Shown here: one piece after another, positions 1 to 64,000 of the stretch
Layout of the letters: every line of letters begins with the position of its first letter
How positions within the stretch are numbered: position 1 is the stretch's first letter
Assembly: GCF_000003815.2 (NCBI RefSeq)
Contig: NC_049992.1
Span: 1,706,959 to 1,770,958 of the forward strand
From: Branchiostoma floridae
Taxonomy: Eukaryota; Chordata; Leptocardii; Amphioxiformes; Branchiostomatidae
Direction of reading: 5' to 3'
DNA length: 64,000 nucleotides
Made by a program: the position numbers and the translations under genes
Notes under the pieces: model-generated
Database searches by the model: none
The model's input: the letters and a program-made list of their open reading frames with translations, nothing else
What the model was told of the DNA's origin: nothing

Positions 1-427
1 GGCTGCGGGTGTCATCAGAGAATGAAGCCCCACCTACATCACTAAATGGTAAGGGCATTACAGAGGGAATAAGAAAAGTGTCTAATGGATACAATCAGTA
101 ATCCTAAACATATAAATTCTTGATCAACAGTTTAATCTATCATTCTTGCTCAACAAGTAAATCTATCACTTGTCACTTATTCAACATGAATCACATACCA
201 TACACACAAGACTACTTGCTACAAAGTTTATCCGCTTGGTTTTCGGAGTGGGGATATAGATGTGAATCAAGTAGAGAAGCATGCAACCTGCATGAGTAAA
301 ATATTGAAACAACAATACATACATATGAATCAGAGTTTAGAACATTCAGTTCAGTTCAGATATATGACACTCATAATCACATAGCACTTTCATTGAACTT
401 CGGATTTGCTTTATTTCAGATGAAGAA

Positions 428-1489
428 ATGATCGCTGACCCTCCTCCTGAAAGTGTAGAGACTCTGAGAGACCCCCTTCCTGAAAGTGTAGAGACTCTGA
501 GAGAACAGCTCACAAAAGTACAAGAGGAGAAATGTAAGTTGGAACAGTTTTGCGAGTCCCTTCAAAGTGAAGCTGACAACCTTAGGGAAGAACGTGATCA
601 CCTTCAAGAACAAATCAAGAAATCATCAACATCAGCCTCCAATCTCACAGATGCAAAATGCAAGCTCTTCACTGGAATACCTACTGTTGCACTGTTTATG
701 TTTGTGTTTAGACTTGTTAGTGATTTCATTGCTCCTCTAAAGTCCATGTGTCAGCAGGATCAAATACTCATGACTCTCATGAAGTTGAGACTAGGCCTAA
801 AAAATGCTGATCTAGCTTTGAGATTTAGTGTTTCTGCCTCCACAGTTTCAAAAGTCATAAACAGTTGTATTCCAATCTTAGCTGTCCGACTAAAGTTCCT
901 GATTCATTGGCCGTCCAAGGAAACCGTAAAGCGCAATCTTCCCAAAAAATTTCGGAAAAAAAAATACTCAAACTGTAGAGTCATCATTGATTGCTCAGAG
1001 ATTTTCACTGAGAGGCCATACAATTTAAAGACCCGAGCAAAGACCTGGAGTAACTACAAACACCATCATACGTTCAAATTTCTGGTAGGTATTACACCTT
1101 ATGGAGCAGTGTCATTTCTGTCCAGTTCCTGGGGTGGAAGAATTTCTGATAAAGACATTACGCTAAAAAGTCGTTTCTATAACAAAGTGGAATATGGTGA
1201 TATGATTATGGCAGATCGGGGATTCACCATTTCTGAGGAACTTGCCCTGAAAGGAGCAACACTAGTTATGCCACCATTTACCACAGGAAGGACACAACTC
1301 CCGGGGCGTATCGTCCAAGATGCCAGACAGATATCAACTCTAAGAATTCATGTAGAACGTGCAATTGAAAGAATCAAGAACTTCCAAATTCTCAGCCAAA
1401 TCTGTCCATTAACATTTGCCCCTCTACTCAGTGACAGTGTTGTTATCTGTGCGGCTCTTACAAACTTACTTCCAAAGCTAATCAAGTAA
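428..1489 (+). CDS. ISL2EU/Harbinger-like DDE transposase (main coding exon)
   Basis: The protein has 353 residues from the ATG at 428. Residues about 22-60 form a charged coiled coil. A helix-turn-helix-like segment follows (about 115-155, including LALRFSVSASTVSKVI). The catalytic domain is of the DDE_Tnp_4 type: first Asp in IIDCSEIF, second Asp in MADRGF, and the Glu in HVERAIERIKNF. Such enzymes cut and rejoin element ends in the nucleus. A good 3' splice site (ttatttcag) ends just before position 420, so an upstream exon may lie outside the window and the true start may differ. The gene is convergent with the YqaJ-nuclease gene at 2723-7525, the two-gene layout known for ISL2EU-type elements. 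No frameshift or stop was seen. The transposase assignment is firm; the exact superfamily is inferred from the partner gene. Confidence 0.85.
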   Translation: MIADPPPESVETLRDPLPESVETLREQLTKVQEEKCKLEQFCESLQSEADNLREERDHLQEQIKKSSTSASNLTDAKCKLFTGIPTVALFMFVFRLVSDFIAPLKSMCQQDQILMTLMKLRLGLKNADLALRFSVSASTVSKVINSCIPILAVRLKFLIHWPSKETVKRNLPKKFRKKKYSNCRVIIDCSEIFTERPYNLKTRAKTWSNYKHHHTFKFLVGITPYGAVSFLSSSWGGRISDKDITLKSRFYNKVEYGDMIMADRGFTISEELALKGATLVMPPFTTGRTQLPGRIVQDARQISTLRIHVERAIERIKNFQILSQICPLTFAPLLSDSVVICAALTNLLPKLIK

Positions 1490-1614
1490 TTTTTAATGGC
1501 AATGTTGTCTGCACGAGCTGGCCTTTTCTGTATATCAGAATACTGAGATTGAAGGTAAAATGTTAAAGGGACACAAAACAATTTTTGGGAGCCCACTAAA
1601 CATATATAAGTATA

Positions 1615-2047
1615 NNNNNNNNNNNNNNNNNNNNNNNNNNNNNNNNNNNNNNNNNNNNNNNNNNNNNNNNNNNNNNNNNNNNNNNNNNNNNNNNNNNNNN
1701 NNNNNNNNNNNNNNNNNNNNNNNNNNNNNNNNNNNNNNNNNNNNNNNNNNNNNNNNNNNNNNNNNNNNNNNNNNNNNNNNNNNNNNNNNNNNNNNNNNNN
1801 NNNNNNNNNNNNNNNNNNNNNNNNNNNNNNNNNNNNNNNNNNNNNNNNNNNNNNNNNNNNNNNNNNNNNNNNNNNNNNNNNNNNNNNNNNNNNNNNNNNN
1901 NNNNNNNNNNNNNNNNNNNNNNNNNNNNNNNNNNNNNNNNNNNNNNNNNNNNNNNNNNNNNNNNNNNNNNNNNNNNNNNNNNNNNNNNNNNNNNNNNNNN
2001 NNNNNNNNNNNNNNNNNNNNNNNNNNNNNNNNNNNNNNNNNNNNNNN
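1615..2047. other. Assembly gap (433 N)
   Basis: This is a run of N. The sequence on its right (from 2048) repeats the sequence on its left (from about 1060), so the gap size and content should not be trusted. Confidence 0.99.
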
Positions 2048-2606
2048 TCACACCATCATACGTTCAATTTCTGGTAGGTATTACACCTTATGGAGCAGTG
2101 TCATTTCTGTCCAGTTCCTGGGGTGGAAGAATTTCTGATAAAGACATTACGCTAAAAAGTCGTTTCTATAACAAAGTGGAATATGGTGATATGATTATGG
2201 CAGATCGGGGATTCACCATTTCTGAGGAACTTGCCCTGAAAGGAGCAACACTAGTTATGCCACCATTTACCACAGGAAGGACACAACTCCCGGGGCGTAT
2301 CGTCCAAGATGCCAGACAGATATCAACTCTAAGAATTCATGTAGAACGTGCAATTGAAAGAATCAAGAACTTCCAAATTCTCAGCCAAATCTGTCCATTA
2401 ACATTTGCCCCTCTACTCAGTGACAGTGTTGTTATCTGTGCGGCTCTTACAAACTTACTTCCAAAGCTAATCAAGTAATTTTTAATGGCAATGTTGTCTG
2501 CACGAGCTGGCCTTTTCTGTATATCAAAATACTGAGATTGAAGGTAAAATGTTAAAGGGACACAAAACAAATTTTTGGGAAGCCCACTACAATATAATAA
2601 GTATAC
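2048..2606 (+). pseudogene. Second copy of the transposase 3' half, probably an assembly duplicate
   Basis: From 2049 the sequence repeats 1061-1614 almost base for base, including the stop codon and the 3' flank. It differs by a one-base loss near 2068 and a few changes in the 3' flank. Open reading resumes at 2098 and ends with the same stop at 2478. It contains the second Asp and the catalytic Glu motifs but lacks the first half of the domain. Because the left contig ends inside the same 3' flank, the simplest reading is two overlapping contigs or haplotypes placed end to end across the gap. A real tandem duplication is less likely. Confidence 0.8.
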
Positions 2607-2722
2607 CACAAAGTACAATTCTTACTTGTTTTACATTAGTTTTTTAAAACATGACATAAAACTGTAAAATGCCTTCTATTGTTATACTAGTATTTTTAGT
2701 ATTTCAAACTGTCCAGTAGGAT

Positions 2723-5700
2723 TTAGCATTGACAACTGGGACAGAACCAATGGCCCCTTGGTTTTCTCTTGATGCCAGCACATTTGTAATGGAACCATTC
2801 TGACTCACATTCATTGTTATCACACTTTACCATCCTACCATATGCTGGTTTCTGACAAGAACAGTAACGTTTGTTTGGGTCATCATCTTCCTGGAAAGTC
2901 ACATCTACTCCAGAGTCTCCACACTGTAACTTGTGGGTCAGTATCTCAGGGATAAGACTGGACTTTACAAACTGGACACATGTAGACAACATTACATTTA
3001 ACAGTGACTGGTCCCTTGGAACATTTACTACAACCATGCCTGCATTAGTCCACACTACAAAATCACATGTTGAGACACCGGTAACCAGCATATGTGTCTG
3101 GACTTGGGTGTAATATCTGTGCCCTGTCTTTAGCTTACAATCCTTATCTAAACAGTAGTTGGCATCTGATAGACACAGATCTGCAGCAGGATAGATGTCC
3201 CTGTACTTGTATGGGCACTTGATCTCAATCACAGTTCTTCCATGGCATGAACACTGTCTCATCCCATCAGGAGATGCACCTATATATACAACAGTAATGT
3301 TCAAATTAGTGGCAAAGTTTCTGATATTTCAAACATGAACATAATGTACTTACTTTTGATACTTGCCAAATGCTGCAAATGGCACATATTCACTTGGTAC
3401 GAATACAGTGCAATTGTTAAAACAAGTACATGTATTTCATTGTTACATCAACAAAATCATAAGTCAATTAGACATTGTGTAGTTGGTACTCAATTACATG
3501 TACTATACTTCATAAGTTTGAAGTAAGAGCCAAAATTAGCTATACCTATGAAGGGAAAATCCTTGTAGAGAATGAGCCCCACTTCCTCCAATTTCACATC
3601 CTTGCAGATGCACAAGGTAGCTTCCAGGTACTGTTGCCTTGCCTTCTCCTCCTGTTTCATCCCCCATTGTATAGCTGGAACCTGAAAGTGAAATTCCCTA
3701 TTTAGAATTTCTGACATAGAAAGCACAAATGAATTACATCTCTAATATGACACTATCTCGCATTGACTGAACATTTAGACTGTCACACTTTGCAGAAATA
3801 TTTAGACTCCTGGTATTGTTTAAATCCAAATAAAGATCAGAGCTACACTTGCTCTGGGATTATTATGGTACATGTTCCAATATACAGGGTAATGTTGTCT
3901 CTTTGTGTGCCTTAATTACCTACGAAAAATGGCTTCCTGCAAGTGTACACTGTACTAGTTTTCAGTTAACTCACTTGGCTCAAATCCTTGCAGTCATATT
4001 GCATGACCTTCCGTACTGCAGTGGTGGGGTTTGATGCATGAAGGACATCATGCATGGATGTAGAAGTCACACGACCCTTGCGTTGCTGACGCCATAAAGC
4101 AGACTTGGACTGCCCCACTGTAGCTTTGTTGAGGTTTGTGATTTGCTCGGGGTTGCACCGAACATCCTCAAGGATGCTGTCTACACTAACACTAGTAACA
4201 GGGACTTTGGCTGGATGACAAGACCTGTATACCACAGGGGGAAGCGTCTCTGTGTTGACATCTGACTCATCTTCTGATGCTGTGTCTGTGTCCTCCTCCT
4301 CTTTAATGACAGCACTGGCAGTGGGACACAGCTTCCTCAGTTGTGAGAAAGCAGAAGCGGCCTCTTCTTCACTGAGTGGTGGCACATCACACTGCGGCTT
4401 CCGGCGCGCCTTCTTGATCTGGACTCCATGTTTAGGGTGCGAAAAGTCCATGTCCTCAGCCCTTTGTGGATCAACCTGAAAGAAATAATCCACAAAATGA
4501 ATTATCAATAATATATGTGAGAAAAAGCATTATACAGTGGCCATGTCAGATATTACACTTTACAAAGAGGAACATCTTAGCCTGCAGTCCAACCTTGTTG
4601 TGCTTTAGTTCGCTCCCAAAGGTCGCTACCCCATGGCATTGACGGGGTAGCCACCGTTGGGAGTGGACTAAAGCACAACAAGGCTGGACTCCAGGCTAGG
4701 AACATCTACTATATTGCTGTAAATCTATAGTGTAGGGCTATATATTGTGAATTGGATACATGTAAATGCCACATGATTTTGTAGAAGCAAAGAAATCCAT
4801 TCATTAATGTAAGTTATAACAGTCTACTTAGGCAAAAAAATTGTAGACATTGAAAAAAATTCTACTCAATTATAATGCCCAAATATGAACAGACCTTATC
4901 TTTGTAATATTTGTTCCACACGGCCTTTCTGCTGGTGCATGACGTCCGTTTTTCCTGAAGAGACCTGGAGGCCTCCACTGCGAACAGCAGTGCAGCCACA
5001 TGGCTGCAGACCTCTCCCAATCTACATTGAAATATAACAAAAAATGAGTATACATTATAGGTACTATAGTCAGGAGCAATTTTAGAGTTAATGGTAAAAG
5101 GAACGGATAAGTTGGCCAGCTTCACAGTACAATGAAAGATTTGCCTTATCTTCTCATTATGGAAGTCTCTGTGATATTTGAATATTTCTACTATATACAC
5201 ATTTCTTTTAGCATTATCTACATCTACATGATGATATGTGTTAGTATACTCACTCTCAGGAACTGTTGATAACTCCAAATTACCTAGAAAACGAAACACA
5301 TCAACAAGTAAAACCTGCAACAAGAACATCAACAAGAAGAAATGCATTTGCAACAGGTACAAATACAACTGGAAACCATCAAGCACAAGAACATGAACCA
5401 AGGAAAAAAATTAAGACAGTTATCTTGCCACATACAAACTGCATGGTCGCTCCTCCCTGGAAATATACGGAGGAACATTTACAGGTGAGTACTAGTTTGA
5501 CTTTCATTCTCTTCGCCAATGGCGATAGAGTATGTTTTTGTCGACTTGGGTCTGTATGTAGGTCAACAGCATATAACTCGAGAAATTGTGGATGGAACTT
5601 TGTGATTTTTGGTAGGTGTGTAGCGGTTGTCGAAAGGAATGCCAAGTTCGAAAACGGTTTACCTGGCGTTTTCCTACGGTACTGCAGCGAGCTTGGTATG

Positions 5701-7525
5701 TTTTTTGCAGTTTGTTTTGGGCAGCATAAGTCAAAATCTAGCTGGGCGATTTTCAAGAAACTTGGTAGGTGTGTAGCGGTTTTGGAGAGGAAGGTCAAGT
5801 GCGAAAATGGTTTACCTGGCTCTCACCTACGGCGCTGTAGCGGGATTTGTATGTAAGTGCGTTTGTCTGTAAGCAAGATAACTCGAGAACCCTTGAATGG
5901 ATCCTGATGATATTTGGTAGGTGGGTGGGGGTCAAGAAAACGAAGGTCAAGTTCGATAATGGGCCCCCTATTGACTGCCTAAGGTACTGCAGCAAAACTT
6001 TTATTTTTGACACTTCGTGTTTTGGATATGCTATGGTCATGATTTTTGAGTGGTAGATAGCCCTTGGGGCAGAGAGTAAGTGCTGTGAGTTTGGACCCCC
6101 TAGCGGCTTTTTGGGAACTGCAGGCACCGATTTCCTTTCAAACTTTGAACGAGAATAACTCGAGAACGTGTTGACGGATCATCAGGATTTTTTGGTATGT
6201 AGATAGAATGAGTACTTAAAATAATAATCTACATGGAAAGATGCATTTAATTGTAATCAGTGGCCAATTAACAGAAATAAACTGTTTTGTATATACATGT
6301 ATCTCACTTGACCTATATCTATGGACACATCTGTTTGACAGATGTTTTTGCTGGAGGAAACACTGACAAGCCGTGAGCTGGACACTGAAAAGCTTGAAAT
6401 TCTGATTGACCAGGGGTGCTATCAGGTCATCTTGTACAATCAGGTCTTGTTTTGGTAGCATTTGTGGGGTTTGGGGGTAGGTACTATTTAGTAATACATG
6501 AATAAGACCTTAAAGTCTTAAATAAAGGCATGATTTAGTAATACATGAATAAGACCTTAAAGTCTTGAATAAAGGCATGATTATTTGGCGAAGAGATGGG
6601 TTCGTTGAACTCTAGTTATTTCTAAAACTGTTTCTTGCCATGGACCTCATCTGACGAGAACACTGTTAGATAAAAATGTGACTTTTTGGATATGATGGTC
6701 AATGCAGTTATATTACCTACCCTGCCATACAAGTGCAGTGAGCTGCCATGACATAACCCTCTTTTTTGGTCAAACACACCCATGGGTTGTGAGGAGTCTC
6801 TGTTACTCTCTGTCCTGAAACACAAATGTAACAGAAAAAAAAGATAATACAGTAAATATAAAAACGTATCTGACAGTTAAATACTAATCACGCATCTCAT
6901 TCTTCATCTTCAAGAGTTCTCACTACAGGTACATGTAAGTAGAAATATTGTTCCAATGCACTCCAACACCCACCTGGCACAACCTTGGCCTTAAGGAAGC
7001 AGACCTTCACATTTTTTCCAATAGGGTGGTACCTGCACTCCCTCACATGGCCACTTATAAAGAGATTGTACGCCTCCAGGGATTTATAGGCTTTCATGGC
7101 TTCTCCGTTAAACGGACCTGGAGCCTCGATTAGGTAGGTGTAGATGCACCCATAGTCCGTATCTGGCCAGAGGCTCAAATCATCCTTCCAACCTGTATAA
7201 CATACAAATGATAATAAACATAACGTTACGTAGCCAGAATTTCTAGAGATTAGCAACAAACACATTTACACGTACTCATGTTTTTGTAACCTTTATCTGA
7301 CACAAAAATCTACCTTATCAAAATCTAGAAACACGTGTACACATGATCCTCACCTGTCAGACTGTATGGGTCAGGTAGGCGTACACCGTCACCAGTCACC
7401 GCCGAACCAGTCACTTCCGGGTTTGAACTATCGCCGGCGTCTTCGACACTTACCATTAATTTCTCAAAATACCTGGTTCGGTCATTAGGCTCCAAAGAGC
7501 TAATGTAGCTGTTTGAAGAACTCAT
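2723..7525 (-). CDS. ISL2EU second protein: SWIM zinc finger, YqaJ-type nuclease, PHD finger (seven exons)
   Basis: Coding exons run 7354-7525, 6974-7192, 6721-6814, 4895-5021, 3975-4475, 3546-3681 and 2723-3279. They total 1806 bases (601 residues), with every junction GT-AG and in phase. The ATG at 7525 opens exon 1. Exons 3 and 4 together form a SWIM finger (HCTCMAG then GEVCSHVAALLF, pattern CxC...CxH). Exon 5 is acidic, then basic. Exons 6 and 7 form the YqaJ/lambda-exonuclease-like core, with GASPDG split by the last intron and the catalytic ExK in EIKCPY. The C-terminus is a PHD finger (CSCQKPAYGRMVKCDN to WFCPSCQC). YqaJ nucleases cut DNA; PHD fingers usually bind histone tails. In ISL2EU elements this protein accompanies the transposase. 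The copy looks intact. Confidence 0.85.
4578..4698. mobile_element. 121-bp foldback MITE with 9-bp target duplication
   Basis: The two arms are near-perfect inverted repeats, TAGCCTGCAGTCC to GGACTCCAGGCTA, around a short loop. The element is flanked on both sides by GGAACATCT (4569-4577 and 4699-4707), a 9-bp target duplication. That length suits Mutator-like elements, which is an inference. It lies in an intron of the YqaJ gene. A related arm fragment (aggagtccagccttgtt) lies near 39848. Confidence 0.75.
5260..6458 (+). CDS. Possible + strand two-exon gene inside an intron of the YqaJ gene (unrecognised)
   Basis: Exon 5260-5484 follows an acceptor (cactctcag), is open for 75 codons and ends at a strong donor (ACAG|GTGAGT). 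Exon 6342-6458 follows tttgacag, continues in the same phase from MFLLEETLTSRE and stops with TAG at 6456-6458. AATAAA signals follow at 6521-6526 and 6568-6573. The first exon is basic and rich in Thr, Asn and Gln (TRRNAFATG, EPRKKIKTVI); the second is acidic. There is no ATG at the start of the first exon, so an upstream exon is missing or the model is wrong. I recognise no domain. It could be a third ORF of the element, a captured host fragment or chance. Confidence 0.35.
5570..6200. repeat. Dispersed-repeat block with recurring aactcgagaa motif
   Basis: The phrase aactcgagaa, followed about 20 bases later by a gat-tttt/ggtaggt block, occurs near 5577, 5880 and 6157. Related blocks with tagcggt and gaaggtcaagt-cgaaaa lie between. 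It behaves like degenerate tandem copies of a non-coding unit of roughly 150-300 bases. It lies between the two candidate + exons. Confidence 0.5.
6489..6585. repeat. 47-bp direct duplication carrying AATAAA
   Basis: Two near-identical copies in tandem of a unit beginning tttagtaatacatgaataag; each ends with an AATAAA-type hexamer. Confidence 0.7.
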
Positions 7526-9003
7526 ATTGATTAAACGTATTAATTAAACCACATTAGGAACAGAAATATAACAGCCCGGAACGGATGACAGAAAGCCCGT
7601 ACGGCGGGAAAATCAAAACAACCGGAAACACATGACGGAAGTCAAGAGGGCAAGGGTCATTTTCTCCCAAAATATTACACAAGAAAAAAAAAAAAAGACT
7701 AAGAAGTAGTGAAAAAAATACAAAATCTGAAAAAATCCCATGGATGCGATAAAAACGTGGCTGAAAATGCGCAAATTCGCGTAAACAGTACGATCTGCTT
7801 CCGCGCCGGTATGCTAATTAGTAATCTGATCTCCTAACGCTTTTTGCCTACCAGTCAGCGCTCGTGCGCCGAATACCCCGGATGTAAACAATAACAGCGA
7901 TTGCTCGTATTTAGAACCGCACTGACATCAACAGAACATGAGAATGAACTCAGATGTCCAGACTTGTCAGACGTACCCTGAAGGCCTATATGTGTGCGGA
8001 GGAGGAACCCGCCTGAAGGTTCCTTGCTGATGGAGGGATTGCGAACACTCAACCTTCGATTAGCTGGGCAAGCTAGGATAGACTAGACGGCTGTAGACTT
8101 CTGGAATTAATAAGTTAAAGTGATACTATATGAAAGTTTGTAGACATGTAGCATAAGGCCAAGGGTCTCAACAATGTAAACATACATGTGTTCCATGGGT
8201 TGTNNNNNNNNNNNNNNNNNNNNNNNNNNNNNNNNNNNNNNNNNNNNNNNNNNNNNNNNNNNNNNNNNNNNNNNNNNNNNNNNNNNNNNNNNNNNNNNNN
8301 NNNNNNNNNNNNNNNNNNNNNNNNNNNNNNNNNNNNNNNNNNNNNNNNNNNNNNNNNNNNNNNNNNNNNNNNNNNNNNNNNNNNNNNNNNNNNNNNNNNN
8401 NNNNNNNNNNNNNNNNNNNNNNNNNNNNNNNNNNNNNNNNNNNNNNNNNNNNNNNNNNNNNNNNNNNNNNNNNNNNNNNNNNNNNNNNNNNATACGTTTT
8501 CTACAGAGTCACCCCGGCTACGCTTTACGCATACTTAGTATTTCTGCGACATTTTGTGTCTTTTTTAATAGCAGTTCACTGTAAAACCTTCACCCGTAGC
8601 AATGTGGGGAAGGCTGCAAAATACCAACAATATATTAAACACCGACCAATATCACTCTTGATTAATTAGATAACTTTATTGCAAGACCATTCACGAAGGC
8701 TCATCGCAAACTAAACCAATATAACGTTAGGCGTTACAGTGGCATCGTCGCAGAGCGATGGACATCTAGCAACAACGTTACAGAGACTCAGAGTAGAGAA
8801 GGAAATGATAAACAAAGAGGTAAGTTTGCTGTCTACTTAACGAGGAAGAAAAATGTAATAAGTCATATAGATAAGCTAAAAATGAATGAAATAAAAGAGA
8901 ATGACATATATGATACAATGTCAATTTTTACTTAAACTATATTGAAGGGTTTGACTTCTTTTCTAGATCGTTTCTGTGCGTTCCCTTGCAGTTAGCTATA
9001 GAC
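7526..9003. other. Gene-free stretch with assembly gap 8204-8491
   Basis: This holds the presumed promoter of the YqaJ gene (no TATA box seen), an A-rich tract at 7684-7698 and a 288-N gap at 8204-8491. The right end of the ISL2EU element should lie here or in the gap; I could not find its terminal repeat. No other gene was seen. Confidence 0.6.
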
Positions 9004-10095
9004 GAGGGTCTGCATGGGGGGTCCTGACAACGCTTTACGCTAAATTCAGGACGGTCGACAACGTTTTACGTTAAATTCCGAAGGCCGGCAACGTTTTACG
9101 CTAAATTCAGAAAGGCCGGCAACGTTTTACGCTAAATTCAGAAAGGCCGGCAACGTTTTACGCTAAATTCAGAAAGGCCGGCTAAATTCTGGAAGGCTAG
9201 TAACACTCGACAGGGGCGGGGGCATGCTCCGCTGGGAAGATTTTGAAATTTTGACTCTCTGAAACACTATTTCCTGCATTTTGAGAGGAAATTTTCGCTG
9301 GTAGACAAAGCTAAATTAAATGGCATATCTAATTAAAGATTCCCAGGGGTTCAGTGTAAGCCACCCAACAGATTTTGACCATGTCGAGCGCCGAAGGGGT
9401 GAGGCTTCACAAGAGAAGTCTGGGAAAATGACCCACTGAAACGCGATTTCCTGCGTTTTTCTGGCTATTATATAAATCAAAGTTAAATGAAATTTCTATC
9501 AGCAAAAAAGGGTGTTTGACGTTGATACGTCGCATCTCCCAACATCATTTTCAGCATTTCGAGCACCGAAGGCGCGAGGCGGCGCAAGGGAGGACCATGA
9601 AAATTTTGAAATCTTGACCCTCTAAAATGATATTTCCTGCATTTTGATGGGCAAATTTTGTTGGCAGCCTAAGCTAACTTCAAAGACATTCTATTAGCAA
9701 AAAGGTTTTCGAGGGCGAGGCCACCAAAACAATTTTACCATGTCAATGACCGAAGGTGAAAAGAGGCGCAAGGAAGGTCCGGCAAAATTTTGAAATCTTG
9801 ATCCTTTGAAACGCAATTTCCTTTGTTTTGAGGGGCTAAAATTTACTGGCAGACTACGGTTCGACTTACGAAATTTGGGAGGCCAGACTACGATTTACGG
9901 GTAATTTTTAGGCTAGATAACGTTTTACGTAAAATTTTTGGACTAGATTACGCTTTACGTGAAATGCACTGGCTACGCTTTACGGTAAATTTTACATCCT
10001 CACTACGAATTACGTGAAATAAAAAAGCTTCCCTACGAATTACGGGAAATTAAAAGGCCTGCCTACGCCTTACGGAAAAGAGCATGCAGACCCTC
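9004..10095. mobile_element. Non-autonomous DNA transposon, copy 1 (GAGGGTCTGCATG ends)
   Basis: The ends are inverted repeats GAGGGTCTGCATG and CATGCAGACCCTC, flanked by ATAGAC on both sides (6-bp target duplication). Just inside the left end lie about six tandem copies of a 32-bp unit containing acgttttacgctaaattc. The right end carries several diverged copies of a similar tacg-ttacgtgaaat unit in inverted sense. The middle is non-coding. A sister copy at 36817-38598 has a 7-bp duplication. Target duplications of 6-7 bp are known for the Dada superfamily; the assignment is tentative because no transposase is present. Confidence 0.85.
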
Positions 10096-10289
10096 ATAGA
10101 CGTCAGTCTGCAAAATGAATAAAGATACAAATGTATTTCAAACTGGAATAAAAATGCAAAGGCGGTTTTTAATGGTACATGAAGCTCCTCTAGCCCGTTT
10201 ATTCAAGAGTTAGCGTATCTTAGGAGCAATTACTATCTTACAACAACTGGATAAAAATATCGGAGATTTACGGACGTTTCGAGTTACAC

Positions 10290-10323
10290 CAAGGAGGTTA
10301 AAAAGTCCTTTTTAACCTCCTTG
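10290..10323. repeat. 34-bp perfect hairpin flanked by 7-bp direct repeats
   Basis: CAAGGAGGTTAAAAAG and its complement surround a 2-base loop, flanked by GTTACAC at 10283-10289 and 10324-10330. It looks like a transposon reduced to its two ends. Partial relatives of the arm occur near 43540-43556 and 48659-48689. Confidence 0.65.
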
Positions 10324-11257
10324 GTTACACCCAACACTCTTCAGTGTTTCTTGTAACGCTGACGCATTGGAGGATCTCGGGCCAGTTTGTTCATACACCC
10401 TCAACATATCAATCACAGGGTTTCTCCATTCTGTCCAGAGCTAATTGGCGAATATCACCTTTTTTATCGTATGCCCAAAATATTCTGTTATACGTAATTC
10501 GCTGCTATCATCTTACCTACCGGGGATTACATCAATGGACTATAAATACATTATGACATGTGTCCTGCATGGCATACATAGGAAAATCATTAAAGAATGT
10601 CTAGACGGTAGAAATCCCTTCAATGATTGTAAAACACCTTTTTTATCCCATACTATGCACCATTGTATTGTAGAACTGCAGTTGTGTATCAGTAGAGTCC
10701 ATGCTTTATACCTTGCACAACTGTTGCGCAGTTACGTTACATATTTTTAACATACATGTGTATGGCGTTCTCAAAATCTGCAGTATATTTGTACATACAG
10801 GAGCCAAGGCCTCATGGGATGTCGTTTAACTCGTCTAACAGAAAAGTTTTGACATAATTTTTCGAAAGAAGGGGTCTCTGCATCACACATCAGCAAATCT
10901 CTACTATTTTGTCCATTCCAAGACCAGTGTAGTCTCCACTAGGCCTTCCTGTGGATGGGAGTTATGGCTACTAGCGAAGTGAGTCTGGTAGAGTAGCCTC
11001 CGTCACGGCCTTTTGCGAAATTTTTGTGGATGGGAAATATGCACGATTTTCACCATATGCACGATTTTCACCATATCGCGGCCAGGTTTTACACCGGGAA
11101 GATTCTTATGTCGGGAAGGAAAATGTCAAGGAGGTCTCGTGTCGGCGGACAAAGGGCCGCGAAGGAGGCTACTGGTAGACTGATTGTGAGACCCGCATTT
11201 CTTGTGTTGGCAGATAAAAAGCGGCGCGAAGGAGGCTACAGCTCGAGACTTATGTCG

Positions 11258-14200
11258 TCAGTCCAGGCAGCAGCCGGGCTCGGCGCAGCAGACGGGCGGG
11301 CACTTGCTGCAGTGGTGCGGGTGGCGGCACTCGGTGTCGTTAACGTACGGGCAGCAGTCGAACGGGCAGCTGCTGCCGTCCTCGCCACGGCCACGGTCAC
11401 AGCGGCCGTCGCCACAGTAGGGCTCGTCGTCAGAGCTGCAGAGAGCAGGAAAAATCATGATAATCAGCTAGACAACCTTCCTCTCTTTTAAAATGTGTTT
11501 CTGGAAATATTGACAGTGGCCGTCGCCATAGTAACGCCCACCGTCGGAGCTGCCGAAAATGCTAGTTTGTGTTTCAAAACGTGTTGAAAAGGGAGTGGAA
11601 AGGTCTCTTTATTTAAAACAATATTGAAACAACTACATGATTCTTTCACTGTTGGAAACAACTACATGTAGTTGCAGCATCTGTATATTGACATTATTAT
11701 TGCATGAGGCAAATTTCAGTCTTCGGACTACTGCCTTGTACTTTGTGTGTGTTATTATAAAGCAGCCCTCGTCGACTCGACGGACGAACAACGTCATATA
11801 CCTAAACCTGTTCTAACTATCATCAAAGTTGTTGATTTGGGTTATCAGCATTATGTGATTCTAGATTTCCCAAAGTTCCTGAAACATAGCAGGAGTTTTC
11901 CCTCACCCGTCCCCTTGTGCGGCTGCCAGGGCGGCTCTCTCACAGCGCAGCTCCAGGCACTTACTGTGCAGCCAGCAGAACGCCGCGCCGGCGTAGATGT
12001 ACCGCTTGTCGCACCTGGGGGGGGGGGGGGTGCCGATTAGAGCTGTCCGTTCATTCACTCACTCACTCATTCATTCATTCACTCACTCAGCGCCGGCGTA
12101 GATGGCGGATAGGGGCAGGTTAGAGCAGTCCGTTCATTCACTCGTTCATTCACTCACTCACTCACTCACTCACTCACTCACTCACTCACTCACTCACTCA
12201 CTCACTCATTCACTCATTCACTCACTCACTCACTCACTCACTTATTCCGGTATAGATGTACCGCTTGTCACACCTGTGGTGGATAGGGGCAGGTTAGAGC
12301 TGTCCGTTCATTCACTCATTCATTCATTTATCCACTCATTCATTCATTCACTCATTCATTCACTCATTCAGTACCGACATAGATGTACCGCTTGTCACAC
12401 CTGTGGGATGGGGTGGGGGTGATGGGGACAGGTTAGAGCCATCCATCTTTACATACATTCATTCATTCATTCACTCATTCATTTGTCACACCTGTATGTG
12501 GGTTGCGGGAGTTAGATCACTGTTCTTGTCACTTGGGCCATTAATTCATTCTTCATTCAATCATTCATTCATCTATTCGTCGATGAAGTTGACACCTAGT
12601 TAGGTACTAACATACACAAAGTAGCAGTTACTCAAGCAAATAGATAAAATTTGGAAACGGGCAGACGTTTCTCCGGGACAGCGTCTGCTGTTTTTCGTCA
12701 GTGACTGTACGACTGAGAGTCTTAGACTAAAATTGGATTTGCGTGATCTGCATAATCTCACGCTTGTAATATGTGTAAGAGTATGAGTTAATGGCAACAA
12801 AGCACAACTTGAAATATTTTCCTTATGTATGAAATCTGTTGAACGATTTGTCAAATGTTCTGTCGCTCATCAATCGCAGCCTGTAGTGGAAAGGGGAGTA
12901 AACTAAAACATACCATTGACAAAGAGTAACGGCGTAATATAAAGGGATTTGAGTCATTTACTAGTCGGACGTTGAATATGGTACCTGCGCGTCCTTTTGT
13001 TTCCGGTAAACAATTCTCGTGTTTCGTGAATATATCATGACGCACAGAAGTTCCGTTTACCACCAGTGCACAAACATTTATGCCATGTTGTATATCCGGA
13101 ACGCCTCTTACAACAACATATTCGAATAGAATACTCACAACAGTGGAGAAGTATTTTACTATTTTACTCAAGAAGACATCTTTCCTCGAACCTTAGATAA
13201 GCGGCCAAATCTGAAAAATGAAACGCTATTTTGGCATGCGTTGCCTTAGGTAAAATAAAGGTTGAAAACCGATATAATATTTCAGTTGTTTTAAATTTAC
13301 CATGTCTTTTCCTGTAATGTTTTCTTGTCTATAGTGAGCCGCATATGTTTACTAATATTGATATTTGGTAAGTTTGAAGGAGGGGGCTTAGCATTTATCA
13401 TCGTAGCCGACGTAGGCTTCTTCTATCTTCCCACACATTGTTTATTTCTTTTGTACACTTCTCCGTATATGAAGGCTTCTTTTGTGCAAATAGACCAATA
13501 AACAGAAACACCCTCACCTCTCCCTGACCGCGGCCTGGCCCTCACAGCCCCCGCAGCGGAACGTGCTGACCGGCTCCCCGGCCCCCAGGTCCTGCCCGCA
13601 CGGCCCGCAGTAAGCGCCTTTAGCGGACGCGAGGTACGTGGTCTGGGGGGAGGAGAAAAGAAAAGTATGGGTATGTTATATAGTAGCCGATGATGACATG
13701 TTTCCAGGTAAGTGGTCTGGTGAGAGGGGAGAAGCACAACGTCATGTATTCGCAAGTTAAGCCATGTTCCTCTTTACTTACTCACCTCCCTGGCTCTGTA
13801 GAGTAGCAGAAAATTGGCCAAAATGCGATGGATAATTACCTTCGACAAGAAGGTTATGTTTTCGGTGTGTGTTTATATGTGTGAGTGTATTTGTCGGTGT
13901 ATGTGCGTGTGTGTGTCTGTGTGTGTGTGTCTGTGTGCCAGTGTCTCTCTCTGTGTGTCTGTGTGTGCCAGTGTACTTGTGTGTGTGTGTGTGTGTGCGT
14001 GTGTGAGAGAGAGAGGGTGTGTGTGTGTGTGTTTGTGTGAGAGAGTGTGTGCGTATGTTTGTGTGTGTATCGGTGATTAAGTGTGCATGTCTGTGTATCT
14101 GTGCGTGTGTGTGTGAACGGCATAAAAATGGCATATCAGGTACACGATATGACACGTGCGGTTTTCATGATATGTGAGGATGAGGATTGATATCACTTGT

Positions 14201-14504
14201 AATTATGAGATGTTGTGCGCTATATGTTATGTTGTCCATGTCAAGAATCAGTCAACATCATGAGTATTACGTGCAAATCCTCTAAAACCCCACCAACCTT
14301 GCCGCAGACGGGCTGCCCGTTGTTCTCGTCGCAGTCGTTGCAGCAGACGTAGTGCTGCATGTGCAGCAGCCCGCCATCTTTGAAGTAAGCGCACTGCCCC
14401 TCGGGAGCCTGCTGCAAGTCCTCGGGAACCTCCCCGTCGGCTCCCCGACACCGGCCGGGCAGCGCGGCGGCCGCACAGAGAACCAGGAGCGCGAGGTGAG
14501 ACAT
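11258..14504 (-). CDS. Secreted cysteine-rich protein, four exons (paralogue B)
   Basis: Exons 14298-14504, 13518-13642, 11907-12014 and 11258-11435 total 618 bases (205 residues) with consistent phases 0, 2, 2. The ATG at 14504 opens a signal peptide (MSHLALLVLCAAAALPGRCRG). Exon 1 ends with HYVCCNDCDENNGQPVCGK, exon 2 carries AYCGPCGQDLG and FRCGGCEGQ, and exon 3 carries AFCWLHSKCLELRCER. Exon 4 has a CGDGRCD...SSCPFDCCP module and a C-rich tail (CPPVCCAEPGCCLD). CGxGxCD...CPxDC modules occur in many extracellular proteins. Most cysteines pair with those of paralogue A (16372-18256). I recognise no named family; an extracellular disulfide-rich protein is the safe description. Exon GC is much higher than in the flanks. 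Extra copies of exon edges lie in its introns. Confidence 0.85.
11511..11555 (-). pseudogene. Duplicated 5' edge of paralogue B exon 4
   Basis: On the - strand, ttcggcag is followed by bases encoding SDGGRYYGDGHCQ, matching the acceptor and SDDEPYCGDGRCD start of the real exon 4 (11398-11436). The first cysteine is Tyr and the rest of the exon is missing, so it is a partial copy. The AG acceptor is kept. Confidence 0.75.
11988..12485. repeat. Compound array: exon 3 edge plus (CATT/CACT)n, about four units
   Basis: Units of roughly 110-150 bases repeat the 5' edge of paralogue B exon 3 (gtagatgtaccgcttgtc followed by cacctg, i.e. an acceptor plus exon on the - strand) and then gttagagctgtccg and a CATT/CACT tetranucleotide run. 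Edge copies lie near 11992-12018 (the real exon), 12093-12106 (partial), 12252-12276 and 12378-12402, with a fragment at 12483. The longest tetranucleotide run is about 12130-12242. Confidence 0.8.
12500..13500. other. Intron 2 sequence of paralogue B without other features
   Basis: Ordinary AT-rich intronic sequence; no exon, RNA gene or clear repeat was seen. Confidence 0.5.
13681..13737 (-). repeat. Duplicated 5' edge of paralogue B exon 2, acceptor kept
   Basis: The - strand reads ctcaccag then ACCACTTACCTG, matching the real exon 2 start at 13642 (ccccccag then ACCACGTACCTC), with a similar pyrimidine tract. It lies about 60 bases upstream of the real exon. Confidence 0.65.
13865..14120. 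repeat. GT-rich microsatellite
   Basis: Imperfect (GT)n mixed with gtct, gaga and gcgt blocks, within intron 1 of paralogue B. The long ORFs here are composition artefacts. Confidence 0.9.
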
Positions 14505-14527
14505 CGCGGAGACGGCAAAAGAGTCAG

Positions 14528-14640
14528 GGAGCTATAGTACGACTGGATACGGAGAGGGCAGAAGAGACTCGGGGCTATCGTACGACTGGATACGGAGAGG
14601 GCAGAAGACTCGGGAGCTATCGTACGACTGGATACCGGGC
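14528..14640. repeat. Three tandem ~52-bp units in the 5' leader of paralogue B
   Basis: Units contain gtacgactggatac; the first two continue with ggagagggcagaaga, while the third ends at ggatac. They lie just upstream of the ATG at 14504. They place the ATG about 180 bases from the conserved promoter block, against about 40 in paralogue A. Confidence 0.75.
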
Positions 14641-14667
14641 TACGCGTCAATGCGAGACGCCACGCAG

Positions 14668-14758
14668 GATTCTGTCGACTTTGTAAAACTGGAAACGTGG
14701 CACGATAACTTACCAGGATGTGCCGCTATCAAATCACTCCGCGTGCTTACCTGAAAAC
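14668..14758 (-). promoter_or_regulatory. Conserved upstream block of paralogue B
   Basis: Shared blocks with paralogue A, in the same order on the - strand: GCGGAGTGATTTGA, CACATCCTGGTAA, TGCCACGTTTCCA, then GTTTTACAAAG where paralogue A has a TATA box. The function is inferred from conservation between the two genes. Confidence 0.55.
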
Positions 14759-14759
14759 A

Positions 14760-16260
14760 TGTCATCATCGGCTACTAACGTTAGACAGTTACACCCACAC
14801 TGTATACACCTGCGTTTCTATTTTTCGGATAGTTCCATAGCCTTTTTAACGCCGTAGGTGCAGTGGGTTGTAATCCATTGTGTCTAGGGCACGGTATTGG
14901 ATGCCGCAGTCCATCCCTCCATTTCACCTCATTTTAATCTCCAACTGAAGTCAGGTACCCATTTCTACACCTGGGTGGGGTGAGGAAGGTCGTGTCAAGT
15001 GCCTTTCCCATGGCCAAGAGCAAAAGGTCAGTAGCACGACAGGATTTGAACAGAACTGTCTTCTGGGCCAAACACCCTGTAGTTATGCAACACGACCCCA
15101 CTTTTGCATACGTATTTTAATTAATGAAATGATCACCATTATCAATAGGAGTGAAGTGAGTACATGTACGTAACTAGGAGGTTTGGATGCCTATGGCCAA
15201 TGTGCGACGACGGGAGAACTCTGTGTTCTCAATGAAACAAGGATATGCTGTTGTGAAAATCGCGTAGACACCTGTTTATGTATAACTATATAAACCGGTA
15301 TCACTCAGGTGCCATTGTGAACCACAACAATGCCGGCCAATATTACTTTCAATTGTTTTCTTTTAGATTGGCCACATACAACTACTTTTTTGGTACAAAA
15401 TACCTTTTGAAATTATCCTTAAGCTTGTTGGACTGTCACAAATACGTAGAAGTCATGTCTGCCGTATTTTCACATGAGATGTGACATGGAAAGCGTTCTA
15501 TAATCAGAGCCTACCACTTTGTAGTTTTTTAAATCAAAGACGGCCCGGTTATGACATGGCACTCGGCTACCTTTTAGATATCATGATGGTACACAGGACA
15601 CACCGAGAAACCTACACCAGAGGCTGCGACCAAAGATTTGGCAGATAACTTACGAACTTCAAAGATAAGGAAAGGTTTTTAAACGTTTTGTTATACTTAA
15701 TATATTGCATCATAATGTAATTATGGAACAATCAAGGATGAAACTGAAAAAAAAAAACGAATTATACTTGCTGCGTCTCTTAAGTAGTAGTAAGTAGCCT
15801 CTTAAAAGATGATGATAGATGATGATGATGAAGGATAAAACAAATCCAATTTCTGTCTCTGTACAACCGTTCATCGATCGCCATCTACTTAAAAGATCCT
15901 TAAATATTCACATGATAGGAGACATTGTTTCGACTGGCACTGAAAAATGGTACTTTGAGGGTCCAATTATTCAGGCTAGTTAGGAAGTGTTGGGATGGGT
16001 AAGCCTCACCTTCTGTGGGGACTGGATAAGGTGACATAATGTTAAAGCGAATGAACGTAGTATAGAGACAAAAGGTGTTCCTTCTGCTACATGCTGGAGT
16101 TTCGTCCCCATTTGCTCAGTAGCTGTTATTTTTGTGTGTTTCCGCATACTTTGGCCACAGCGACAGCAAATGAGCACAAATCTATGAACATAAATTGCTT
16201 AATATGATAATTTACCAAGTACCGAAAATAGCACAGAGAAAACATAACTTTCTTGGCGAA
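14760..16260. other. Spacer between the two cysteine-rich genes
   Basis: No gene seen. It contains an A9 tract near 15749 and a short gatgat run near 15809-15832. Confidence 0.5.
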
Positions 16261-16266
16261 GGTAAT

Positions 16267-16272
16267 TTTATT
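16267..16272 (-). terminator. Poly(A) signal AATAAA of paralogue A
   Basis: AATAAA on the - strand about 100 bases after the stop codon at 16372-16374. Confidence 0.6.
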
Positions 16273-16371
16273 CCCCTTCCATATGTTCGGCTAAGTAAAT
16301 TTCTGTATTAGGATGGCAGGTTAACGTTAACATTTCTGGCTTGTCAATGCCATGCTTATACTGACATTTCC

Positions 16372-18256
16372 TTAGCCCATGCAACAGCCAGGTTGCGAAC
16401 AGCATAACGGTGGACACTGGTAATTGCAACCGCGCCTACACGTCTCCGGGTTGTACCTGGGGCAGCAGTCGAAAGGACAGTTGTAGTGGTCTTCGCCGGG
16501 ATCACACTCGTCGTTCCCACAAAATGCATCATACATGTAACTGCGAACATATATGAAAAAAATATTTAACATAGATTGTGCGTTTTGCCTCGTGCACCTG
16601 AAGAAAGCTTGTTCTGTGATTTTGAACTGATTCTTTTTTGCAGTATAGACTTTTCGAGGTACGATAAAAAGTCTTTTTCTTTACATATATTTAAAAAAAG
16701 TTCACAACGAAACAATGCATAAGGAGCCATGCTGTATCGTGATGACAGATGTTTGTTTACCTTAGACTTGAAAAAGTTTTAGATTGCATTCTACAGGGAA
16801 GCTTGTTAACATGTTGTACTTTCTATTTAAGAAAAGGGGAGAAAAAATTTATGTCACATGTATTTGTCCCACCTGCCACTTTGCAGCAAGGCCTGTTTAT
16901 CTTCTCCATCTTGGGGGAAAAGCCTCTTACAGCGCAGTGCAAAGCAATCAGCCCAGACCCAGCAAAATCCCTTGAAAACCCACCAGTACCTCCTATCGCA
17001 CCTGTTGGTATGTGTTGCGAAAGCGTCATTGATAATCCAGAAAGTTAATACAATATATTTTCGGCATGACCACACAGTTGTGCAGATACAGTAGGTTGGT
17101 GAGACTAGAAGTCCTTATAATTTCCTTCTAGCCATAGTTGCAGGATGTGACCGACAGAGCCTCTACTTATTACGCTTACATGTACATGTATTATTCTCGC
17201 GGATGTCATCAATATAAACAAATCAACATGGTCTTATCATAGAGCACATACAGATTTGGTTTAACTGAATTACAGTAATAGAACAGGTAGGATTATATAC
17301 TGTACTACAATCCACCAACGACAATTTGTAATAGAGACATAGGTTCGAACAAAAAAGCATGTAGCTCTTGTAGCGGGTGTCAGAACCCATCTGTAACGTA
17401 CTAGTGTAGCCAATAATGAATCACACGGACGGAAGTATCTATGTCTAAAATGTTTACCTGTATCTGCCCTAGATGATAAGTTGCGGCTAATAAGTAACAG
17501 TTCCACAATTTCTAAAAATTTCAAGAATATACTTGAATACATTCTACTTCTATTTAGGTTTTCATCACTCACACGGCCTTCACTGTAGTTTGGCCTGCGC
17601 AGCCCCCACAGTCAAAGGGCTCGTTCTTGCTCCGGGCAATGCCATCGTCTTCCCCGCATTTACCGCAGTAGTCCCCATCACTGGCTTTATCGTAGACAGT
17701 CTGTAAGACGAAATGTATTGATCAATATGAACATGTATATTGATCGATACATTTCTTCCGACGCAAAGACATATCAAGTTGCCTAAAGTCGCTATCAATA
17801 CATAGATACTAGCACAGTGCACAACACGGGTCCAAACGAGTTTTGCGTCGAAAGGTTTACATCAAGTTTCATACCAGCCCCTTACTGTCTGTAGCGTCTT
17901 GTGCAAATGTGTAGCCCAGGCGCTATAGAAATAGAAATGGGTACCGCTTCTATATATTTGTTAAAGACGCACGGTCAACTTTCACTTTTTTGCTTTGCTT
18001 CCCGAAAACCGTTAGGTCTGGCGAACGAGGTGATACGCACAGCGGATTACATGTACAATGTTTTTCTACTCACCCCGCCGCATACGGGGTCTCCGTCATT
18101 CTCGTCACAGTTGTTGCAACAGACATAGAAGTGCAGTTTCTTCGGGCCGCCCCAATTGTAATAGCAGCATTGCCCCTCAGGGGGATTAGCAGCGCCCAGG
18201 CACTGGCCTGGGAACGCGGCGACCACACAGAGTACGAACAGCGCTACAAGTGCCAT
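16372..18256 (-). CDS. Secreted cysteine-rich protein, four exons (paralogue A)
   Basis: Exons 18074-18256, 17573-17700, 16873-17001 and 16372-16540 total 609 bases (202 residues), all GT-AG, with the same phases as paralogue B. Signal peptide MALVALFVLCVVAAFPGQC. Exon 1 has EGQCCYYNWGG and YVCCNNCDENDGDPVCGG, exon 2 YCGKCGEDDG and FDCGGCAGQ, and exon 3 the aromatic stretch CDRRYWWVFKGFCW. Exon 4 has FCGNDECDPGEDHYNCPFDC and a tail CPPLCCSQPGCCMG. Conserved spacing of paired cysteines against strong divergence elsewhere fits an extracellular, fast-evolving family. A TATA box (18288-18298) lies about 35 bases before the ATG. No known family name can be given. Unlike paralogue B, no extra exon edges were seen. 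Confidence 0.87.
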
Positions 18257-18281
18257 CGTCCAGAAAGTGTGACGTGGCGAT

Positions 18282-18378
18282 ATGTGATATTTATAAAACT
18301 CAAAAGTGGAAACGTGGCACTGACATGTTACAAGGATGTGAAGTTTTGAAATTACTCCGCCTGTATACCTGTTCCTGT
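18282..18378 (-). promoter_or_regulatory. TATA box and conserved promoter block of paralogue A
   Basis: The - strand carries TTTTATAAATA (18288-18298). Upstream lie TGCCACGTTTCCACTTTTGA, CACATCCTTGTAA and GGCGGAGTAATTTC, each matched at the same relative place upstream of paralogue B. Confidence 0.65.
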
Positions 18379-18379
18379 A

Positions 18380-21300
18380 TATACTATTGCGTTTTCTTTC
18401 TTTAATATAACACTGGTACCGGTTAGTAGGGCATTCCTCTTTTCATTCCAAGACATTGGTTTGGTACGGATTCAAGGTGGTCACATTTATCTATTGAAGT
18501 AAAAAGCGCCTTTCGAAGTTAGCCATTGTGGACAGTTGCCAATACCCAAAAAAGTCGTGTCGGACGTATCTGTATGTGAGGTGTGATGTGTCTGAGGTCA
18601 AGACCGCATACCTCCACAATGCAAGATGAAAAAATCGGTTTGTCGCTATTGAACGATAAATTAACCCCGTAATTATAAAGACTATGTATTTTACAGAAAA
18701 TTGGAAGAAGGAAAAGAAATTAAAAAGAGCGCACGTCGAAATCTTTCATTCAGGCTCTAGTTAACATTAGTAAGAAATGTGCAACTGGAAAACATGATGC
18801 AAGTTACTGAAATTCCTATTCATCATATGGCACATGGAATGCTTCTTATAGTAATAAGTTAGTAGTACACGACATGTAACGAAATACAAGCTGTAAACTC
18901 TCGTACATGGTCTCCGCCATTTTATGTATAATTAGCACGCTCCGCCCAAACCGCAATGTTTCCTAGCGTAGTTAATAATGGGTTAGTGAAGCTTTTTGAC
19001 TCGGATTCAAATCCAATTAAGTTTATGCCATTTCTTTTTTCTTGCGTTGTATTCGTAGTTGAAATGTTCCTTTACATACGTTTTTGTAAGCCCTGAAAAG
19101 TTATGAAACGAACAACATTGCATAAACCGCTCAATGATATGACAACGCCGGAGGCTACAACCTGTTGCCAAAACAGTCTTTTGGACATGCACGTAGTGAG
19201 GGAATGTTTACTTTTACTTTTCATAGCGATCCAACAGGATTTCGCTCAGCTCTTATGTAACTTGAAGCGCAAACATGAGTCATTATCATCCGGCAGATGA
19301 AAAGAGCTAGCATTGACTTTGTCAGTGCTTTATACTTTTACTTTCCCTTGAATAGCGCATCAAAAAAGTGTCTCTTGCCAAATGAAGTCCTGCAATTATC
19401 GAGTGACTGAATGTTGAGCTATATGGGGAGAATTGATTTGATTTATTTGGGGTCATGTAAAAGTCAATTAAAGCCAGACAATTTGCTGCAACGAAGCTAT
19501 TAGTGTAATAATAGAATAACAGGAGTTATCTTGTCTATGTTCAGGCATAGAAAGGGTTGAAATATTTATTACATTTGAGTTGTGAACATCTGCTCCCATG
19601 TACATCAGTTATTGGACTGGAAAATGAGGTCCTTGAATCCCATTTTAAGTGGCAATGATTTCTCACCCAGTGAATTCACCAGAAATTGGATAAGAGTTCT
19701 TGGAGCAGTACATGCCAGTTCTATGCTGTTCTCAGTGGAAGTACCATGCGAATCTCTGATAAATACAGTCTTCATTTACAGCAGTGAAGGAAACAGACAC
19801 AACACAATTACCTTGCAAAAAATATGTTAAATTCATCAAGTATTTTTGCAATGAAGACCATCAAAATATATTGTGGAAGATCGGTAACATTAGCTAAAAC
19901 ATACACAGAAACTGCACTTCATTTGCATTCGATAGTTGCATTGCATTTGCTCTATTCTATCTATAGCTCACCTATAAAACTACACTATCTCTAATTGAAC
20001 ACGAAGTTGATTAAAAAGAAAAAAAAAGATAGGCAATTCATCCTCAAACAATTCTATAATGATAACATGTCTAAAACTGCTCATAGTTACACACTATCAG
20101 AACTTACGTATGCTGCAAGTCATCAACATTAGTATAACCTTATATCTGGCAGGACACGCCTGTCCAACACCCCAAGCCATCTGTGTACCTTAATAAAGGT
20201 AGAGCCATTGGTGGCTGATGGACACTGTTTTTCATACTGTCTTGCTACTGGTAAATCTCAAATCTGCTTGGAGGTTACAAAACCTACCTAATATTTCAAC
20301 CAACAAACAGGTAACTAACTAAGATAAGGCACCCAATACGTATCTAAGAATGCCGCATTGTTTGTTTGATGACAAGAATGTTGATCTTAGGTTTGCAAGA
20401 GCAAATGCATGGGGAACAGTACTAAGCTCAGTATCATGCACAAATGCAGAATACATGTAAGACATTATATAGACATAATTATACATAATTATTAAATTTC
20501 CACATAACAGAGATTTTTTGCTTCAAAACCTCTCATTTTTTTCCAGAAAGAACAACTGCATTAAGATCAGGTCTCGACTTTCAGAACCAAAATCTGAACC
20601 ATCCTAAGCTACATAATTAATGAACAGGTAACTACATGTAAGGATCTACATCTTAGGTAAGACATCCAGGTAAAATATGCCAAATAAGATCTAGCTTAAA
20701 CTCAAGGCCTGCTTTTACATTAAACTAATTTGTAAATGATATGCTGGCTTGGTTTGAATATATTGTATTACGTGTTCTGTCATATCTATAGCTATCATCC
20801 TCTTATCAAATTACATATTAGCATAAGACATCACATTGCATTGTAATAATCTTCCATATAACCGATCATCGCAGTAAAAACTGACATGGTTGCATTGTAT
20901 TGTCAATATTATCTACAGTAAAGAAAACACCTGGAAACCATGGCAACTGCCCTTTTAAGCAACATCAATTTTCATGGCCATCATTACAACTATCACTAAC
21001 CTATGAGTATCAACAACGTTATTACCTACGTAAGGCACTTCACCGTAAGGCACAGTACTGTACAGTCTATCCATGAACTACATAGCAGCCACACCTGTTG
21101 CAATCTTAAACATTTCAGATGTACGAGATTTGCACAATTCGTCCTTCATATTCCTGATCAGCCTACATGTTGGGTTGGACTTTCCTGTAAGACATCTTCC
21201 TTCAGCAGGACAGCTGCCCGATGCACAAACATGTGGGGGGATGAATAAGAAATAAGGTGCATGACTCAAATTATGGGGCATGGCTTTAAAGTCTAAAGCT

Positions 21301-22910
21301 TTTATAAATGTCTACCAAAATTCAACTCATTGTGCTGATTACTTTTGCACCTAGTAACGTTAGGTGAGAGAGACAAGGAAAAAATGGGCATGATGGAGCT
21401 GTGACCTGAGGTGTGCGGGTCAACTTGCTCTGCTGAAAGTCAGATAATCACTTCTATATAGTTGAAATACGAGGAGAATCTTCATCAAACATTTTCAAGA
21501 TGTCTTCTAAGATTTCATGGCAAACTCCACCCACACAGGTCACAGTTGTTTTTCTCGCCACTCATCTTCTGATTTTCAAAAGCACGCTGACTTTAAAGAA
21601 ATGACTGCAACCATTTGAATATGGTGGGTATTGATGAAACTATTGTATATATACAGTAGAAGCCGTTTAATCGCACGGCCTATTTGCCAGTGAATTTGGT
21701 GTAATTATCCAGCTGGTGCAATCATGCGAAGTTATCTAGCTGACCGCACCGGTTTGGGATTCCGTGCAGTTAACAGAAGTGTGCATTAATCCGATGTGCA
21801 ATTAACTGGCCTCCACTGTATCATGTTCCACAATCTGAGTTGTGCACCTTATTTTTCTGGGTGAGGTCATGAACTTATTGATCACCCCTCGCACATGTAC
21901 AGTGCCACATACGCTGTATGCTGCTTGTTTCTCTGGATATGCATAAAATAGAGCTTTCTAAACACCCTACAAAAGGTCTACCTTAAAACATATTTCACTA
22001 CAATCTCTATATGATTTGATCTTGTGTAAAAACATTTTGCACTTTGCAACAATATCAATTCTTGGTCATAGCTGCCTCCTCACATATTGTGCAAACTGAA
22101 GAGAATCTTTGTTGAACACATACACAGACCTGTACCTACCCTTATGGGTATGGTTACACATATTTATAAAATATCTACACTTACCATAGCAGTAGATACC
22201 TGATATAGAATAAAGCAGTCAAACACTCATGTATGGCTTGAAGCATTTAGAATTACAGTATGAGATAAAAATTTAATGCAACAATTTTTGTTGGTTTCTG
22301 CCAACTCTTCAGTCTTATTCCCTGCATCAAAGAGCTGCAGATGTTTGCATTCCTTTTTGCTAATTACTGTTACTTACTTAATTACTGTTACTTACTTAAT
22401 TACTGCATCCAGTATTTTGTTGATGCCTTACATCAGGCTGATTTTGATATCAATTTGTTGTTTCTAAAATACTTGCATCTATATTTGCATTGCATGTGCA
22501 TAGTGGTAAAATAAAAATTGAGAAAAATACACTTTTTGTAAAAGCTATCAAAGATTGCTTTACCCAATCTTGTACAATACAATACAAATGTACTGACAGA
22601 GTTTGCTACAAGACACTTGTCACTTATTCTGCAGAATGCGTCACACTGTTTTTCATCTGACCAAAGATTTCAGATGAACTTGAGATTTTCAGGCAACAAA
22701 AGCCTTCGCTGCAAACTTGTGGTCAACAATTTGAGAAAATATGGCAAAATTTTCCTGACTGTTGTAGGAAGACAATTAATGTCATGTAGCATCAATTTTG
22801 GATGGAGAGTTTTTGTCCAACCTTATCACTTAATTTCTTTATGTGCTGTTCATGAAACTGGCACCAATCTGGGAACAGCATTCTGGCTTTTCCACTAGTT
22901 CACACTTTCT
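18380..22910. other. Gene-free AT-rich stretch
   Basis: No exon with convincing splice sites was found on either strand. It probably holds the 3' untranslated region of the gene at 22975-41473 at its right end, plus intergenic DNA. The only small repeat noted is attactgttacttactta, about 2.5 copies at 22363-22403. Confidence 0.5.
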
Positions 22911-22917
22911 GCTTCTT

Positions 22918-22974
22918 ACCTCCTCCTGAAGCCATGCTACCATGACCTCCTGACCCTGAATATGACCCCTGACC
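22918..22974. repeat. Duplicate of the last exon's tail
   Basis: cctcctgaagcca-g-taccatgacctcctgacc repeats the end of the terminal exon at 22984-23018 about 65 bases away. It lies in the 3' untranslated region. Confidence 0.7.
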
Positions 22975-25900
22975 CTACTTTAACTCCTCCTGAAGCCAGG
23001 CCACCATGGCCTCCTGACCTTGGGAAAGGTCACCTCTCGTGCACAGGAGAACCTTGCTGAAGTCGTCTTGAGTCGTGTTCTGCACTAGAAGCTCCAACAA
23101 CTCGTTACACTGCAGAAATAAACAAGATAAAAACACAATTCAGAATATCTCAAAATTATGTGAAATAATACTTTATCACATTGGGGATTGCCAATGAAGA
23201 GAAATCCAAGGAAGGAATATGTAAAACTCTGAGTGTACAATTTATTCATTCAGTCAGCCAAGGTTGCTGTGGCTATTACACGTATGTGACACTGTAAGTT
23301 CCTATCCACTATGTTGGTACGATGTTGATACTAATTACACCACATACCTTATGTGTGAGGAGTACCAGAGGGAGTCAGCCTTGCACAGCTGTGTGTGACC
23401 AGTGATAGGGGATATATAACAGTACCTTATGTGTCACCAGGACCAGAGAGTTGGGAGTCAGCCCTTCCGTAGGAGGAACCTTGCACAGGTGTCTCAGCCG
23501 AGGCCCGTCCACAAGTAGCGTTCGGCCGCTGAAACTCTTCACATCCGACAGGGAAGCACTGCTGTGGCTGAAGGTACACTGGGAGAGCAGAAGCACAAGT
23601 AGATACATGGGAGGCATCAGTACAAACACAAGAAACAGAAGCACAAGTAGATACATGGGAGGCATCAGTACAAACACAAGAAACAGAAGCACAAGTAGAT
23701 ACATGGGAGGCATCAGTACAAACACAAGAAACATCAGAACAGCTGCTGTGGCTGAACGTGCACTGGGAAACACACAGGAAACATCAGTACAGTTGCTGTG
23801 GCTGAACGTACACTGGGAGACCAGAAGCACAAGTAGATACATGGGAGGCATCAGTACAAACACAAGAAACATCAGAATATGCAGCTTGTACTCTCCGGTA
23901 CAAACCCTGTGTGTTTGCAGTGAGCTTACTGGGTTACTGCAGCAGATGTGCTACTAGTATTCAGTACAACCCTGGTACTATTGAGTACAACCCTGGTACT
24001 ATTCAGTACAAACCTGGTACTATACAGTACAAACCTGGTACGATGCAGTACAACCCTGGTACTATACAGGTCTAGGTGGCGACAGACTATGGTCACGGGA
24101 CAAGACGACCACAAAAACTGGTATCCATGACAACTGTACTAATCATGAGGATGGTAACCATGACAACGTACCTGGTCGGAGACCTGTATGGGGTGTGTGT
24201 GAGTTTTGGACAGCTCGACCCCTGACCCCGGGCTGGGCAGCCGCACCTCCAGTAGGATGTGGTACTGTAGGGGGGGGGGGGGGGCAATTAGGGAGGAATT
24301 ACAACAAGTACAGTAACATTTGCAAGTAAATAATGTTAATCTGCACATGGTCTAGTCTAACCAACTGTAGGGGGGGGGGGCATAGAAGGAATAAAGAATA
24401 AAATCTTAACATAAGCAAGCAAATGTTTACCTTCACAAGGAGGGGTTAACTGACTTGTTCCCAAATGTTTAATGCTCTATAAGGTATTACTGAGAAATGC
24501 ATCACCAGGACAGGGTTATTCCAGGTCAAGCATCACAGTGCCTACTCAGAAGGGCCACCTATCAGCTGATCACAAAACTGCAGCACCGTGTTCATCTTTT
24601 ACTTGCTTTGGATGGAAGGCATTGTTTCCCTAGGATGTACCTGTTTGGGAAGTAAGATGTTTCCCCATCTAAGGCTCACCTATTTGGGCAGAAAGACGTT
24701 GTTTAAGACGTACCTGCTTGGGAGTTGAGACGTTGTTTAAGACGTACCTGTTTGGGAGTTAAGACGTTGTTTAAGACGTACCTGTTTGGGAGTTGAGACG
24801 TTGTTTAAGACGTACCTGTTTGGGAGTTGAGACGTTGTTTAAGACGTACCTGTTTGGGAGTTGAGACGTTGTTTAAGACGTACCTGTTTGGGAGTTAAGA
24901 CGTTGTTTAAGACGTACCTGTTTGGGAGTTAAGACGTTGTTTAAGACGTACCTGTTTGGGAGTTGAGACGTTGTTTAAGACGTACCTGTTTGGGAGTTGA
25001 GACGTTGTTTAAGACGTACCTGTTTGGGAGTTGAGACGTTGTTTAAGACGTACCTGTTTGGGAGTTAAGACGTTGTTTAAGACGTACCTGTTTGGGAGTT
25101 GAGACGTTGTTTAAGACGTACCTGTTTGGGAGTTGAGACGTTGTTTAAGACGTACCTGTTTGGGAGTTAAGACGTTGTTTAAGACGTACCTGTTTGGGAG
25201 TTAAGACGTTGTTTAAGACGTACCTGTTTGGGAGTTAAGACGTTGTTTAAGACGTACCTGTTTGGGAGTTAAGACGTTGTTTAAGACGTACCTGTTTGGG
25301 AGTTAAGACGTTGTTTAAGACGTACCTGTTTGGGAGTTAAGACGTTTCCCCATCTAAGACAGACGTTTCCCCTCCAGCTGGAGTACATCTGCAGTTCTGC
25401 CGGCCCCAGCCAGGTGGCGCCGTTGTTGTTGGAGCACGAGTTTCCGCCGGAGTTGGTCCGACTCCTTTTTACACACGGCCCCTCCGCCCGCGGCACCAGG
25501 GAAAGGTCCGCCTCTCGCGGGGAACCCTGCGATATAACATGGACATGTTTCTTTTACCTTATAGAAAAGAGTCAGATGAAACATCCACAGTCTCTACTAG
25601 GGCTGGGTACCGGTACAGAAAATTCAGGTCCAGGTCCGGTTCAGGTCCAGAGGATCAGGTCCAGGTTCGGACCTGAACCTGGACCTGATTCAGTATGACT
25701 CATGCCAATGGTCCATTTCACTACATAGAAATTTGTTTGGTGGAGTATTAGACTTACACTGGCGTCTTAAAATCCTACAACGCTAACTGCACCTGTACGA
25801 TTGACTGTAAAACTTGGTAGAAATGACTATAAACTCTACTCTACTCCACTCTTGTTATTTTCTTCCACCTGCAAGCGCCAAAACGTGTGAATGCCTGATG

Positions 25901-28900
25901 AAATAATATGTTAATTTTCTAACCGGTCCAACATCCGGTCCACCTAATTTTTTCAGGTCCGGTTTTTCTGGACCGGTCCAATAAGAAAAACCGGTTTTGT
26001 ACCGGTACGCTGTACCGATACCCAGCCCTAGTCTCTACTATTAAATGTACTTTTCCGTAACCTCAACAACGGGCTGTAAGTGCCAAAAAACCTCCCACAT
26101 CTATATTCAAAGTTGGACTCAGTGCTTGAATGTATACTGAGATCTTCAAACTTGGGTAAGTCCCAATTTCTTCAGGGTTCAGGCCATGTCAAGTTCAGTC
26201 CTCTTCCATATAACATTATTGACCAACAGACGAACTTGACCTACGTTAGCATCGAGTTCCCCCGTGGTTCCGTCGGCGTGCACGGTGAGGTCAGAGTGCA
26301 CGGTGAGGTCAGAGTACACGTTGAGGTAGCACATGCTCAGTACTTACGTTAGCATCTGGTTCCCCCGCGGTGTCAGAGTGCACGGAGAGGTCAGAGTGCA
26401 CGGTGAGGTCAGAGTGCACAGTGAGGTAGCACATCACGTCCGTCAGTTGGAATTGGCTGCTGTTCTTCAGACAAACCTCCAGCCGAACTGCCTCCTCCTC
26501 TGCCACCAGCCGCACTGCCTCCTCCTCTGCCACCAGCCGCACTGCCTCCTCCTCTGGCACCAGTCTGCAGTCTGGGGAGTTATTCACACTAGTTAGTATC
26601 ATTCCTGCATCTATCCACCCATCTGATCTGGAACTGGTCACTAATACTGTACAGACAAACCTCCAGCCGGACTGCCTCCTCCTCTGGCACCAGTCGGCAG
26701 TCTGGGGGAGTTATTCACACTAGTTAGTATCATTCCTGCATCTATCCACCCATCTGATCTGGAACTGACTAGTACTGTACAGACAAACCTCCAGCCGCAC
26801 CGCCTCTTCTTCTGGCACCAGTCGGCAGTCTGGGGGGATTATTCACACCAGTTAGTATCATTCCTGCATGTATCCACTCATCTGTTCTGGAACTGACTAC
26901 TACAATGTAGTACTGTACAGACAAACCTCCAGCCGAACTGCCTCCTCCTCTGGCACCAGTCGGCAGTCTGGGGGATTATTTCACACTAATTTAACATCAT
27001 TCCATCATTTATCCATCCGTTACTGAAGCACATGATTTTCTGTTAGCTGGCACCCCTTATATTCCTTCCCATAAATACCCAAGCTGTGTGGTATGACGAC
27101 CCCCTGGATTGCTGTCTATAGACTCTGGTTCCATGAATGTTCATACAGCTCTGACCAGGTCGCCTGTATTACCTTTTACTAACCCAGCCCTTACTAATGT
27201 ACCTGGCTCTACCCACAGACTTCTGATCTCTGCAGTTTCTCATCACAATGGGTATTCTAAGCCTCATCAGCCTTACACATGGGTTAGGACCGTGGGGTCG
27301 GAAACTTAATGTTAGAATTTGAATCCTGGCATGTAACTTTGCATGCTGCTGAAAGGGCTGCAGTCCCCGGGACGGGCCCCTAAGGACCACAGTGTGATGT
27401 TTATTCATTTCTGATGGCCACAAGTGCAAGGGAAGTAATACGGTCCAACAACCATGATAAATTGCACATTAAAATCATACGGGGGCCTATGACAATGTAA
27501 CCACATTACAAGTAGGATTGAGACATGAATTCCCATGTCATCCCGACTCACCGATCTCCAGACTCTTCAGCACAAACTGCTCGATGATGGAGTTCACCGT
27601 CTGCACCAGCTCTGCGTTCGTCTGGAAGTTTCCCAGGAGGTTCTGTAAGACATTAAACATTGTCTTCCTTAGTTACAGAAGTTCCCTAGAAGGTTCTGTA
27701 AGACATTAAACATTGTCTTCCTTAGTTACAGAAGTTCTCTAGGACAGTAGAAGGTTCTGTAAGACATCAGACATTGTCTTCCTTAGTTACAGAAGTTTTC
27801 TGTTGGTCTGGAAGTTTCCAAGGAGGTTCTGTAAGACATTAAATATTGTCTTACTTAGTTTTGTGTCAGCCTAGAAGTTTCCTAATTCTGCAGAAAAACA
27901 TCAATTTGCTTGTAGGAAGTCTTTTGTGAAAAAGCTGTTTGAGAATATGAAGATCCCAAATGGATTGTAATGCATTAACTTAAAACCATACCTCCCAAAA
28001 CACAGATCTAAACAAGCCATTAACTGTGTTGTAATATATCATCATGTAATCAGGTACTAGGTAGGTAATACATCTACATTGTACATGCATATCATAATTT
28101 GCAGTAGTGCATACTTTAGCATCAGCATATTTCTTTTTGATGTGTTTTTATTTGCTAATTTGCAGGAAGCCATTGAGTAATAAAGTTTGAACGGTGGGGA
28201 AATTCCGGTGTATACCTAATTGTAATCAAGAGCAGATTTCCCGCCACGCGGCAAACATGTAACGCAATCTGATTGGTCCAAACATTATTACCCGACAGAC
28301 AACGGAAAACAAGCTTGTCATTCTCCTAGGCACGGTCAGACCATTTGGTTATATTGTTTTGGCCTCCGTGACCAGCTTCTAAATCTAATCATGCTCCGCT
28401 AAGTAGATAAACTCTTCATTACGATGAGATGGGAGAGACGCTACCGACGTGCACTCGGATAATTGCACAGCTGATTCTCGTTAAGATTTACAGAAAACTT
28501 TCCCCCGTGAAACACGACTTACAGTTGCCGCTGTTCCCAGCATTGACCTCCCCCCTCCCCCGTGAAACACGACTTACAGTTGCCGCTGTTCCCAGCATTG
28601 ACCTCCCCCCTCCCCCGTGAAACACGACTTACAGTTGCCGCTGTTCCAAGCATCGACCTCACCCCCTCCACCGTCTTCTGCATGGAGCTCATCATGTTGA
28701 TCCTGAATGTGGAAATAAAAAGATTTTCAGTCAAACATAAAATCTGAGACTCTTTACCACTGCACCCTCTGTTGTTGACCTCTGCCTTTTTGACTTTGTG
28801 CACAGAGGCTTTGTTTTGGCTTGTTGTGAATAAATTGAGAACAATGAAATAAAAATTGAAATACAGATCTATTAAAAAGCTACCTGTTCAAGAAAGAATT

Positions 28901-31900
28901 TGTAAGCAGTGCACAACGAATGCAGTGGAAAATGAAACACATTTTATTTGTGAATGCCCCCAATTCGAAGCCGAAAGAAAAAGGCTATTTGATAGAGTGA
29001 CCGAAATCACACCAACATTTTCATTGTTAAAAACGCCACAAAAGATTCTCTTCCTACTAACATCAAGGGATCAATCTATTATAGAACACATGGGGCATTT
29101 CATTTTCAAATGTCTTCAAGAAAGAAGTCAAACCCTGTAATAGTTACGTAGACTTAGTACCCCATTATGTATCGTATGTATATTCATCCACTTGATATTT
29201 GTATGTTAGAATTTAGTTTATCTACATGTATTCAGACCACATTTATTCATCTCATGTAATTAGTCATTCTTTTCTTGCAATTAGCCCAATGGGCATGAAT
29301 TTGCAATAAACTTATTATTATTATTAAAACAACAAAAGTACATGGACATCTACATTTCTACTTTTCATAAGGTAATAAGATATGCAAGGAAACAGAAATG
29401 GAGAGATTCTTACAATGTTTATTGACTGAAAAAACAGTCAAGAAAAGCTTCTGTCCAGGTTCAGGCCTGGAGTTGTAAGAGAAAACAATCCGTTATCATG
29501 TCCATGGAGTGAGGGAGCCCAGGAGAGAAGTACCACAAAGATAGATCCCCGTCCGTCTTTAGAAGCCGCATTCTCCACCGTCTCCCTTCCTCAGGGACTC
29601 TCATCTGTAGCTCACAAACTTACAGTCTGTAAAACTCTACATCTATCAAGTGGAACACCCTATCCAGGGAAAATCAACAGACTGGGTGTAGATGGATTAT
29701 AATCTGCACAACACTTCTTCTTTTTCTTTTTCCCTATTCTAAAACCCTTTCAGAGGGAGAGAGAGAGGCGCCGTGAAGACGGCAGCCAGCCCACGCGAGG
29801 ACAATAAGCCGTCTGGTAGACTCTAACATACATCACGAGGAGGGAAGAGGAACTAGACAATCTTTAGAACAGATCTGCACATCTGCCAGGGATTTCCCTA
29901 AAGCCCTCCGTACATCTCACTTTGGCTGAGCCATGCATATTGAGAGAGCAGGGAATCTCTCAACTCCATCCAGGCTGCTGCTGGATTTGTTCCCAATAAG
30001 CCGTGGGCCAAACTCTGCTCAAGCAGCTCAGGGTGGGATAAGGCCCATCGATCCTCCGTCTGTTACCCAGAAACGGGGTTAAAGAAGAGAGCTTCAAGTT
30101 CAGGAGGATAACAGGTTTGACTTTGAGCTGGCAACTTCTTTGACAGATGTACTTGGATTTGACAAATGTATTTGACAAATGTACTTGTATTTAATAGATG
30201 AACTTGGCTTTGATAGATGTACTTGGCTTTGATAGAAGTACTTGGATTTGACAGATGTACTTGGCACAGTGTTAAGATATAGTATTTCCATCAGTGAGGA
30301 TTACGAGTTATTCTGGAGGCATTCATTACAAGCATCTGCACCAAGGACAGGTGTTCAGCACCAAGGACAGGTGTTCAGCACCAAGGACAGGTGTTCAGCA
30401 CCAAGGACAGGTGTTCTGCACCAAGGACAGGTGTTCAGCACCAAGGACAGGTGTTCAGCACCAAGGGCAGGTGTTCAGCACCAAGGGCAGGTGTTCAGCA
30501 CCTAGGGCAGGTGTTCCGCACCAAGGGCAGGTGTTCAGCACCAAGGGCAGGTGTTCAGCACCTAGGGCAGGTGTTCCACACCAAGGGCAGGTGTTCAGCA
30601 CTAAGGACAGGTGTTCAGCACCAAGGGCAGGTGTTCAGCACCAAGGACAGGTGTTCAGCACCTAGGACAGGCGTTCAGCACCTAGGGCAGGTGTTCCGCA
30701 CCAAGGGCAGGTGTTCAGCACCAAGGGCAGGTGTTCAGCACCTAGGGCAGGTGTTCCACACCAAGGGCAGGTGTTCAGCACCAAGGGCAGGTGTTCAGCA
30801 CCTAGGGCAGGTGTTCCGCACCAAGGGCAGGTGTTCAGCACCAAGGGCAGGTGTTCAGCACCTAGGGCAGGTGTTCCACACCAAGGGCAGGTGTTCAGCA
30901 CTAAGGACAGGTGTTTAGCACCAAGGGCAGGTGTTCAGCACCAAGGACAGGTGTTCAGCACCAAGGGCAGGTGTTCAGCACCGAGGACAGGTGTTCAGCA
31001 CCGAGGACAGGTGTTCAGCACCAAGGGCAGGTGTTCAGCACCAAGGGCAGGTGTTCAGCACCAAGGGCAGGTGTTCAGCACCGAGGACAGGTGTTCAGCA
31101 CCGAGGACAGGTGTTCAGCACCAAGGGCAGGTGTTCAGCACCAAGGGCAGGTGTTCAGCACCAAGGGCAGGTGTTCCGCACCAAGGACAGGTGTTCAGCA
31201 CCAAGGGCAGCTGGTACAAAATAATCACCTCCAAGGAGCTGGTACAAAATAATCACCTCCAAGGAGCTGGTACAAAATAATCATCTCAGTGATCCATCAC
31301 TTCACCACTTCAATTCACAACCTCACCATGAATTACCGAGTTTTAAATCTCAAAGGAATAGAAATGGGAATTTCAAAACTATATCTGCATACAGTTGCAC
31401 CTCACTGAAATGCTAATCATTACCGCATGTCAGCAGCACAGTCATGCAGGATTGTACACCAGCTGACAATAGGGCTAAGTACCGGTATGATGTACCGGTA
31501 AAAAAAAATGTTTTTTTTCTCATTGGACCGGTCCAGAAAAATCGGTGGACAGGATGTTGAATCTATTGAAAAATCAACAGATTATATATATATATATGAT
31601 CAGGCATTCACAGGTTTTGGGGCTTACGTTACATACTGGTCGAAGAAAATAAGAAGAGCAAAGTAGCGTAGAGTCTATACTCTCTATAGTCCTTTCTACC
31701 AAGTTTTCCAGTTAATCTTACAGAGGCACTTAGTCTAGGAATTTAAAATGCCAGTGGGAGTCGAATACTCCACCAAACATATTTCTTTGTTGGGAAATGG
31801 ACAATTGTTTTGACTATCATCACTAAAGTCCATTCACAAGTTTTCACATACAATCAGGTCCAGGTTCATGTCCGGACCTGGACCGAACCCTCTGGACCTG

Positions 31901-34900
31901 AACCAAACCTGAGTTTTCTGTACCGGTACCCATGTGACCCCTAGCTGACAGAGATAAAAACACAGCCTGACCTGATACGACACAGCAAATATTCTTCCTA
32001 ATTTGTCAAATTCTGGGAGTCAGTAGGAATTTTTCTACCAAATAATAACATAGAGATGGCAGCATTCGTGCTACATGTATTTAAGAACTCTACTACTAGA
32101 CTACTGTAACTTAGTGTAAGTTAAGATATCCTGTTGCTAGTAATACACATGTACTATATACAAATGTAGCAGTGAGTAAAACTTACATGTTCCTGTACCT
32201 GGGATGTCTATAGAATGATTCCTTAGAGATCCTGTAAGTATTTCACCTGCAGGAGTTGTCCTGACATGACATGACGTTACGACTGTTGTTCTAACAACAG
32301 TAAATAATCGGCTGTTGTTCTAACAACAGTAAATAATCGCCTGTTGTTGACACCAAACATCCCTGACCTGGGGTGACCTTGAGAGGGTGAGGCAGGGAGT
32401 GTTCATTTCAGGCCTGGGGGGGTGGTAGGTGGGGGGTCCCTCCAATCACATGGAGCACCATGTGTCAGACCCACCCAAATGTCGGGCCTTTCTACTGCAG
32501 TTACCTGTTAACATAACAGCAGTTACATCTTTCACATGAAACCTTACCTGCTTAAGTTCAACACTTGGTTCACATGTGTTCTTCTGGTCAATGTGTAATT
32601 GATGACTATTAGAACATGGTTCACATAAGTTTTGAAAGTGTATACAGTAACATGTCAGTAAGAGGGCACCGTGGAATGTTGACAGTTCAAATTTGATAAT
32701 AAACGACATTTGCACCTGAACTGAAGGTAGGCCTACGCACGGAGAAGTACAGGGCGAGACGTGAGGAGTGGTAAACACAGTTTTGGCCTGACATACTCAA
32801 CTCAACGCCCTTCAAGCACCGGAGGAATGTCTGAAGGTCGAACGTGACTAGCGGCATGTTGTGATGACATCATCACATTGTTTACACCACTCAGGAACTG
32901 CTGTCATGCTGACATCACTATAAGTATAAAAACAACAGCTTTCACAGTAAAAACTACTGTACATGTTTATAAACAATAAGTCCTGAAGCCAAGGAGGACA
33001 AGCCATGTAGGAAAACTGGTTATCTAAACAAACACATTGACTTTGACTTTATTTGGATTGCGACAATACTATACAATATTCTGCACCAGGCATGTAGACA
33101 CATGTAGTTACTAGCAGGTTATACCAACTTGAAGTCAAGTTGTAGTGGAATGTCCATTCCTCAACAAAAAAAATTATTAGTCGAAAATTTGGTTGAGTCC
33201 GCAATTACAGGTCAGCTTTGATCCGAAAGATAACAAAATCCTTCACCAGGCTTCATCACCAGCATGATGGTATCTACTACATGCCATAAATGTGCCCCTG
33301 TCAGTACACAGACTCTCATGCTTAATTTGATTTGACACTTTTACAACTGCAGACAACAATAGTTACCGTTGGGTGTTTTGAAAACATTTGTCTGGTTGGC
33401 TAGTAACTACAGGTTCATACATTATCCCTTACTAAGTTACTGAAGTACTAGTCTGGAAGCTACACTGTTCTGGGGCTTACAATCTGCTCATTGGCTCTAA
33501 TTTTGTAGAACCAACATGCTCCATGGTAACCTGGTCTGTGTAGCCATGGAAACAGTCTGGCTTCCAGGCTTCTTCAGGGCCAACATTCACCATGGTAACC
33601 TGATCTGTGTAGCCATGGAAACAGTCTGGCTTCCAGGCTTCTTCAGGGCCAACATTCACCATGGTAACCTGATCTGTGTAGCCATGGAAACAGTCTGGCT
33701 TCCAGGCTTCTTCGGGGCCAACATTCACCATGGTAACCTGATCTGTGTAGCCATGGAAACAGCCTGGCTTCCAGGCTTCTTCGGGGCCAACATTCACCAT
33801 GGTAACCTGATCTGTGTAGCCATGGAAACAGTCTGGCTTCCAGGCTTCTTCAGGGCCAACATTCACCATGGTAACCTGATCTGTGTAGCCATGGAAACAG
33901 TCTGCTTCCAGGCTTCTTCAGGGCCAACATGCACCATGGTAACCTGGTCTGTGTAGCCATGGAAACAGTCTGGCTTTAGAGCCAACATGCACCATGGAAA
34001 CTTGGCCTCACAGTGCAATTGACCCTTCCAGCCGAACATCATAAGCCCCGCCCCCTGTTCGATCTCGGGTTCTATTTCAAAACCTCGGTCAAAAACGGCG
34101 CGAGTTGCAAAAACATGGCCGCCGCCGCATTTAAGCTGAGAATACCGACTGACTTCGGTTTAGCTTTTTGGGCCCTTGGCAGATGTAAAGCTGGGTACAT
34201 ATATATGCGGCAGGCTTTCTACAGTGTTTGTTGCATGCATGACAATTGCATACATGCTAAGGAGAAAAACCAAATTAAGAAGAAAGCAGCTTGGTCACGG
34301 AGAGGGAGCTTGTACCACATGCCAAATATAAGACCCTAATACAAAGTCCGCTAGTGCAGAGTGCCGTCTCTTCTGCGTATACTGCTTTACATGTACATAC
34401 TGCCCAGGAACAAATTAATGATATGTAGCGCCAATCCTTCGCAAAACAACTATACTCAGCCGGTTAAGTCTTCAATAAAAAAGGCATAGCATTTTTCTTT
34501 GGCCATTCCTACCCCACTAGGACTGCTTTTGACCGAGTATTCGGAATAGAATAGGGGGTTCTATTTGTTCGATATGGCGTTCGGCTGGAACCTGTGAACA
34601 GTCTGGCTTCTAGTCTATTGCACAGCTGTTGCCATTGCAACTGCCACAAGGCCGAGGTTGGACAAAAACAACATGACCAGCCCCTGACTACACAGCCTCA
34701 GCCATTTACTGTGCAAAAATGGACCTAGAAAAATATGAATGAGAGCATTTCCTGAAATACATTATCGGGAGTAGCACTAGCAGTTAATATGTAGAAACAT
34801 GCATCTAAATTGTTTTTGTGCATTATCAATGGTTTTTCTGCTTTATCAACTTGTATTTGAAACACTTAAAGTCTTCGTTCCTTCATCAGCAAGGAGCCTT

Positions 34901-37900
34901 CTTTTCTGAAAAACATCCAAGCAGAGGTCTATATAAGCACTTTTTATTGAGTAGAGTTTGTTATAATTTTGTCAGGTTTCTTTTTTGTCTGCCTGCCATT
35001 TAACAGAACAGTCTCTTCTCTGATGAGTGATACAACATAACTCTGATGAGTGATACAACATAACTCTATATGTCCGCAAAAAAATTTTCATGCTCACTGT
35101 ACACAAAAAATAACCTGGTTATCCTTAGTTATAACAAAATTAACTATTACCAGTAAACATCTGGACAGAACATGTCACCGACCTGGGCCTTTAGCCTGTG
35201 TTTACACAATCTCTCACTGGCTGGGCTAATATAATAATGACAATTGTAGAGCCGGCCTCTAGGACTCAGGAGCGTGGTTTTAGTCAGGCTACCTGGGCCA
35301 GCAGACAGTCCTGACTCCTGACATGCACCTTGTTACTCTGTTCAGCTATGTGAACTCTGACCTGATACTGATACTGAGGCACTCAGGGCACAACAAATTA
35401 AACAAAATAAAACAACAATAAACCAACTGATCAAACAGCACTGCAGGAACATCAACATTCCAAAAAAAAAAAAACCAGTTAAGTAGAGGGCATGTTGTTT
35501 GTATGCACAATTTCAGGGTCTTAATTAGTAGTATATATCTAATGCAAGTTTTGAGAGTTTTACCCTTGGCATCAAACTTGTGGTAACCTCTTGCTCAATT
35601 TGCCATTAACAGATCCGAGAACCACAGAAATGACTTGTGGAGGCCCACACATCCCCATATTGCTGACACAGAAGCATCAGAACCACAGAAATGACTTGTT
35701 GTGGCTCACACATCCCCATATTGCTGACACAGAAGCATCAGAACCACAGAAATGACTTGTGGAGGCCCACACATCCCCATATTGCTGACACAGAAGCATC
35801 AGAACCACAGAAATGACTTGTTGTAGCCTGATTCATATCGCTGACACAGATGTCCCATCAGGAGTGTTATCACTAATCTCACCATCCATCAACCAATCAC
35901 AACAGGGCAGGGGAGTGAGTGACATGATATTATAGCCCACCTCATCATATCAAGATATTAGAGATACATGTTTGTAATACGGTACTAATAGTCTATATTG
36001 TAGTATGGACTTATCAATGAAGGTTACACTATCCGACTGCTGCCTACCCGTTACAGGGATGCCAGCAGCAGACGTTGCCTCACCAGTGAGGACTTGCCAG
36101 ACTAGCTGCCTGGAAGCGCGGTGTGAAGACTGACTACCCGACTGCTGCCCGTGTCAGGATCCCAGCTGCAGTATAAGCTATAACTACTATAATCACATAC
36201 TGCATACTGCAATAAAGCTTCTCTATATTCTAGATGTTCATAAGAGTGGTCATAAGAGTACGACCACTATACCATATAATCACATTACTGCAGAATCTAA
36301 GGCCCAATCTATACACAGTTTTTACCGATATCTGTGGATGTGTCGGGAGGGATCTGGAACGTTGGCCGCGGGACACCCGTGGCGCTTGTAGTCATAAACA
36401 ACTATATGTAGCCTTATATAGCCTTTTGAGCCCGCGTTGTATGCTAATGAGCCTTCCCGAAGTCGGGACACATCTGTACGCGCACGGAAGCTGTCAGGGA
36501 CCCCTGCTAAGCTATCGTACGAATGGTCCGGACCTTTCGGGAGAAATTTTCCCGATATCGTAATGGCGATATAGTAGTTTCATCTAGACGATGAAAAAAA
36601 GCTGTCGGCGAGAGGTTGTAGGCTCGCCGATATCGGGAAAAACTGTGTGTAGATCGTGCCTAACAGTGATTCCCCCACAAAAAAAAATGCAGAACTTACC
36701 CAGATTTTCGACTGTACACCAGATAGGACTGACAGCACCAGACTTGAACTATCTGCCACTTCTATGAAGTCTGTTTTTCCTGACTTGAAAACAACAGTTC
36801 AAACCATGCTTCACAAGAGGGTCTGCATGGGGGGTCCTGACAACGCTTTACGCTAAATTCGGGACGGTCGACAACGCTTTACGTTAAATTCACGAAGGCA
36901 GGCAACGTTTTACGCTAAATTCAGACAGGCTGACAACGGTTTACGCTAAATTCTGGAAGGCTGGCAACACTCGACAGAGGCGGGGTCGTGCTCCGCAAGA
37001 AAGATTGAAATTTTGACTCTCTGAAACACTATTCCCTGCATTTTGAAGGGAAATTTTCGCTGGCAAACAAAGCTAAGTTAAATGGCATTTCTAATTAAAG
37101 AGTCCCAGGGGTTCAGCGTAAGCTTACGAGGGTGACGCCAGCCAACTTATTTTTGCCACGTCGAGCGCCGAAGGAAAGTCCGGGAAAATTTTGAAATCCT
37201 GCCCCCCTGAAACGCCAGTTTTTTTGGCTATTATAGAAAACTAAGTGAAATTACATTTCTATCAGTAAAAAATGTGTTTGAGGTTGACACGTCACATCCC
37301 CCAGCCATGATACATATTTTTTACGAAGTCGATGACCGAAGGTGAATAGAGTGGCAAAGGAGATCCGGCTAAATTTTGAAATCTTGACCCTCTATAAAAC
37401 GATATTTTGTGCATTTTGATGGGAAAATTTCTATTAGCAAAACAGATCTTTGAGGTTGACACACATCCCCAACATATTTTCAGAATTTCGAGTTCCAAAG
37501 GCGCGAGGCGGCACAAGGAGGACCATGGAAATTTTGAAATCTTGACCCTCTAAAATGATTTTTCCTGCATTCTGATAGGCAAATTTTGCTGGCAGACTAA
37601 GGCCCCGTTCATGATGCAAAAATTAATGCGGATGCATCCGCATTTTTGGCCGATGCGGATAAATTTCTCATCATGAATGTTCCGAAACGGATTTGATGCG
37701 GATTTTTCGGGACCACCTCGGGAGGTGGATTTGAAACGGATTAATTAAATCCGCATTTGCGAACTGTCATCATGAACGCAAATGCGGCGTGAATCCGCAT
37801 TACATCCGGGTAACGTGGGGTCAAAGTTCGCGCCGTGACGCGGGAAACTGTGAAATTTTAGCGGTCACTATGGCCGCATCTCACTGCAGCCAGGCCAAGG

Positions 37901-40900
37901 CACAAAACCTTTCGTCGCTGCCGCCTCGTACGTTCCCTTCCGCGGGCACACGGCATTTTCAGGAAAAACACTAACAACAACAGCTGGGGATCCGCCATCT
38001 TTTTCGCAATGTTCTGTTGTTGCGTAATGTTCTAATTCCCTGACGCGGATCTGAAACGGATTGCCCGTTGGCATCGTGGACACAAAATGTAAACCGTTTG
38101 CATGCGGATCATGATCGGATGGACGCACATGCGGATGCATCCGCATTAATTTTTGCATCATGAACGGGGCCTAAGCTAACTTCAATGACATTTCTATTTG
38201 CAAAAAAAAGAAGATTTTTGAGGGTATATACCATATTTTTACCATGTCGATGACCGAAGGTGAAAGGAGTCGCAAGTGAGGTCCGGCGAAATTTTGAAAT
38301 CTTGATCCTCTGAAACGCAATTTCCTGTGTTTTGAAGGACTAAATTTACTGGTAGACTACGTTTCGACTTACGAAATTTGGGAGGCCAGCTACGATTTAC
38401 GGGTAATTTTTAGGCTTAATTACGCTTTACGTGAAATTTTTAGGCTAGATTACGCCTTACGTGAAATACACTGGCTACGCTTTACGGTAAATTTTCCATC
38501 CTCACTACGAATTACGTGAAATAAAATAGCTTACCCTACGAATTACGGGAATTAAAAAGGCCTGCCTACGCCTTACGGAAAAGAGCATGCAGACCCTCTT
38601 CACAACCCAGAACTGTTGACTGGGCTGTAAAATGTCAACATGGTATGGATACTAGGTGCAGAAACAGTTAACTATAGTAAGCTACATGTAACACTGCCTA
38701 TTGTGTACATGTCAACTTTGTACCACCCCCTTCCCCACTATAATGTTGTGTTCCCCAGACCGTGACCTGGCCAGGTGATTTAGCAGGTTTGGCAGACAGA
38801 CAGCATTGTTGCCCTTTGGCATTAAAAAGGGTCTAAACTCTGGTTCCTGACATAGCACCATCTGGGTAGGGAAGCACGTATCTTATTAGGGCAATTTGTA
38901 ACACGGCTATCACCATTTCAGTTTTGGGTACTATCTAATTTACTTTGAATATAAAAATGTGAGAATCCTACCAACCAGTGAATAGGTGTGTGTGTGAAGA
39001 CTTTGTTTGTCCCTGAATATTTTAAACTAGGATGATACTCAGGATATGAAAATGTAAGAATTAATTGGATTTTTTAATGAAATGACGGTACATAATGATG
39101 ATTCAGATAATGTTATTACCTCAGATTTTAGAAAGTTTTATCCATGTATATCATTGTTACATGATAGCTATTGTAATAAACAATTATTTAGGTGCCGGGT
39201 GTTAAAACAGCACACTGGAAAACAATAGGCCATTGTTAAGATCAACACCTGATAAAAGATAACAATCACACAATGCACAGTCTCTGTTCGGCTGCATTCT
39301 TCACGTCTTTCCAACAAAAACTGCATATCATTGTAAATTCTAATTGGAGATCGAAATAAACAAACAGACAAACCTGTCACCTGCCTACCTTTGCTCTCAG
39401 CATAACAATGGCACGCAGAAGTCACACGTGACCTTTGCAACAGCAGGGCACATGTGACTATTTTCTTAGACGTACGACAATAAAGACATGAAGTGGAAAT
39501 GGGCCAAATGAATCTGATTTTTTGTTATTCCAATCCACTAGTCACCTCCCCACTTGGCAATTTCTTCAGCTACTTAAGAATGAGTCTTATGACCACATAG
39601 GTTAGTCAGACACCAAGAATACCAACTTCACAAGCTTTCGTCATCTTTTTCACGCCTTTATAATCTTGTTAAGTACGCTGCACAGAAGATAATCAGTTGT
39701 TGGATCAGGGCACAATCCTGTTTACATACACAAACATCAGGACACTGTGCTGGGATTTACACTGTTCTGGGATTTACACTGTGCTGGGATTTGCTAATTT
39801 GCTGCAACAGATTACACCACAAATCCCACAGTCCAAGCAGATGTAGGGTAGCCAGGAGTCCAGCCTTGTTCTGCTATTAGGTACACTTCCGGAATGATTG
39901 TTGTCCAAGAAGATGTAAGGTGGACAGTTGTATTGTTAACTGGCTAGCCAGAACGCTTAACCACCCTAACATCTGCACTCCTATCTGCAATACAAAGCCT
40001 CACAAAAACTCTGCTTTTCCCAAAAATACATGATAGAATTGTCGAAGAAAATTGATATGAATGAACACTCTGTTAGGTAGACCTAGATTATATTTTTATA
40101 CTAGGAAGTGTTAACGGTAAATTCAGATATATATAGTCTGAATGTATCGTTAACACTTCTCAGTACGGATGACTACCTATGTACGGGAACGGGTTTTCTG
40201 CGCGTTAAAAATCTGCGCGCGCGTTAGATATCTGCGCGTTAAAAAATTAAGTTGTGCAATGAGAAATTCTTTGGCAGAAAAATGTGACCCCATTATATGA
40301 TTTTACATCTGTTACCTGAATTTTTGGTTTGAAAAGCCCCTAATTTTTAGGTCCCTTGGGAATAGGCTAATTTGCATATCCAGAAGATTTCAAAATCACT
40401 TGAATTAGACACAAATACATGGAAAAATTACAAGTGTGAGGCTTTATATCATAAGATATAAATGCTTGAGGCATTTTTCCATTCTACAAGCTTCATTTCA
40501 TCTTTTGTCAAGCAGATTGTTTCACATGCAAATATCAACCTTTGTTGCGCGTTAAAACTTAATGTTTAAAAATCACTTTAAAACTCCTGGAAAGGGATAT
40601 TTGTACTCTAGAATGCAACAATATGATACTTAATTTCATTTTGTGTTGTCTTCTTCAAGCTTTTAAGTTTAAAACTGCAAAAAATTTTCAAATCCCCAGG
40701 GAATCAGCTAATTTGCATATTTTAACGCGCAGGTTGTTAACGCGCAAGTTTTAACGCGCAAATTTTAACGCGCACAAAACCCCAACCCCCTATGTACTGT
40801 GTTTCTGTAAATATTGATATCAATGTTCTCAATCTCAAACAATTACTGAACAAAACCCTATGTGAGGGTATCCGTTCAGATTTCCAGCCTAATTAATGAG

Positions 40901-41473
40901 TCCAGAATTCTAAATTTTAAATGTCATGTTATGCAAGCAGGGTTTTAACAATTCTACTTTAACGACACAACCTTTTAAGTAATTCTGCAGTAAAATGTGG
41001 TACGTACTGGTATGTAAATACCATCATAATTCAGACTGCGAAGTGGTAAGGTATATTGAATAAAGAGATCAAAGATTGGAGATACGGCTGCAAGAGAAGC
41101 CCGGACGTCACTATGTCCCACCCCACATCTGCTTGGATTGCCCTATTACACCCCTGACCTCCTCCGAACAAAAACAAAGTCAAAGGTCCCATGGAACGGC
41201 GATATATCTTCTTCTTGTTTATCTATAAAGCAACTAAATCTACTGTGCATTAGAATGGGTGTGTACCGAATATCCGTAGACCTAGGAAACTGGATGGGGC
41301 ATATCTGAAACGTTACTCATGTCCGGACCGCCTCGCCCTACAAGCTCCCAGCGTGGGCGCAGCGTTACTTACACAATCCCGCCTGAAAGTCTGTCGTCTG
41401 GCTCGCTGTCCCAGGGTTTCTGCAGGTCCATCTTAGCTAGACTGCAGTCGACGCGTCCTGACAGCTCACACAT
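22975..41473 (-). CDS. Eight-exon gene, 355 aa, unrecognised
   Basis: Exons: 41373-41473, 28633-28702, 27552-27642, 26348-26571, 25326-25526, 24172-24264, 23426-23578 and 22975-23109. They sum to 1068 bases and all phases agree; most splice sites are strong (GTAAGT, GTACGT, GTGAGT). The start is ATG at 41473 (MCELSGRVDC); an in-frame MDLQKPWDSEPDD 14 residues later is an alternative. Exons 2-3 are helical (NMMSSMQKTVEGV, QTVNSIIEQFVLKSLEI). Exon 4 has three copies of V(A/P)EEEAVRL, then EVCLKNSSQFQLTD and three of a HSDL-type repeat. Exon 5 is Asn/Ser-rich and less certain. The C-terminal part (HILLEVRLPSPGSG, SLSDVKSFSGRTLLVDGP, PNSLVLVTHK, MVAWLQEELK) looks like an ordered alpha/beta domain. 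No membrane segment or signal peptide. An ear-like beta domain as in FAAP100/FANCB is only a weak thought. Intron 1 is 12.7 kb. Confidence 0.8.
23343..23425. repeat. Duplicate of exon 7's 3' edge with donor
   Basis: accttatgtgtgaggagtaccagaggg repeats the real exon end (accttatgtgtcaccaggaccagag) at 23425 onward, including the donor position and the downstream gagtcagcc and ttgcaca words. Confidence 0.65.
23581..23880. repeat. Array of ~47-bp units with two extra copies of exon 7's 5' edge
   Basis: Units with agaagcacaagtagataca and gaggcatcagtacaaacac repeat about four times. Interspersed near 23737-23770 and 23787-23822 are copies of the exon 7 start with its acceptor (gctgtggctgaacgt-cactggga). 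The long open frames are an artefact of the repeats. Confidence 0.85.
23960..24068. repeat. ~22-bp minisatellite, about five units
   Basis: Repeats of cagtacaaccctggtacta with small changes. Confidence 0.85.
24655..25347. repeat. 34-bp minisatellite carrying the exon 5 splice donor, about 19 units
   Basis: The unit contains gacgtacctgtttgggag, which on the - strand is CTCCCAAACAG|GTACGTC, the exact donor edge of exon 5. The copy at 25320-25347 forms the real exon end in the model; about 19 near-identical copies follow downstream in the intron. Variation is nearly confined to gttgag versus gttaag. Confidence 0.9.
25598..26030. mobile_element. hAT-type MITE, copy 1
   Basis: Ends TAGGGCTGGGTACCGGTAC and GTACCGATACCCAGCCCTA (one mismatch region) with a perfect 8-bp target duplication GTCTCTAC at 25590-25597 and 26031-26038. 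Internal ggtccaggtccgg repeats; no coding. Confidence 0.9.
26227..26347. repeat. Duplicate of exon 4's 3' edge
   Basis: cgttagcatcgagttcccc... repeats the real exon end at 26347 onward, with three gaggtcagag-type units as in the exon. The duplicated donor reads GTAGGT rather than GTAAGT. Confidence 0.75.
26572..26990. repeat. Three extra copies of exon 4's 5' edge, units about 115-140 bp
   Basis: Blocks with acagacaaacctccagccg, a cctcctcctctggcaccagt core and gcagtctgggg repeat at about 26652-26712, 26781-26838 and 26920-26975. Each ends with the acceptor region of exon 4. The intronic ttagtatcattcctgcat part is repeated with them. Confidence 0.85.
27000..27540. other. Intron 3 sequence without other features
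   Basis: No exon or repeat of note was seen between the exon-edge copies and exon 3. Confidence 0.5.
27643..27850. repeat. Three extra copies of exon 3's 5' edge with acceptor
   Basis: aggttctgtaagacat (on the - strand an acceptor, ATGTCTTACAGAACCT) recurs at about 27690, 27749 and 27825 after the real one at 27637. Each is preceded by a match to the exon start and followed by taaacattgtcttccttag. Confidence 0.85.
28503..28632. repeat. 55-bp unit repeating exon 2's 3' edge and GTAAGT donor
   Basis: Three donors in the same context (acttacagttgccgctgttc on +) lie at 28517, 28572 and 28627, with cccccgtgaaacacg between them. The one at 28627 joins the real exon. Confidence 0.9.
28842..29330 (+). 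mobile_element. 5'-truncated LINE fragment, 3' end of ORF2 and tail
   Basis: About 95 codons (28856-29140) encode the end of a non-LTR reverse transcriptase ORF, including CKQCTTNAVENETHFICECP, the Cys/His motif typical of that region, then FEAERKRLF. The 3' flank ends gaatttgcaataaac followed by a (TTA)n tail at 29310-29325. It inserts in intron 1 of the - strand gene. Confidence 0.75.
29330..30335. other. Intronic stretch without recognisable gene
   Basis: The only notable feature is a short diverged repeat of gtacttggatttgacagatg words at 30140-30262. Confidence 0.5.
30337..31210. repeat. 20-bp minisatellite, about 43 units
   Basis: The unit is caccaaggacaggtgttcag with a few recurring variants (agggcag, cctagg, ttccgc, ttccac). 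The variants occur in a higher-order order of about 120 bp (30500-30900). All frames look open only because of the repeat. Confidence 0.95.
31205..31283. repeat. 28-bp unit, three copies
   Basis: agctggtacaaaataatca in tandem, directly after the 20-bp array. Confidence 0.85.
31470..31943. mobile_element. hAT-type MITE, copy 2 (inverted, diverged)
   Basis: Ends TAGGGCTAAGTACCGGTA and GTACCGGTACCC...CCCCTA, with target duplications GCTGACAA/GCTGACAG (7 of 8). The sequence next to its right end matches the left end of copy 1 at 25598, so the two lie in opposite orientation. Contains a short (TA)n run at 31584-31596. Confidence 0.8.
32281..32350. repeat. Tandem hairpin units
   Basis: ctgttgttctaacaacag, itself a hairpin, followed by taaataatcg, in two full copies and part of a third. 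Confidence 0.75.
33515..33990. repeat. 66-bp minisatellite, about seven units
   Basis: The unit contains gtagccatggaaacagtctg and caacattcaccatggtaacc. Because 66 is divisible by three, both strands stay open (a 22-residue repeat), but there is no other sign of coding. Lies in intron 1. Confidence 0.9.
35615..35830. repeat. ~66-bp unit, three to four copies
   Basis: Repeats of agaaccacagaaatgacttg and ccccatattgctgacacag. Confidence 0.85.
36817..38598. mobile_element. Non-autonomous DNA transposon, copy 2, with nested Harbinger MITE
   Basis: Same ends as the copy at 9004-10095 (GAGGGTCTGCATG/CATGCAGACCCTC), with TTCACAA on both sides (7-bp target duplication at 36810-36816 and 38599-38605). 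It has fewer left subterminal units (about four). A 571-bp MITE interrupts it at 37601-38171. Internal sequence otherwise aligns along its length with copy 1. Confidence 0.9.
37601..38171. mobile_element. Harbinger-type MITE nested in a DNA transposon
   Basis: Ends GGCCCCGTTCATGATGCAAA and its exact complement, with long further inverted similarity (aattaatgcggatgcatccg). Flanked by TAA on both sides (37598-37600 and 38172-38174); TWA target duplications and GGC/GGG ends are typical of PIF/Harbinger. The sister transposon near 9672 carries the empty site (gcctaagctaac). Confidence 0.92.
38606..40100. other. Intron 1 sequence, no gene seen
   Basis: No exon with matching phase was found. A relative of the foldback MITE arm (aggagtccagccttgtt) lies near 39848. 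Confidence 0.5.
40105..40161. repeat. Palindrome with AGTGTTAACG arms
   Basis: aagtgttaacggtaaattca and its near-complement tgaatgtatcgttaacactt flank an atatata core; a very short foldback. Confidence 0.7.
40185..40789. mobile_element. 605-bp MITE with GCGCGTTAAAA subterminal repeats and 8-bp target duplication
   Basis: Flanked by CTATGTAC at 40177-40184 and 40790-40797. Both ends carry inverted arrays of the GCGCGTTAAAA word (three to four near each end) after a GGGTTTT-type tip; one more copy lies inside near 40547. No coding. An 8-bp duplication fits hAT, P or Zisupton-like transposases, but the tips are imperfect and match none I know. Confidence 0.8.
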
Positions 41474-41925
41474 GCGATAGGACCTTCTTCTGTAAAGGAA
41501 AATCTGACGAAACTTTCAGAAGTTCTTCCACTAACTTTCAACAACACACCCCGCTGCCGCCATGCCAAAGTCTTCTTTGGTTTTCATCGCATCAACACGC
41601 TAAAAATCGTCGCTTTAAAGTCATCCTAATTTCATAATCCGGCTGCTAGAAACTCAAATTGAATAATTTTCATTCTAATAAAGCTGTATTATTCACAGAA
41701 AAATACAGTATTTTGTTGTCAATAAGGATGAATGGAAATAAAATTTAATGCTTAAAATTTGCGTTTTGCTGCGTTTTGGAGCCGCTTGCCGAAGAGGTCA
41801 CCTGCACGTTAGGTCATTAACCCCGAAATTTGATCTCGTCACAACAACAACAACAGCCGGTGTTGTCTCTATCATAGATACTTCTCCGCGTCCCCAAAAG
41901 TTCAGTTAACGCTGCCGTAAGGGGA
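41474..41925 (-). promoter_or_regulatory. Presumed promoter and 5' leader of the eight-exon gene
   Basis: Sequence upstream of the ATG at 41473. No TATA box seen. A possible acceptor (cctttacag, about 41492-41500) suggests an extra non-coding first exon. CpG content seems raised around exon 1. Confidence 0.35.
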
Positions 41926-41928
41926 GAA

Positions 41929-42916
41929 TTGGGCATGTTCCCGCTATACATAGATACACAGACTCAACTGGTTAAATATTGGATAAGATTGAACAGCCTT
42001 TCGAATGACAGAATAGTGAAAAAGGCATATAATGAAGCTGTAAGACTAGAACAAGACTGGGTTATACATGTACGAGATACACTCTGCAGACATGGGTTCC
42101 AAAATATTTGGCTGAACCCTACCATAAGCGCCAACTATTTTGGAAACATGTTCAATGAGCGCCTTAAAGACGAGTTTCTATCCAGCTGGCGACAAAAAAT
42201 CAAAAGTTTCAGTAAACTCGATACGTATTCAAAAATAAAATCTGACTTCCAGATTGCGAAATACTTGATTTCGGTCCAAAACAAATCCTTCGTAGCCAAT
42301 ACAACAAAACTCAGAATTGCTTCACACCGGTTAGAAATTGAAAAAGGCCGTCACAATAATGTCCCAGCAAGCCAGAGACTATGTCCAACATGCATGTATA
42401 CATTACTATGACAATGTTTACAAAATTAAGTTGATATCATGAGGTTTCTTTTCTGCATGGATGTATATATGTATTGACCTACGTAAACAGAAACAGTGTC
42501 GGGACATGACATAAGTACATGAAATAGCGCTCTGTTAGTCTTTGGTAATGATTTGTACTTTTGTAAACATTGTCATAGTAATGTATACACTAGATAATAA
42601 GATCCTCGCTGTGTCTCCTTTCCATCATATTGTTTGTATAAAATGGAGCCCGAATGCAGTATGTATAAAATCGAGCCTGAATGTAGTATGTATTAGATTC
42701 ATGTTATTAGCAAATAGTCTGTAGCAACATTCTGGATTTGTTTCACATCGATGCATCATACACTTTGTTCCTTCGAACATTGCATAACCTTCACCTATTG
42801 TTACTTCCACTACTAGTATATTACTAATTGCCTTATACATTATAACGTTACCTAAGTTTGCCATACATTGTACCCGTTTTACAATTGTTGTGCAATAAAC
42901 TTTGACTTGACTTGAC
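41929..42916 (+). mobile_element. LINE fragment, ORF2 3' part and tail
   Basis: An open stretch of about 160 codons to 42411 encodes a lysine-rich segment like the region after the reverse transcriptase domain of non-LTR elements. It ends near LRIASHRLEIEKGRH and RLCPTC, the beginning of the Cys/His motif seen whole in the fragment at 28856. It then breaks off, so the copy is dead. The 3' end is caataaactttgacttgact with a (TTGAC)n tail at 42901-42917. Confidence 0.6.
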
Positions 42917-43107
42917 TAGTCTATCACTCTATGTTTAATAAAAGTAATTCATCTGGTGTATCATTTGCAGCCAGTAAGTACCAGTATAAATGTGCTCGAG
43001 GTAACGTTACCTCCTCGAACACGGGACCCCCGTTATACATTTCATTTCATTACGTCCCTTCAGAGTTCCGAAACTCGGGCGAAATTATTCTTGGTCCTAG
43101 CATCCAG

Positions 43108-43242
43108 TCAGATCGAGAAGGAACAAACGTCATGCACAAACAAAAGAGCATACTTTAACTATCACATTCATATAACGTTACATGTGTATTTAATTTGTAC
43201 ATTTGTTTGTGCATGTGCATGTTTGTTCCTTCTCGATCAATA
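43108..43242. repeat. Inverted repeat, arms of about 35 bp
   Basis: gatcgagaaggaacaaac near 43112 is the complement of gtttgttccttctcgatc near 43225; the similarity extends to tgcacaaacaaa / tttgtttgtgca. Confidence 0.75.
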
Positions 43243-43744
43243 AAGATTTCTAAAAGTGGATGCTGTGGCCCGACCAAGAATCTGGGAGCAATCTTCTTGT
43301 TCTTATAATAAAGTGGTTATACTTAGACTTAGATCCTCCCGTGTTCTAATGGTTATATCTATTTTTGTTGAAGACTTGTACGTGGCCAGAGGAAAATAAA
43401 TAAGCCCCAAGGTGTAATTTTTGTAGCATCATTAGTGATTACCGGACGGCGGCAGTTGTCGCCGTCTACACACGAATTACACCTTTTCGATATTGTGTAC
43501 AGAGGCACCTGCAAAGGGAAGCAACAATAGGTTATTGCGAGGAGGCTCAACCTCCTTGGTTATTGTCAACAAGACTATCACACCCTCATTGTTTCTGATG
43601 CAGAAACACCATGGATATTTAGGTTGTCGTCACAATGCACGAAATGAGCCAAACAAAAGGGTTATAGGCAGACATGAGGGAGGTTACAGGATGCGCACAC
43701 AAGGCTCGGCTCTAGAGTAGTCACTCACTATACCGTTCACCATT

Positions 43745-43815
43745 ATTTGTCTGTCATTTTTTGTTACTTGCAATTAGCGCTCGGGCAAGAATTTGCAATA
43801 AACTTACTTTAATAT
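43745..43815 (+). mobile_element. LINE 3' tail fragment
   Basis: gcaattagcgctcgggcaag then aatttgcaataaacttac resembles the 3' end of the LINE fragment at 29274-29315. Confidence 0.5.
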
Positions 43816-44815
43816 TGAAATTTATTGGTTCATCGGTATTATTTACAGCATCATTTCTTGCCCTTGCAATGATACCATATTCAACATGATCCTCCATCCA
43901 TGGGCCGAACACCAGAGCTCGCCTTTGTCACAAGACATGATGGGGTTATCTATCACTACAAAGACAAACAAAAATTGCCGAAAGTCCCCTGCCGTTTGTG
44001 TTTGTATGAAACAGAAACAGTAACACCGTGTCTGGCCAGGGCTTTCCCTCGGGATCCACTGAAACACGGGCGTTTTTATATAATATATGACGAGTCACAA
44101 GTATGATCAAACGAGGCAAATTAGGTATCTTTGCCACAAGGAAACTTACGTAAGCTTTCTAATGATGTCAGCATGATGATACAGGGAAATCTCTGCGCTT
44201 TTTGTGACCCGTTAAACGTAACCCACGGAAGTAGTCCGAGTGCTGATTTTATAATGTACGATTGGCAAATGGTGCATCATTGTAAAGGGCAGTATGTAAG
44301 CTTTCTAGTGCTATACGATAAAACGTATTTGATAAAGGAACGACGGAGATATTATTGATCGAAGTGACTTCAAGATTCTGAACTTGTTATGCTGAGTGTA
44401 AGCAAGGTTACATCTGGATCGTCACGAGGTCTGTCAAATGGGCTTGCACAAGCGCCTCCTAGCGGCAACACACGTCTATAGCATGTTCCCTTGTTGTTAC
44501 GAAAAAAAAAGAGTAAAAAAAGACGACAGACAGGGAAACGTATCCCGATAATTTTGAAGGAGAAAAACAGAAGACACAGCAACATAAAATACTTAAATAG
44601 GATTAAAAAAGGTCAGGAATTACACAGCCATTCAGGTTCCTTTAGCAAGGAACAGACATTGTTTACGTAGATATGTTCAAACCAAGGCAGACAGTAAAAC
44701 AGAATTCTATTTCATCTCAAGGGATACGACAGCCAGATGTAGAATAGCAAAAGTGACGAAGTCAGCCCAAAACGTCAAGTTCTATCCTCCCTACATCTGC
44801 TTGAAGATGTATTCG

Positions 44816-45580
44816 CTATCCCATAGTCCCCCGCGCGCAGTCCGCCATGTTGAGTTCAGCTGACAAGGTTCGGGTCGTCTGCAGCCGCACAAATTCAGGT
44901 AAAACTCGCTTTTCTGTCTCAGTTTTCCCGTGCTGACTGTACGTTACGTCAGGTTTGGTAGTAGGCACGGTTTCTGTGAAGCCGGAACACGATAGTGTGT
45001 GTGCGGGGTGGGCTAGAGAATGTTGTGCGGGCTGTAGCGAGGGAGGGCCCCCGGGACTGAAACCCGCCTCTCCGCCACGGCCACAGAAACGGAAGTTCCT
45101 CATCTTTCCGCGGACCTGATGACCACAATTCCTTCCGTTTGGGAGACTCCCGAACCTCCGAATCCTCCCTACTACCCGATGTGCCATGTCCCTGTAGTTT
45201 TGGGGTATATAAGAGCCCTGTCCCGTTATCTCGTGCAGATCCAGGCATGTGGAGCACAAGGGTTCCGGTTTACAGTCTTCCACACATAACACAGTACAGT
45301 ACCATGCTGTCTGCGTCTGTCCGCACTGGACAAACTCAGGATTTCCTTCTAGACGCGATGTTTCCCCATCTACACTACACGATACAAGGCTGCCATGTTT
45401 GATACCTTCTGACATAAACGTGATGTTTTCCGCCTTTAGCACAGGCGAGAATTTATTCATAGCTGGTGGATTGAGCTTGAGATAAGAGGTGGGAAGACTG
45501 GATTTATATTGAAAAGACCAGATAAGTGTCTGCCAGTGTTTACAGATGCATATGGGTCCCACACTCGGGTTACTTGTCAA
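44816..45580 (-). CDS. Hypothetical 254-codon open frame, doubtful
   Basis: A long open frame with several cysteines (CSTCLDLH, CTVLCVEDC, CGRGGEAGF) and a basic middle (RVVGRIRRFG). No known domain is visible, the N-terminal part looks non-coding, and no splice or promoter context supports it. It overlaps a candidate + strand first exon at 44847-44898. It may be chance in a locally GC-rich region. Confidence 0.25.
   Translation of the reverse strand: MTSNPSVGPICICKHWQTLIWSFQYKSSLPTSYLKLNPPAMNKFSPVLKAENITFMSEGIKHGSLVSCSVDGETSRLEGNPEFVQCGQTQTAWYCTVLCVEDCKPEPLCSTCLDLHEITGQGSYIPQNYRDMAHRVVGRIRRFGSLPNGRNCGHQVRGKMRNFRFCGRGGEAGFSPGGPPSLQPAQHSLAHPAHTLSCSGFTETVPTTKPDVTYSQHGKTETEKRVLPEFVRLQTTRTLSAELNMADCARGTMG
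44847..44898 (+). CDS. Possible first coding exon of a + strand gene
   Basis: ATG in good context (gccATG) encodes MLSSADKVRVVCSRTNS and ends in TTCAG|GTAAAA. The region is GC-rich like a promoter. No downstream exon could be joined with confidence; ttacttcag at 47391-47399 is one weak candidate acceptor. Confidence 0.2.
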
Positions 45581-45589
45581 GTGGTTTGG

Positions 45590-48500
45590 GGCCCATTTGC
45601 AGAGGAAGCCAGACTAACCAGACAAGATCAGAGTTCCAGAGATCGGATTTAGATTCATTTCGAGTCGAAATATAGACCGAAATGCCTCCAAGCTAGGTTA
45701 GAACCTGGTGTCTTATGCCGAAGGGCAGTTGGTTCTGAAGGCTATACAGATACAGAAACTGGGGTGTTATGCCGAAGGGCAGTTATACAGCTGTATATAG
45801 ACACATATTTTCACATAGAAATTAGAAGGGTGGCTACACATGTGCAGATACGACGTATACAGAAGCTTGTTGTTTTCCCTAAGGGTGGCTTTACCTGCTA
45901 TACATGTACATTGATACAGATATTGTACTATCCACATTTTTATGTAGTTTCAATATAGGGAGTATTAACTCTGTAGCAGAATGTATTGCATTGGTTCTTA
46001 GAATAGAGAGATAGAGGACCATCTGGACTGGCAGCCAGGCACCCATAAGTCAGGTAACCTTGATGTAACAGTAATCGCCCCAGGTGCAGCCATTCCAGGT
46101 CTGTAGATGTTTTATTATGATCATTAAAAACCTATAAGTATAAGTCATGTGCGCAAACCCCTATCTCCTACAGAATCCTCAGGGAATTGTTTCTTTTTTG
46201 GTCATTTCTCTGAAATGTTGACATGGGAGTAGTTAGCAATGGAGCAGGCCTGTGGAAACAGCAGAAGGTTGTCCGAGGAAATGTTCCCTTTGCTTTTATT
46301 TTCCCCTGCATCATCTTACTTAGTTTTATCATCATCCTGCTTAGTTTTATCATCATCCTGCTTAGTTCTATCATTGTTATGCTGACAGTGACAGGAGTCT
46401 CTACAGTACAAATGTAAGTCCAAGCAAAACACAGCTGATATTCTATTATTGTCTAGGGGTGAACATCAGAAATGCAGAGAAGCCCGTCTGTGGATGAATA
46501 TGGTCTGAGAAAATGTGGTTTCAAAATCCAGTTCAAACAAATGTGTGGTCTCTGTGTAAAAAAGGTCCTGAGAGATTTGTAGCCCTCCTCTTTGATATGA
46601 TTGATATGTCAACAACTGTAACTTGATATGTCAACAACTGTAACTTGATGATGGTTTGATATGCGGAAGCTTCAACACAAAAATAATATTTGAATTGTTC
46701 TTTTTTGAGTGTGTATATTTCATAGCAGACACTGATTGACAGAGACAATGGTGAAAGACATGTCACATAGAGATGGTATCTCTGGACTGACTGCTTTGAT
46801 GCTAAATCATTGCTACTAGTAGGTATTTGCTCCTAGCTGATATATTCCATTTGATAGGAAAAGACATGTTGAACGTATGACCCTATTGTCATATAAAGCT
46901 GTAATCTGCCATCACCAAGTCCGTTCTCAGAATCATGAGAATGAGTGAAACAGTATAAGGAGGGCTGCCCATACTTGCCATAGCTAACATGGCTTCACAT
47001 AACATATTTGTACCTACAGCCTAGTACAGGGCCCGCCTTGCCTTTTCAGAGAGAAATTCCTTCCATATGCCAAGAATGGAGGCATTTTGTACTAGGTATT
47101 TTGCTGTGGGATAAAGATTGATAAATCCGGATTAGACTGTAACCACAAAGTAATTAAGCTGTTTATGTAAGACTTTAATGATGCAATAATGAAGATGGAC
47201 GGACAAACACTGCAGTTCATTAACTTGATTAATTATGGCTGGAGCCTGTCTTCAAGCTGCATCACTGGGAACAGGCACAACAGATTAGTGACAGGCATTG
47301 TGCTGTGCTATCCTGCAGGAATCATAGTCTTGCTAAGCGATGTGATGATAGAATATAGATAAGACTATTAACAGATTTGAGTCAGTTAATTTACTTCAGC
47401 CATTTGTGTCTGGCCCTGTGTCAGACCCCCGTGGGACCACACAGGTTGGTGTGTGAGATGTCTGGTCCATATTCTGCATTGTGAGGTGCCTGCCAGCCGG
47501 GCAGGTTCCCATGACGATGGTGGCTCTGGTCCATAGAACTGCAGGCCGCCCCGTGGGGAGGGTGAACCCGCTTTGTGATGGTGTATAGGGGCGACCTCTG
47601 ACCCTCCGCTCAACCCACATTATAACTCAAGTGGATCAAATTAAACCTAATTCTTTGACAGTTCCAAGATTCGCTCCACCCCACATGACACAGTGTAAAT
47701 ACACTGGGAGTTATTCTGTAATAATAGTTCTCTGAAACAGTTGCTTTGTTGATAATGTGGCAATGATGGTTTTCTAAACTTATGTTTTCTTAGTATGTTC
47801 TAAAATATGTTGTCTTGTAAGTATGTATGTATGATCCAATATCAACATCTGTTATGTCACGTCACTCTTTTGCTTATGCTGTAACACTAGCAGTGTATAT
47901 ATGAACTATATCTGTATATATAATTTTTATCTATATATAGACAATAATTGCTGGGATTGGAATTGGAGTTGCAATTGGAAAAAACAGTCAAAATTGAGCC
48001 GAATGAAATGCATGACGATGTTTGTAATGTGGCAAATCACCGGCACTTTAAGGGTAATTGGGTGGAACATGATGTCAATGACTTGGAAATCAGTAGTATA
48101 ACCGTAAGCCACAGAAAGTTATCACCTCGATTGTTCAACATTCAAAATTGATTTTTTTTTAGTACTTTAAGAGGACATCATGGAAACAGAGAATTGAGAG
48201 GCTTTGAATGTGCCTCATTCACAAACAGTCACTATTTGATAGCATTACCTGGTGATTGGTGCAGACTTTCCACTCTGTTTCAGGTCTCATGCCCATCTTC
48301 CATTCAAACTGACAAATAAGATTTGCCCTGATGCAAAGTGTTATTTCCAATGGTGCATGAAGGAATGTTTCAACTCCCATCCACAACTAATAATAGTAAT
48401 GTTATACAGCAGGTTATACCCGTGATTCCATGCATTTTCCTGTGTGTGTGGTACCATAGGAATTCAGCCAGGATTCCAGCCAGTTTGTCATGGCCAGTAC

Positions 48501-49560
48501 CTGCCTGGGGGATTCCCAGATCGGCATGACTTCCCCTGGAATGCAGAAGAATGTTGGGCACCTCCAGGCTGCACATTCTTGTTTCCAGTCTGAGGAGGGA
48601 ACAGTCAAAGCTATTCATTTTCTTGAGAAAAAAATCTACTCATCTTTCTCTGATCATTGAGGTTAAATCAAGGTTATTAACCTCCTTGCTCCGATGACTG
48701 GGGTAATGCCACAACCCAGCCAGCTGCAGCTACGAGATATTTGAGTGTGTAACTGTTTTATAGAGTAGATAACCTGCCCAAGAACACCACTCACTAAGCC
48801 CACAAACCCTGGTTTACATGGACAGGTCGTCACTATAGACTTGGGTCAATTGGAAAATTATATAAAGGAAGACCAAAATTAGTGACAATGGCCAGGTGTT
48901 CATTATGTACATGTTTCGTCTCTATTTAGATTTACCACTTTTGTGGAAGGATTGATGTAACGGTGGTCACAATCCTTTGGCCGAAATACCACCAGGTACA
49001 AGTTTCATCTCTAGGGCTTATTTCCTATATATGACAGGACCCTGTGTTGATGGGCGGTGCCTGGGGTGGATACAAACTGACAGGTTCGAGTGGATACAAA
49101 GTAACAGGTTTGAGTGGATACAAAGTGACATTTTTGAGTAGGTGTAGCAATGTTTGCTTGTGGGAGAGACACACAGTAGCAGAAGCACTTCCCTCACGGT
49201 TCCCCAGAGGGTATATGTAGGAGAATGGTAATACAGTACTAATAGTGCTGACAGACTGTGTGGCATGTGGTGGTGTTTGTACAGATTTCCATTTGTTAGT
49301 AGTAGTAGAGATCAATTTCTTCCAAAATACAAACCACAATTCCAATCATCTCAGCCTCCATTTATCAAATTGTATGAATGGTAATAAGATTAATGATAAC
49401 GATGATGAAGCAGTCTGACATCCAGGCAGAATTGTTTGCTTTTGTTCCTGCCTCTCCACAAACAGTTTCCTCAGAAAACAAACCAAACTGGGAAACAGAA
49501 ACTTGATACACTCCTAGCTTCTGTACTGTAGATCAAACTACCATCATTCATGTCCAGCTC
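45590..49560. other. Gene-free stretch, small repeats only
   Basis: Seen: a taagt-type repeat of cttagttttatcatcatcct at 46318-46372, a doubled ttgatatgtcaacaactgtaa at 46598-46646, and three copies of gagtggatacaaa-tgacagg at 49066-49138. No exon is convincing. Confidence 0.45.
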
Positions 49561-49591
49561 GGGGACATTTGGGGCTGTGTAGTGGGACTCA

Positions 49592-49614
49592 AGAAGAAGA
49601 AGAAGAAGAAGATG
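49592..49614. repeat. (AAG)n microsatellite
   Basis: About seven AAG/GAA triplets. Confidence 0.9.
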
Positions 49615-49819
49615 GAAAACCTATGTTGATAGGATTGCTGCCCCTACGGCCGGTGAGGCTATGGGACCAGTGAGATGAGGTTGTGGGACTCAGACCACCT
49701 CTAAGAGTCCCTAGGGATCCTGTAAAGTGTAGAAATGTTGCTGATGTGATTATGAGGGGCTGTAATGGTGTTCTCACCACTTCATTTGCTGATGAGACTT
49801 GTACTGGAGTCCACTCTGG

Positions 49820-50764
49820 TAGGGAGTTCCCTGGGCACCGAATGGGAGGGTCTGTGTAGGGGGATCCTGGTACTGATGAGATTTGTGGTCTGTCAAGGTC
49901 CATTTGCTTACAAATTTATAAGGATTTCCCTGGGCACCTAATATATTAGGGTCTGCATGGGGGATCCTGGTAATGCTTAAATTCAGGAAGGCTGCTAATG
50001 TACACAAGCTTAGTATTCTTGTGGAGGTTTTCAAATGAGTTCTTTGTATTGTTCCACAATTGCTTTCCTGTGGCATCTGGCTTTTGGCACAACCAGACAC
50101 TTACTTTTGGCACAACCGCACACTCCACTGTGACCTTTGACACAACTGTACACTTGCTGTGACTTTTACTAGTTTTAGCACAACCATACACTTACTTTGA
50201 CTTTTGGCACAACCGGACACTTACTTTGACTTTTGGCACAACCGGACACTTACTTTGACTTTTGGCACAACCGGACACTCTGTTTTGACTTTTGGCACAA
50301 CCGGACACTTACTGTGACTTTTGGCACAACCGGACACTTGCTGTGACTTTTGGCACAACCGGACACTTACTGTGACTTTTGGCACAACCGCATACTCCAT
50401 TTTGACTTCTGGCACAACCGGACACTCTGTTTTGAGTTTTGGCACAACCGGACACTCTGTTTTGAGTTTTGGAACTACCGGACACTCCACTGTGAATTTG
50501 GCACAACTGGACACTCCATTTTGACTTTTGGCACAATCGGACACTCTGGCCTACAACTACGCAGTATACTTTGTCAGTTACCCTTAACGATGAATTCAGG
50601 AAAACCAAAGAACTTGCTGCATCGCATTTAAGTGACCGATTAGGCTTCACCGACAATTTTCAGAGAATCCCTAACGCTAAATTAGAGTGGGCCGGTGGCG
50701 GCTACGATTAATGCTGAATTAAAAGTGTTGCCTGCTGGTCCCAGAAAAAAGGCATGCAGACCCT
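49820..50764. mobile_element. Diverged relative of the GAGGGTCTGCATG transposon with internal 29-bp array
   Basis: AGGGTCTGCATGGGGG at 49948 and GCATGCAGACCCT ending at 50764 are the same termini as the elements at 9004 and 36817. ccctaacgctaaatt near 50670 recalls their subterminal units. No clear target duplication. Between lie about 15 copies of a 29-bp unit (gacttttggcacaaccggac) at about 50088-50555. The left end is itself doubled: a second gggagggtctgtgtaggggg lies at 49844, about 102 bases upstream. Confidence 0.65.
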
Positions 50765-50769
50765 GAAAG

Positions 50770-51410
50770 TACCTCCCTTCCTTCCACATGTATGTTCTTA
50801 CTAAAACTCAGCCGGAATACAAATGGGCATCCGATCAGACTGTCCTGAGATACATGTAGATTACTGCCTCCACTCTGCCTGATAGTGGAGTTATTCATAG
50901 TTATGGTACTTTCTGCCTTGTGATGTCAAATTGTAGGACAATAAAATCTTATAGTGTCCTCGTCAAACTGCACATTATCGAGTTTTTATATCTCATGATC
51001 AGAGAAACATTACTGTAACCCGTAATCCTGCACTTTCATGGTTACCCTGGTAAAAGAACACAGAAATAAATAAATATGTACCCTGTTCATAATGCAATAT
51101 CCTACCCATCAATTGTTGTACGGCAACCCTATGTTTTGTTATTTTTATAATTCTCTCGGAACAACGAATACCCTTCAAAATTATGGTACAATTCTGAAAT
51201 GCTTACAAATGTATTTGATTTTAAGTTTGTAAGATAACAAAGGGATTTTATCATGGCTGGTTTTAATGTTTATATATGTAAATGTCGGCGCAATTCAGCC
51301 ACTGCTACTATGCCGTGCATCTGTAATAAAACTTGTCATCATGCACTTACATATACCCTGTCCATCATGCACTCCTCTCTCCCATCATGCATCTGCACTT
51401 ACACACACAG
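50770..51410. other. Gene-free stretch
   Basis: Nothing recognisable between the 29-bp-array element and the candidate coiled-coil segment. Confidence 0.5.
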
Positions 51411-51489
51411 AATGAGAAGAAAGGAAGGAGAAGAAAAGTTGAGGAAGCTGAGAGAGGAGAGAGATGAAGACAGACAAGTTCTACAATGA
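51410..51489 (+). CDS. Possible coiled-coil exon
   Basis: After cacacacag the + strand reads MRRKEGEEKLRKLREERDED and ends QVLQ then a stop. The charge pattern is that of a coiled coil, but purine-rich low-complexity DNA gives the same result by chance, and no partner exon was found. Confidence 0.2.
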
Positions 51490-51534
51490 CAGATGACCCA
51501 TCCCCAGATTCCTTGGGAAAACCCCCTCCTCAGA

Positions 51535-52010
51535 GCTGGGCCTTCCCATCCTCAGGTGGCCTTCCCATCCTCAGGTGGCCTTCCCATCCTCAGAGCTGGG
51601 CCTTCCCATCCTCAGGTGGCCCTTCCAGAGCTGGGCCTTCCCATCCTCAGGTGGCCTTCCCATCCTCAGGTGGCCTTCCCATCCTCATGTGGCCATTCCA
51701 GAGCTGGGCCTTCCCATCCTCAGGTGGCCTTCCCATCCTCAGGTGGCCCTTCCAGAGCTGGGCCTTCCCATCCTCAGGTGGCCTTCCCATCCTCAGGTGG
51801 CCATTCCAGAGCTGGGCCTTCCCATCCTCAGGTGGCCATTCCAGAGCTGGGCCTTCCCATCCTCAGGTGGCCTTCCCATCCTCAGGTGGCCTTCCCATCC
51901 TCAGGTGGCCTTCCCATCCTCAGGTGGCCATTCCAGAGTTGGGCCTTCCCATCCTCAGGTGGCCATTCCAGAGCTGGCCCTTCCATCCTCAGGTGGCCAT
52001 TCCAGAGTTG
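51535..52010. repeat. 19-bp-based minisatellite resembling splice junctions
   Basis: Two words, ccttcccatcctcaggtgg and ccattccagagctggg, alternate about 25 times. The first has a pyrimidine tract followed by CAG|GTGG, so it reads as acceptor and donor at once. All three + frames are open because of the repeat. Confidence 0.9.
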
Positions 52011-52029
52011 GACCTTCTCCTCCATCTTG

Positions 52030-53200
52030 CTGAGGAAAAGCATAAATGTAAGGCTCGAAATCTGTCAGACTCTGGCATCAGACTTGGAGTTTACTGAAAA
52101 TAGCCATTTTAAGGTTCAATTTTCTTGGCTTCGTGGTCCCAGTTTGGATCCAATGCCACATTTACCCGTTTAGAATCCCCCTAAAAGGACTATAAAGCGA
52201 CATCCATGGACGGATATTTCATGTGGAACTATTCTATACCTATTAAAGACCATTTCTATGCCTATTATGGACCATGATATAGTCCAGATACATGGTACTA
52301 GTCCCCTGTGACTGCAACCACACAACTTTGGAAGTACCATAGACTGTAGAATTGTATATCCCTACAGACATAAAAGTTGTGATCATGATATAGAGAAGTA
52401 ATGTTTCATGAATTCGCATGTACATGTACATGGGAGTCTTTACTGTACTTTCAGATAACTGTTTACGGTGAAGGTTACATGATCATTCCTCTAGCAGCCA
52501 GCAAAAAGTGTTACGATGTCTCAATTGTTACACATCCAGTATGGCAGATTTTATTATTCAAGACAATACAAGACTTGTGGGTCGCAGGCAGCAGATAACG
52601 ATCCCTTACAAACTCATAGATAAACTAGAAAGGCAACATTTTCGAAGAAAATGCAGGATGTTAAAGAAGGGAAAAGAAAGGAAAAATCGCAAGAAAAGAA
52701 ACAACTATAAATGCAACATTTCTGTGAAAATGCAGCACATGTGATGTCCCACATCTGCAACAAGTTTGTGCTTTTCCATCCTCAGGACCTTCCCTGGGGT
52801 GATGACATTTCAGCTGTCCAACCCTCCCAGTACATGTACATTATTACTTGTACGTGTGTGAAGTTATTTATGATCTAAAGCCATGGAAGGCCCAGTGTAG
52901 CCTGTATATCAAACTACTGAGCTGAAAGTCAACTAGACTCAGAAACCCCTACACAGTCCAAATAAGTGCTACAGGTAGAACTATTCACTAGTAGGTATGG
53001 GTTCAGATTTCCTGGTATGTTTTATTTTTGCCACAACCTCTCGCTACAAACTAATCGCCACGCCATCATCTGGATTCAAGTATTGTGGCACATACTGTAC
53101 TATCACACTCACTTGCTTACAATCACACATTTCCTGAACAATTTGTGCTAATATCAAGACTTGCCCATCAGTCATTAATTTTGAATGTGTGGCTTGTCAG
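52030..53200. other. Gene-free stretch
   Basis: A Lys/Arg-rich short open frame ending near 52744 was noted but has no support. Confidence 0.45.
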
Positions 53201-53202
53201 AG

Positions 53203-53221
53203 GGGGGGGGGGGGGGGGGGA
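53203..53221. repeat. Poly(G) tract
   Basis: Nineteen consecutive G; shorter G runs lie at 12017-12030, 24270-24285 and 24370-24380. Confidence 0.9.
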
Positions 53222-53554
53222 GGCTTCATACCACCAGAAGTTACCCCAAGCCTTTTTTTTTGCTTTCCAAATGTTTTAAAACATCCGACTTCACAGTAGA
53301 CTAGCAAGCAAAGATTTCCCTTTGACCTTGCACTTTTTTTGTTGGTTACACTTCATCGACCGTCTCCCCTCTTCTCTATTCCCCCAGTCCCTTCCCCAAA
53401 ATTACCTTCTGTGGGTCAATTACGAGGCATTAAGCAAACTCCTGGCTAATGCTGTTTCCTGAAGCTTTTAATCCCCTCCCAAGGACTGGGTAATTCTGAT
53501 CTGCTACAGCTGGCATCTACTAGTAACCTTTTCCTTCAGTACTCACAAACCCCA

Positions 53555-53990
53555 AGGCTTTGGGAGACAGTGGGTAATATATTAGGCAATGTTGGGGGTT
53601 AAGGAAGACAGTGGGTTAGCATAGGCAATGTTGTGGGTTAGGGAGGACAGTGGGTTAGCTAGGCAATGTTGTGGGTTAGGGAGTACAGGGGGTTAGCATA
53701 GGCAATGTTGTGGGTTAGGGAGGACAGTGGGTTAGCATAGGCAATGTTGTGGGTTAGGGAAGACAGTGGGTACTATGTTAGGCAATGTTGTGGGTTAGGG
53801 AGTACAGGGGGTTAGCATAGGCAATGTTGTGGGTTAGGGAAGACAGTGGGTTAGCATAGACAATGTTGTGGGTTAGGGAGGACAGTAGTAGTCCACTGTA
53901 TTCTGCTGATGCAGTGGTCTGAACACTCTGCACTCTGGGGGTTAGGGAATACGGTGGGTAATATATTAGGCAATGTTGTGGGTTAGGCGA
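53555..53990. repeat. 39-bp minisatellite, about ten units
   Basis: The unit contains ggcaatgttgtgggttaggg and acagtgggttagcata. Each unit has one ttaggg, which is not a telomeric array. Confidence 0.9.
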
Positions 53991-54344
53991 GGAAAGGCAT
54001 AAGCAACCAGACGCTGCACCTACTATGGTCCTATCTCCCATCCTGCTGTGTGTCCCTGACTGATCCATGGATGCAGCTGGACATGACAGATGTTTGCTGT
54101 ATTTCCCTGGAACTAGATTTGTATGTTATATATCAGGGTATCCCTACGGACCTCATCTGTCTCGCTATAATGGCAGAGAGTGCTGCGTCTTTCCTTTTCA
54201 ATTTGTATGGCCCTGAGCAATGGACACATGAGAAATGCTGGGTTATATGCCATTATCTGAGCAGTGTACACGAGAAATGTCTGGTTATTATTACTTATAT
54301 GCCATTATCGTTTGCCCGGTTGCGCCTATTAGTGCTAAACACAC

Positions 54345-54890
54345 ATTACAAAGGTTACACCTAGCAGTGGTAAACATACATCACCAAGGCTGTGCCTAGC
54401 AGTGCTAGATATACATCACCTTAGTTATGCCTAGCAGTGCTAGATATACATTAATGTGGTTATGCTTAGCAGTGCTAGATATACATTACTGTGGTTGTGC
54501 CTAGCAGTGCTAGATATACATTACTGTGGTTATGCCTAGCAGTGCTAAATATACATTACTGCGGTTATGCCCTAGCACTGCTTCACCAAGGTTATGTCTA
54601 GCAGTGCTAGATATACATTACTGCGGTTATGCCCTAGCACTGCTTCACCAAGGTTATGTCTAGCAGTGCTAGATATACATTACTGTGGTTATGCCTAGCA
54701 GTGCTAGATATACATTACTGTGGTTATGCCTAGCAGTGCTTCACCAAGGTTATGCCTAGCAGTGCTAGATATACATTACTGTGGTTATGCCCTAGCACTG
54801 CTTCACCAAGGTTATGTCCAGCAGTGCTAGATATACATTACTGTGGTTATGCCTATCAGTGCTAGATATCACTGTGGTTATGTCTAGAAT
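54345..54890. repeat. ~34-bp minisatellite, about 15 units with two variant types
   Basis: The main unit has tagcagtgctagatatacat and tactgtggttatgcc; a variant, agcactgcttcaccaaggtt, alternates with it. Confidence 0.9.
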
Positions 54891-54954
54891 TACCAAACGT
54901 GAGTGGTTGCTAGGCCGGTTACTAGGCCACATCTGTCACCTTTCCTGGGGATGA

Positions 54955-55155
54955 CCTGCGGAGTCAGCAGGACTCATCCTTGTCTGGTTACCAGGCTCCT
55001 GAGGCCAGGCCTGTACGGTTACCAGGCTCCTGAGGCCTGGCCTGTACGTTTACCAGGCTCCTGGGCCTGACCTGTATGGTTACCAGGCTCCTGGGCCTGG
55101 CCTGTACGGTTACCAGGCTCCTGAGGCCTGGCCTGTACGGTTACCAGGCTCCCTC
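54955..55155. repeat. ~31-bp minisatellite, about six units
   Basis: Repeats of ggttaccaggctcctgagg and cctggcctgtac. Confidence 0.9.
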
Positions 55156-55159
55156 TGGC

Positions 55160-56325
55160 CTGCCCAGTCAGCAGGACTCATCCCTGTCTGGTCCTCATTT
55201 TGTGCAACATTCCTGCTGATACTGCTGAAGGCACAGGTCATGGCAACAGCACTGAGTGGAGTCTTGGGTTGGATAGGAGTGGAGTCTTGGGTTGGACAGG
55301 AGTTGTCAGGATAACCACAGCTGTAAGCCTTTTTACATCTGGTTATTACCTTCGACAGGTTATGTTTTTCTATCATTCATGTATACCAGAGTTTGTGTTG
55401 CATATGGTTAAGTCTTTACCTGTAGAAAAAAAATGAGATTTTGGACCCCCCAGTGACCTTCCCTGGTACTGCACCAGGCTGACTATTTGTGTTTTTTTGT
55501 ACCTGTACCGAACCTCACCACTGTAACTGCCAGCATGTGTGAATGCCTCCCCAATAGCACCAGGCACATGTATGATGTCACCATGGTACAAGGATAAACC
55601 TGACATAAACCTTTCCCTACAGTTCCTCTGTGCACAATTGTACATGCAGCTACTTTTCCTGGAGACACATTTCCAAGTTTGGTTTCACAAAAAACGTTCA
55701 GCTATAGCAGCTATCGATAACCTGTCTTTAAATTTAAATTTTCCATCATAATTTTGTTCAGAAACATTCCTTATGACTGAATATGCCTGTAGCTTAGGTC
55801 TTTGGGTCAGACTTTGCCAAGCTGGAATGTATTATTGCTTCTGTCCCATTTTGGTCCATTAGAAATTCCCAGCTTAAATATGACAACATGGATGCTGTAG
55901 TTATGAAAACATGAGGAGTTGTTCAACTTGTTGGCATGCTTGATAATGGGGGAGGTGAGTGTTGGCTAAACTGTTTGGGTAGTGGCTATTACCCTGAGTT
56001 CAGGAGGTGACCTGAGTTCCTCCCACTTCTGTGTTGTGACAACTGTGAAACACAGACCAGATGTGGAACATGCTCAGCTCTTGTGTTGTGTACTGTGCTC
56101 TTATGTGTGTACTCAAGGCTGCCTACATGCACTGTTGGGTTGGGTGGATGGAAACAATCTGCTTCAAATCAAAGTAGTGTTACAATTGATGTGCAAATTT
56201 GGTATATTCTTATGGAGTCATTTATTTTTCATCATCATCATCATTCATCTGGTTACACCGGTCAGGCACAGCTTTGCTTTGGTTCAAAATATTAGTTATT
56301 CTTTTCAAATTTAAATATTTCTATA
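55160..56325. other. Gene-free stretch
   Basis: attaccttcgacaggttatg at 55346 resembles attaccttcgacaagaaggt at 13838, so both are probably ends of one dispersed repeat. No gene was seen. Confidence 0.4.
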
Positions 56326-56329
56326 GCTT

Positions 56330-56590
56330 ATAGTATGCTACAAAACAAACATGCTACAATACCCTATGCTAGAAAACAAACATGGTACAATACCCTATGC
56401 TAGAAAACAAACATGCTACAATACCCTATGCTAGAATACAAACCTGCTACAATACCCTATGCTAGAAAACAAACATGGTACAATACCCTATGCTAGAAAA
56501 CAAACATGCTACAATACCCTATGCTAGAATACAAACCTGCTACAATGCCCTATGCTAGAAAACAAACATGCTACAATGCCCTATGGTTGG
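56330..56590. repeat. ~31-bp minisatellite, about eight units
   Basis: Repeats of acaataccctatgctagaaa and acaaacatgct. Confidence 0.92.
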
Positions 56591-56744
56591 TATATGGGTA
56601 TTCAGAACCATGTCAAGGGTCGATAAAGATGGCGATAAAAGTGACGGGGGCAAAATTGCCCTGGATGTGGAAATTGAATTTGATGACAAAGTGATGATAT
56701 TTCATCATTTTGTGGGCAGCGGAAACTGCCAGCGGTCAGAGTAG

Positions 56745-58410
56745 CGAGGCTGGAACATGGCCCAAGCCACGATGATTCGGTCAGGACAGAACGGGAGGCT
56801 GGAACATGGCCCGAGCCACGGATAATTGGTCAGGGCAGAACGGGAGGCTGGAACATGGTCCGAGCCACGGATAATTGGTCAGGGCAGAACGGGAGGCTGG
56901 AACATGGCCCGAGCCACGGATAATTGGTCAGGACAGAACGGGAGGCTGGAACATGGTCCGAGCCACGATGATTCAGTCAGGACAGAACGGGAGGCTGGAA
57001 CATGGCCCGAGCCACGATGAGTCAGTCAGGACAGAACGGGAGGCTGGAACATGGTCCGAGCCACGATGATTCAGTCAGGACAGAACGGGAGGCTGGAACA
57101 TGGCCCGAGCCACGATGAGTCAGTCAGGACAGAACGGGAGGCTGGAACATGGTCCGAGCCACGATGAGTCAGTCAGGGCAGAACGGGAGGCTGGAACATG
57201 GTCCGAGCCACGATGAGTCGGTCAGGACAGAACGGGAGGCTGGAACATGGCCCGAGCCACGATGAGTCAGTCAGGGCAGAACGGGAGGCTGGAACATGGT
57301 CCGAGCCACGATGAGTCGGTCAGGACAGAACGGGAGGCTGGAACATGGCCCGAGCCACGATGAGTCAGTCAGGACAGAACGGGAGGCTGGAACATGGCCC
57401 GAGCCACGATGAGTCAGTCAGGACAGAACGGGAGGCTGGAACATGGTCCGAGCCACGGATAATTGGTCAGGACAGAACGGGAGGCTGGAACATGGTCCGA
57501 GCCACGATGATTCAGTCAGGACAGAACGGGAGGCTGGAACATGGCCCGAGCCACGATGAGTCAGTCAGGACAGAACGGGAGGCTGGAACATGGCCCGAGC
57601 CACGGATAATTGGTCAGGACAGAACGGGAGGCTGGAACATGGTCCGAGCCACGATGATTCAGTCAGGACAGAACGGGAGGCTGGAACATGGCCCGAGCCA
57701 CGATGAGTCAGTCAGGACAGAACGGGAGGCTGGAACATGGTCCGAGCCACGATGATTCAGTCAGGACAGAACGGGAGGCTGGAACATGGCCCGAGCCACG
57801 ATGAGTCAGTCAGGACAGAACGGGAGGCTGGAACATGGTCCGAGCCACGATGAGTCAGTCAGGGCAGAACGGGAGGCTGGAACATGGTCCGAGCCACGAT
57901 GAGTCAGTCAGGGCAGAACGGGAGGCTGGAACATGGCCCGAGCCACGATGATTCAGTCAGGACAGAACGGGAGGCTGGAACATGGCCCGAGCCACGATGA
58001 GTCAGTCAGGACAGAACGGGAGGCTGGAACATGGTCCGAGCCACGATGAGTCGGTCAGGACAGAACGGGAGGCTGGAACATGGCCCGAGCCACGATGAGT
58101 CAGTCAGGGCAGAACGGGAGGCTGGAACATGGTCCGAGCCACGATGAGTCAGTCAGGGCAGAACGGGAGGCTGGAACATGGTCCGAGCCACGATGAGTCA
58201 GTCAGGGCAGAACGGGAGGCTGGAACATGGTCCGAGCCACGATGAGTCGGTCAGGACAGAACGGGAGGCTGGAACATGGTCCGAGCCACGATGAGTCGGT
58301 CAGGACAGAACGGGAGGCTGGAACATGGCCCGAGTCACGATGATTCAGTCAGGACAGAACGGGAGGCTGGAACATGGCCTGAGCCACGATGATTCGGTCA
58401 GGACAGAACG
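56745..58410. repeat. 49-bp minisatellite, about 34 units
   Basis: The unit contains gaggctggaacatggcccga and cgatgagtcagtcaggacag. Diagnostic variants (gataattggt; gattcag; gagtcag; ggcag/gacag) recur in blocks, which indicates spread of multi-unit segments. Confidence 0.97.
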
Positions 58411-59098
58411 GCAGACGAGTGCCCTTGTTGTCGCCCATTTCCGCCTCTTTCATTCCAAATTTTCAAATATTTATCATTGGCATTGCCAAGTGTTTGTACA
58501 ATGTACATAAATTCATAATAGCAAGATAGTTCAGCTTGCTCAACTGCAAATCGAACTATCAAAATGTTTTCCACAAGTTGCAAGTTGCAGGTGTGGGCTG
58601 TTTCCCTGGTTAGCAGTGATGTATTAAGTAATCTACTTCTGTGAAAATAAGACATCACTAACACCAGTGCAGCTGTGCCGTCATGTGTTCCACCATTAGT
58701 AGGAATGTTGGAAATCAGATTGATGCCATTCCTTCCCACTTACGAAGGTTCAGATTCTAAACTAAGTGTTTGGAATTCCTGAGAATTGCCAGTAATGCCT
58801 GCTGAAGCTGCCTTTATGTGCTGCTGAATATTTCATGTCATCACGTCCCTATCTCCCACATCACTGCTGTATAAAGGGCCCGTATTTATGTCGCATGCCG
58901 CCCGTCAGAGCCAACGCTGGATCAAAGAGTTCTCAGAATCGGATATAGAGAAATCTCGGTCGGGCTTTCTGTGTAAGATGATAGGGATAATTTTTACCCA
59001 TTCATATCCATATCATGCCGGTTTGTAAGTATCTTCTTATCCAGGCCCATTCGTCAAGCAGGGCTGCCGGTCGATGGCTAGAGTGGGGAACGATTCAT

Positions 59099-59520
59099 GC
59101 AGCATATTGTTATCGATCAGTTTGTGGTTTCTCTCTTACTCTTGAGTCTTAGCGACTCCGGGGATGTCTGGCGGTAAACACGGGAAGGTTTTAGCACCTT
59201 GATGATGAGAAGGGAGTTCGTTAATTTCTTTATTTGTTACATCGATAAACAACTATTAGCAGCATATTGTTATTGATCAGTTTGTGGTTTCTCTCTTACT
59301 CTTGAGTCTTAGCGACTCCGGGGATGTCTGGCGGTAAACATTGGAAGGTTTTAGCACCCTGATGATGAGAAGGGAGTTCGTTAATTTCTTTATTTGTTAC
59401 ATCGATAAACAACTATCAGCAGCATATTGTTATTGACCAGTTTTGTGGCTTCTCTCTCAGCGCGGATTCCCGGGATGTCTGGCAGTAAACATGGGCAGGT
59501 TATATCACCCTGCTGCTGAT
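59099..59520. repeat. 160-bp tandem repeat, 2.6 units
   Basis: gcagcatattgttat starts units at 59099, 59259 and 59419. The first two are nearly identical; the third is diverged and incomplete. Confidence 0.95.
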
Positions 59521-59529
59521 GGGATGGAA

Positions 59530-61400
59530 ATCTGTTAATCTGTTAACTTGTTGACTGCACATCTTAATATGGCGGAAGAAATCAGTGGATAACGTTGTCT
59601 TTTCATGTAGGGGCCAAGAAAGGGTTTACAAAATATCCCAGAATTTAGAATAGAAAGTTGTAGAAATGACAAGATACATCTGGTTGCACAGTTTTACACT
59701 AATATCTACATTTTGCAGAAGAAACTGGTCTCCAAAAAGCTCTGTTTACTTCTGTGAGCAGAGATAATGGCTGCCATGCAGACACAGACTGGAGAAACTA
59801 GCTATGGCTGATTAATAATGGGACCCTAGCAGCTGCCCATGGCACTGCAGTAGGACGTACTGTAGATGTACTTAAACTGTCAGTCTGTGATCAGATGAAA
59901 ACCCTCCTGCCGACGGAGACAGGAGAAACTAGTGCAGTTTTATGTGGACATTCTGCACTGATTTGTTGACTGGGAGAATCACGCCTGCCATGGCGAGGAA
60001 AGTATTGTTGAAATGTTGAAATGGAAGGGTAGATGATGGGCAGTTTGGACGTTAGGAAGGGAATATTGCACTTAATGCTTCATACATGGTCATTTCTTCT
60101 GACAGGAGCATTGCTCACAACGTTTTCATTTCAAACCAGTGAATGTGTGGGGATTTAAATGTACTATTTCAATCTAGCTCAGAGAACAGTAAAGTACAAG
60201 GACTGTTTCTGTCTGCACTAGCTGAGTACCAGGTTATCCTGTCTGCAGCAATGACAGGGAAATATTTATGTGAGCCTGTTGGGTCTGTCCTTAGTGCTGA
60301 TCCCACATCAATCCCCCCTGCTGGAAATGCCTGCCCATCTGCACAACTGTAACTGGTCAGAATTTTTACCTGCATTTGGGAGAAAGTTTCTGCAAATATC
60401 CAGGCCATTGTACCGGCAGAGCTCTGTGTGCTGCTAACGAGCTTAATTGTTGTTCATAATTACATAGCCTGAAATTCCTCCCCCATAGTTTTCTCTGCAT
60501 TCTCACATTACTCTGGAGAATGACAGATTGTGGCTGAGCAGGGAGCTGCATACTGATGAGCCATAAATCAATTAGCAGCTCACATCATGTGGGCAGAGTG
60601 ATTAGTCACACTAACGAGGAGAGTGATTAGTCACACTAACGAACAGCACTTGTGACCAATTAAGCAGGACTGTCCAACAGACAAACATCACTCAGCTCAC
60701 TATGGTAGGGTCTGCTTTCTGTCCCCAAACGCCCCTACTCTGATCTAACATTTGATCCAAGATATGCACTCTGTCATATTCATCAGGCTGAAGGGTCCTC
60801 TCCTGGCTCCATCTATTCCTGTGTGCTATCTCTCCTGGCTACATGTAGGTCTATTCCTGTAAGTTTTGTCTCCAAATCAATTTTCCCATGAAGATGCGGC
60901 CTGGCCCCTTCCCTTTTCCTGACTGCTTTTCCTTTCTTTGCTGAATTGATTTGGATTTGGAGTAAAACTCAGTTTGTCTGGAGGGAGCTGGTCACTGGTT
61001 TTCAGATCATTAACCCATCTTAATAACTGAATAAGTTACTAAGATTCCATTAATTATCATTCAACCAGTTTAGTCTAATACCTAATATTGCTACCTATGC
61101 ATAACTATATACTAATAGATGCATAACACAAACATGACAAACACACTTCTTTGTGGCAGAAATAGGGGGCAAGGTACCAGGTCTTCAGTGCTACCCATTT
61201 CCATCTCTCTTTCACCATGCTCAAATTGTGAGATGGGGGGTTTTGTGCTCACTTGCAGCACAAACTTTGCCCACAAGGTAGCAAGTCCCTTGGTACCTTC
61301 CCCCCATCACATAATTACATTGTAGTTGTACCTGACATGGTAGCTGCCACCTGTTTTACTTGTCCTGTTGCCAGTGAGATATACAACTTGTAACACTCAG
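59530..61400. other. Gene-free stretch with a short inverted repeat
   Basis: No gene was seen. gggggcaaggtacca near 61166 and tggtaccttcccccc near 61290 form an inverted repeat that may belong to the end of the DIRS element to the right. Confidence 0.45.
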
Positions 61401-61451
61401 ATGTCCACCTTCCTAAAATTTGAAATGGCACCGTGGGAAGTCCCTTCTCAT

Positions 61452-62327
61452 TCAAGAGAACATCCCGATATTAGGTATGCGGCCCCTATCCTGGGACTCT
61501 TCTGTGATTCTCAACATAGCCAGGGCCTCCCTCATGATTTTTGTGAGTTTTACCCTTGTCAGGAAGGCCCCACTCTTGAATCTAAACAGTGGACCATCTT
61601 TGTACCGCCTAGATAGATATAGCTCCCTCATGGCTTTTACAGGGCACCAAGCTGTGTAGGTTTGTCCCAAAACAATAGGTACCCCTTTTCTCCCTGGGTC
61701 AGTCTTTGACCCCTTAATAAGGATTCGGATATAGTTCGGCTGGTATAAATTTGGTACAAAAGCTACATCCTGCCATTGTAGATGGAGGACTGGATTGAAT
61801 TTTTTCCATGAGTCACAAGTGAATTCCCCCACTCTCAAGAAACCAAAGAATGCCACCAAGAAGGCTGCTTGCATCACTAATTTGTCATACGATTCCCGTT
61901 GGAAGATGAGTTCCATTTTACTGCAAAGCCCTTGTAAAATGGTGAGTGTTACTGGCAAGCGTATTCTCACTGGCTTCTGACCTTTAGAATTCCTTATACC
62001 TTGTAACATGCGACTAATAAGGAAGGATTCTTTTGTCGGGTCCTCCCAGCCCTGTTCCAAGTGCATATTGCGTATTGCGCTTAAGTATACATTGATGGTA
62101 CCATATGAAACTGTCTGGGTCAAGGAAAGGATGAAGTACACTATTGTATGTTCAGAGGCAGGTAAAATGTTACCCCGTTCATCCCAGAGTTGGTGTTTTA
62201 AGCAAAATTGAAGGAATTGTGATACTCCTGTCGAGTACGTTTTCCTTGTCTTGGGTTTTAGAGCTGCTAGAAAGTACTCCTGAGCTCGCCTTCTTAGGTC
62301 AGCATCAGTGATGCGGGGATGGAGCAA
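61452..62327 (-). CDS. DIRS-type tyrosine recombinase, C-terminus frameshifted
   Basis: The open frame of about 290 codons starts near 62327 (LHPRITDADLRRRAQEYF), overlapping the RNase H frame. An N-terminal SAM-like core-binding part (TRKTYSTGVSQFLQFC) is followed by the catalytic fold with its first Arg in GFLRVGEFT. The usual HxxR box near 61470-61490 is damaged, and the segment with the nucleophile context (LGRWTSECYKLYI, about 61378-61420) lies in another frame after a stop. The enzyme normally inserts the circular DNA copy by recombination. This copy is therefore probably inactive. Confidence 0.8.
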   Translation of the reverse strand: MLHPRITDADLRRRAQEYFLAALKPKTRKTYSTGVSQFLQFCLKHQLWDERGNILPASEHTIVYFILSLTQTVSYGTINVYLSAIRNMHLEQGWEDPTKESFLISRMLQGIRNSKGQKPVRIRLPVTLTILQGLCSKMELIFQRESYDKLVMQAAFLVAFFGFLRVGEFTCDSWKKFNPVLHLQWQDVAFVPNLYQPNYIRILIKGSKTDPGRKGVPIVLGQTYTAWCPVKAMRELYLSRRYKDGPLFRFKSGAFLTRVKLTKIMREALAMLRITEESQDRGRIPNIGMFS

Positions 62328-62705
62328 GAAACTGGGGCAGCTTTGGGGGCCAGCTGTCTGAATTTGTCCATCTGAAATCGAGATAGAGCATCAGCTATGC
62401 TGTTCTCTTCACTTGACAGATGTACGGCTTTTAACACAAAGTTCTGTTCCAAAGATTGAGCTACAATTGGTCTGATTAAATCCATGATCTCAGGTACTTT
62501 AGATTTCATTGTATTGATTATGGCTACCACTGACTCATTGTCACACCACACTGTTACCCTCTTGCTCTGGAAATGGGTCCCCCATATGACGCATGCTACT
62601 CTAATGGGATACAGTTCCTGCCATTCAATGCTTAGTCCTGCCTTGCCACTTGTCAGTTTGTATTGTTCTGGCCATTGCCCATTAAACCACTGTCCTTTCC
62701 AAAAG
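62294..62705 (-). CDS. DIRS-type RNase H domain
   Basis: The frame encodes QWPEQYKLTSGKAG, then IEWQELYPIRVA and VWCDNESVVAIIN, ending after SSEENSIADALSRF. This is the RNase H pattern of DIRS and Ty3-like elements, which degrades the RNA strand during copying. It is one frame away from the reverse transcriptase; the shift occurs near 62690-62710. Confidence 0.8.
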
Positions 62706-63660
62706 CCCCCAAAGCCTTCTGCAGTTCCTTAAGGGTACATCTAGTTCGGGACCCCCATTCTGCAAAGCTACTCTTCAGGCGTTGAAGTTTGTCTGATGGC
62801 AGTCTTGCTTCTTGTGCTACTGAGTCTAATTCAATCCCCATGAATACCATAACTTTTGCCGGTCCCTCTGTTTTTTCCTCTGCTATGGGGACCCCCAAGT
62901 TATGAAATACTTGCAGGAGCGTTTGTAGATTTTGCCTACATTGTTGATCATTTGGCCCTACTGTTGCTAGCAGAAAGTCGTCCAATATGTGGATAATCTC
63001 ACCTATGTGATAGTTGTTCTTTAGGATCCATTCTAACAAGTCCGAAAAGGTGCTAAATATGAATGGGGCGGACCGCAGACCAAAACATAGGCATTTATCA
63101 TAAAAATATTCATTTTTCCAACAGATACCAAAGAGCTCATGTTCACTTTTATGTAGAGGGATCACCCTGTATGCAGACTTTATGTCCGTCTTGGCCATGA
63201 AGGCTCCCTTGCCCAGACGTTTCAACATGGCAATTGCATCATCTATAGTAACATATTTCACTGAGAAATCAGTTTTTGAAATTGAGTCATTGATGCTGTC
63301 CCCCTCTGGATGAGATAGATGGTAAATAGTCCTCCAATTACTGCTATGTTTTTTAGGGACCACTCCAATTGGGTGGTATTGAAAGTTCGGAAACGGTGGC
63401 TGTGCAAAAGGTCCTACCAATCTTCCTTGTTGCAGCTCTTTTCGAATGTTTTCCTCTATGCTTTCCGGATTTTTCTTACATGACACGAGGTTGTTTGACG
63501 TTCTGGGGGCTCTCGGCCCCTTGTATCCTGTTGTGAACCCTTCTTTAAAGCCTTTTGTAACATAAGAGACTAACTGTCTATTGGGATGCATCAATAACTC
63601 TTTTTCTAGTACATGGATTCTAATGGGTGTCACTAGCCCAGGGTCATAATTATACAGCAC
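62653..63660 (-). CDS. DIRS-type reverse transcriptase
   Basis: About 335 codons. Motifs in order: PIGVVPKKHSSNWRTIYHLS, KTDIKSAYRVIPL (first Asp), CFGLRSAPFIF, IHILDDFLLA (paired catalytic Asp) and FMGIELDS. It copies the element RNA into DNA. The frame ends within the connection to RNase H because of a frameshift. With the recombinase next door, this is a DIRS-type and not an LTR element: no integrase or protease is present. Confidence 0.88.
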   Translation of the reverse strand: MLYNYDPGLVTPIRIHVLEKELLMHPNRQLVSYVTKGFKEGFTTGYKGPRAPRTSNNLVSCKKNPESIEENIRKELQQGRLVGPFAQPPFPNFQYHPIGVVPKKHSSNWRTIYHLSHPEGDSINDSISKTDFSVKYVTIDDAIAMLKRLGKGAFMAKTDIKSAYRVIPLHKSEHELFGICWKNEYFYDKCLCFGLRSAPFIFSTFSDLLEWILKNNYHIGEIIHILDDFLLATVGPNDQQCRQNLQTLLQVFHNLGVPIAEEKTEGPAKVMVFMGIELDSVAQEARLPSDKLQRLKSSFAEWGSRTRCTLKELQKALGAFGKDSGLMGNGQNNTN

Positions 63661-63710
63661 GGATTTCGTTGAACAGGTTTTGACGGAGAGACCTGCAAGT
63701 GTAACAGGAA

Positions 63711-63999
63711 TTAGTTGTATTGAGTGCCAGTTTTGCTGGTGACCCTGGGGTTGACCCCTGGACAGTTGTGCTTGCCATGGGTGTTATTCTCACATCGACT
63801 ACATACATGTTTAAATCCACATGGAACCCTATTGCACCCCCATGGAGAATTGAATCCGTAACAGAAGCCGGGGTTTGCCTGGCCTGGTTTTGGCCTGACT
63901 GAGCTGGACCCTGGTTTAGAGGTCACAGCCTTTGCAGGGCATTCTTTTGCCCAATGGCTGGGTGAATGACAAATAGTGCACATGGCTCTGGGTGCCAGT
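63711..63999 (-). CDS. DIRS gag C-terminal zinc fingers, cut by window end
   Basis: A CCHC knuckle (CTICHSPSHWAKEC) is followed by a Cys/His-rich tail (CYGFNSPWGCNRVPCGFKH, CSRCENNTHGKHNC). These bind RNA in the element particle. The frame is open to the right edge, so the start lies outside. Confidence 0.7.
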   Translation of the reverse strand, partial: LAPRAMCTICHSPSHWAKECPAKAVTSKPGSSSVRPKPGQANPGFCYGFNSPWGCNRVPCGFKHVCSRCENNTHGKHNCPGVNPRVTSKTGTQYN

Positions 64000-64000
64000 G

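Follow-up and report, generated by a model that had tools for sequence, protein, structure and literature searches.

Exon edges copied in tandem in neighbouring amphioxus genes: further mirages, probably of passive origin

In a 64,000-nucleotide stretch of amphioxus DNA (the window), exon edges in neighbouring genes appear again and again within tandem repeats, together with their splice sites. Why should the borders of exons be copied in this way? The phenomenon itself is not new. Exon-border tandem repeats of this kind, called mirages, reportedly occur in amphioxus Adh3 (Canestro et al. 2002). They have been published under that name (PMC3087553, PMC3902484), and the available text of these papers places them at the globins BflGb6 and BflGb9 (PMC3087553) and at PGBD5, with troponin C also cited (PMC3902484). 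Here, we investigated how many edges in the window are duplicated, whether this exceeds chance there and elsewhere in the assembly (513.4 Mb in 431 contigs), and which explanation fits best.

Duplicated exon edges in three genes

We modelled three genes on the (-) strand: a long gene (G8), the nearer cysteine-rich gene (CysA), and its paralogue CysB. G8 was rebuilt with consistent GT/AG sites and phases from exon 2 through the stop after exon 8. Exon 2 (28633..28702) was placed by phase, a GTAAGT donor, and a TCAG acceptor. It is followed by exon 3 (27552..27642), exon 4 (26348..26571), which contains in-frame 27-bp and 18-bp repeats in three copies each, exon 5 (25326..25526), exon 6 (24172..24264), exon 7 (23426..23578), and the coding part of exon 8 (22978..23109), with TAG next. 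Exon 1 of G8 was not found among the exon models rebuilt in the window. The evidence for the predicted G8 model is its phase, splice sites, and coding score; our home-made gene finder recovered 76 of 82 stop-free matches, and its low-score exon calls were not trusted. Pfam and PDB searches, part of which used a protein joined from a provisional exon set, returned no significant relative of the G8 protein, and one Pfam hit at E=0.022 fell below its cut-off. A tentative identity with FAAP100 was dropped because these searches gave nothing usable. The rebuilt CysA model (exons 1 to 4 at 14298..14504, 13518..13642, 11907..12014, and 11258..11435) and that of CysB (16400..18256), our internal control, each hold an open frame across four exons.

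Arrays and direct repeats were located using TRF and a repeat finder, and all copy counts include the real copy. An edge was called duplicated if a duplication score of at least 16 lay within 6 bases of it, a score reached at none of the 64,000 positions of one Markov-resampled window. An initial score, which had no local limit and linked arrays far apart, gave way to the locally limited score used here. Ten of the 25 edges are duplicated, comprising 7/13 in G8, 3/6 in CysA, and 0/6 in CysB, where no intron position reached the score either. Both exon ends are affected, with six acceptors and four donors.

All of the arrays lie on the (-) strand. The exon 2 donor of G8 is present three times in a 55-bp unit (28501..28665), with 33 nt of exon within the array and copies at -55 and -110. 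The exon 3 acceptor occurs four times (27616..27860; offsets 53, 114, and 186), as does the exon 4 acceptor (26530..27033; spacing about 128-138 bp), and the exon 4 donor occurs twice (26242..26434; offset 103). The largest array follows exon 5 (24678..25346), where a 34-bp unit repeated 19.7 times yields about 20 donors, each unit carrying a GTACGT-like donor along with the final 20 nt of exon 5. Both edges of exon 6 are unduplicated at score 16. Exon 7 has three acceptors (23552..23882; offsets 184 and 234, with 48-bp and 50-bp repeats) and two donors (23345..23448; offset 78), the donor being counted only thanks to the 6-base tolerance. The tail of exon 8 is present twice (22916..23022; offset 64, 88% alike); its outer copy ends in GTAAGA, and the inner copy has TTAAAG at that place. 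The acceptors of CysA exons 2 (13632..13734; offset 74), 3 (11988..12423; offsets 259 and 386, between TCAC microsatellites), and 4 (11399..11556; offset 114) are present two, three, and two times, respectively.

These counts bear out the preliminary description, which had claimed that exon edges are tandem-copied with their splice sites in neighbouring genes, and which had given copy numbers throughout G8 and extra copies at the 5' edges of CysA exons 2, 3, and 4. Its further claim that the repeats start at exon borders does not hold, as the arrays straddle the edges, covering roughly 10-90 nt of exon sequence. Like the window arrays, the mirages in the available text of the published reports are minisatellite-like and multi-copy, lie across exon/intron borders at either end, and keep AG/GT in many copies; the published ones are reported without disturbance of regular splicing. 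The genes described here are further mirages of this type. The present analysis adds a proportion of affected edges for one gene and for its neighbour, a mirage-free paralogue as control, and counts elsewhere in the genome.

Sequence of the extra sites and choice among them

The preliminary description also stated that most copies keep the GT or AG, and in the window every listed one does: these letters are intact in 33/33 extra copies of one listing and 16/16 of another, with 14 copies common to both. Counted by letter, 66/66 were retained against 59.8 expected from flanking identity. This apparent excess is weakened by the common ancestry of the copies and by the column profile, since five exon-side columns near the GT/AG were also kept in 16/16 extra copies. 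Among these 16, the exon side (-10..-1) kept 140/160 letters and the intron side (2..11) 111/160. In this gap-free comparison, where small indels and unit ends may inflate the intron-side figure, divergence is greater on the intron side by about 2.4:1, against 2:1 expected for neutral copies. Over 29 bases, the identity between copies is about 70-95% at most edges, and the 34-bp array at G8 exon 5 is uniform along the entire unit (97% matches). Outside the window, a myosin gene holds one extra copy that has lost its GT (L069:1990).

Which copy is used can be predicted from the protein. Of the 31 extra sites tested, 30 would, if used, put the protein out of frame or lead into a stop. On this argument the exon-proximal copy has to be the true site, and undisturbed splicing is predicted from the reading frames. 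The predicted exon-proximal winner is the first-transcribed copy for donors and the last-transcribed for acceptors. Therefore, a plain first-come rule cannot explain the choice, which pairing across the exon could.

Edge duplication against background

Tandem repeats as such are far beyond chance in the window, and their placement at edges is beyond chance only weakly. In G8, 39% of intron positions are duplicated, and the 7/13 duplicated edges compare with 5.6/13 for shifted edges (p=0.22). Pooling the three genes gives 10 against 6.9 expected (p=0.078). A per-array count is stronger: 7/12 duplicated blocks of G8 touch an edge, where 3.9 would be expected (p=0.009, uncorrected, in a gene picked for its look). 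The earlier argument that random intronic minisatellites should rarely meet exon borders is therefore weak here, because so much of the G8 intron sequence is duplicated.

Next to the window, edges elsewhere look sparse: 2/222 Pfam-supported edges are duplicated, against 4.0% of non-coding positions. This set was drawn from 151 Pfam matches (30 of 62 listed UCH, 30 of 150 Sushi, and 91 of 142 myosin). Nine matches were dropped because their Sushi gene is intronless and a further 11 because they had no model exon, which left 131 exons and 239 edges, 222 of them at most 60 bp from the match. The difference from the 10/25 edges of the window is large (Fisher p about 1e-9), and regional repeat density accounts for it only when that density is itself accepted as a given. 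A wider set, which excludes the window, the locus L001 inside it, and the intronless Sushi loci, gave 10/389 at a laxer score of 13 against a 5.7% background (acceptors 4/198, expected 11.2; donors 6/191, expected 10.8) and 10/391 at score 16 against 4.4%. Edges sampled elsewhere are thus not duplicated above the intron and non-coding background.

Several higher counts were set aside or qualified. Allowing offsets up to 400 gave 8/222 against 4.5% (9/161 against 5.1% in an earlier, smaller set); six of these hits lie at Sushi edges, offset by 316-387 bp, which we read as neighbouring whole-exon copies and which the 300-bp offset limit leaves out. A hit at L069:6943 seems to be a repeat wrongly called as an exon edge; at 77 bp from its match, it lies outside the 222 edges and is counted in the 239 (3/239) and in the wider 389. 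All predicted exons scoring above 10 gave 44/526 edges against 5.6%, an apparent excess that we discounted, since repeats can resemble exons and L001 and the Sushi copies contribute to it. Such predicted exons in the window gave 21/48 edges against 17%. A further donor duplication, of 21 bp, was observed at a Sushi exon (L042:621).

Motif counts across the genome gave a different picture. Donor-like motifs form tandem pairs at 659/26,530 sites, against 42/19,446 for the reversed motif, a rate per site about 11 times higher. The genome-wide edge excess proposed in the preliminary description thus fails at the sampled edges and finds support among donor-like motif pairs, so an edge effect is conceivable. 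Of the 659 donor rows, the first 100 (contigs C1 and C2) form 31 clusters, most of which differ in spacing; if these are typical, all the rows would come to about 200 clusters. A GT-to-CT control on the same contigs listed 12 clusters, 10 of them one 47-bp family, a comparison of cluster numbers and not of per-site rates. Eight of the 31 donor clusters have a spacing of 41 or 42, and two of these (C1:31597509 and C1:31807676) are located within or next to an element that was seen to be dispersed. Counting exact motifs is biased toward constrained sites, these arrays are known from motif positions and not from array sequences, and the pair rate of composition-matched 9-mers spans 0.34% (the loci) to 4.4% (the window).

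Origin of the copies

We favour, as the probable explanation, random local tandem duplication that is tolerated at exon edges and recognisable longer there. The copies themselves, the frame argument, and the low rate at conserved exons sampled elsewhere are observed. Local tandem duplications with units of about 20-140 bp would arise throughout a repeat-rich gene stretch, presumably by replication slippage or break repair. A duplication inside an exon would persist only if it kept the frame, as the 27-bp and 18-bp repeats of G8 exon 4 do. One straddling a splice edge could have any length, because the extra copy lands in the intron and the exon-proximal site, probably chosen through exon definition, is still used; the extra copies would be neutral. 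With the real exon half fixed, straddling pairs would accumulate differences at roughly half the rate of purely intronic pairs, and would therefore be recognised longer, so that exon edges stand out. When changes were simulated at 0.2 per site and copy, 66% of straddling pairs were detected, compared with 23% of intronic pairs. G8 edges match shifted positions, and CysB, with no duplicated intron position, has no duplicated edge, both as passive duplication would have it. Ordinary intronic minisatellites have comparable unit sizes, array turnover, and regional clustering; unlike them, the window arrays overlap coding edges, with the exon half constrained in one copy.

Splice junctions might instead be true hot spots of tandem duplication, for example via transcription- or splicing-linked breaks. 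We consider this rather unlikely, although slower decay alone may not suffice for the 11-fold donor-motif factor, and arrays of many identical donors are not old. The GT/AG letters intact in every counted extra copy of the window, and the large difference between its edges and those elsewhere, also tell against the passive reading. The motif excess, the 31 donor clusters against two GT-to-CT clusters outside the 47-bp family, the per-array test in G8, and the Sushi donor duplication all speak for hot spots. However, edges elsewhere are at or below background, the window edge tests are not significant, and the motif counts carry the bias toward constrained sites, the range of matched 9-mer rates, and the recurrent 41- or 42-bp spacing described above. 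An assembly artefact, with repeats collapsed or expanded, is barely credible. In the available text, mirage array lengths do vary between assemblies or haplotypes (PMC3902484, PMC3087553), but the PGBD5 repeats were upheld by Sanger and Illumina data (PMC3902484), and copies as diverged as those in the window are unlike the product of assembly error.

It is improbable that selection keeps the extra sites, whether as decoys, as regulatory splice sites, or as arrays that bind U1. The intact GT/AG letters and the row of near-identical donors downstream of G8 exon 5 would suit it, but the exon-side columns are kept equally well, the 34-bp array is uniform over its full unit as in recent turnover, nearly all tested sites would disrupt the protein, and the myosin copy has lost its GT. 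Selection for decoys, named as a possible cause in the preliminary description, is thus not borne out, and the same applies to its suggestion of intron turnover or gain by duplication of AGGT-type segments, which we judge very improbable here. Such gain requires an exonic segment to turn into a new intron; the counted extra copies sit within existing introns, and the frame is kept without any new intron or exon. In its favour, the exon 8 tail has a donor in its outer copy that is absent from the inner one, and as far as the available text goes, potato and other examples of the route have been described (PMC4974935), and it has been put forward for the globins of amphioxus (PMC3087553). The ATP2A1 and potato RdRp cases of intron gain (PMC4974935, available text) share with the window a local tandem duplication carrying splice signals; unlike them, the window shows copies inside existing introns and no new intron.

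With these data, the published anecdotes become countable: one can ask how frequent duplicated exon edges are and whether they exceed chance. Near-identical competing splice sites are natural constructs. Should donors prove to be genuine hot spots, which we doubt, the genome would hold hundreds of mirage arrays in which the exon-proximal copy is chosen among up to about 20. Such arrays would then be a lasting source from which new exons and introns could form, and exon definition could be studied in them in a natural setting.

Duplicated splice edges in the window

Tandem duplications spanning exon/intron borders are known in amphioxus as "mirages," a term that reportedly goes back to the Adh3 paper of Canestro et al. 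2002. The case described here is an instance of this known feature, real and unusually dense in the window. We scored a splice edge (the acceptor or donor junction of an exon) as duplicated if a similar copy lay nearby, at a cut-off reached by 0 positions in one Markov-resampled window. By this measure 7/13 edges are duplicated in the long gene (the eight-exon gene of the preliminary description), 3/6 in CysA, and 0/6 in CysB. Repeat finding and copy listing bore out the copy numbers first described at the exon edges. The arrays are indeed present at splice junctions, but they straddle the edges instead of starting there.

The long gene (22,975-28,702, minus strand) has at least seven exons; its exon 1 was not found, and Pfam and PDB searches returned no significant relative. 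CysA (11,258-14,504) and CysB (16,400-18,256), both on the minus strand, are cysteine-rich paralogues of four exons each. Translation of all three models gave reading frames open over all splice joins. Intron 4 of the long gene carries a MITE-like insertion at 25596-26032, whose 23-nt terminal inverted repeats are 96% complementary and enclose 391 nt. An open frame at 28895-29140 (+) looks like the C terminus encoded by a non-LTR retrotransposon, and a Pfam search with it gave no match.

The window, 64 kb long, lies on contig C14 of a genome that totals 513.4 Mb in 431 contigs. Tandem arrays are common in the window (77 TRF rows, some overlapping). Duplicated positions make up 17% of the window versus 4.6% of 77 comparison loci, one of which is inside the window. 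The longest array, a 49-bp unit in 34 copies at 56746-58411, contains an open frame of ~136 aa with nothing above the cut-off in a Pfam search.

Local duplication density and copy divergence

It had been proposed that intronic minisatellites arising at random should rarely start at exon borders. This is not supported in the long gene, where shifting the edge set gave 5.6 expected versus 7 observed duplicated edges (p=0.22), because 39% of its intron positions are duplicated. Pooling the three genes gave 6.9 versus 10 (p=0.078). Counted as blocks, 7/12 in the long gene lie at edges versus 3.9 expected (p=0.009), a value to be read with the caveat that this gene was chosen for its striking look; counting edges within the block test gave p=0.26. 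CysA alone had 3/16 blocks versus 1.7 expected (p=0.19). CysB serves as a control with homologous edges, and it has 0 intronic duplications and 0 edge copies. Edge copies therefore track the local density of duplication.

A duplication within an exon would be retained when in frame, and exon 4 of the long gene contains in-frame internal repeats of 27 and 18 bp. Edge offsets look free of this rule, as 11/18 are not multiples of three (34, 53, 55, 64, 74, 103, 110, 130, 184, 259, and 386) versus two thirds expected; the others are 78, 114 (twice), 186, 234, 258, and 396. In the long gene, splicing at any of 30/31 alternative copies would cause a frameshift or run into a stop, so the exon-proximal copy is most likely the real splice site at both exon ends. 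The exception is an exon 7 acceptor copy at +234, the sole in-frame alternative among those tested. A 191-aa open frame at 23378-23950 (-) crosses 48-bp repeats and enters exon 7.

The extra copies keep 111/160 letters on the intron side versus 140/160 on the exon side. This divergence is close to the 2:1 expected with the extra copy free and the real exon fixed, and gaps and unit ends may swell its intron side. Selection for decoy sites had also been suggested. The GT/AG letters are kept in 16/16 copies, but six further columns within 8 bases are kept as fully, so special selection on the sites is unsupported. A passive origin of the edge copies is favoured.

Sampled exons and donor-motif pairs across the genome

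An alternative is a true edge effect, in which duplication is favoured at splice edges; we consider this unlikely. A check elsewhere in the genome showed no excess at the edges of the sampled exons. Comparison loci were taken from Pfam matches (UCH, Sushi, and myosin head), and exons were modelled by a small gene finder whose training set was the earliest of these loci. In the main set (edges up to 60 bp from a Pfam match, copy offsets up to 300 bp), 2/222 edges are duplicated versus 4.0% of non-coding positions, which is below expectation (binomial P=0.006; upper 95% limit 3.2%). A wider set at a laxer score of 13 gave 10/389 versus 22 expected. Duplications are less frequent close to the sampled exons (0.5-0.9% up to 150 bp away versus 1.1-2.9% at greater distance), and these conserved genes may be spared from duplication. 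The window's 10/25 edges greatly exceed 2/222 (Fisher p ~1e-9), the window having been selected for this feature.

Both duplicated edges are myosin gene donors, L070:2102 with a copy 58 bp away and L069:1990 with a copy 86 bp away that has lost the GT. To our knowledge, these are previously unreported mirages. A Sushi exon donor (L042:621) has a 21-bp duplication under the main threshold. At G000:C15:11345529-11351813, Sushi domains lie within one intronless 2,423-aa open frame.

What favours an edge effect is a pattern count over the whole genome, independent of gene models. The donor-like motif MAGGTRAGT occurs at 26,530 single sites and forms 659 tandem pairs 19-47 bp apart (2.5% per site), versus 19,446 sites and 42 pairs (0.22%) for its reversed form. 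The first 100 of the 659 pairs, which extend as far as 34.47 Mb on C2, group into 31 clusters with mostly different spacing, 8 of them at 41 or 42. Against this reading, exact-motif counting is biased toward sites with one unchangeable copy, a kind of bias that simulation also found in the duplication score, and dispersed repeat families contribute. The GT-to-CT control has 298 pairs (reversed form, 12), and on C1 and C2 10/12 of its clusters among the matches listed belong to one 47-bp family. For CAGGTAAGT, there are 278 pairs at gaps of 20-50 versus 8 for the reversed motif; most among the matches listed lie in one dispersed 51-bp unit, a repeat that inflates the donor-motif counts. Composition-matched 9-mers pair at 0.34% in the comparison loci and 4.4% in the window. 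In the extracted sequence, 1/24 MAGGTRAGT sites starts a tandem pair, and that site is a Sushi exon donor.

The 47-bp tandem units with MAGCTRAGT are dispersed (G000:C1:11175531, C2:45797, C5:17253482, and others), and the 51-bp units bearing CAGGTAAGT occur at G000:C1:9479866 and many other places. Strong donor motifs recur in many units of long arrays at G000:C1:221810-230533, 1464397-1464873, and 5704215-5705132. The Sushi locus L066 has five CAGGTAAGT on one strand (400-2935), spaced by hundreds of bases.

Earlier work on this amphioxus feature includes Ebner et al., and PMC3902484 gives repeats of 60 and 108 bp at PGBD5 splice sites. Our literature search, with most subscription papers beyond its reach, found no genome-wide count of mirages. 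The whole-genome excess of donor-motif pairs is the part most worth pursuing.

Follow-up and report, generated by a model that had tools for sequence, protein, structure and literature searches.

Tandem copies of exon-intron borders in neighbouring amphioxus genes: a dense new case of mirages

Introduction

Why do the edges of so many exons, together with their splice sites, recur in tandem in neighbouring genes of the amphioxus Branchiostoma floridae? We addressed this question in a stretch of 64,000 nucleotides (the window), in which three neighbouring genes, here called A, B, and C, provided 26 splice junctions for examination. All coordinates refer to the window, and all features described lie on the minus strand. 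A tandem duplication of an exon-intron border in amphioxus is known as a mirage, a name that comes from work on Adh3 according to the accessible text of two reports (PMC3087553; PMC3902484). The copies in the window are mirages, probably produced by untargeted tandem duplication across exon-intron borders in a repeat-rich genome, and they are predicted to be harmless. We weigh this explanation below against targeted duplication, selection for extra splice sites, and assembly errors.

Results and Discussion

Gene models and exon borders

Gene A is a four-exon, cysteine-rich gene (14504-11258) corresponding to B. floridae LOC118429969. Its exons are at 14504-14298, 13642-13518, 12014-11907, and 11435-11258. 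Gene B (18256-16372), a paralog of gene A with the same four-exon plan, corresponds to LOC118431010. The eight-exon gene C spans 22975..41431 and was delimited by ortholog alignment, with tblastn used for exon 1. Exons 1 to 4 are at 41431-41373, 28702-28633, 27642-27552, and 26571-26348, and exons 5 to 8 at 25526-25326, 24264-24172, 23578-23426, and 23109-22975. Intron 1, of 12.7 kb, separates exon 1 from exons 2-8.

The exon borders of the three genes are fixed by annotation or by orthologs, independently of the repeats. The translations of gene A (205 amino acids) and gene B (202 amino acids) are each 100% identical to the annotated proteins, and the annotated gene A protein agrees with the splice sites that directly adjoin the exon bodies. 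Gene C aligned along its length with two proteins, B. lanceolatum Hypp5795 and B. belcheri LOC109471715; the gaps fall in exons 4 and 5. In a protein search covering up to 8000 scored candidates, these two were the only gene C relatives among the matches listed, and the list contained no gene C protein from B. floridae. Pfam and PDB searches with gene C gave no match. The query for the ortholog search, the ortholog alignment, and one Pfam/PDB search was gene C without exon 1 and without the last four residues encoded by exon 6.

Local copies at ten of the 26 junctions

A lag search that took each border as its anchor, supplemented by visual assessment of gapped cases, gave extra local copies at 10 of the 26 junctions: three of six in gene A, none of six in gene B, and seven of 14 in gene C. 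The duplicated acceptors are A2, A3, A4, C3, C4, and C7 (gene and exon number), and the duplicated donors are C2, C4, C5, and C7. This bears out the initial observation that exon edges and their splice sites are duplicated locally. Five of the ten duplicated junctions lie in Tandem Repeats Finder (TRF) arrays as called; the others are composite, gapped, or weaker local copies. The TRF periods at borders are 34, 53, 55, 100, and 128.

In gene A, the acceptor of exon 2 is present twice (13635..13726; copy at 13716, lag 74), and that of exon 3 three times (11987..12481; used at 12014, copies at 12273 and 12400, with a microsatellite in the units). The exon 4 acceptor is present twice (11435..11550; used at 11435, copy at 11549, lag 114), and an array at 11158-11436 covers both this acceptor and the stop of the gene. 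All three 5′ edges had been described before as carrying extra copies. Gene B served as the control paralog, and the lag search returned no copy at its six junctions. In B. belcheri, one gene A record (P0004) contains two in-frame duplications, one of 29 residues at the exon 2/3 junction and one of 23 at the exon 3/4 junction, with the junction positions taken over from B. floridae; a second record (P0006) does not have them.

The gene C copies agree in number with the earlier counts, except that the exon 5 donor is present 21 times instead of about 19. The exon 2 donor array (28501..28674) holds three 55-bp units, each reading ACT|GTAAGT, so that both extra copies repeat the used GTAAGT exactly. 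By eye, we also noted possible microhomology at break points, namely a G-run at exon 2 and a GGGAAAC repeat that flanks the distal copy of exon 5. The exon 3 acceptor array (27621..27878) has four copies of TTACAG|AACCT, at 27642 (used), 27695, 27756, and 27828. At exon 4, the acceptor array (26533..27015) repeats a unit of about 128 bp with CAG|ACTGC at 26571 (used), 26701, 26829, and 26967. Inside the exon there is an in-frame 27-bp triplication (26479..26563), and this expansion is missing from both orthologs and from all three intronic acceptor copies. The exon 4 donor is duplicated once (26242..26434; used at 26347/26348, intronic copy at 26244, lag 103), and the exon part of this duplication contains 18-bp in-frame repeats.

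The largest array carries the exon 5 donor (24638..25354). Besides the used donor (25325/25326), it comprises a further 18 copies spaced 34 bp apart and, at its distal end, two divergent ones (24679 and 24640). AGGT is present in 21 of 21 units, and 19 of 21 read CAG|GTACGT (CAGGTACGT). The exon 2 and exon 4 donors do not carry AGGT. The exon 7 acceptor lies in a composite array of three copies (23562..23873), at 23578 (used), 23762, and 23812. With gaps, the exon 7 donor is present twice (23340..23444), as the used CATAAG|GTACTG at 23425/23426 and as CATAAG|GTATGT at 23347. The tail of exon 8 is likewise duplicated with gaps past the stop codon (22914..23016), with the QGQEVMVAWLQEEVR copy at 22958-22914. 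The exon 1 donor gave no copy.

Divergence between the extra copies and the used edge ranges from 1 to 26%. In the 17 of 36 extra copies for which gapped counts were made, with the exon 5 array represented by one copy, the exon and intron sides of the border were copied to a similar degree, with identities of 287/340 (84%) and 269/340 (79%), respectively. Ungapped counts had suggested that the older exon copies are recognisable just through exon conservation, and the gapped counts mostly removed that impression.

Amphioxus is very heterozygous, and this could lead an assembler to place two haplotypes in tandem. The draft assembly of a globin mirage was misassembled, and PGBD5 repeats differ in copy number between two assemblies, as stated in the accessible parts of the published accounts. 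The window itself contains 721 N in two runs, though these are outside genes A, B, and C. We nevertheless regard assembly errors as a very improbable source of the copies. The copies diverge from the used edges and occur at many edges, haplotype joining would not yield 18 copies at 34-bp steps, and the authors of the PGBD5 work, in the text available, report that re-sequencing confirmed its repeats.

Predicted consequences of using the extra sites

AG is kept in 12 of 12 extra acceptors and GT in 24 of 24 extra donors. The preliminary description had noted retention in most copies; the count of 36/36 comes from an edge-anchored search that favours such retention. The same description had listed selection for decoy splice sites among the possible causes. 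Selection keeping the extra sites as decoys or alternative splice sites would account for this retention, and also for the exact match to the used donor in both exon 2 copies and in 18 of 20 extra exon 5 donors (GTACGT). However, taken one at a time, 35 of the 36 extra sites would, if used, shift the reading frame or introduce a premature stop. The sole exception is the exon 7 acceptor of gene C at 23812, which would add 78 residues. The spacing of the copies also ignores the reading frame: only 13 of the 36 lags are divisible by three, close to what chance would give, while the two arrays inside exon 4 (27 and 18 bp) are both multiples of three. This pattern of spacing and frame fits copies that are left unused in splicing.

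For amphioxus, normal splicing is reported in the published cases, and both the Adh3 data and RT-PCR on the globins suggest that splicing stays regular despite mirages (PMC3087553). We consider selection for decoy sites very improbable. Inspecting by eye whether an exon could be spliced into its own distal copy, we saw no in-frame route for exon 4 and a possible, weak one for exon 5.

Untargeted duplication would explain these features as follows. The border copies probably come from untargeted slippage or unequal exchange, the process that likely fills the genome with minisatellites. A duplication across a border would be tolerated because splicing would go on using the copy attached to the body of the exon. 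The extra sites would be ignored, as each comes with a short exon piece and has no partner splice site at exon distance; classical experiments with duplicated splice sites point in this direction. Hence a duplication that spans a border should escape selection, while one inside an exon should survive only as a multiple of three. Once formed, the arrays likely grow and homogenise, as may be the case at exon 5, where the last 16 exon bases and the first 18 intron bases are identical in the next five intronic copies.

Is there an excess at exon borders?

Minisatellites arising at random had been expected to fall rarely at exon borders. This expectation does not hold in the window, where 21% of positions have a local duplication score of at least 16, compared with 0.03% in block-shuffled sequence. 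The junction copies are therefore real, yet duplications are common throughout the window, and 5.5 of the 26 junctions are expected to be duplicated anyway. Outside gene B, which has no arrays, the array density is 0.85-1.7 per kb. Intron 1 of gene C contains 17 arrays, none of them at an edge.

In a circular shift over the whole window at score 16, nine of 26 junctions passed against the 5.5 expected (P 0.10), and a local shift gave nine of 25 against 4.8 (P 0.04). Across thresholds 14 to 20, P was 0.10-0.33 for the whole window and 0.04-0.19 locally, and the result became weaker when stricter; at threshold 20, six of 26 junctions still passed. Two earlier position scores were replaced by this capped score. 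A strict-mismatch score had given six of 26 junctions against 18% of positions, and an uncapped score let alignments run into distant arrays and produced a false match at the exon 6 donor of gene C.

We also applied a unit test, in which one repeat unit per array was placed at random on the collapsed sequence. It drew on the TRF arrays within or adjoining genes A, B, and C (score at least 50, period at least 10; simple repeats and overlapping rows dropped), and it does not count the exon 7 acceptor array of gene C as a match because TRF splits it. Of the 22 arrays, five cross a junction, compared with an expectation of 0.99 (P 0.002), and within exons 2-8 of gene C five of eight do so against 1.31 (P 0.003). 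The unit test seems the fairer one because arrays would grow by insertion. In a third, array-based test, seven of the ten arrays in the exon 2-8 part of gene C reach an exon edge or the stop end, compared with 3.6 under random placement (P 0.01). For gene A the result was two of six against 1.7 (P 0.55), with the array over the exon 4 acceptor (11158-11436) outside the counted region. All these P values are optimistic and post hoc, because the locus was chosen for its striking repeats. The proposed border excess appears as a local excess in the unit test and is not clear in the whole-window position tests; overall, the junction excess over chance is uncertain.

This matters for the choice between untargeted and targeted duplication. 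Tolerance alone should not enrich borders over introns, so the unit-test excess needs either targeting or a locus rich in copies by chance. Duplication could be targeted to exon ends by transcription-linked or splicing-linked breaks or by the base composition of borders. The unit test, the gene C array test, and the local position test at one threshold argue for it. So does the recurrence at the 5′ edge of gene A exon 4, which is copied in B. floridae and, in one record from B. belcheri, is duplicated in frame. On the other side are the remaining position tests, the gene A array test, the absence of junction copies in paralog B, and the selection of the locus for its repeats. We consider targeting unlikely, if credible. 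Within this window, targeted duplication and untargeted duplication with tolerance look alike. Untargeted duplication with border tolerance explains most of the pattern, and the unit test leaves room for targeting.

Turnover of exon ends

The intronic copies may also record the history of the exon ends. The intronic copy of the exon 4 donor encodes LTVHADGTTGELDAN, which matches B. lanceolatum at 15 of 15 residues; at the used end the sequence is instead HSDTAGEPDAN. At exon 5, the distal copy reads VSLRWGNILLPKQ, and its end is closer to the FLPKQ/CLPKQ of the orthologs than is the used LTPKQ. Because these copies are nearer to the orthologs, some intronic copies look like relics, or fossils, of older exon ends.

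Of 108 residues at mirage edges 23 had changed, compared with nine of 96 at the remaining edges (Fisher P 0.02). Exon 4 accounts, through its two ends, for 18 of the 23 changed residues. Without exon 4, the counts are 5/80 and 9/96, and we rejected a generally faster protein change at mirage edges. A more far-reaching proposal is that exon ends form a mutational frontier, where border arrays rewrite coding ends, and that the CAG|GT units of exon 5 act as zero-length exons for recursive splicing and as the seed of a new intron. We put it forward as a rather doubtful speculation. If it were true, each CAG|GT unit of exon 5 could be recursively spliced, seeding a new intron.

The border copies, likely ignored in splicing, could supply raw material for new introns. 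At this locus one could study how a spliceosome would pass over some 20 donor copies in a row, and whether intron gain and altered protein ends follow from the tandem duplication of borders. With half of its junctions duplicated in gene C and a mirage-free paralog near an affected gene, it provides a concrete comparison.

Comparison with known systems

Published amphioxus mirages include those of Adh3, troponin C, the globins BflGb6 and BflGb9, and PGBD5, and the accessible text reports them gene by gene (PMC3087553; PMC3902484). The window resembles them in several respects. Its tandem duplicates include the border, repeat across donors or acceptors, and belong to a cephalochordate genome of the same genus (PMC3087553; PMC3902484). 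The units are of minisatellite size (34-128 bp in TRF, against 10-160 bp in the published descriptions available), many copies retain AG or GT, and array ends are less homogenised than the middle. A further trait of mirages is a copy number that varies between haplotypes or tissues; the window represents a single assembled sequence. No genome-wide test of mirages was among the matches listed in searches of open-licence literature.

Several features set the present locus apart. One may be density, with seven of 14 junctions affected in gene C. Unlike the published mirages, the locus has a 21-copy donor array and a mirage-free paralog (gene B) 2 kb from an affected gene (gene A), as well as altered used exon edges whose older coding sequence is preserved in intronic copies.

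Two further systems are related. In-exon coding minisatellites lengthen a protein in frame, and the 27-bp and 18-bp arrays of exon 4 do likewise. Unlike plain in-exon minisatellites, these arrays adjoin border-spanning arrays of 100 and 128 bp, which are not multiples of three. Tandem genomic duplication of AGGT segments has been modelled as a route of intron gain (PMC3443670), and all 21 exon 5 units contain an AGGT that could in principle serve as both acceptor and donor. Unlike in that model, the duplications here span existing intron borders, and no gained intron was found among them. The preliminary description had named this route among its possible causes, and intron gain or turnover from mirages was already proposed in 2010 for amphioxus globins, according to the accessible text of PMC3087553. 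Both the phenomenon and the intron-gain idea are thus already known from the published text available, and the locus is a dense new case of mirages. Its new details are the older exon 4 ends in intronic copies, the identity of the exon 5 edge with its neighbouring copies, and the junction duplications in the B. belcheri record P0004.

Repeats around gene A

The 5' edge of the first coding exon of gene A, the four-exon cysteine-rich gene on the minus strand (14504-11258), also adjoins a tandem array, since a 43-bp x3 array (14507-14635) lies upstream of the start codon at a distance of two bases. The sequence at 13683-13715, which adjoins the extra copy of the exon 2 acceptor, recurs in inverted orientation at 14750-14786, upstream of the gene. 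These two segments are 1 kb apart, and the longest exact run between them is 21 bases.

In gene A of B. belcheri, record P0004 contains two in-frame duplications, of 29 and 23 residues, which fall at the junctions between exons 2 and 3 and between exons 3 and 4 as defined by the B. floridae gene. Neither duplication is present in a second B. belcheri record, P0006.

Dispersed and mobile element-like sequences

Related 30/31-bp tandem units, compared by eye, are common to 9028-10078 and 36839-38477, suggesting a dispersed repeat element with its own tandem arrays. According to Pfam domain matches, DNA-transposon-like ORFs occupy both strands at the window start (377-3328). The plus strand contains a DDE_Tnp_4 transposase with HTH_Tnp_4, and the minus-strand ORF contains YqaJ plus a PHD-like match that is below Pfam's cut-off. 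This domain set resembles that of ISL2EU-type DNA transposons. At the window end, Pfam matches on the minus strand (61455-63998) indicate retroelement-like ORFs, namely zinc-knuckle-like, reverse transcriptase, and recombinase-like; an integrase SAM-like match in this region falls short of Pfam's cut-off. This ORF set resembles a DIRS or Ngaro-type retroelement.
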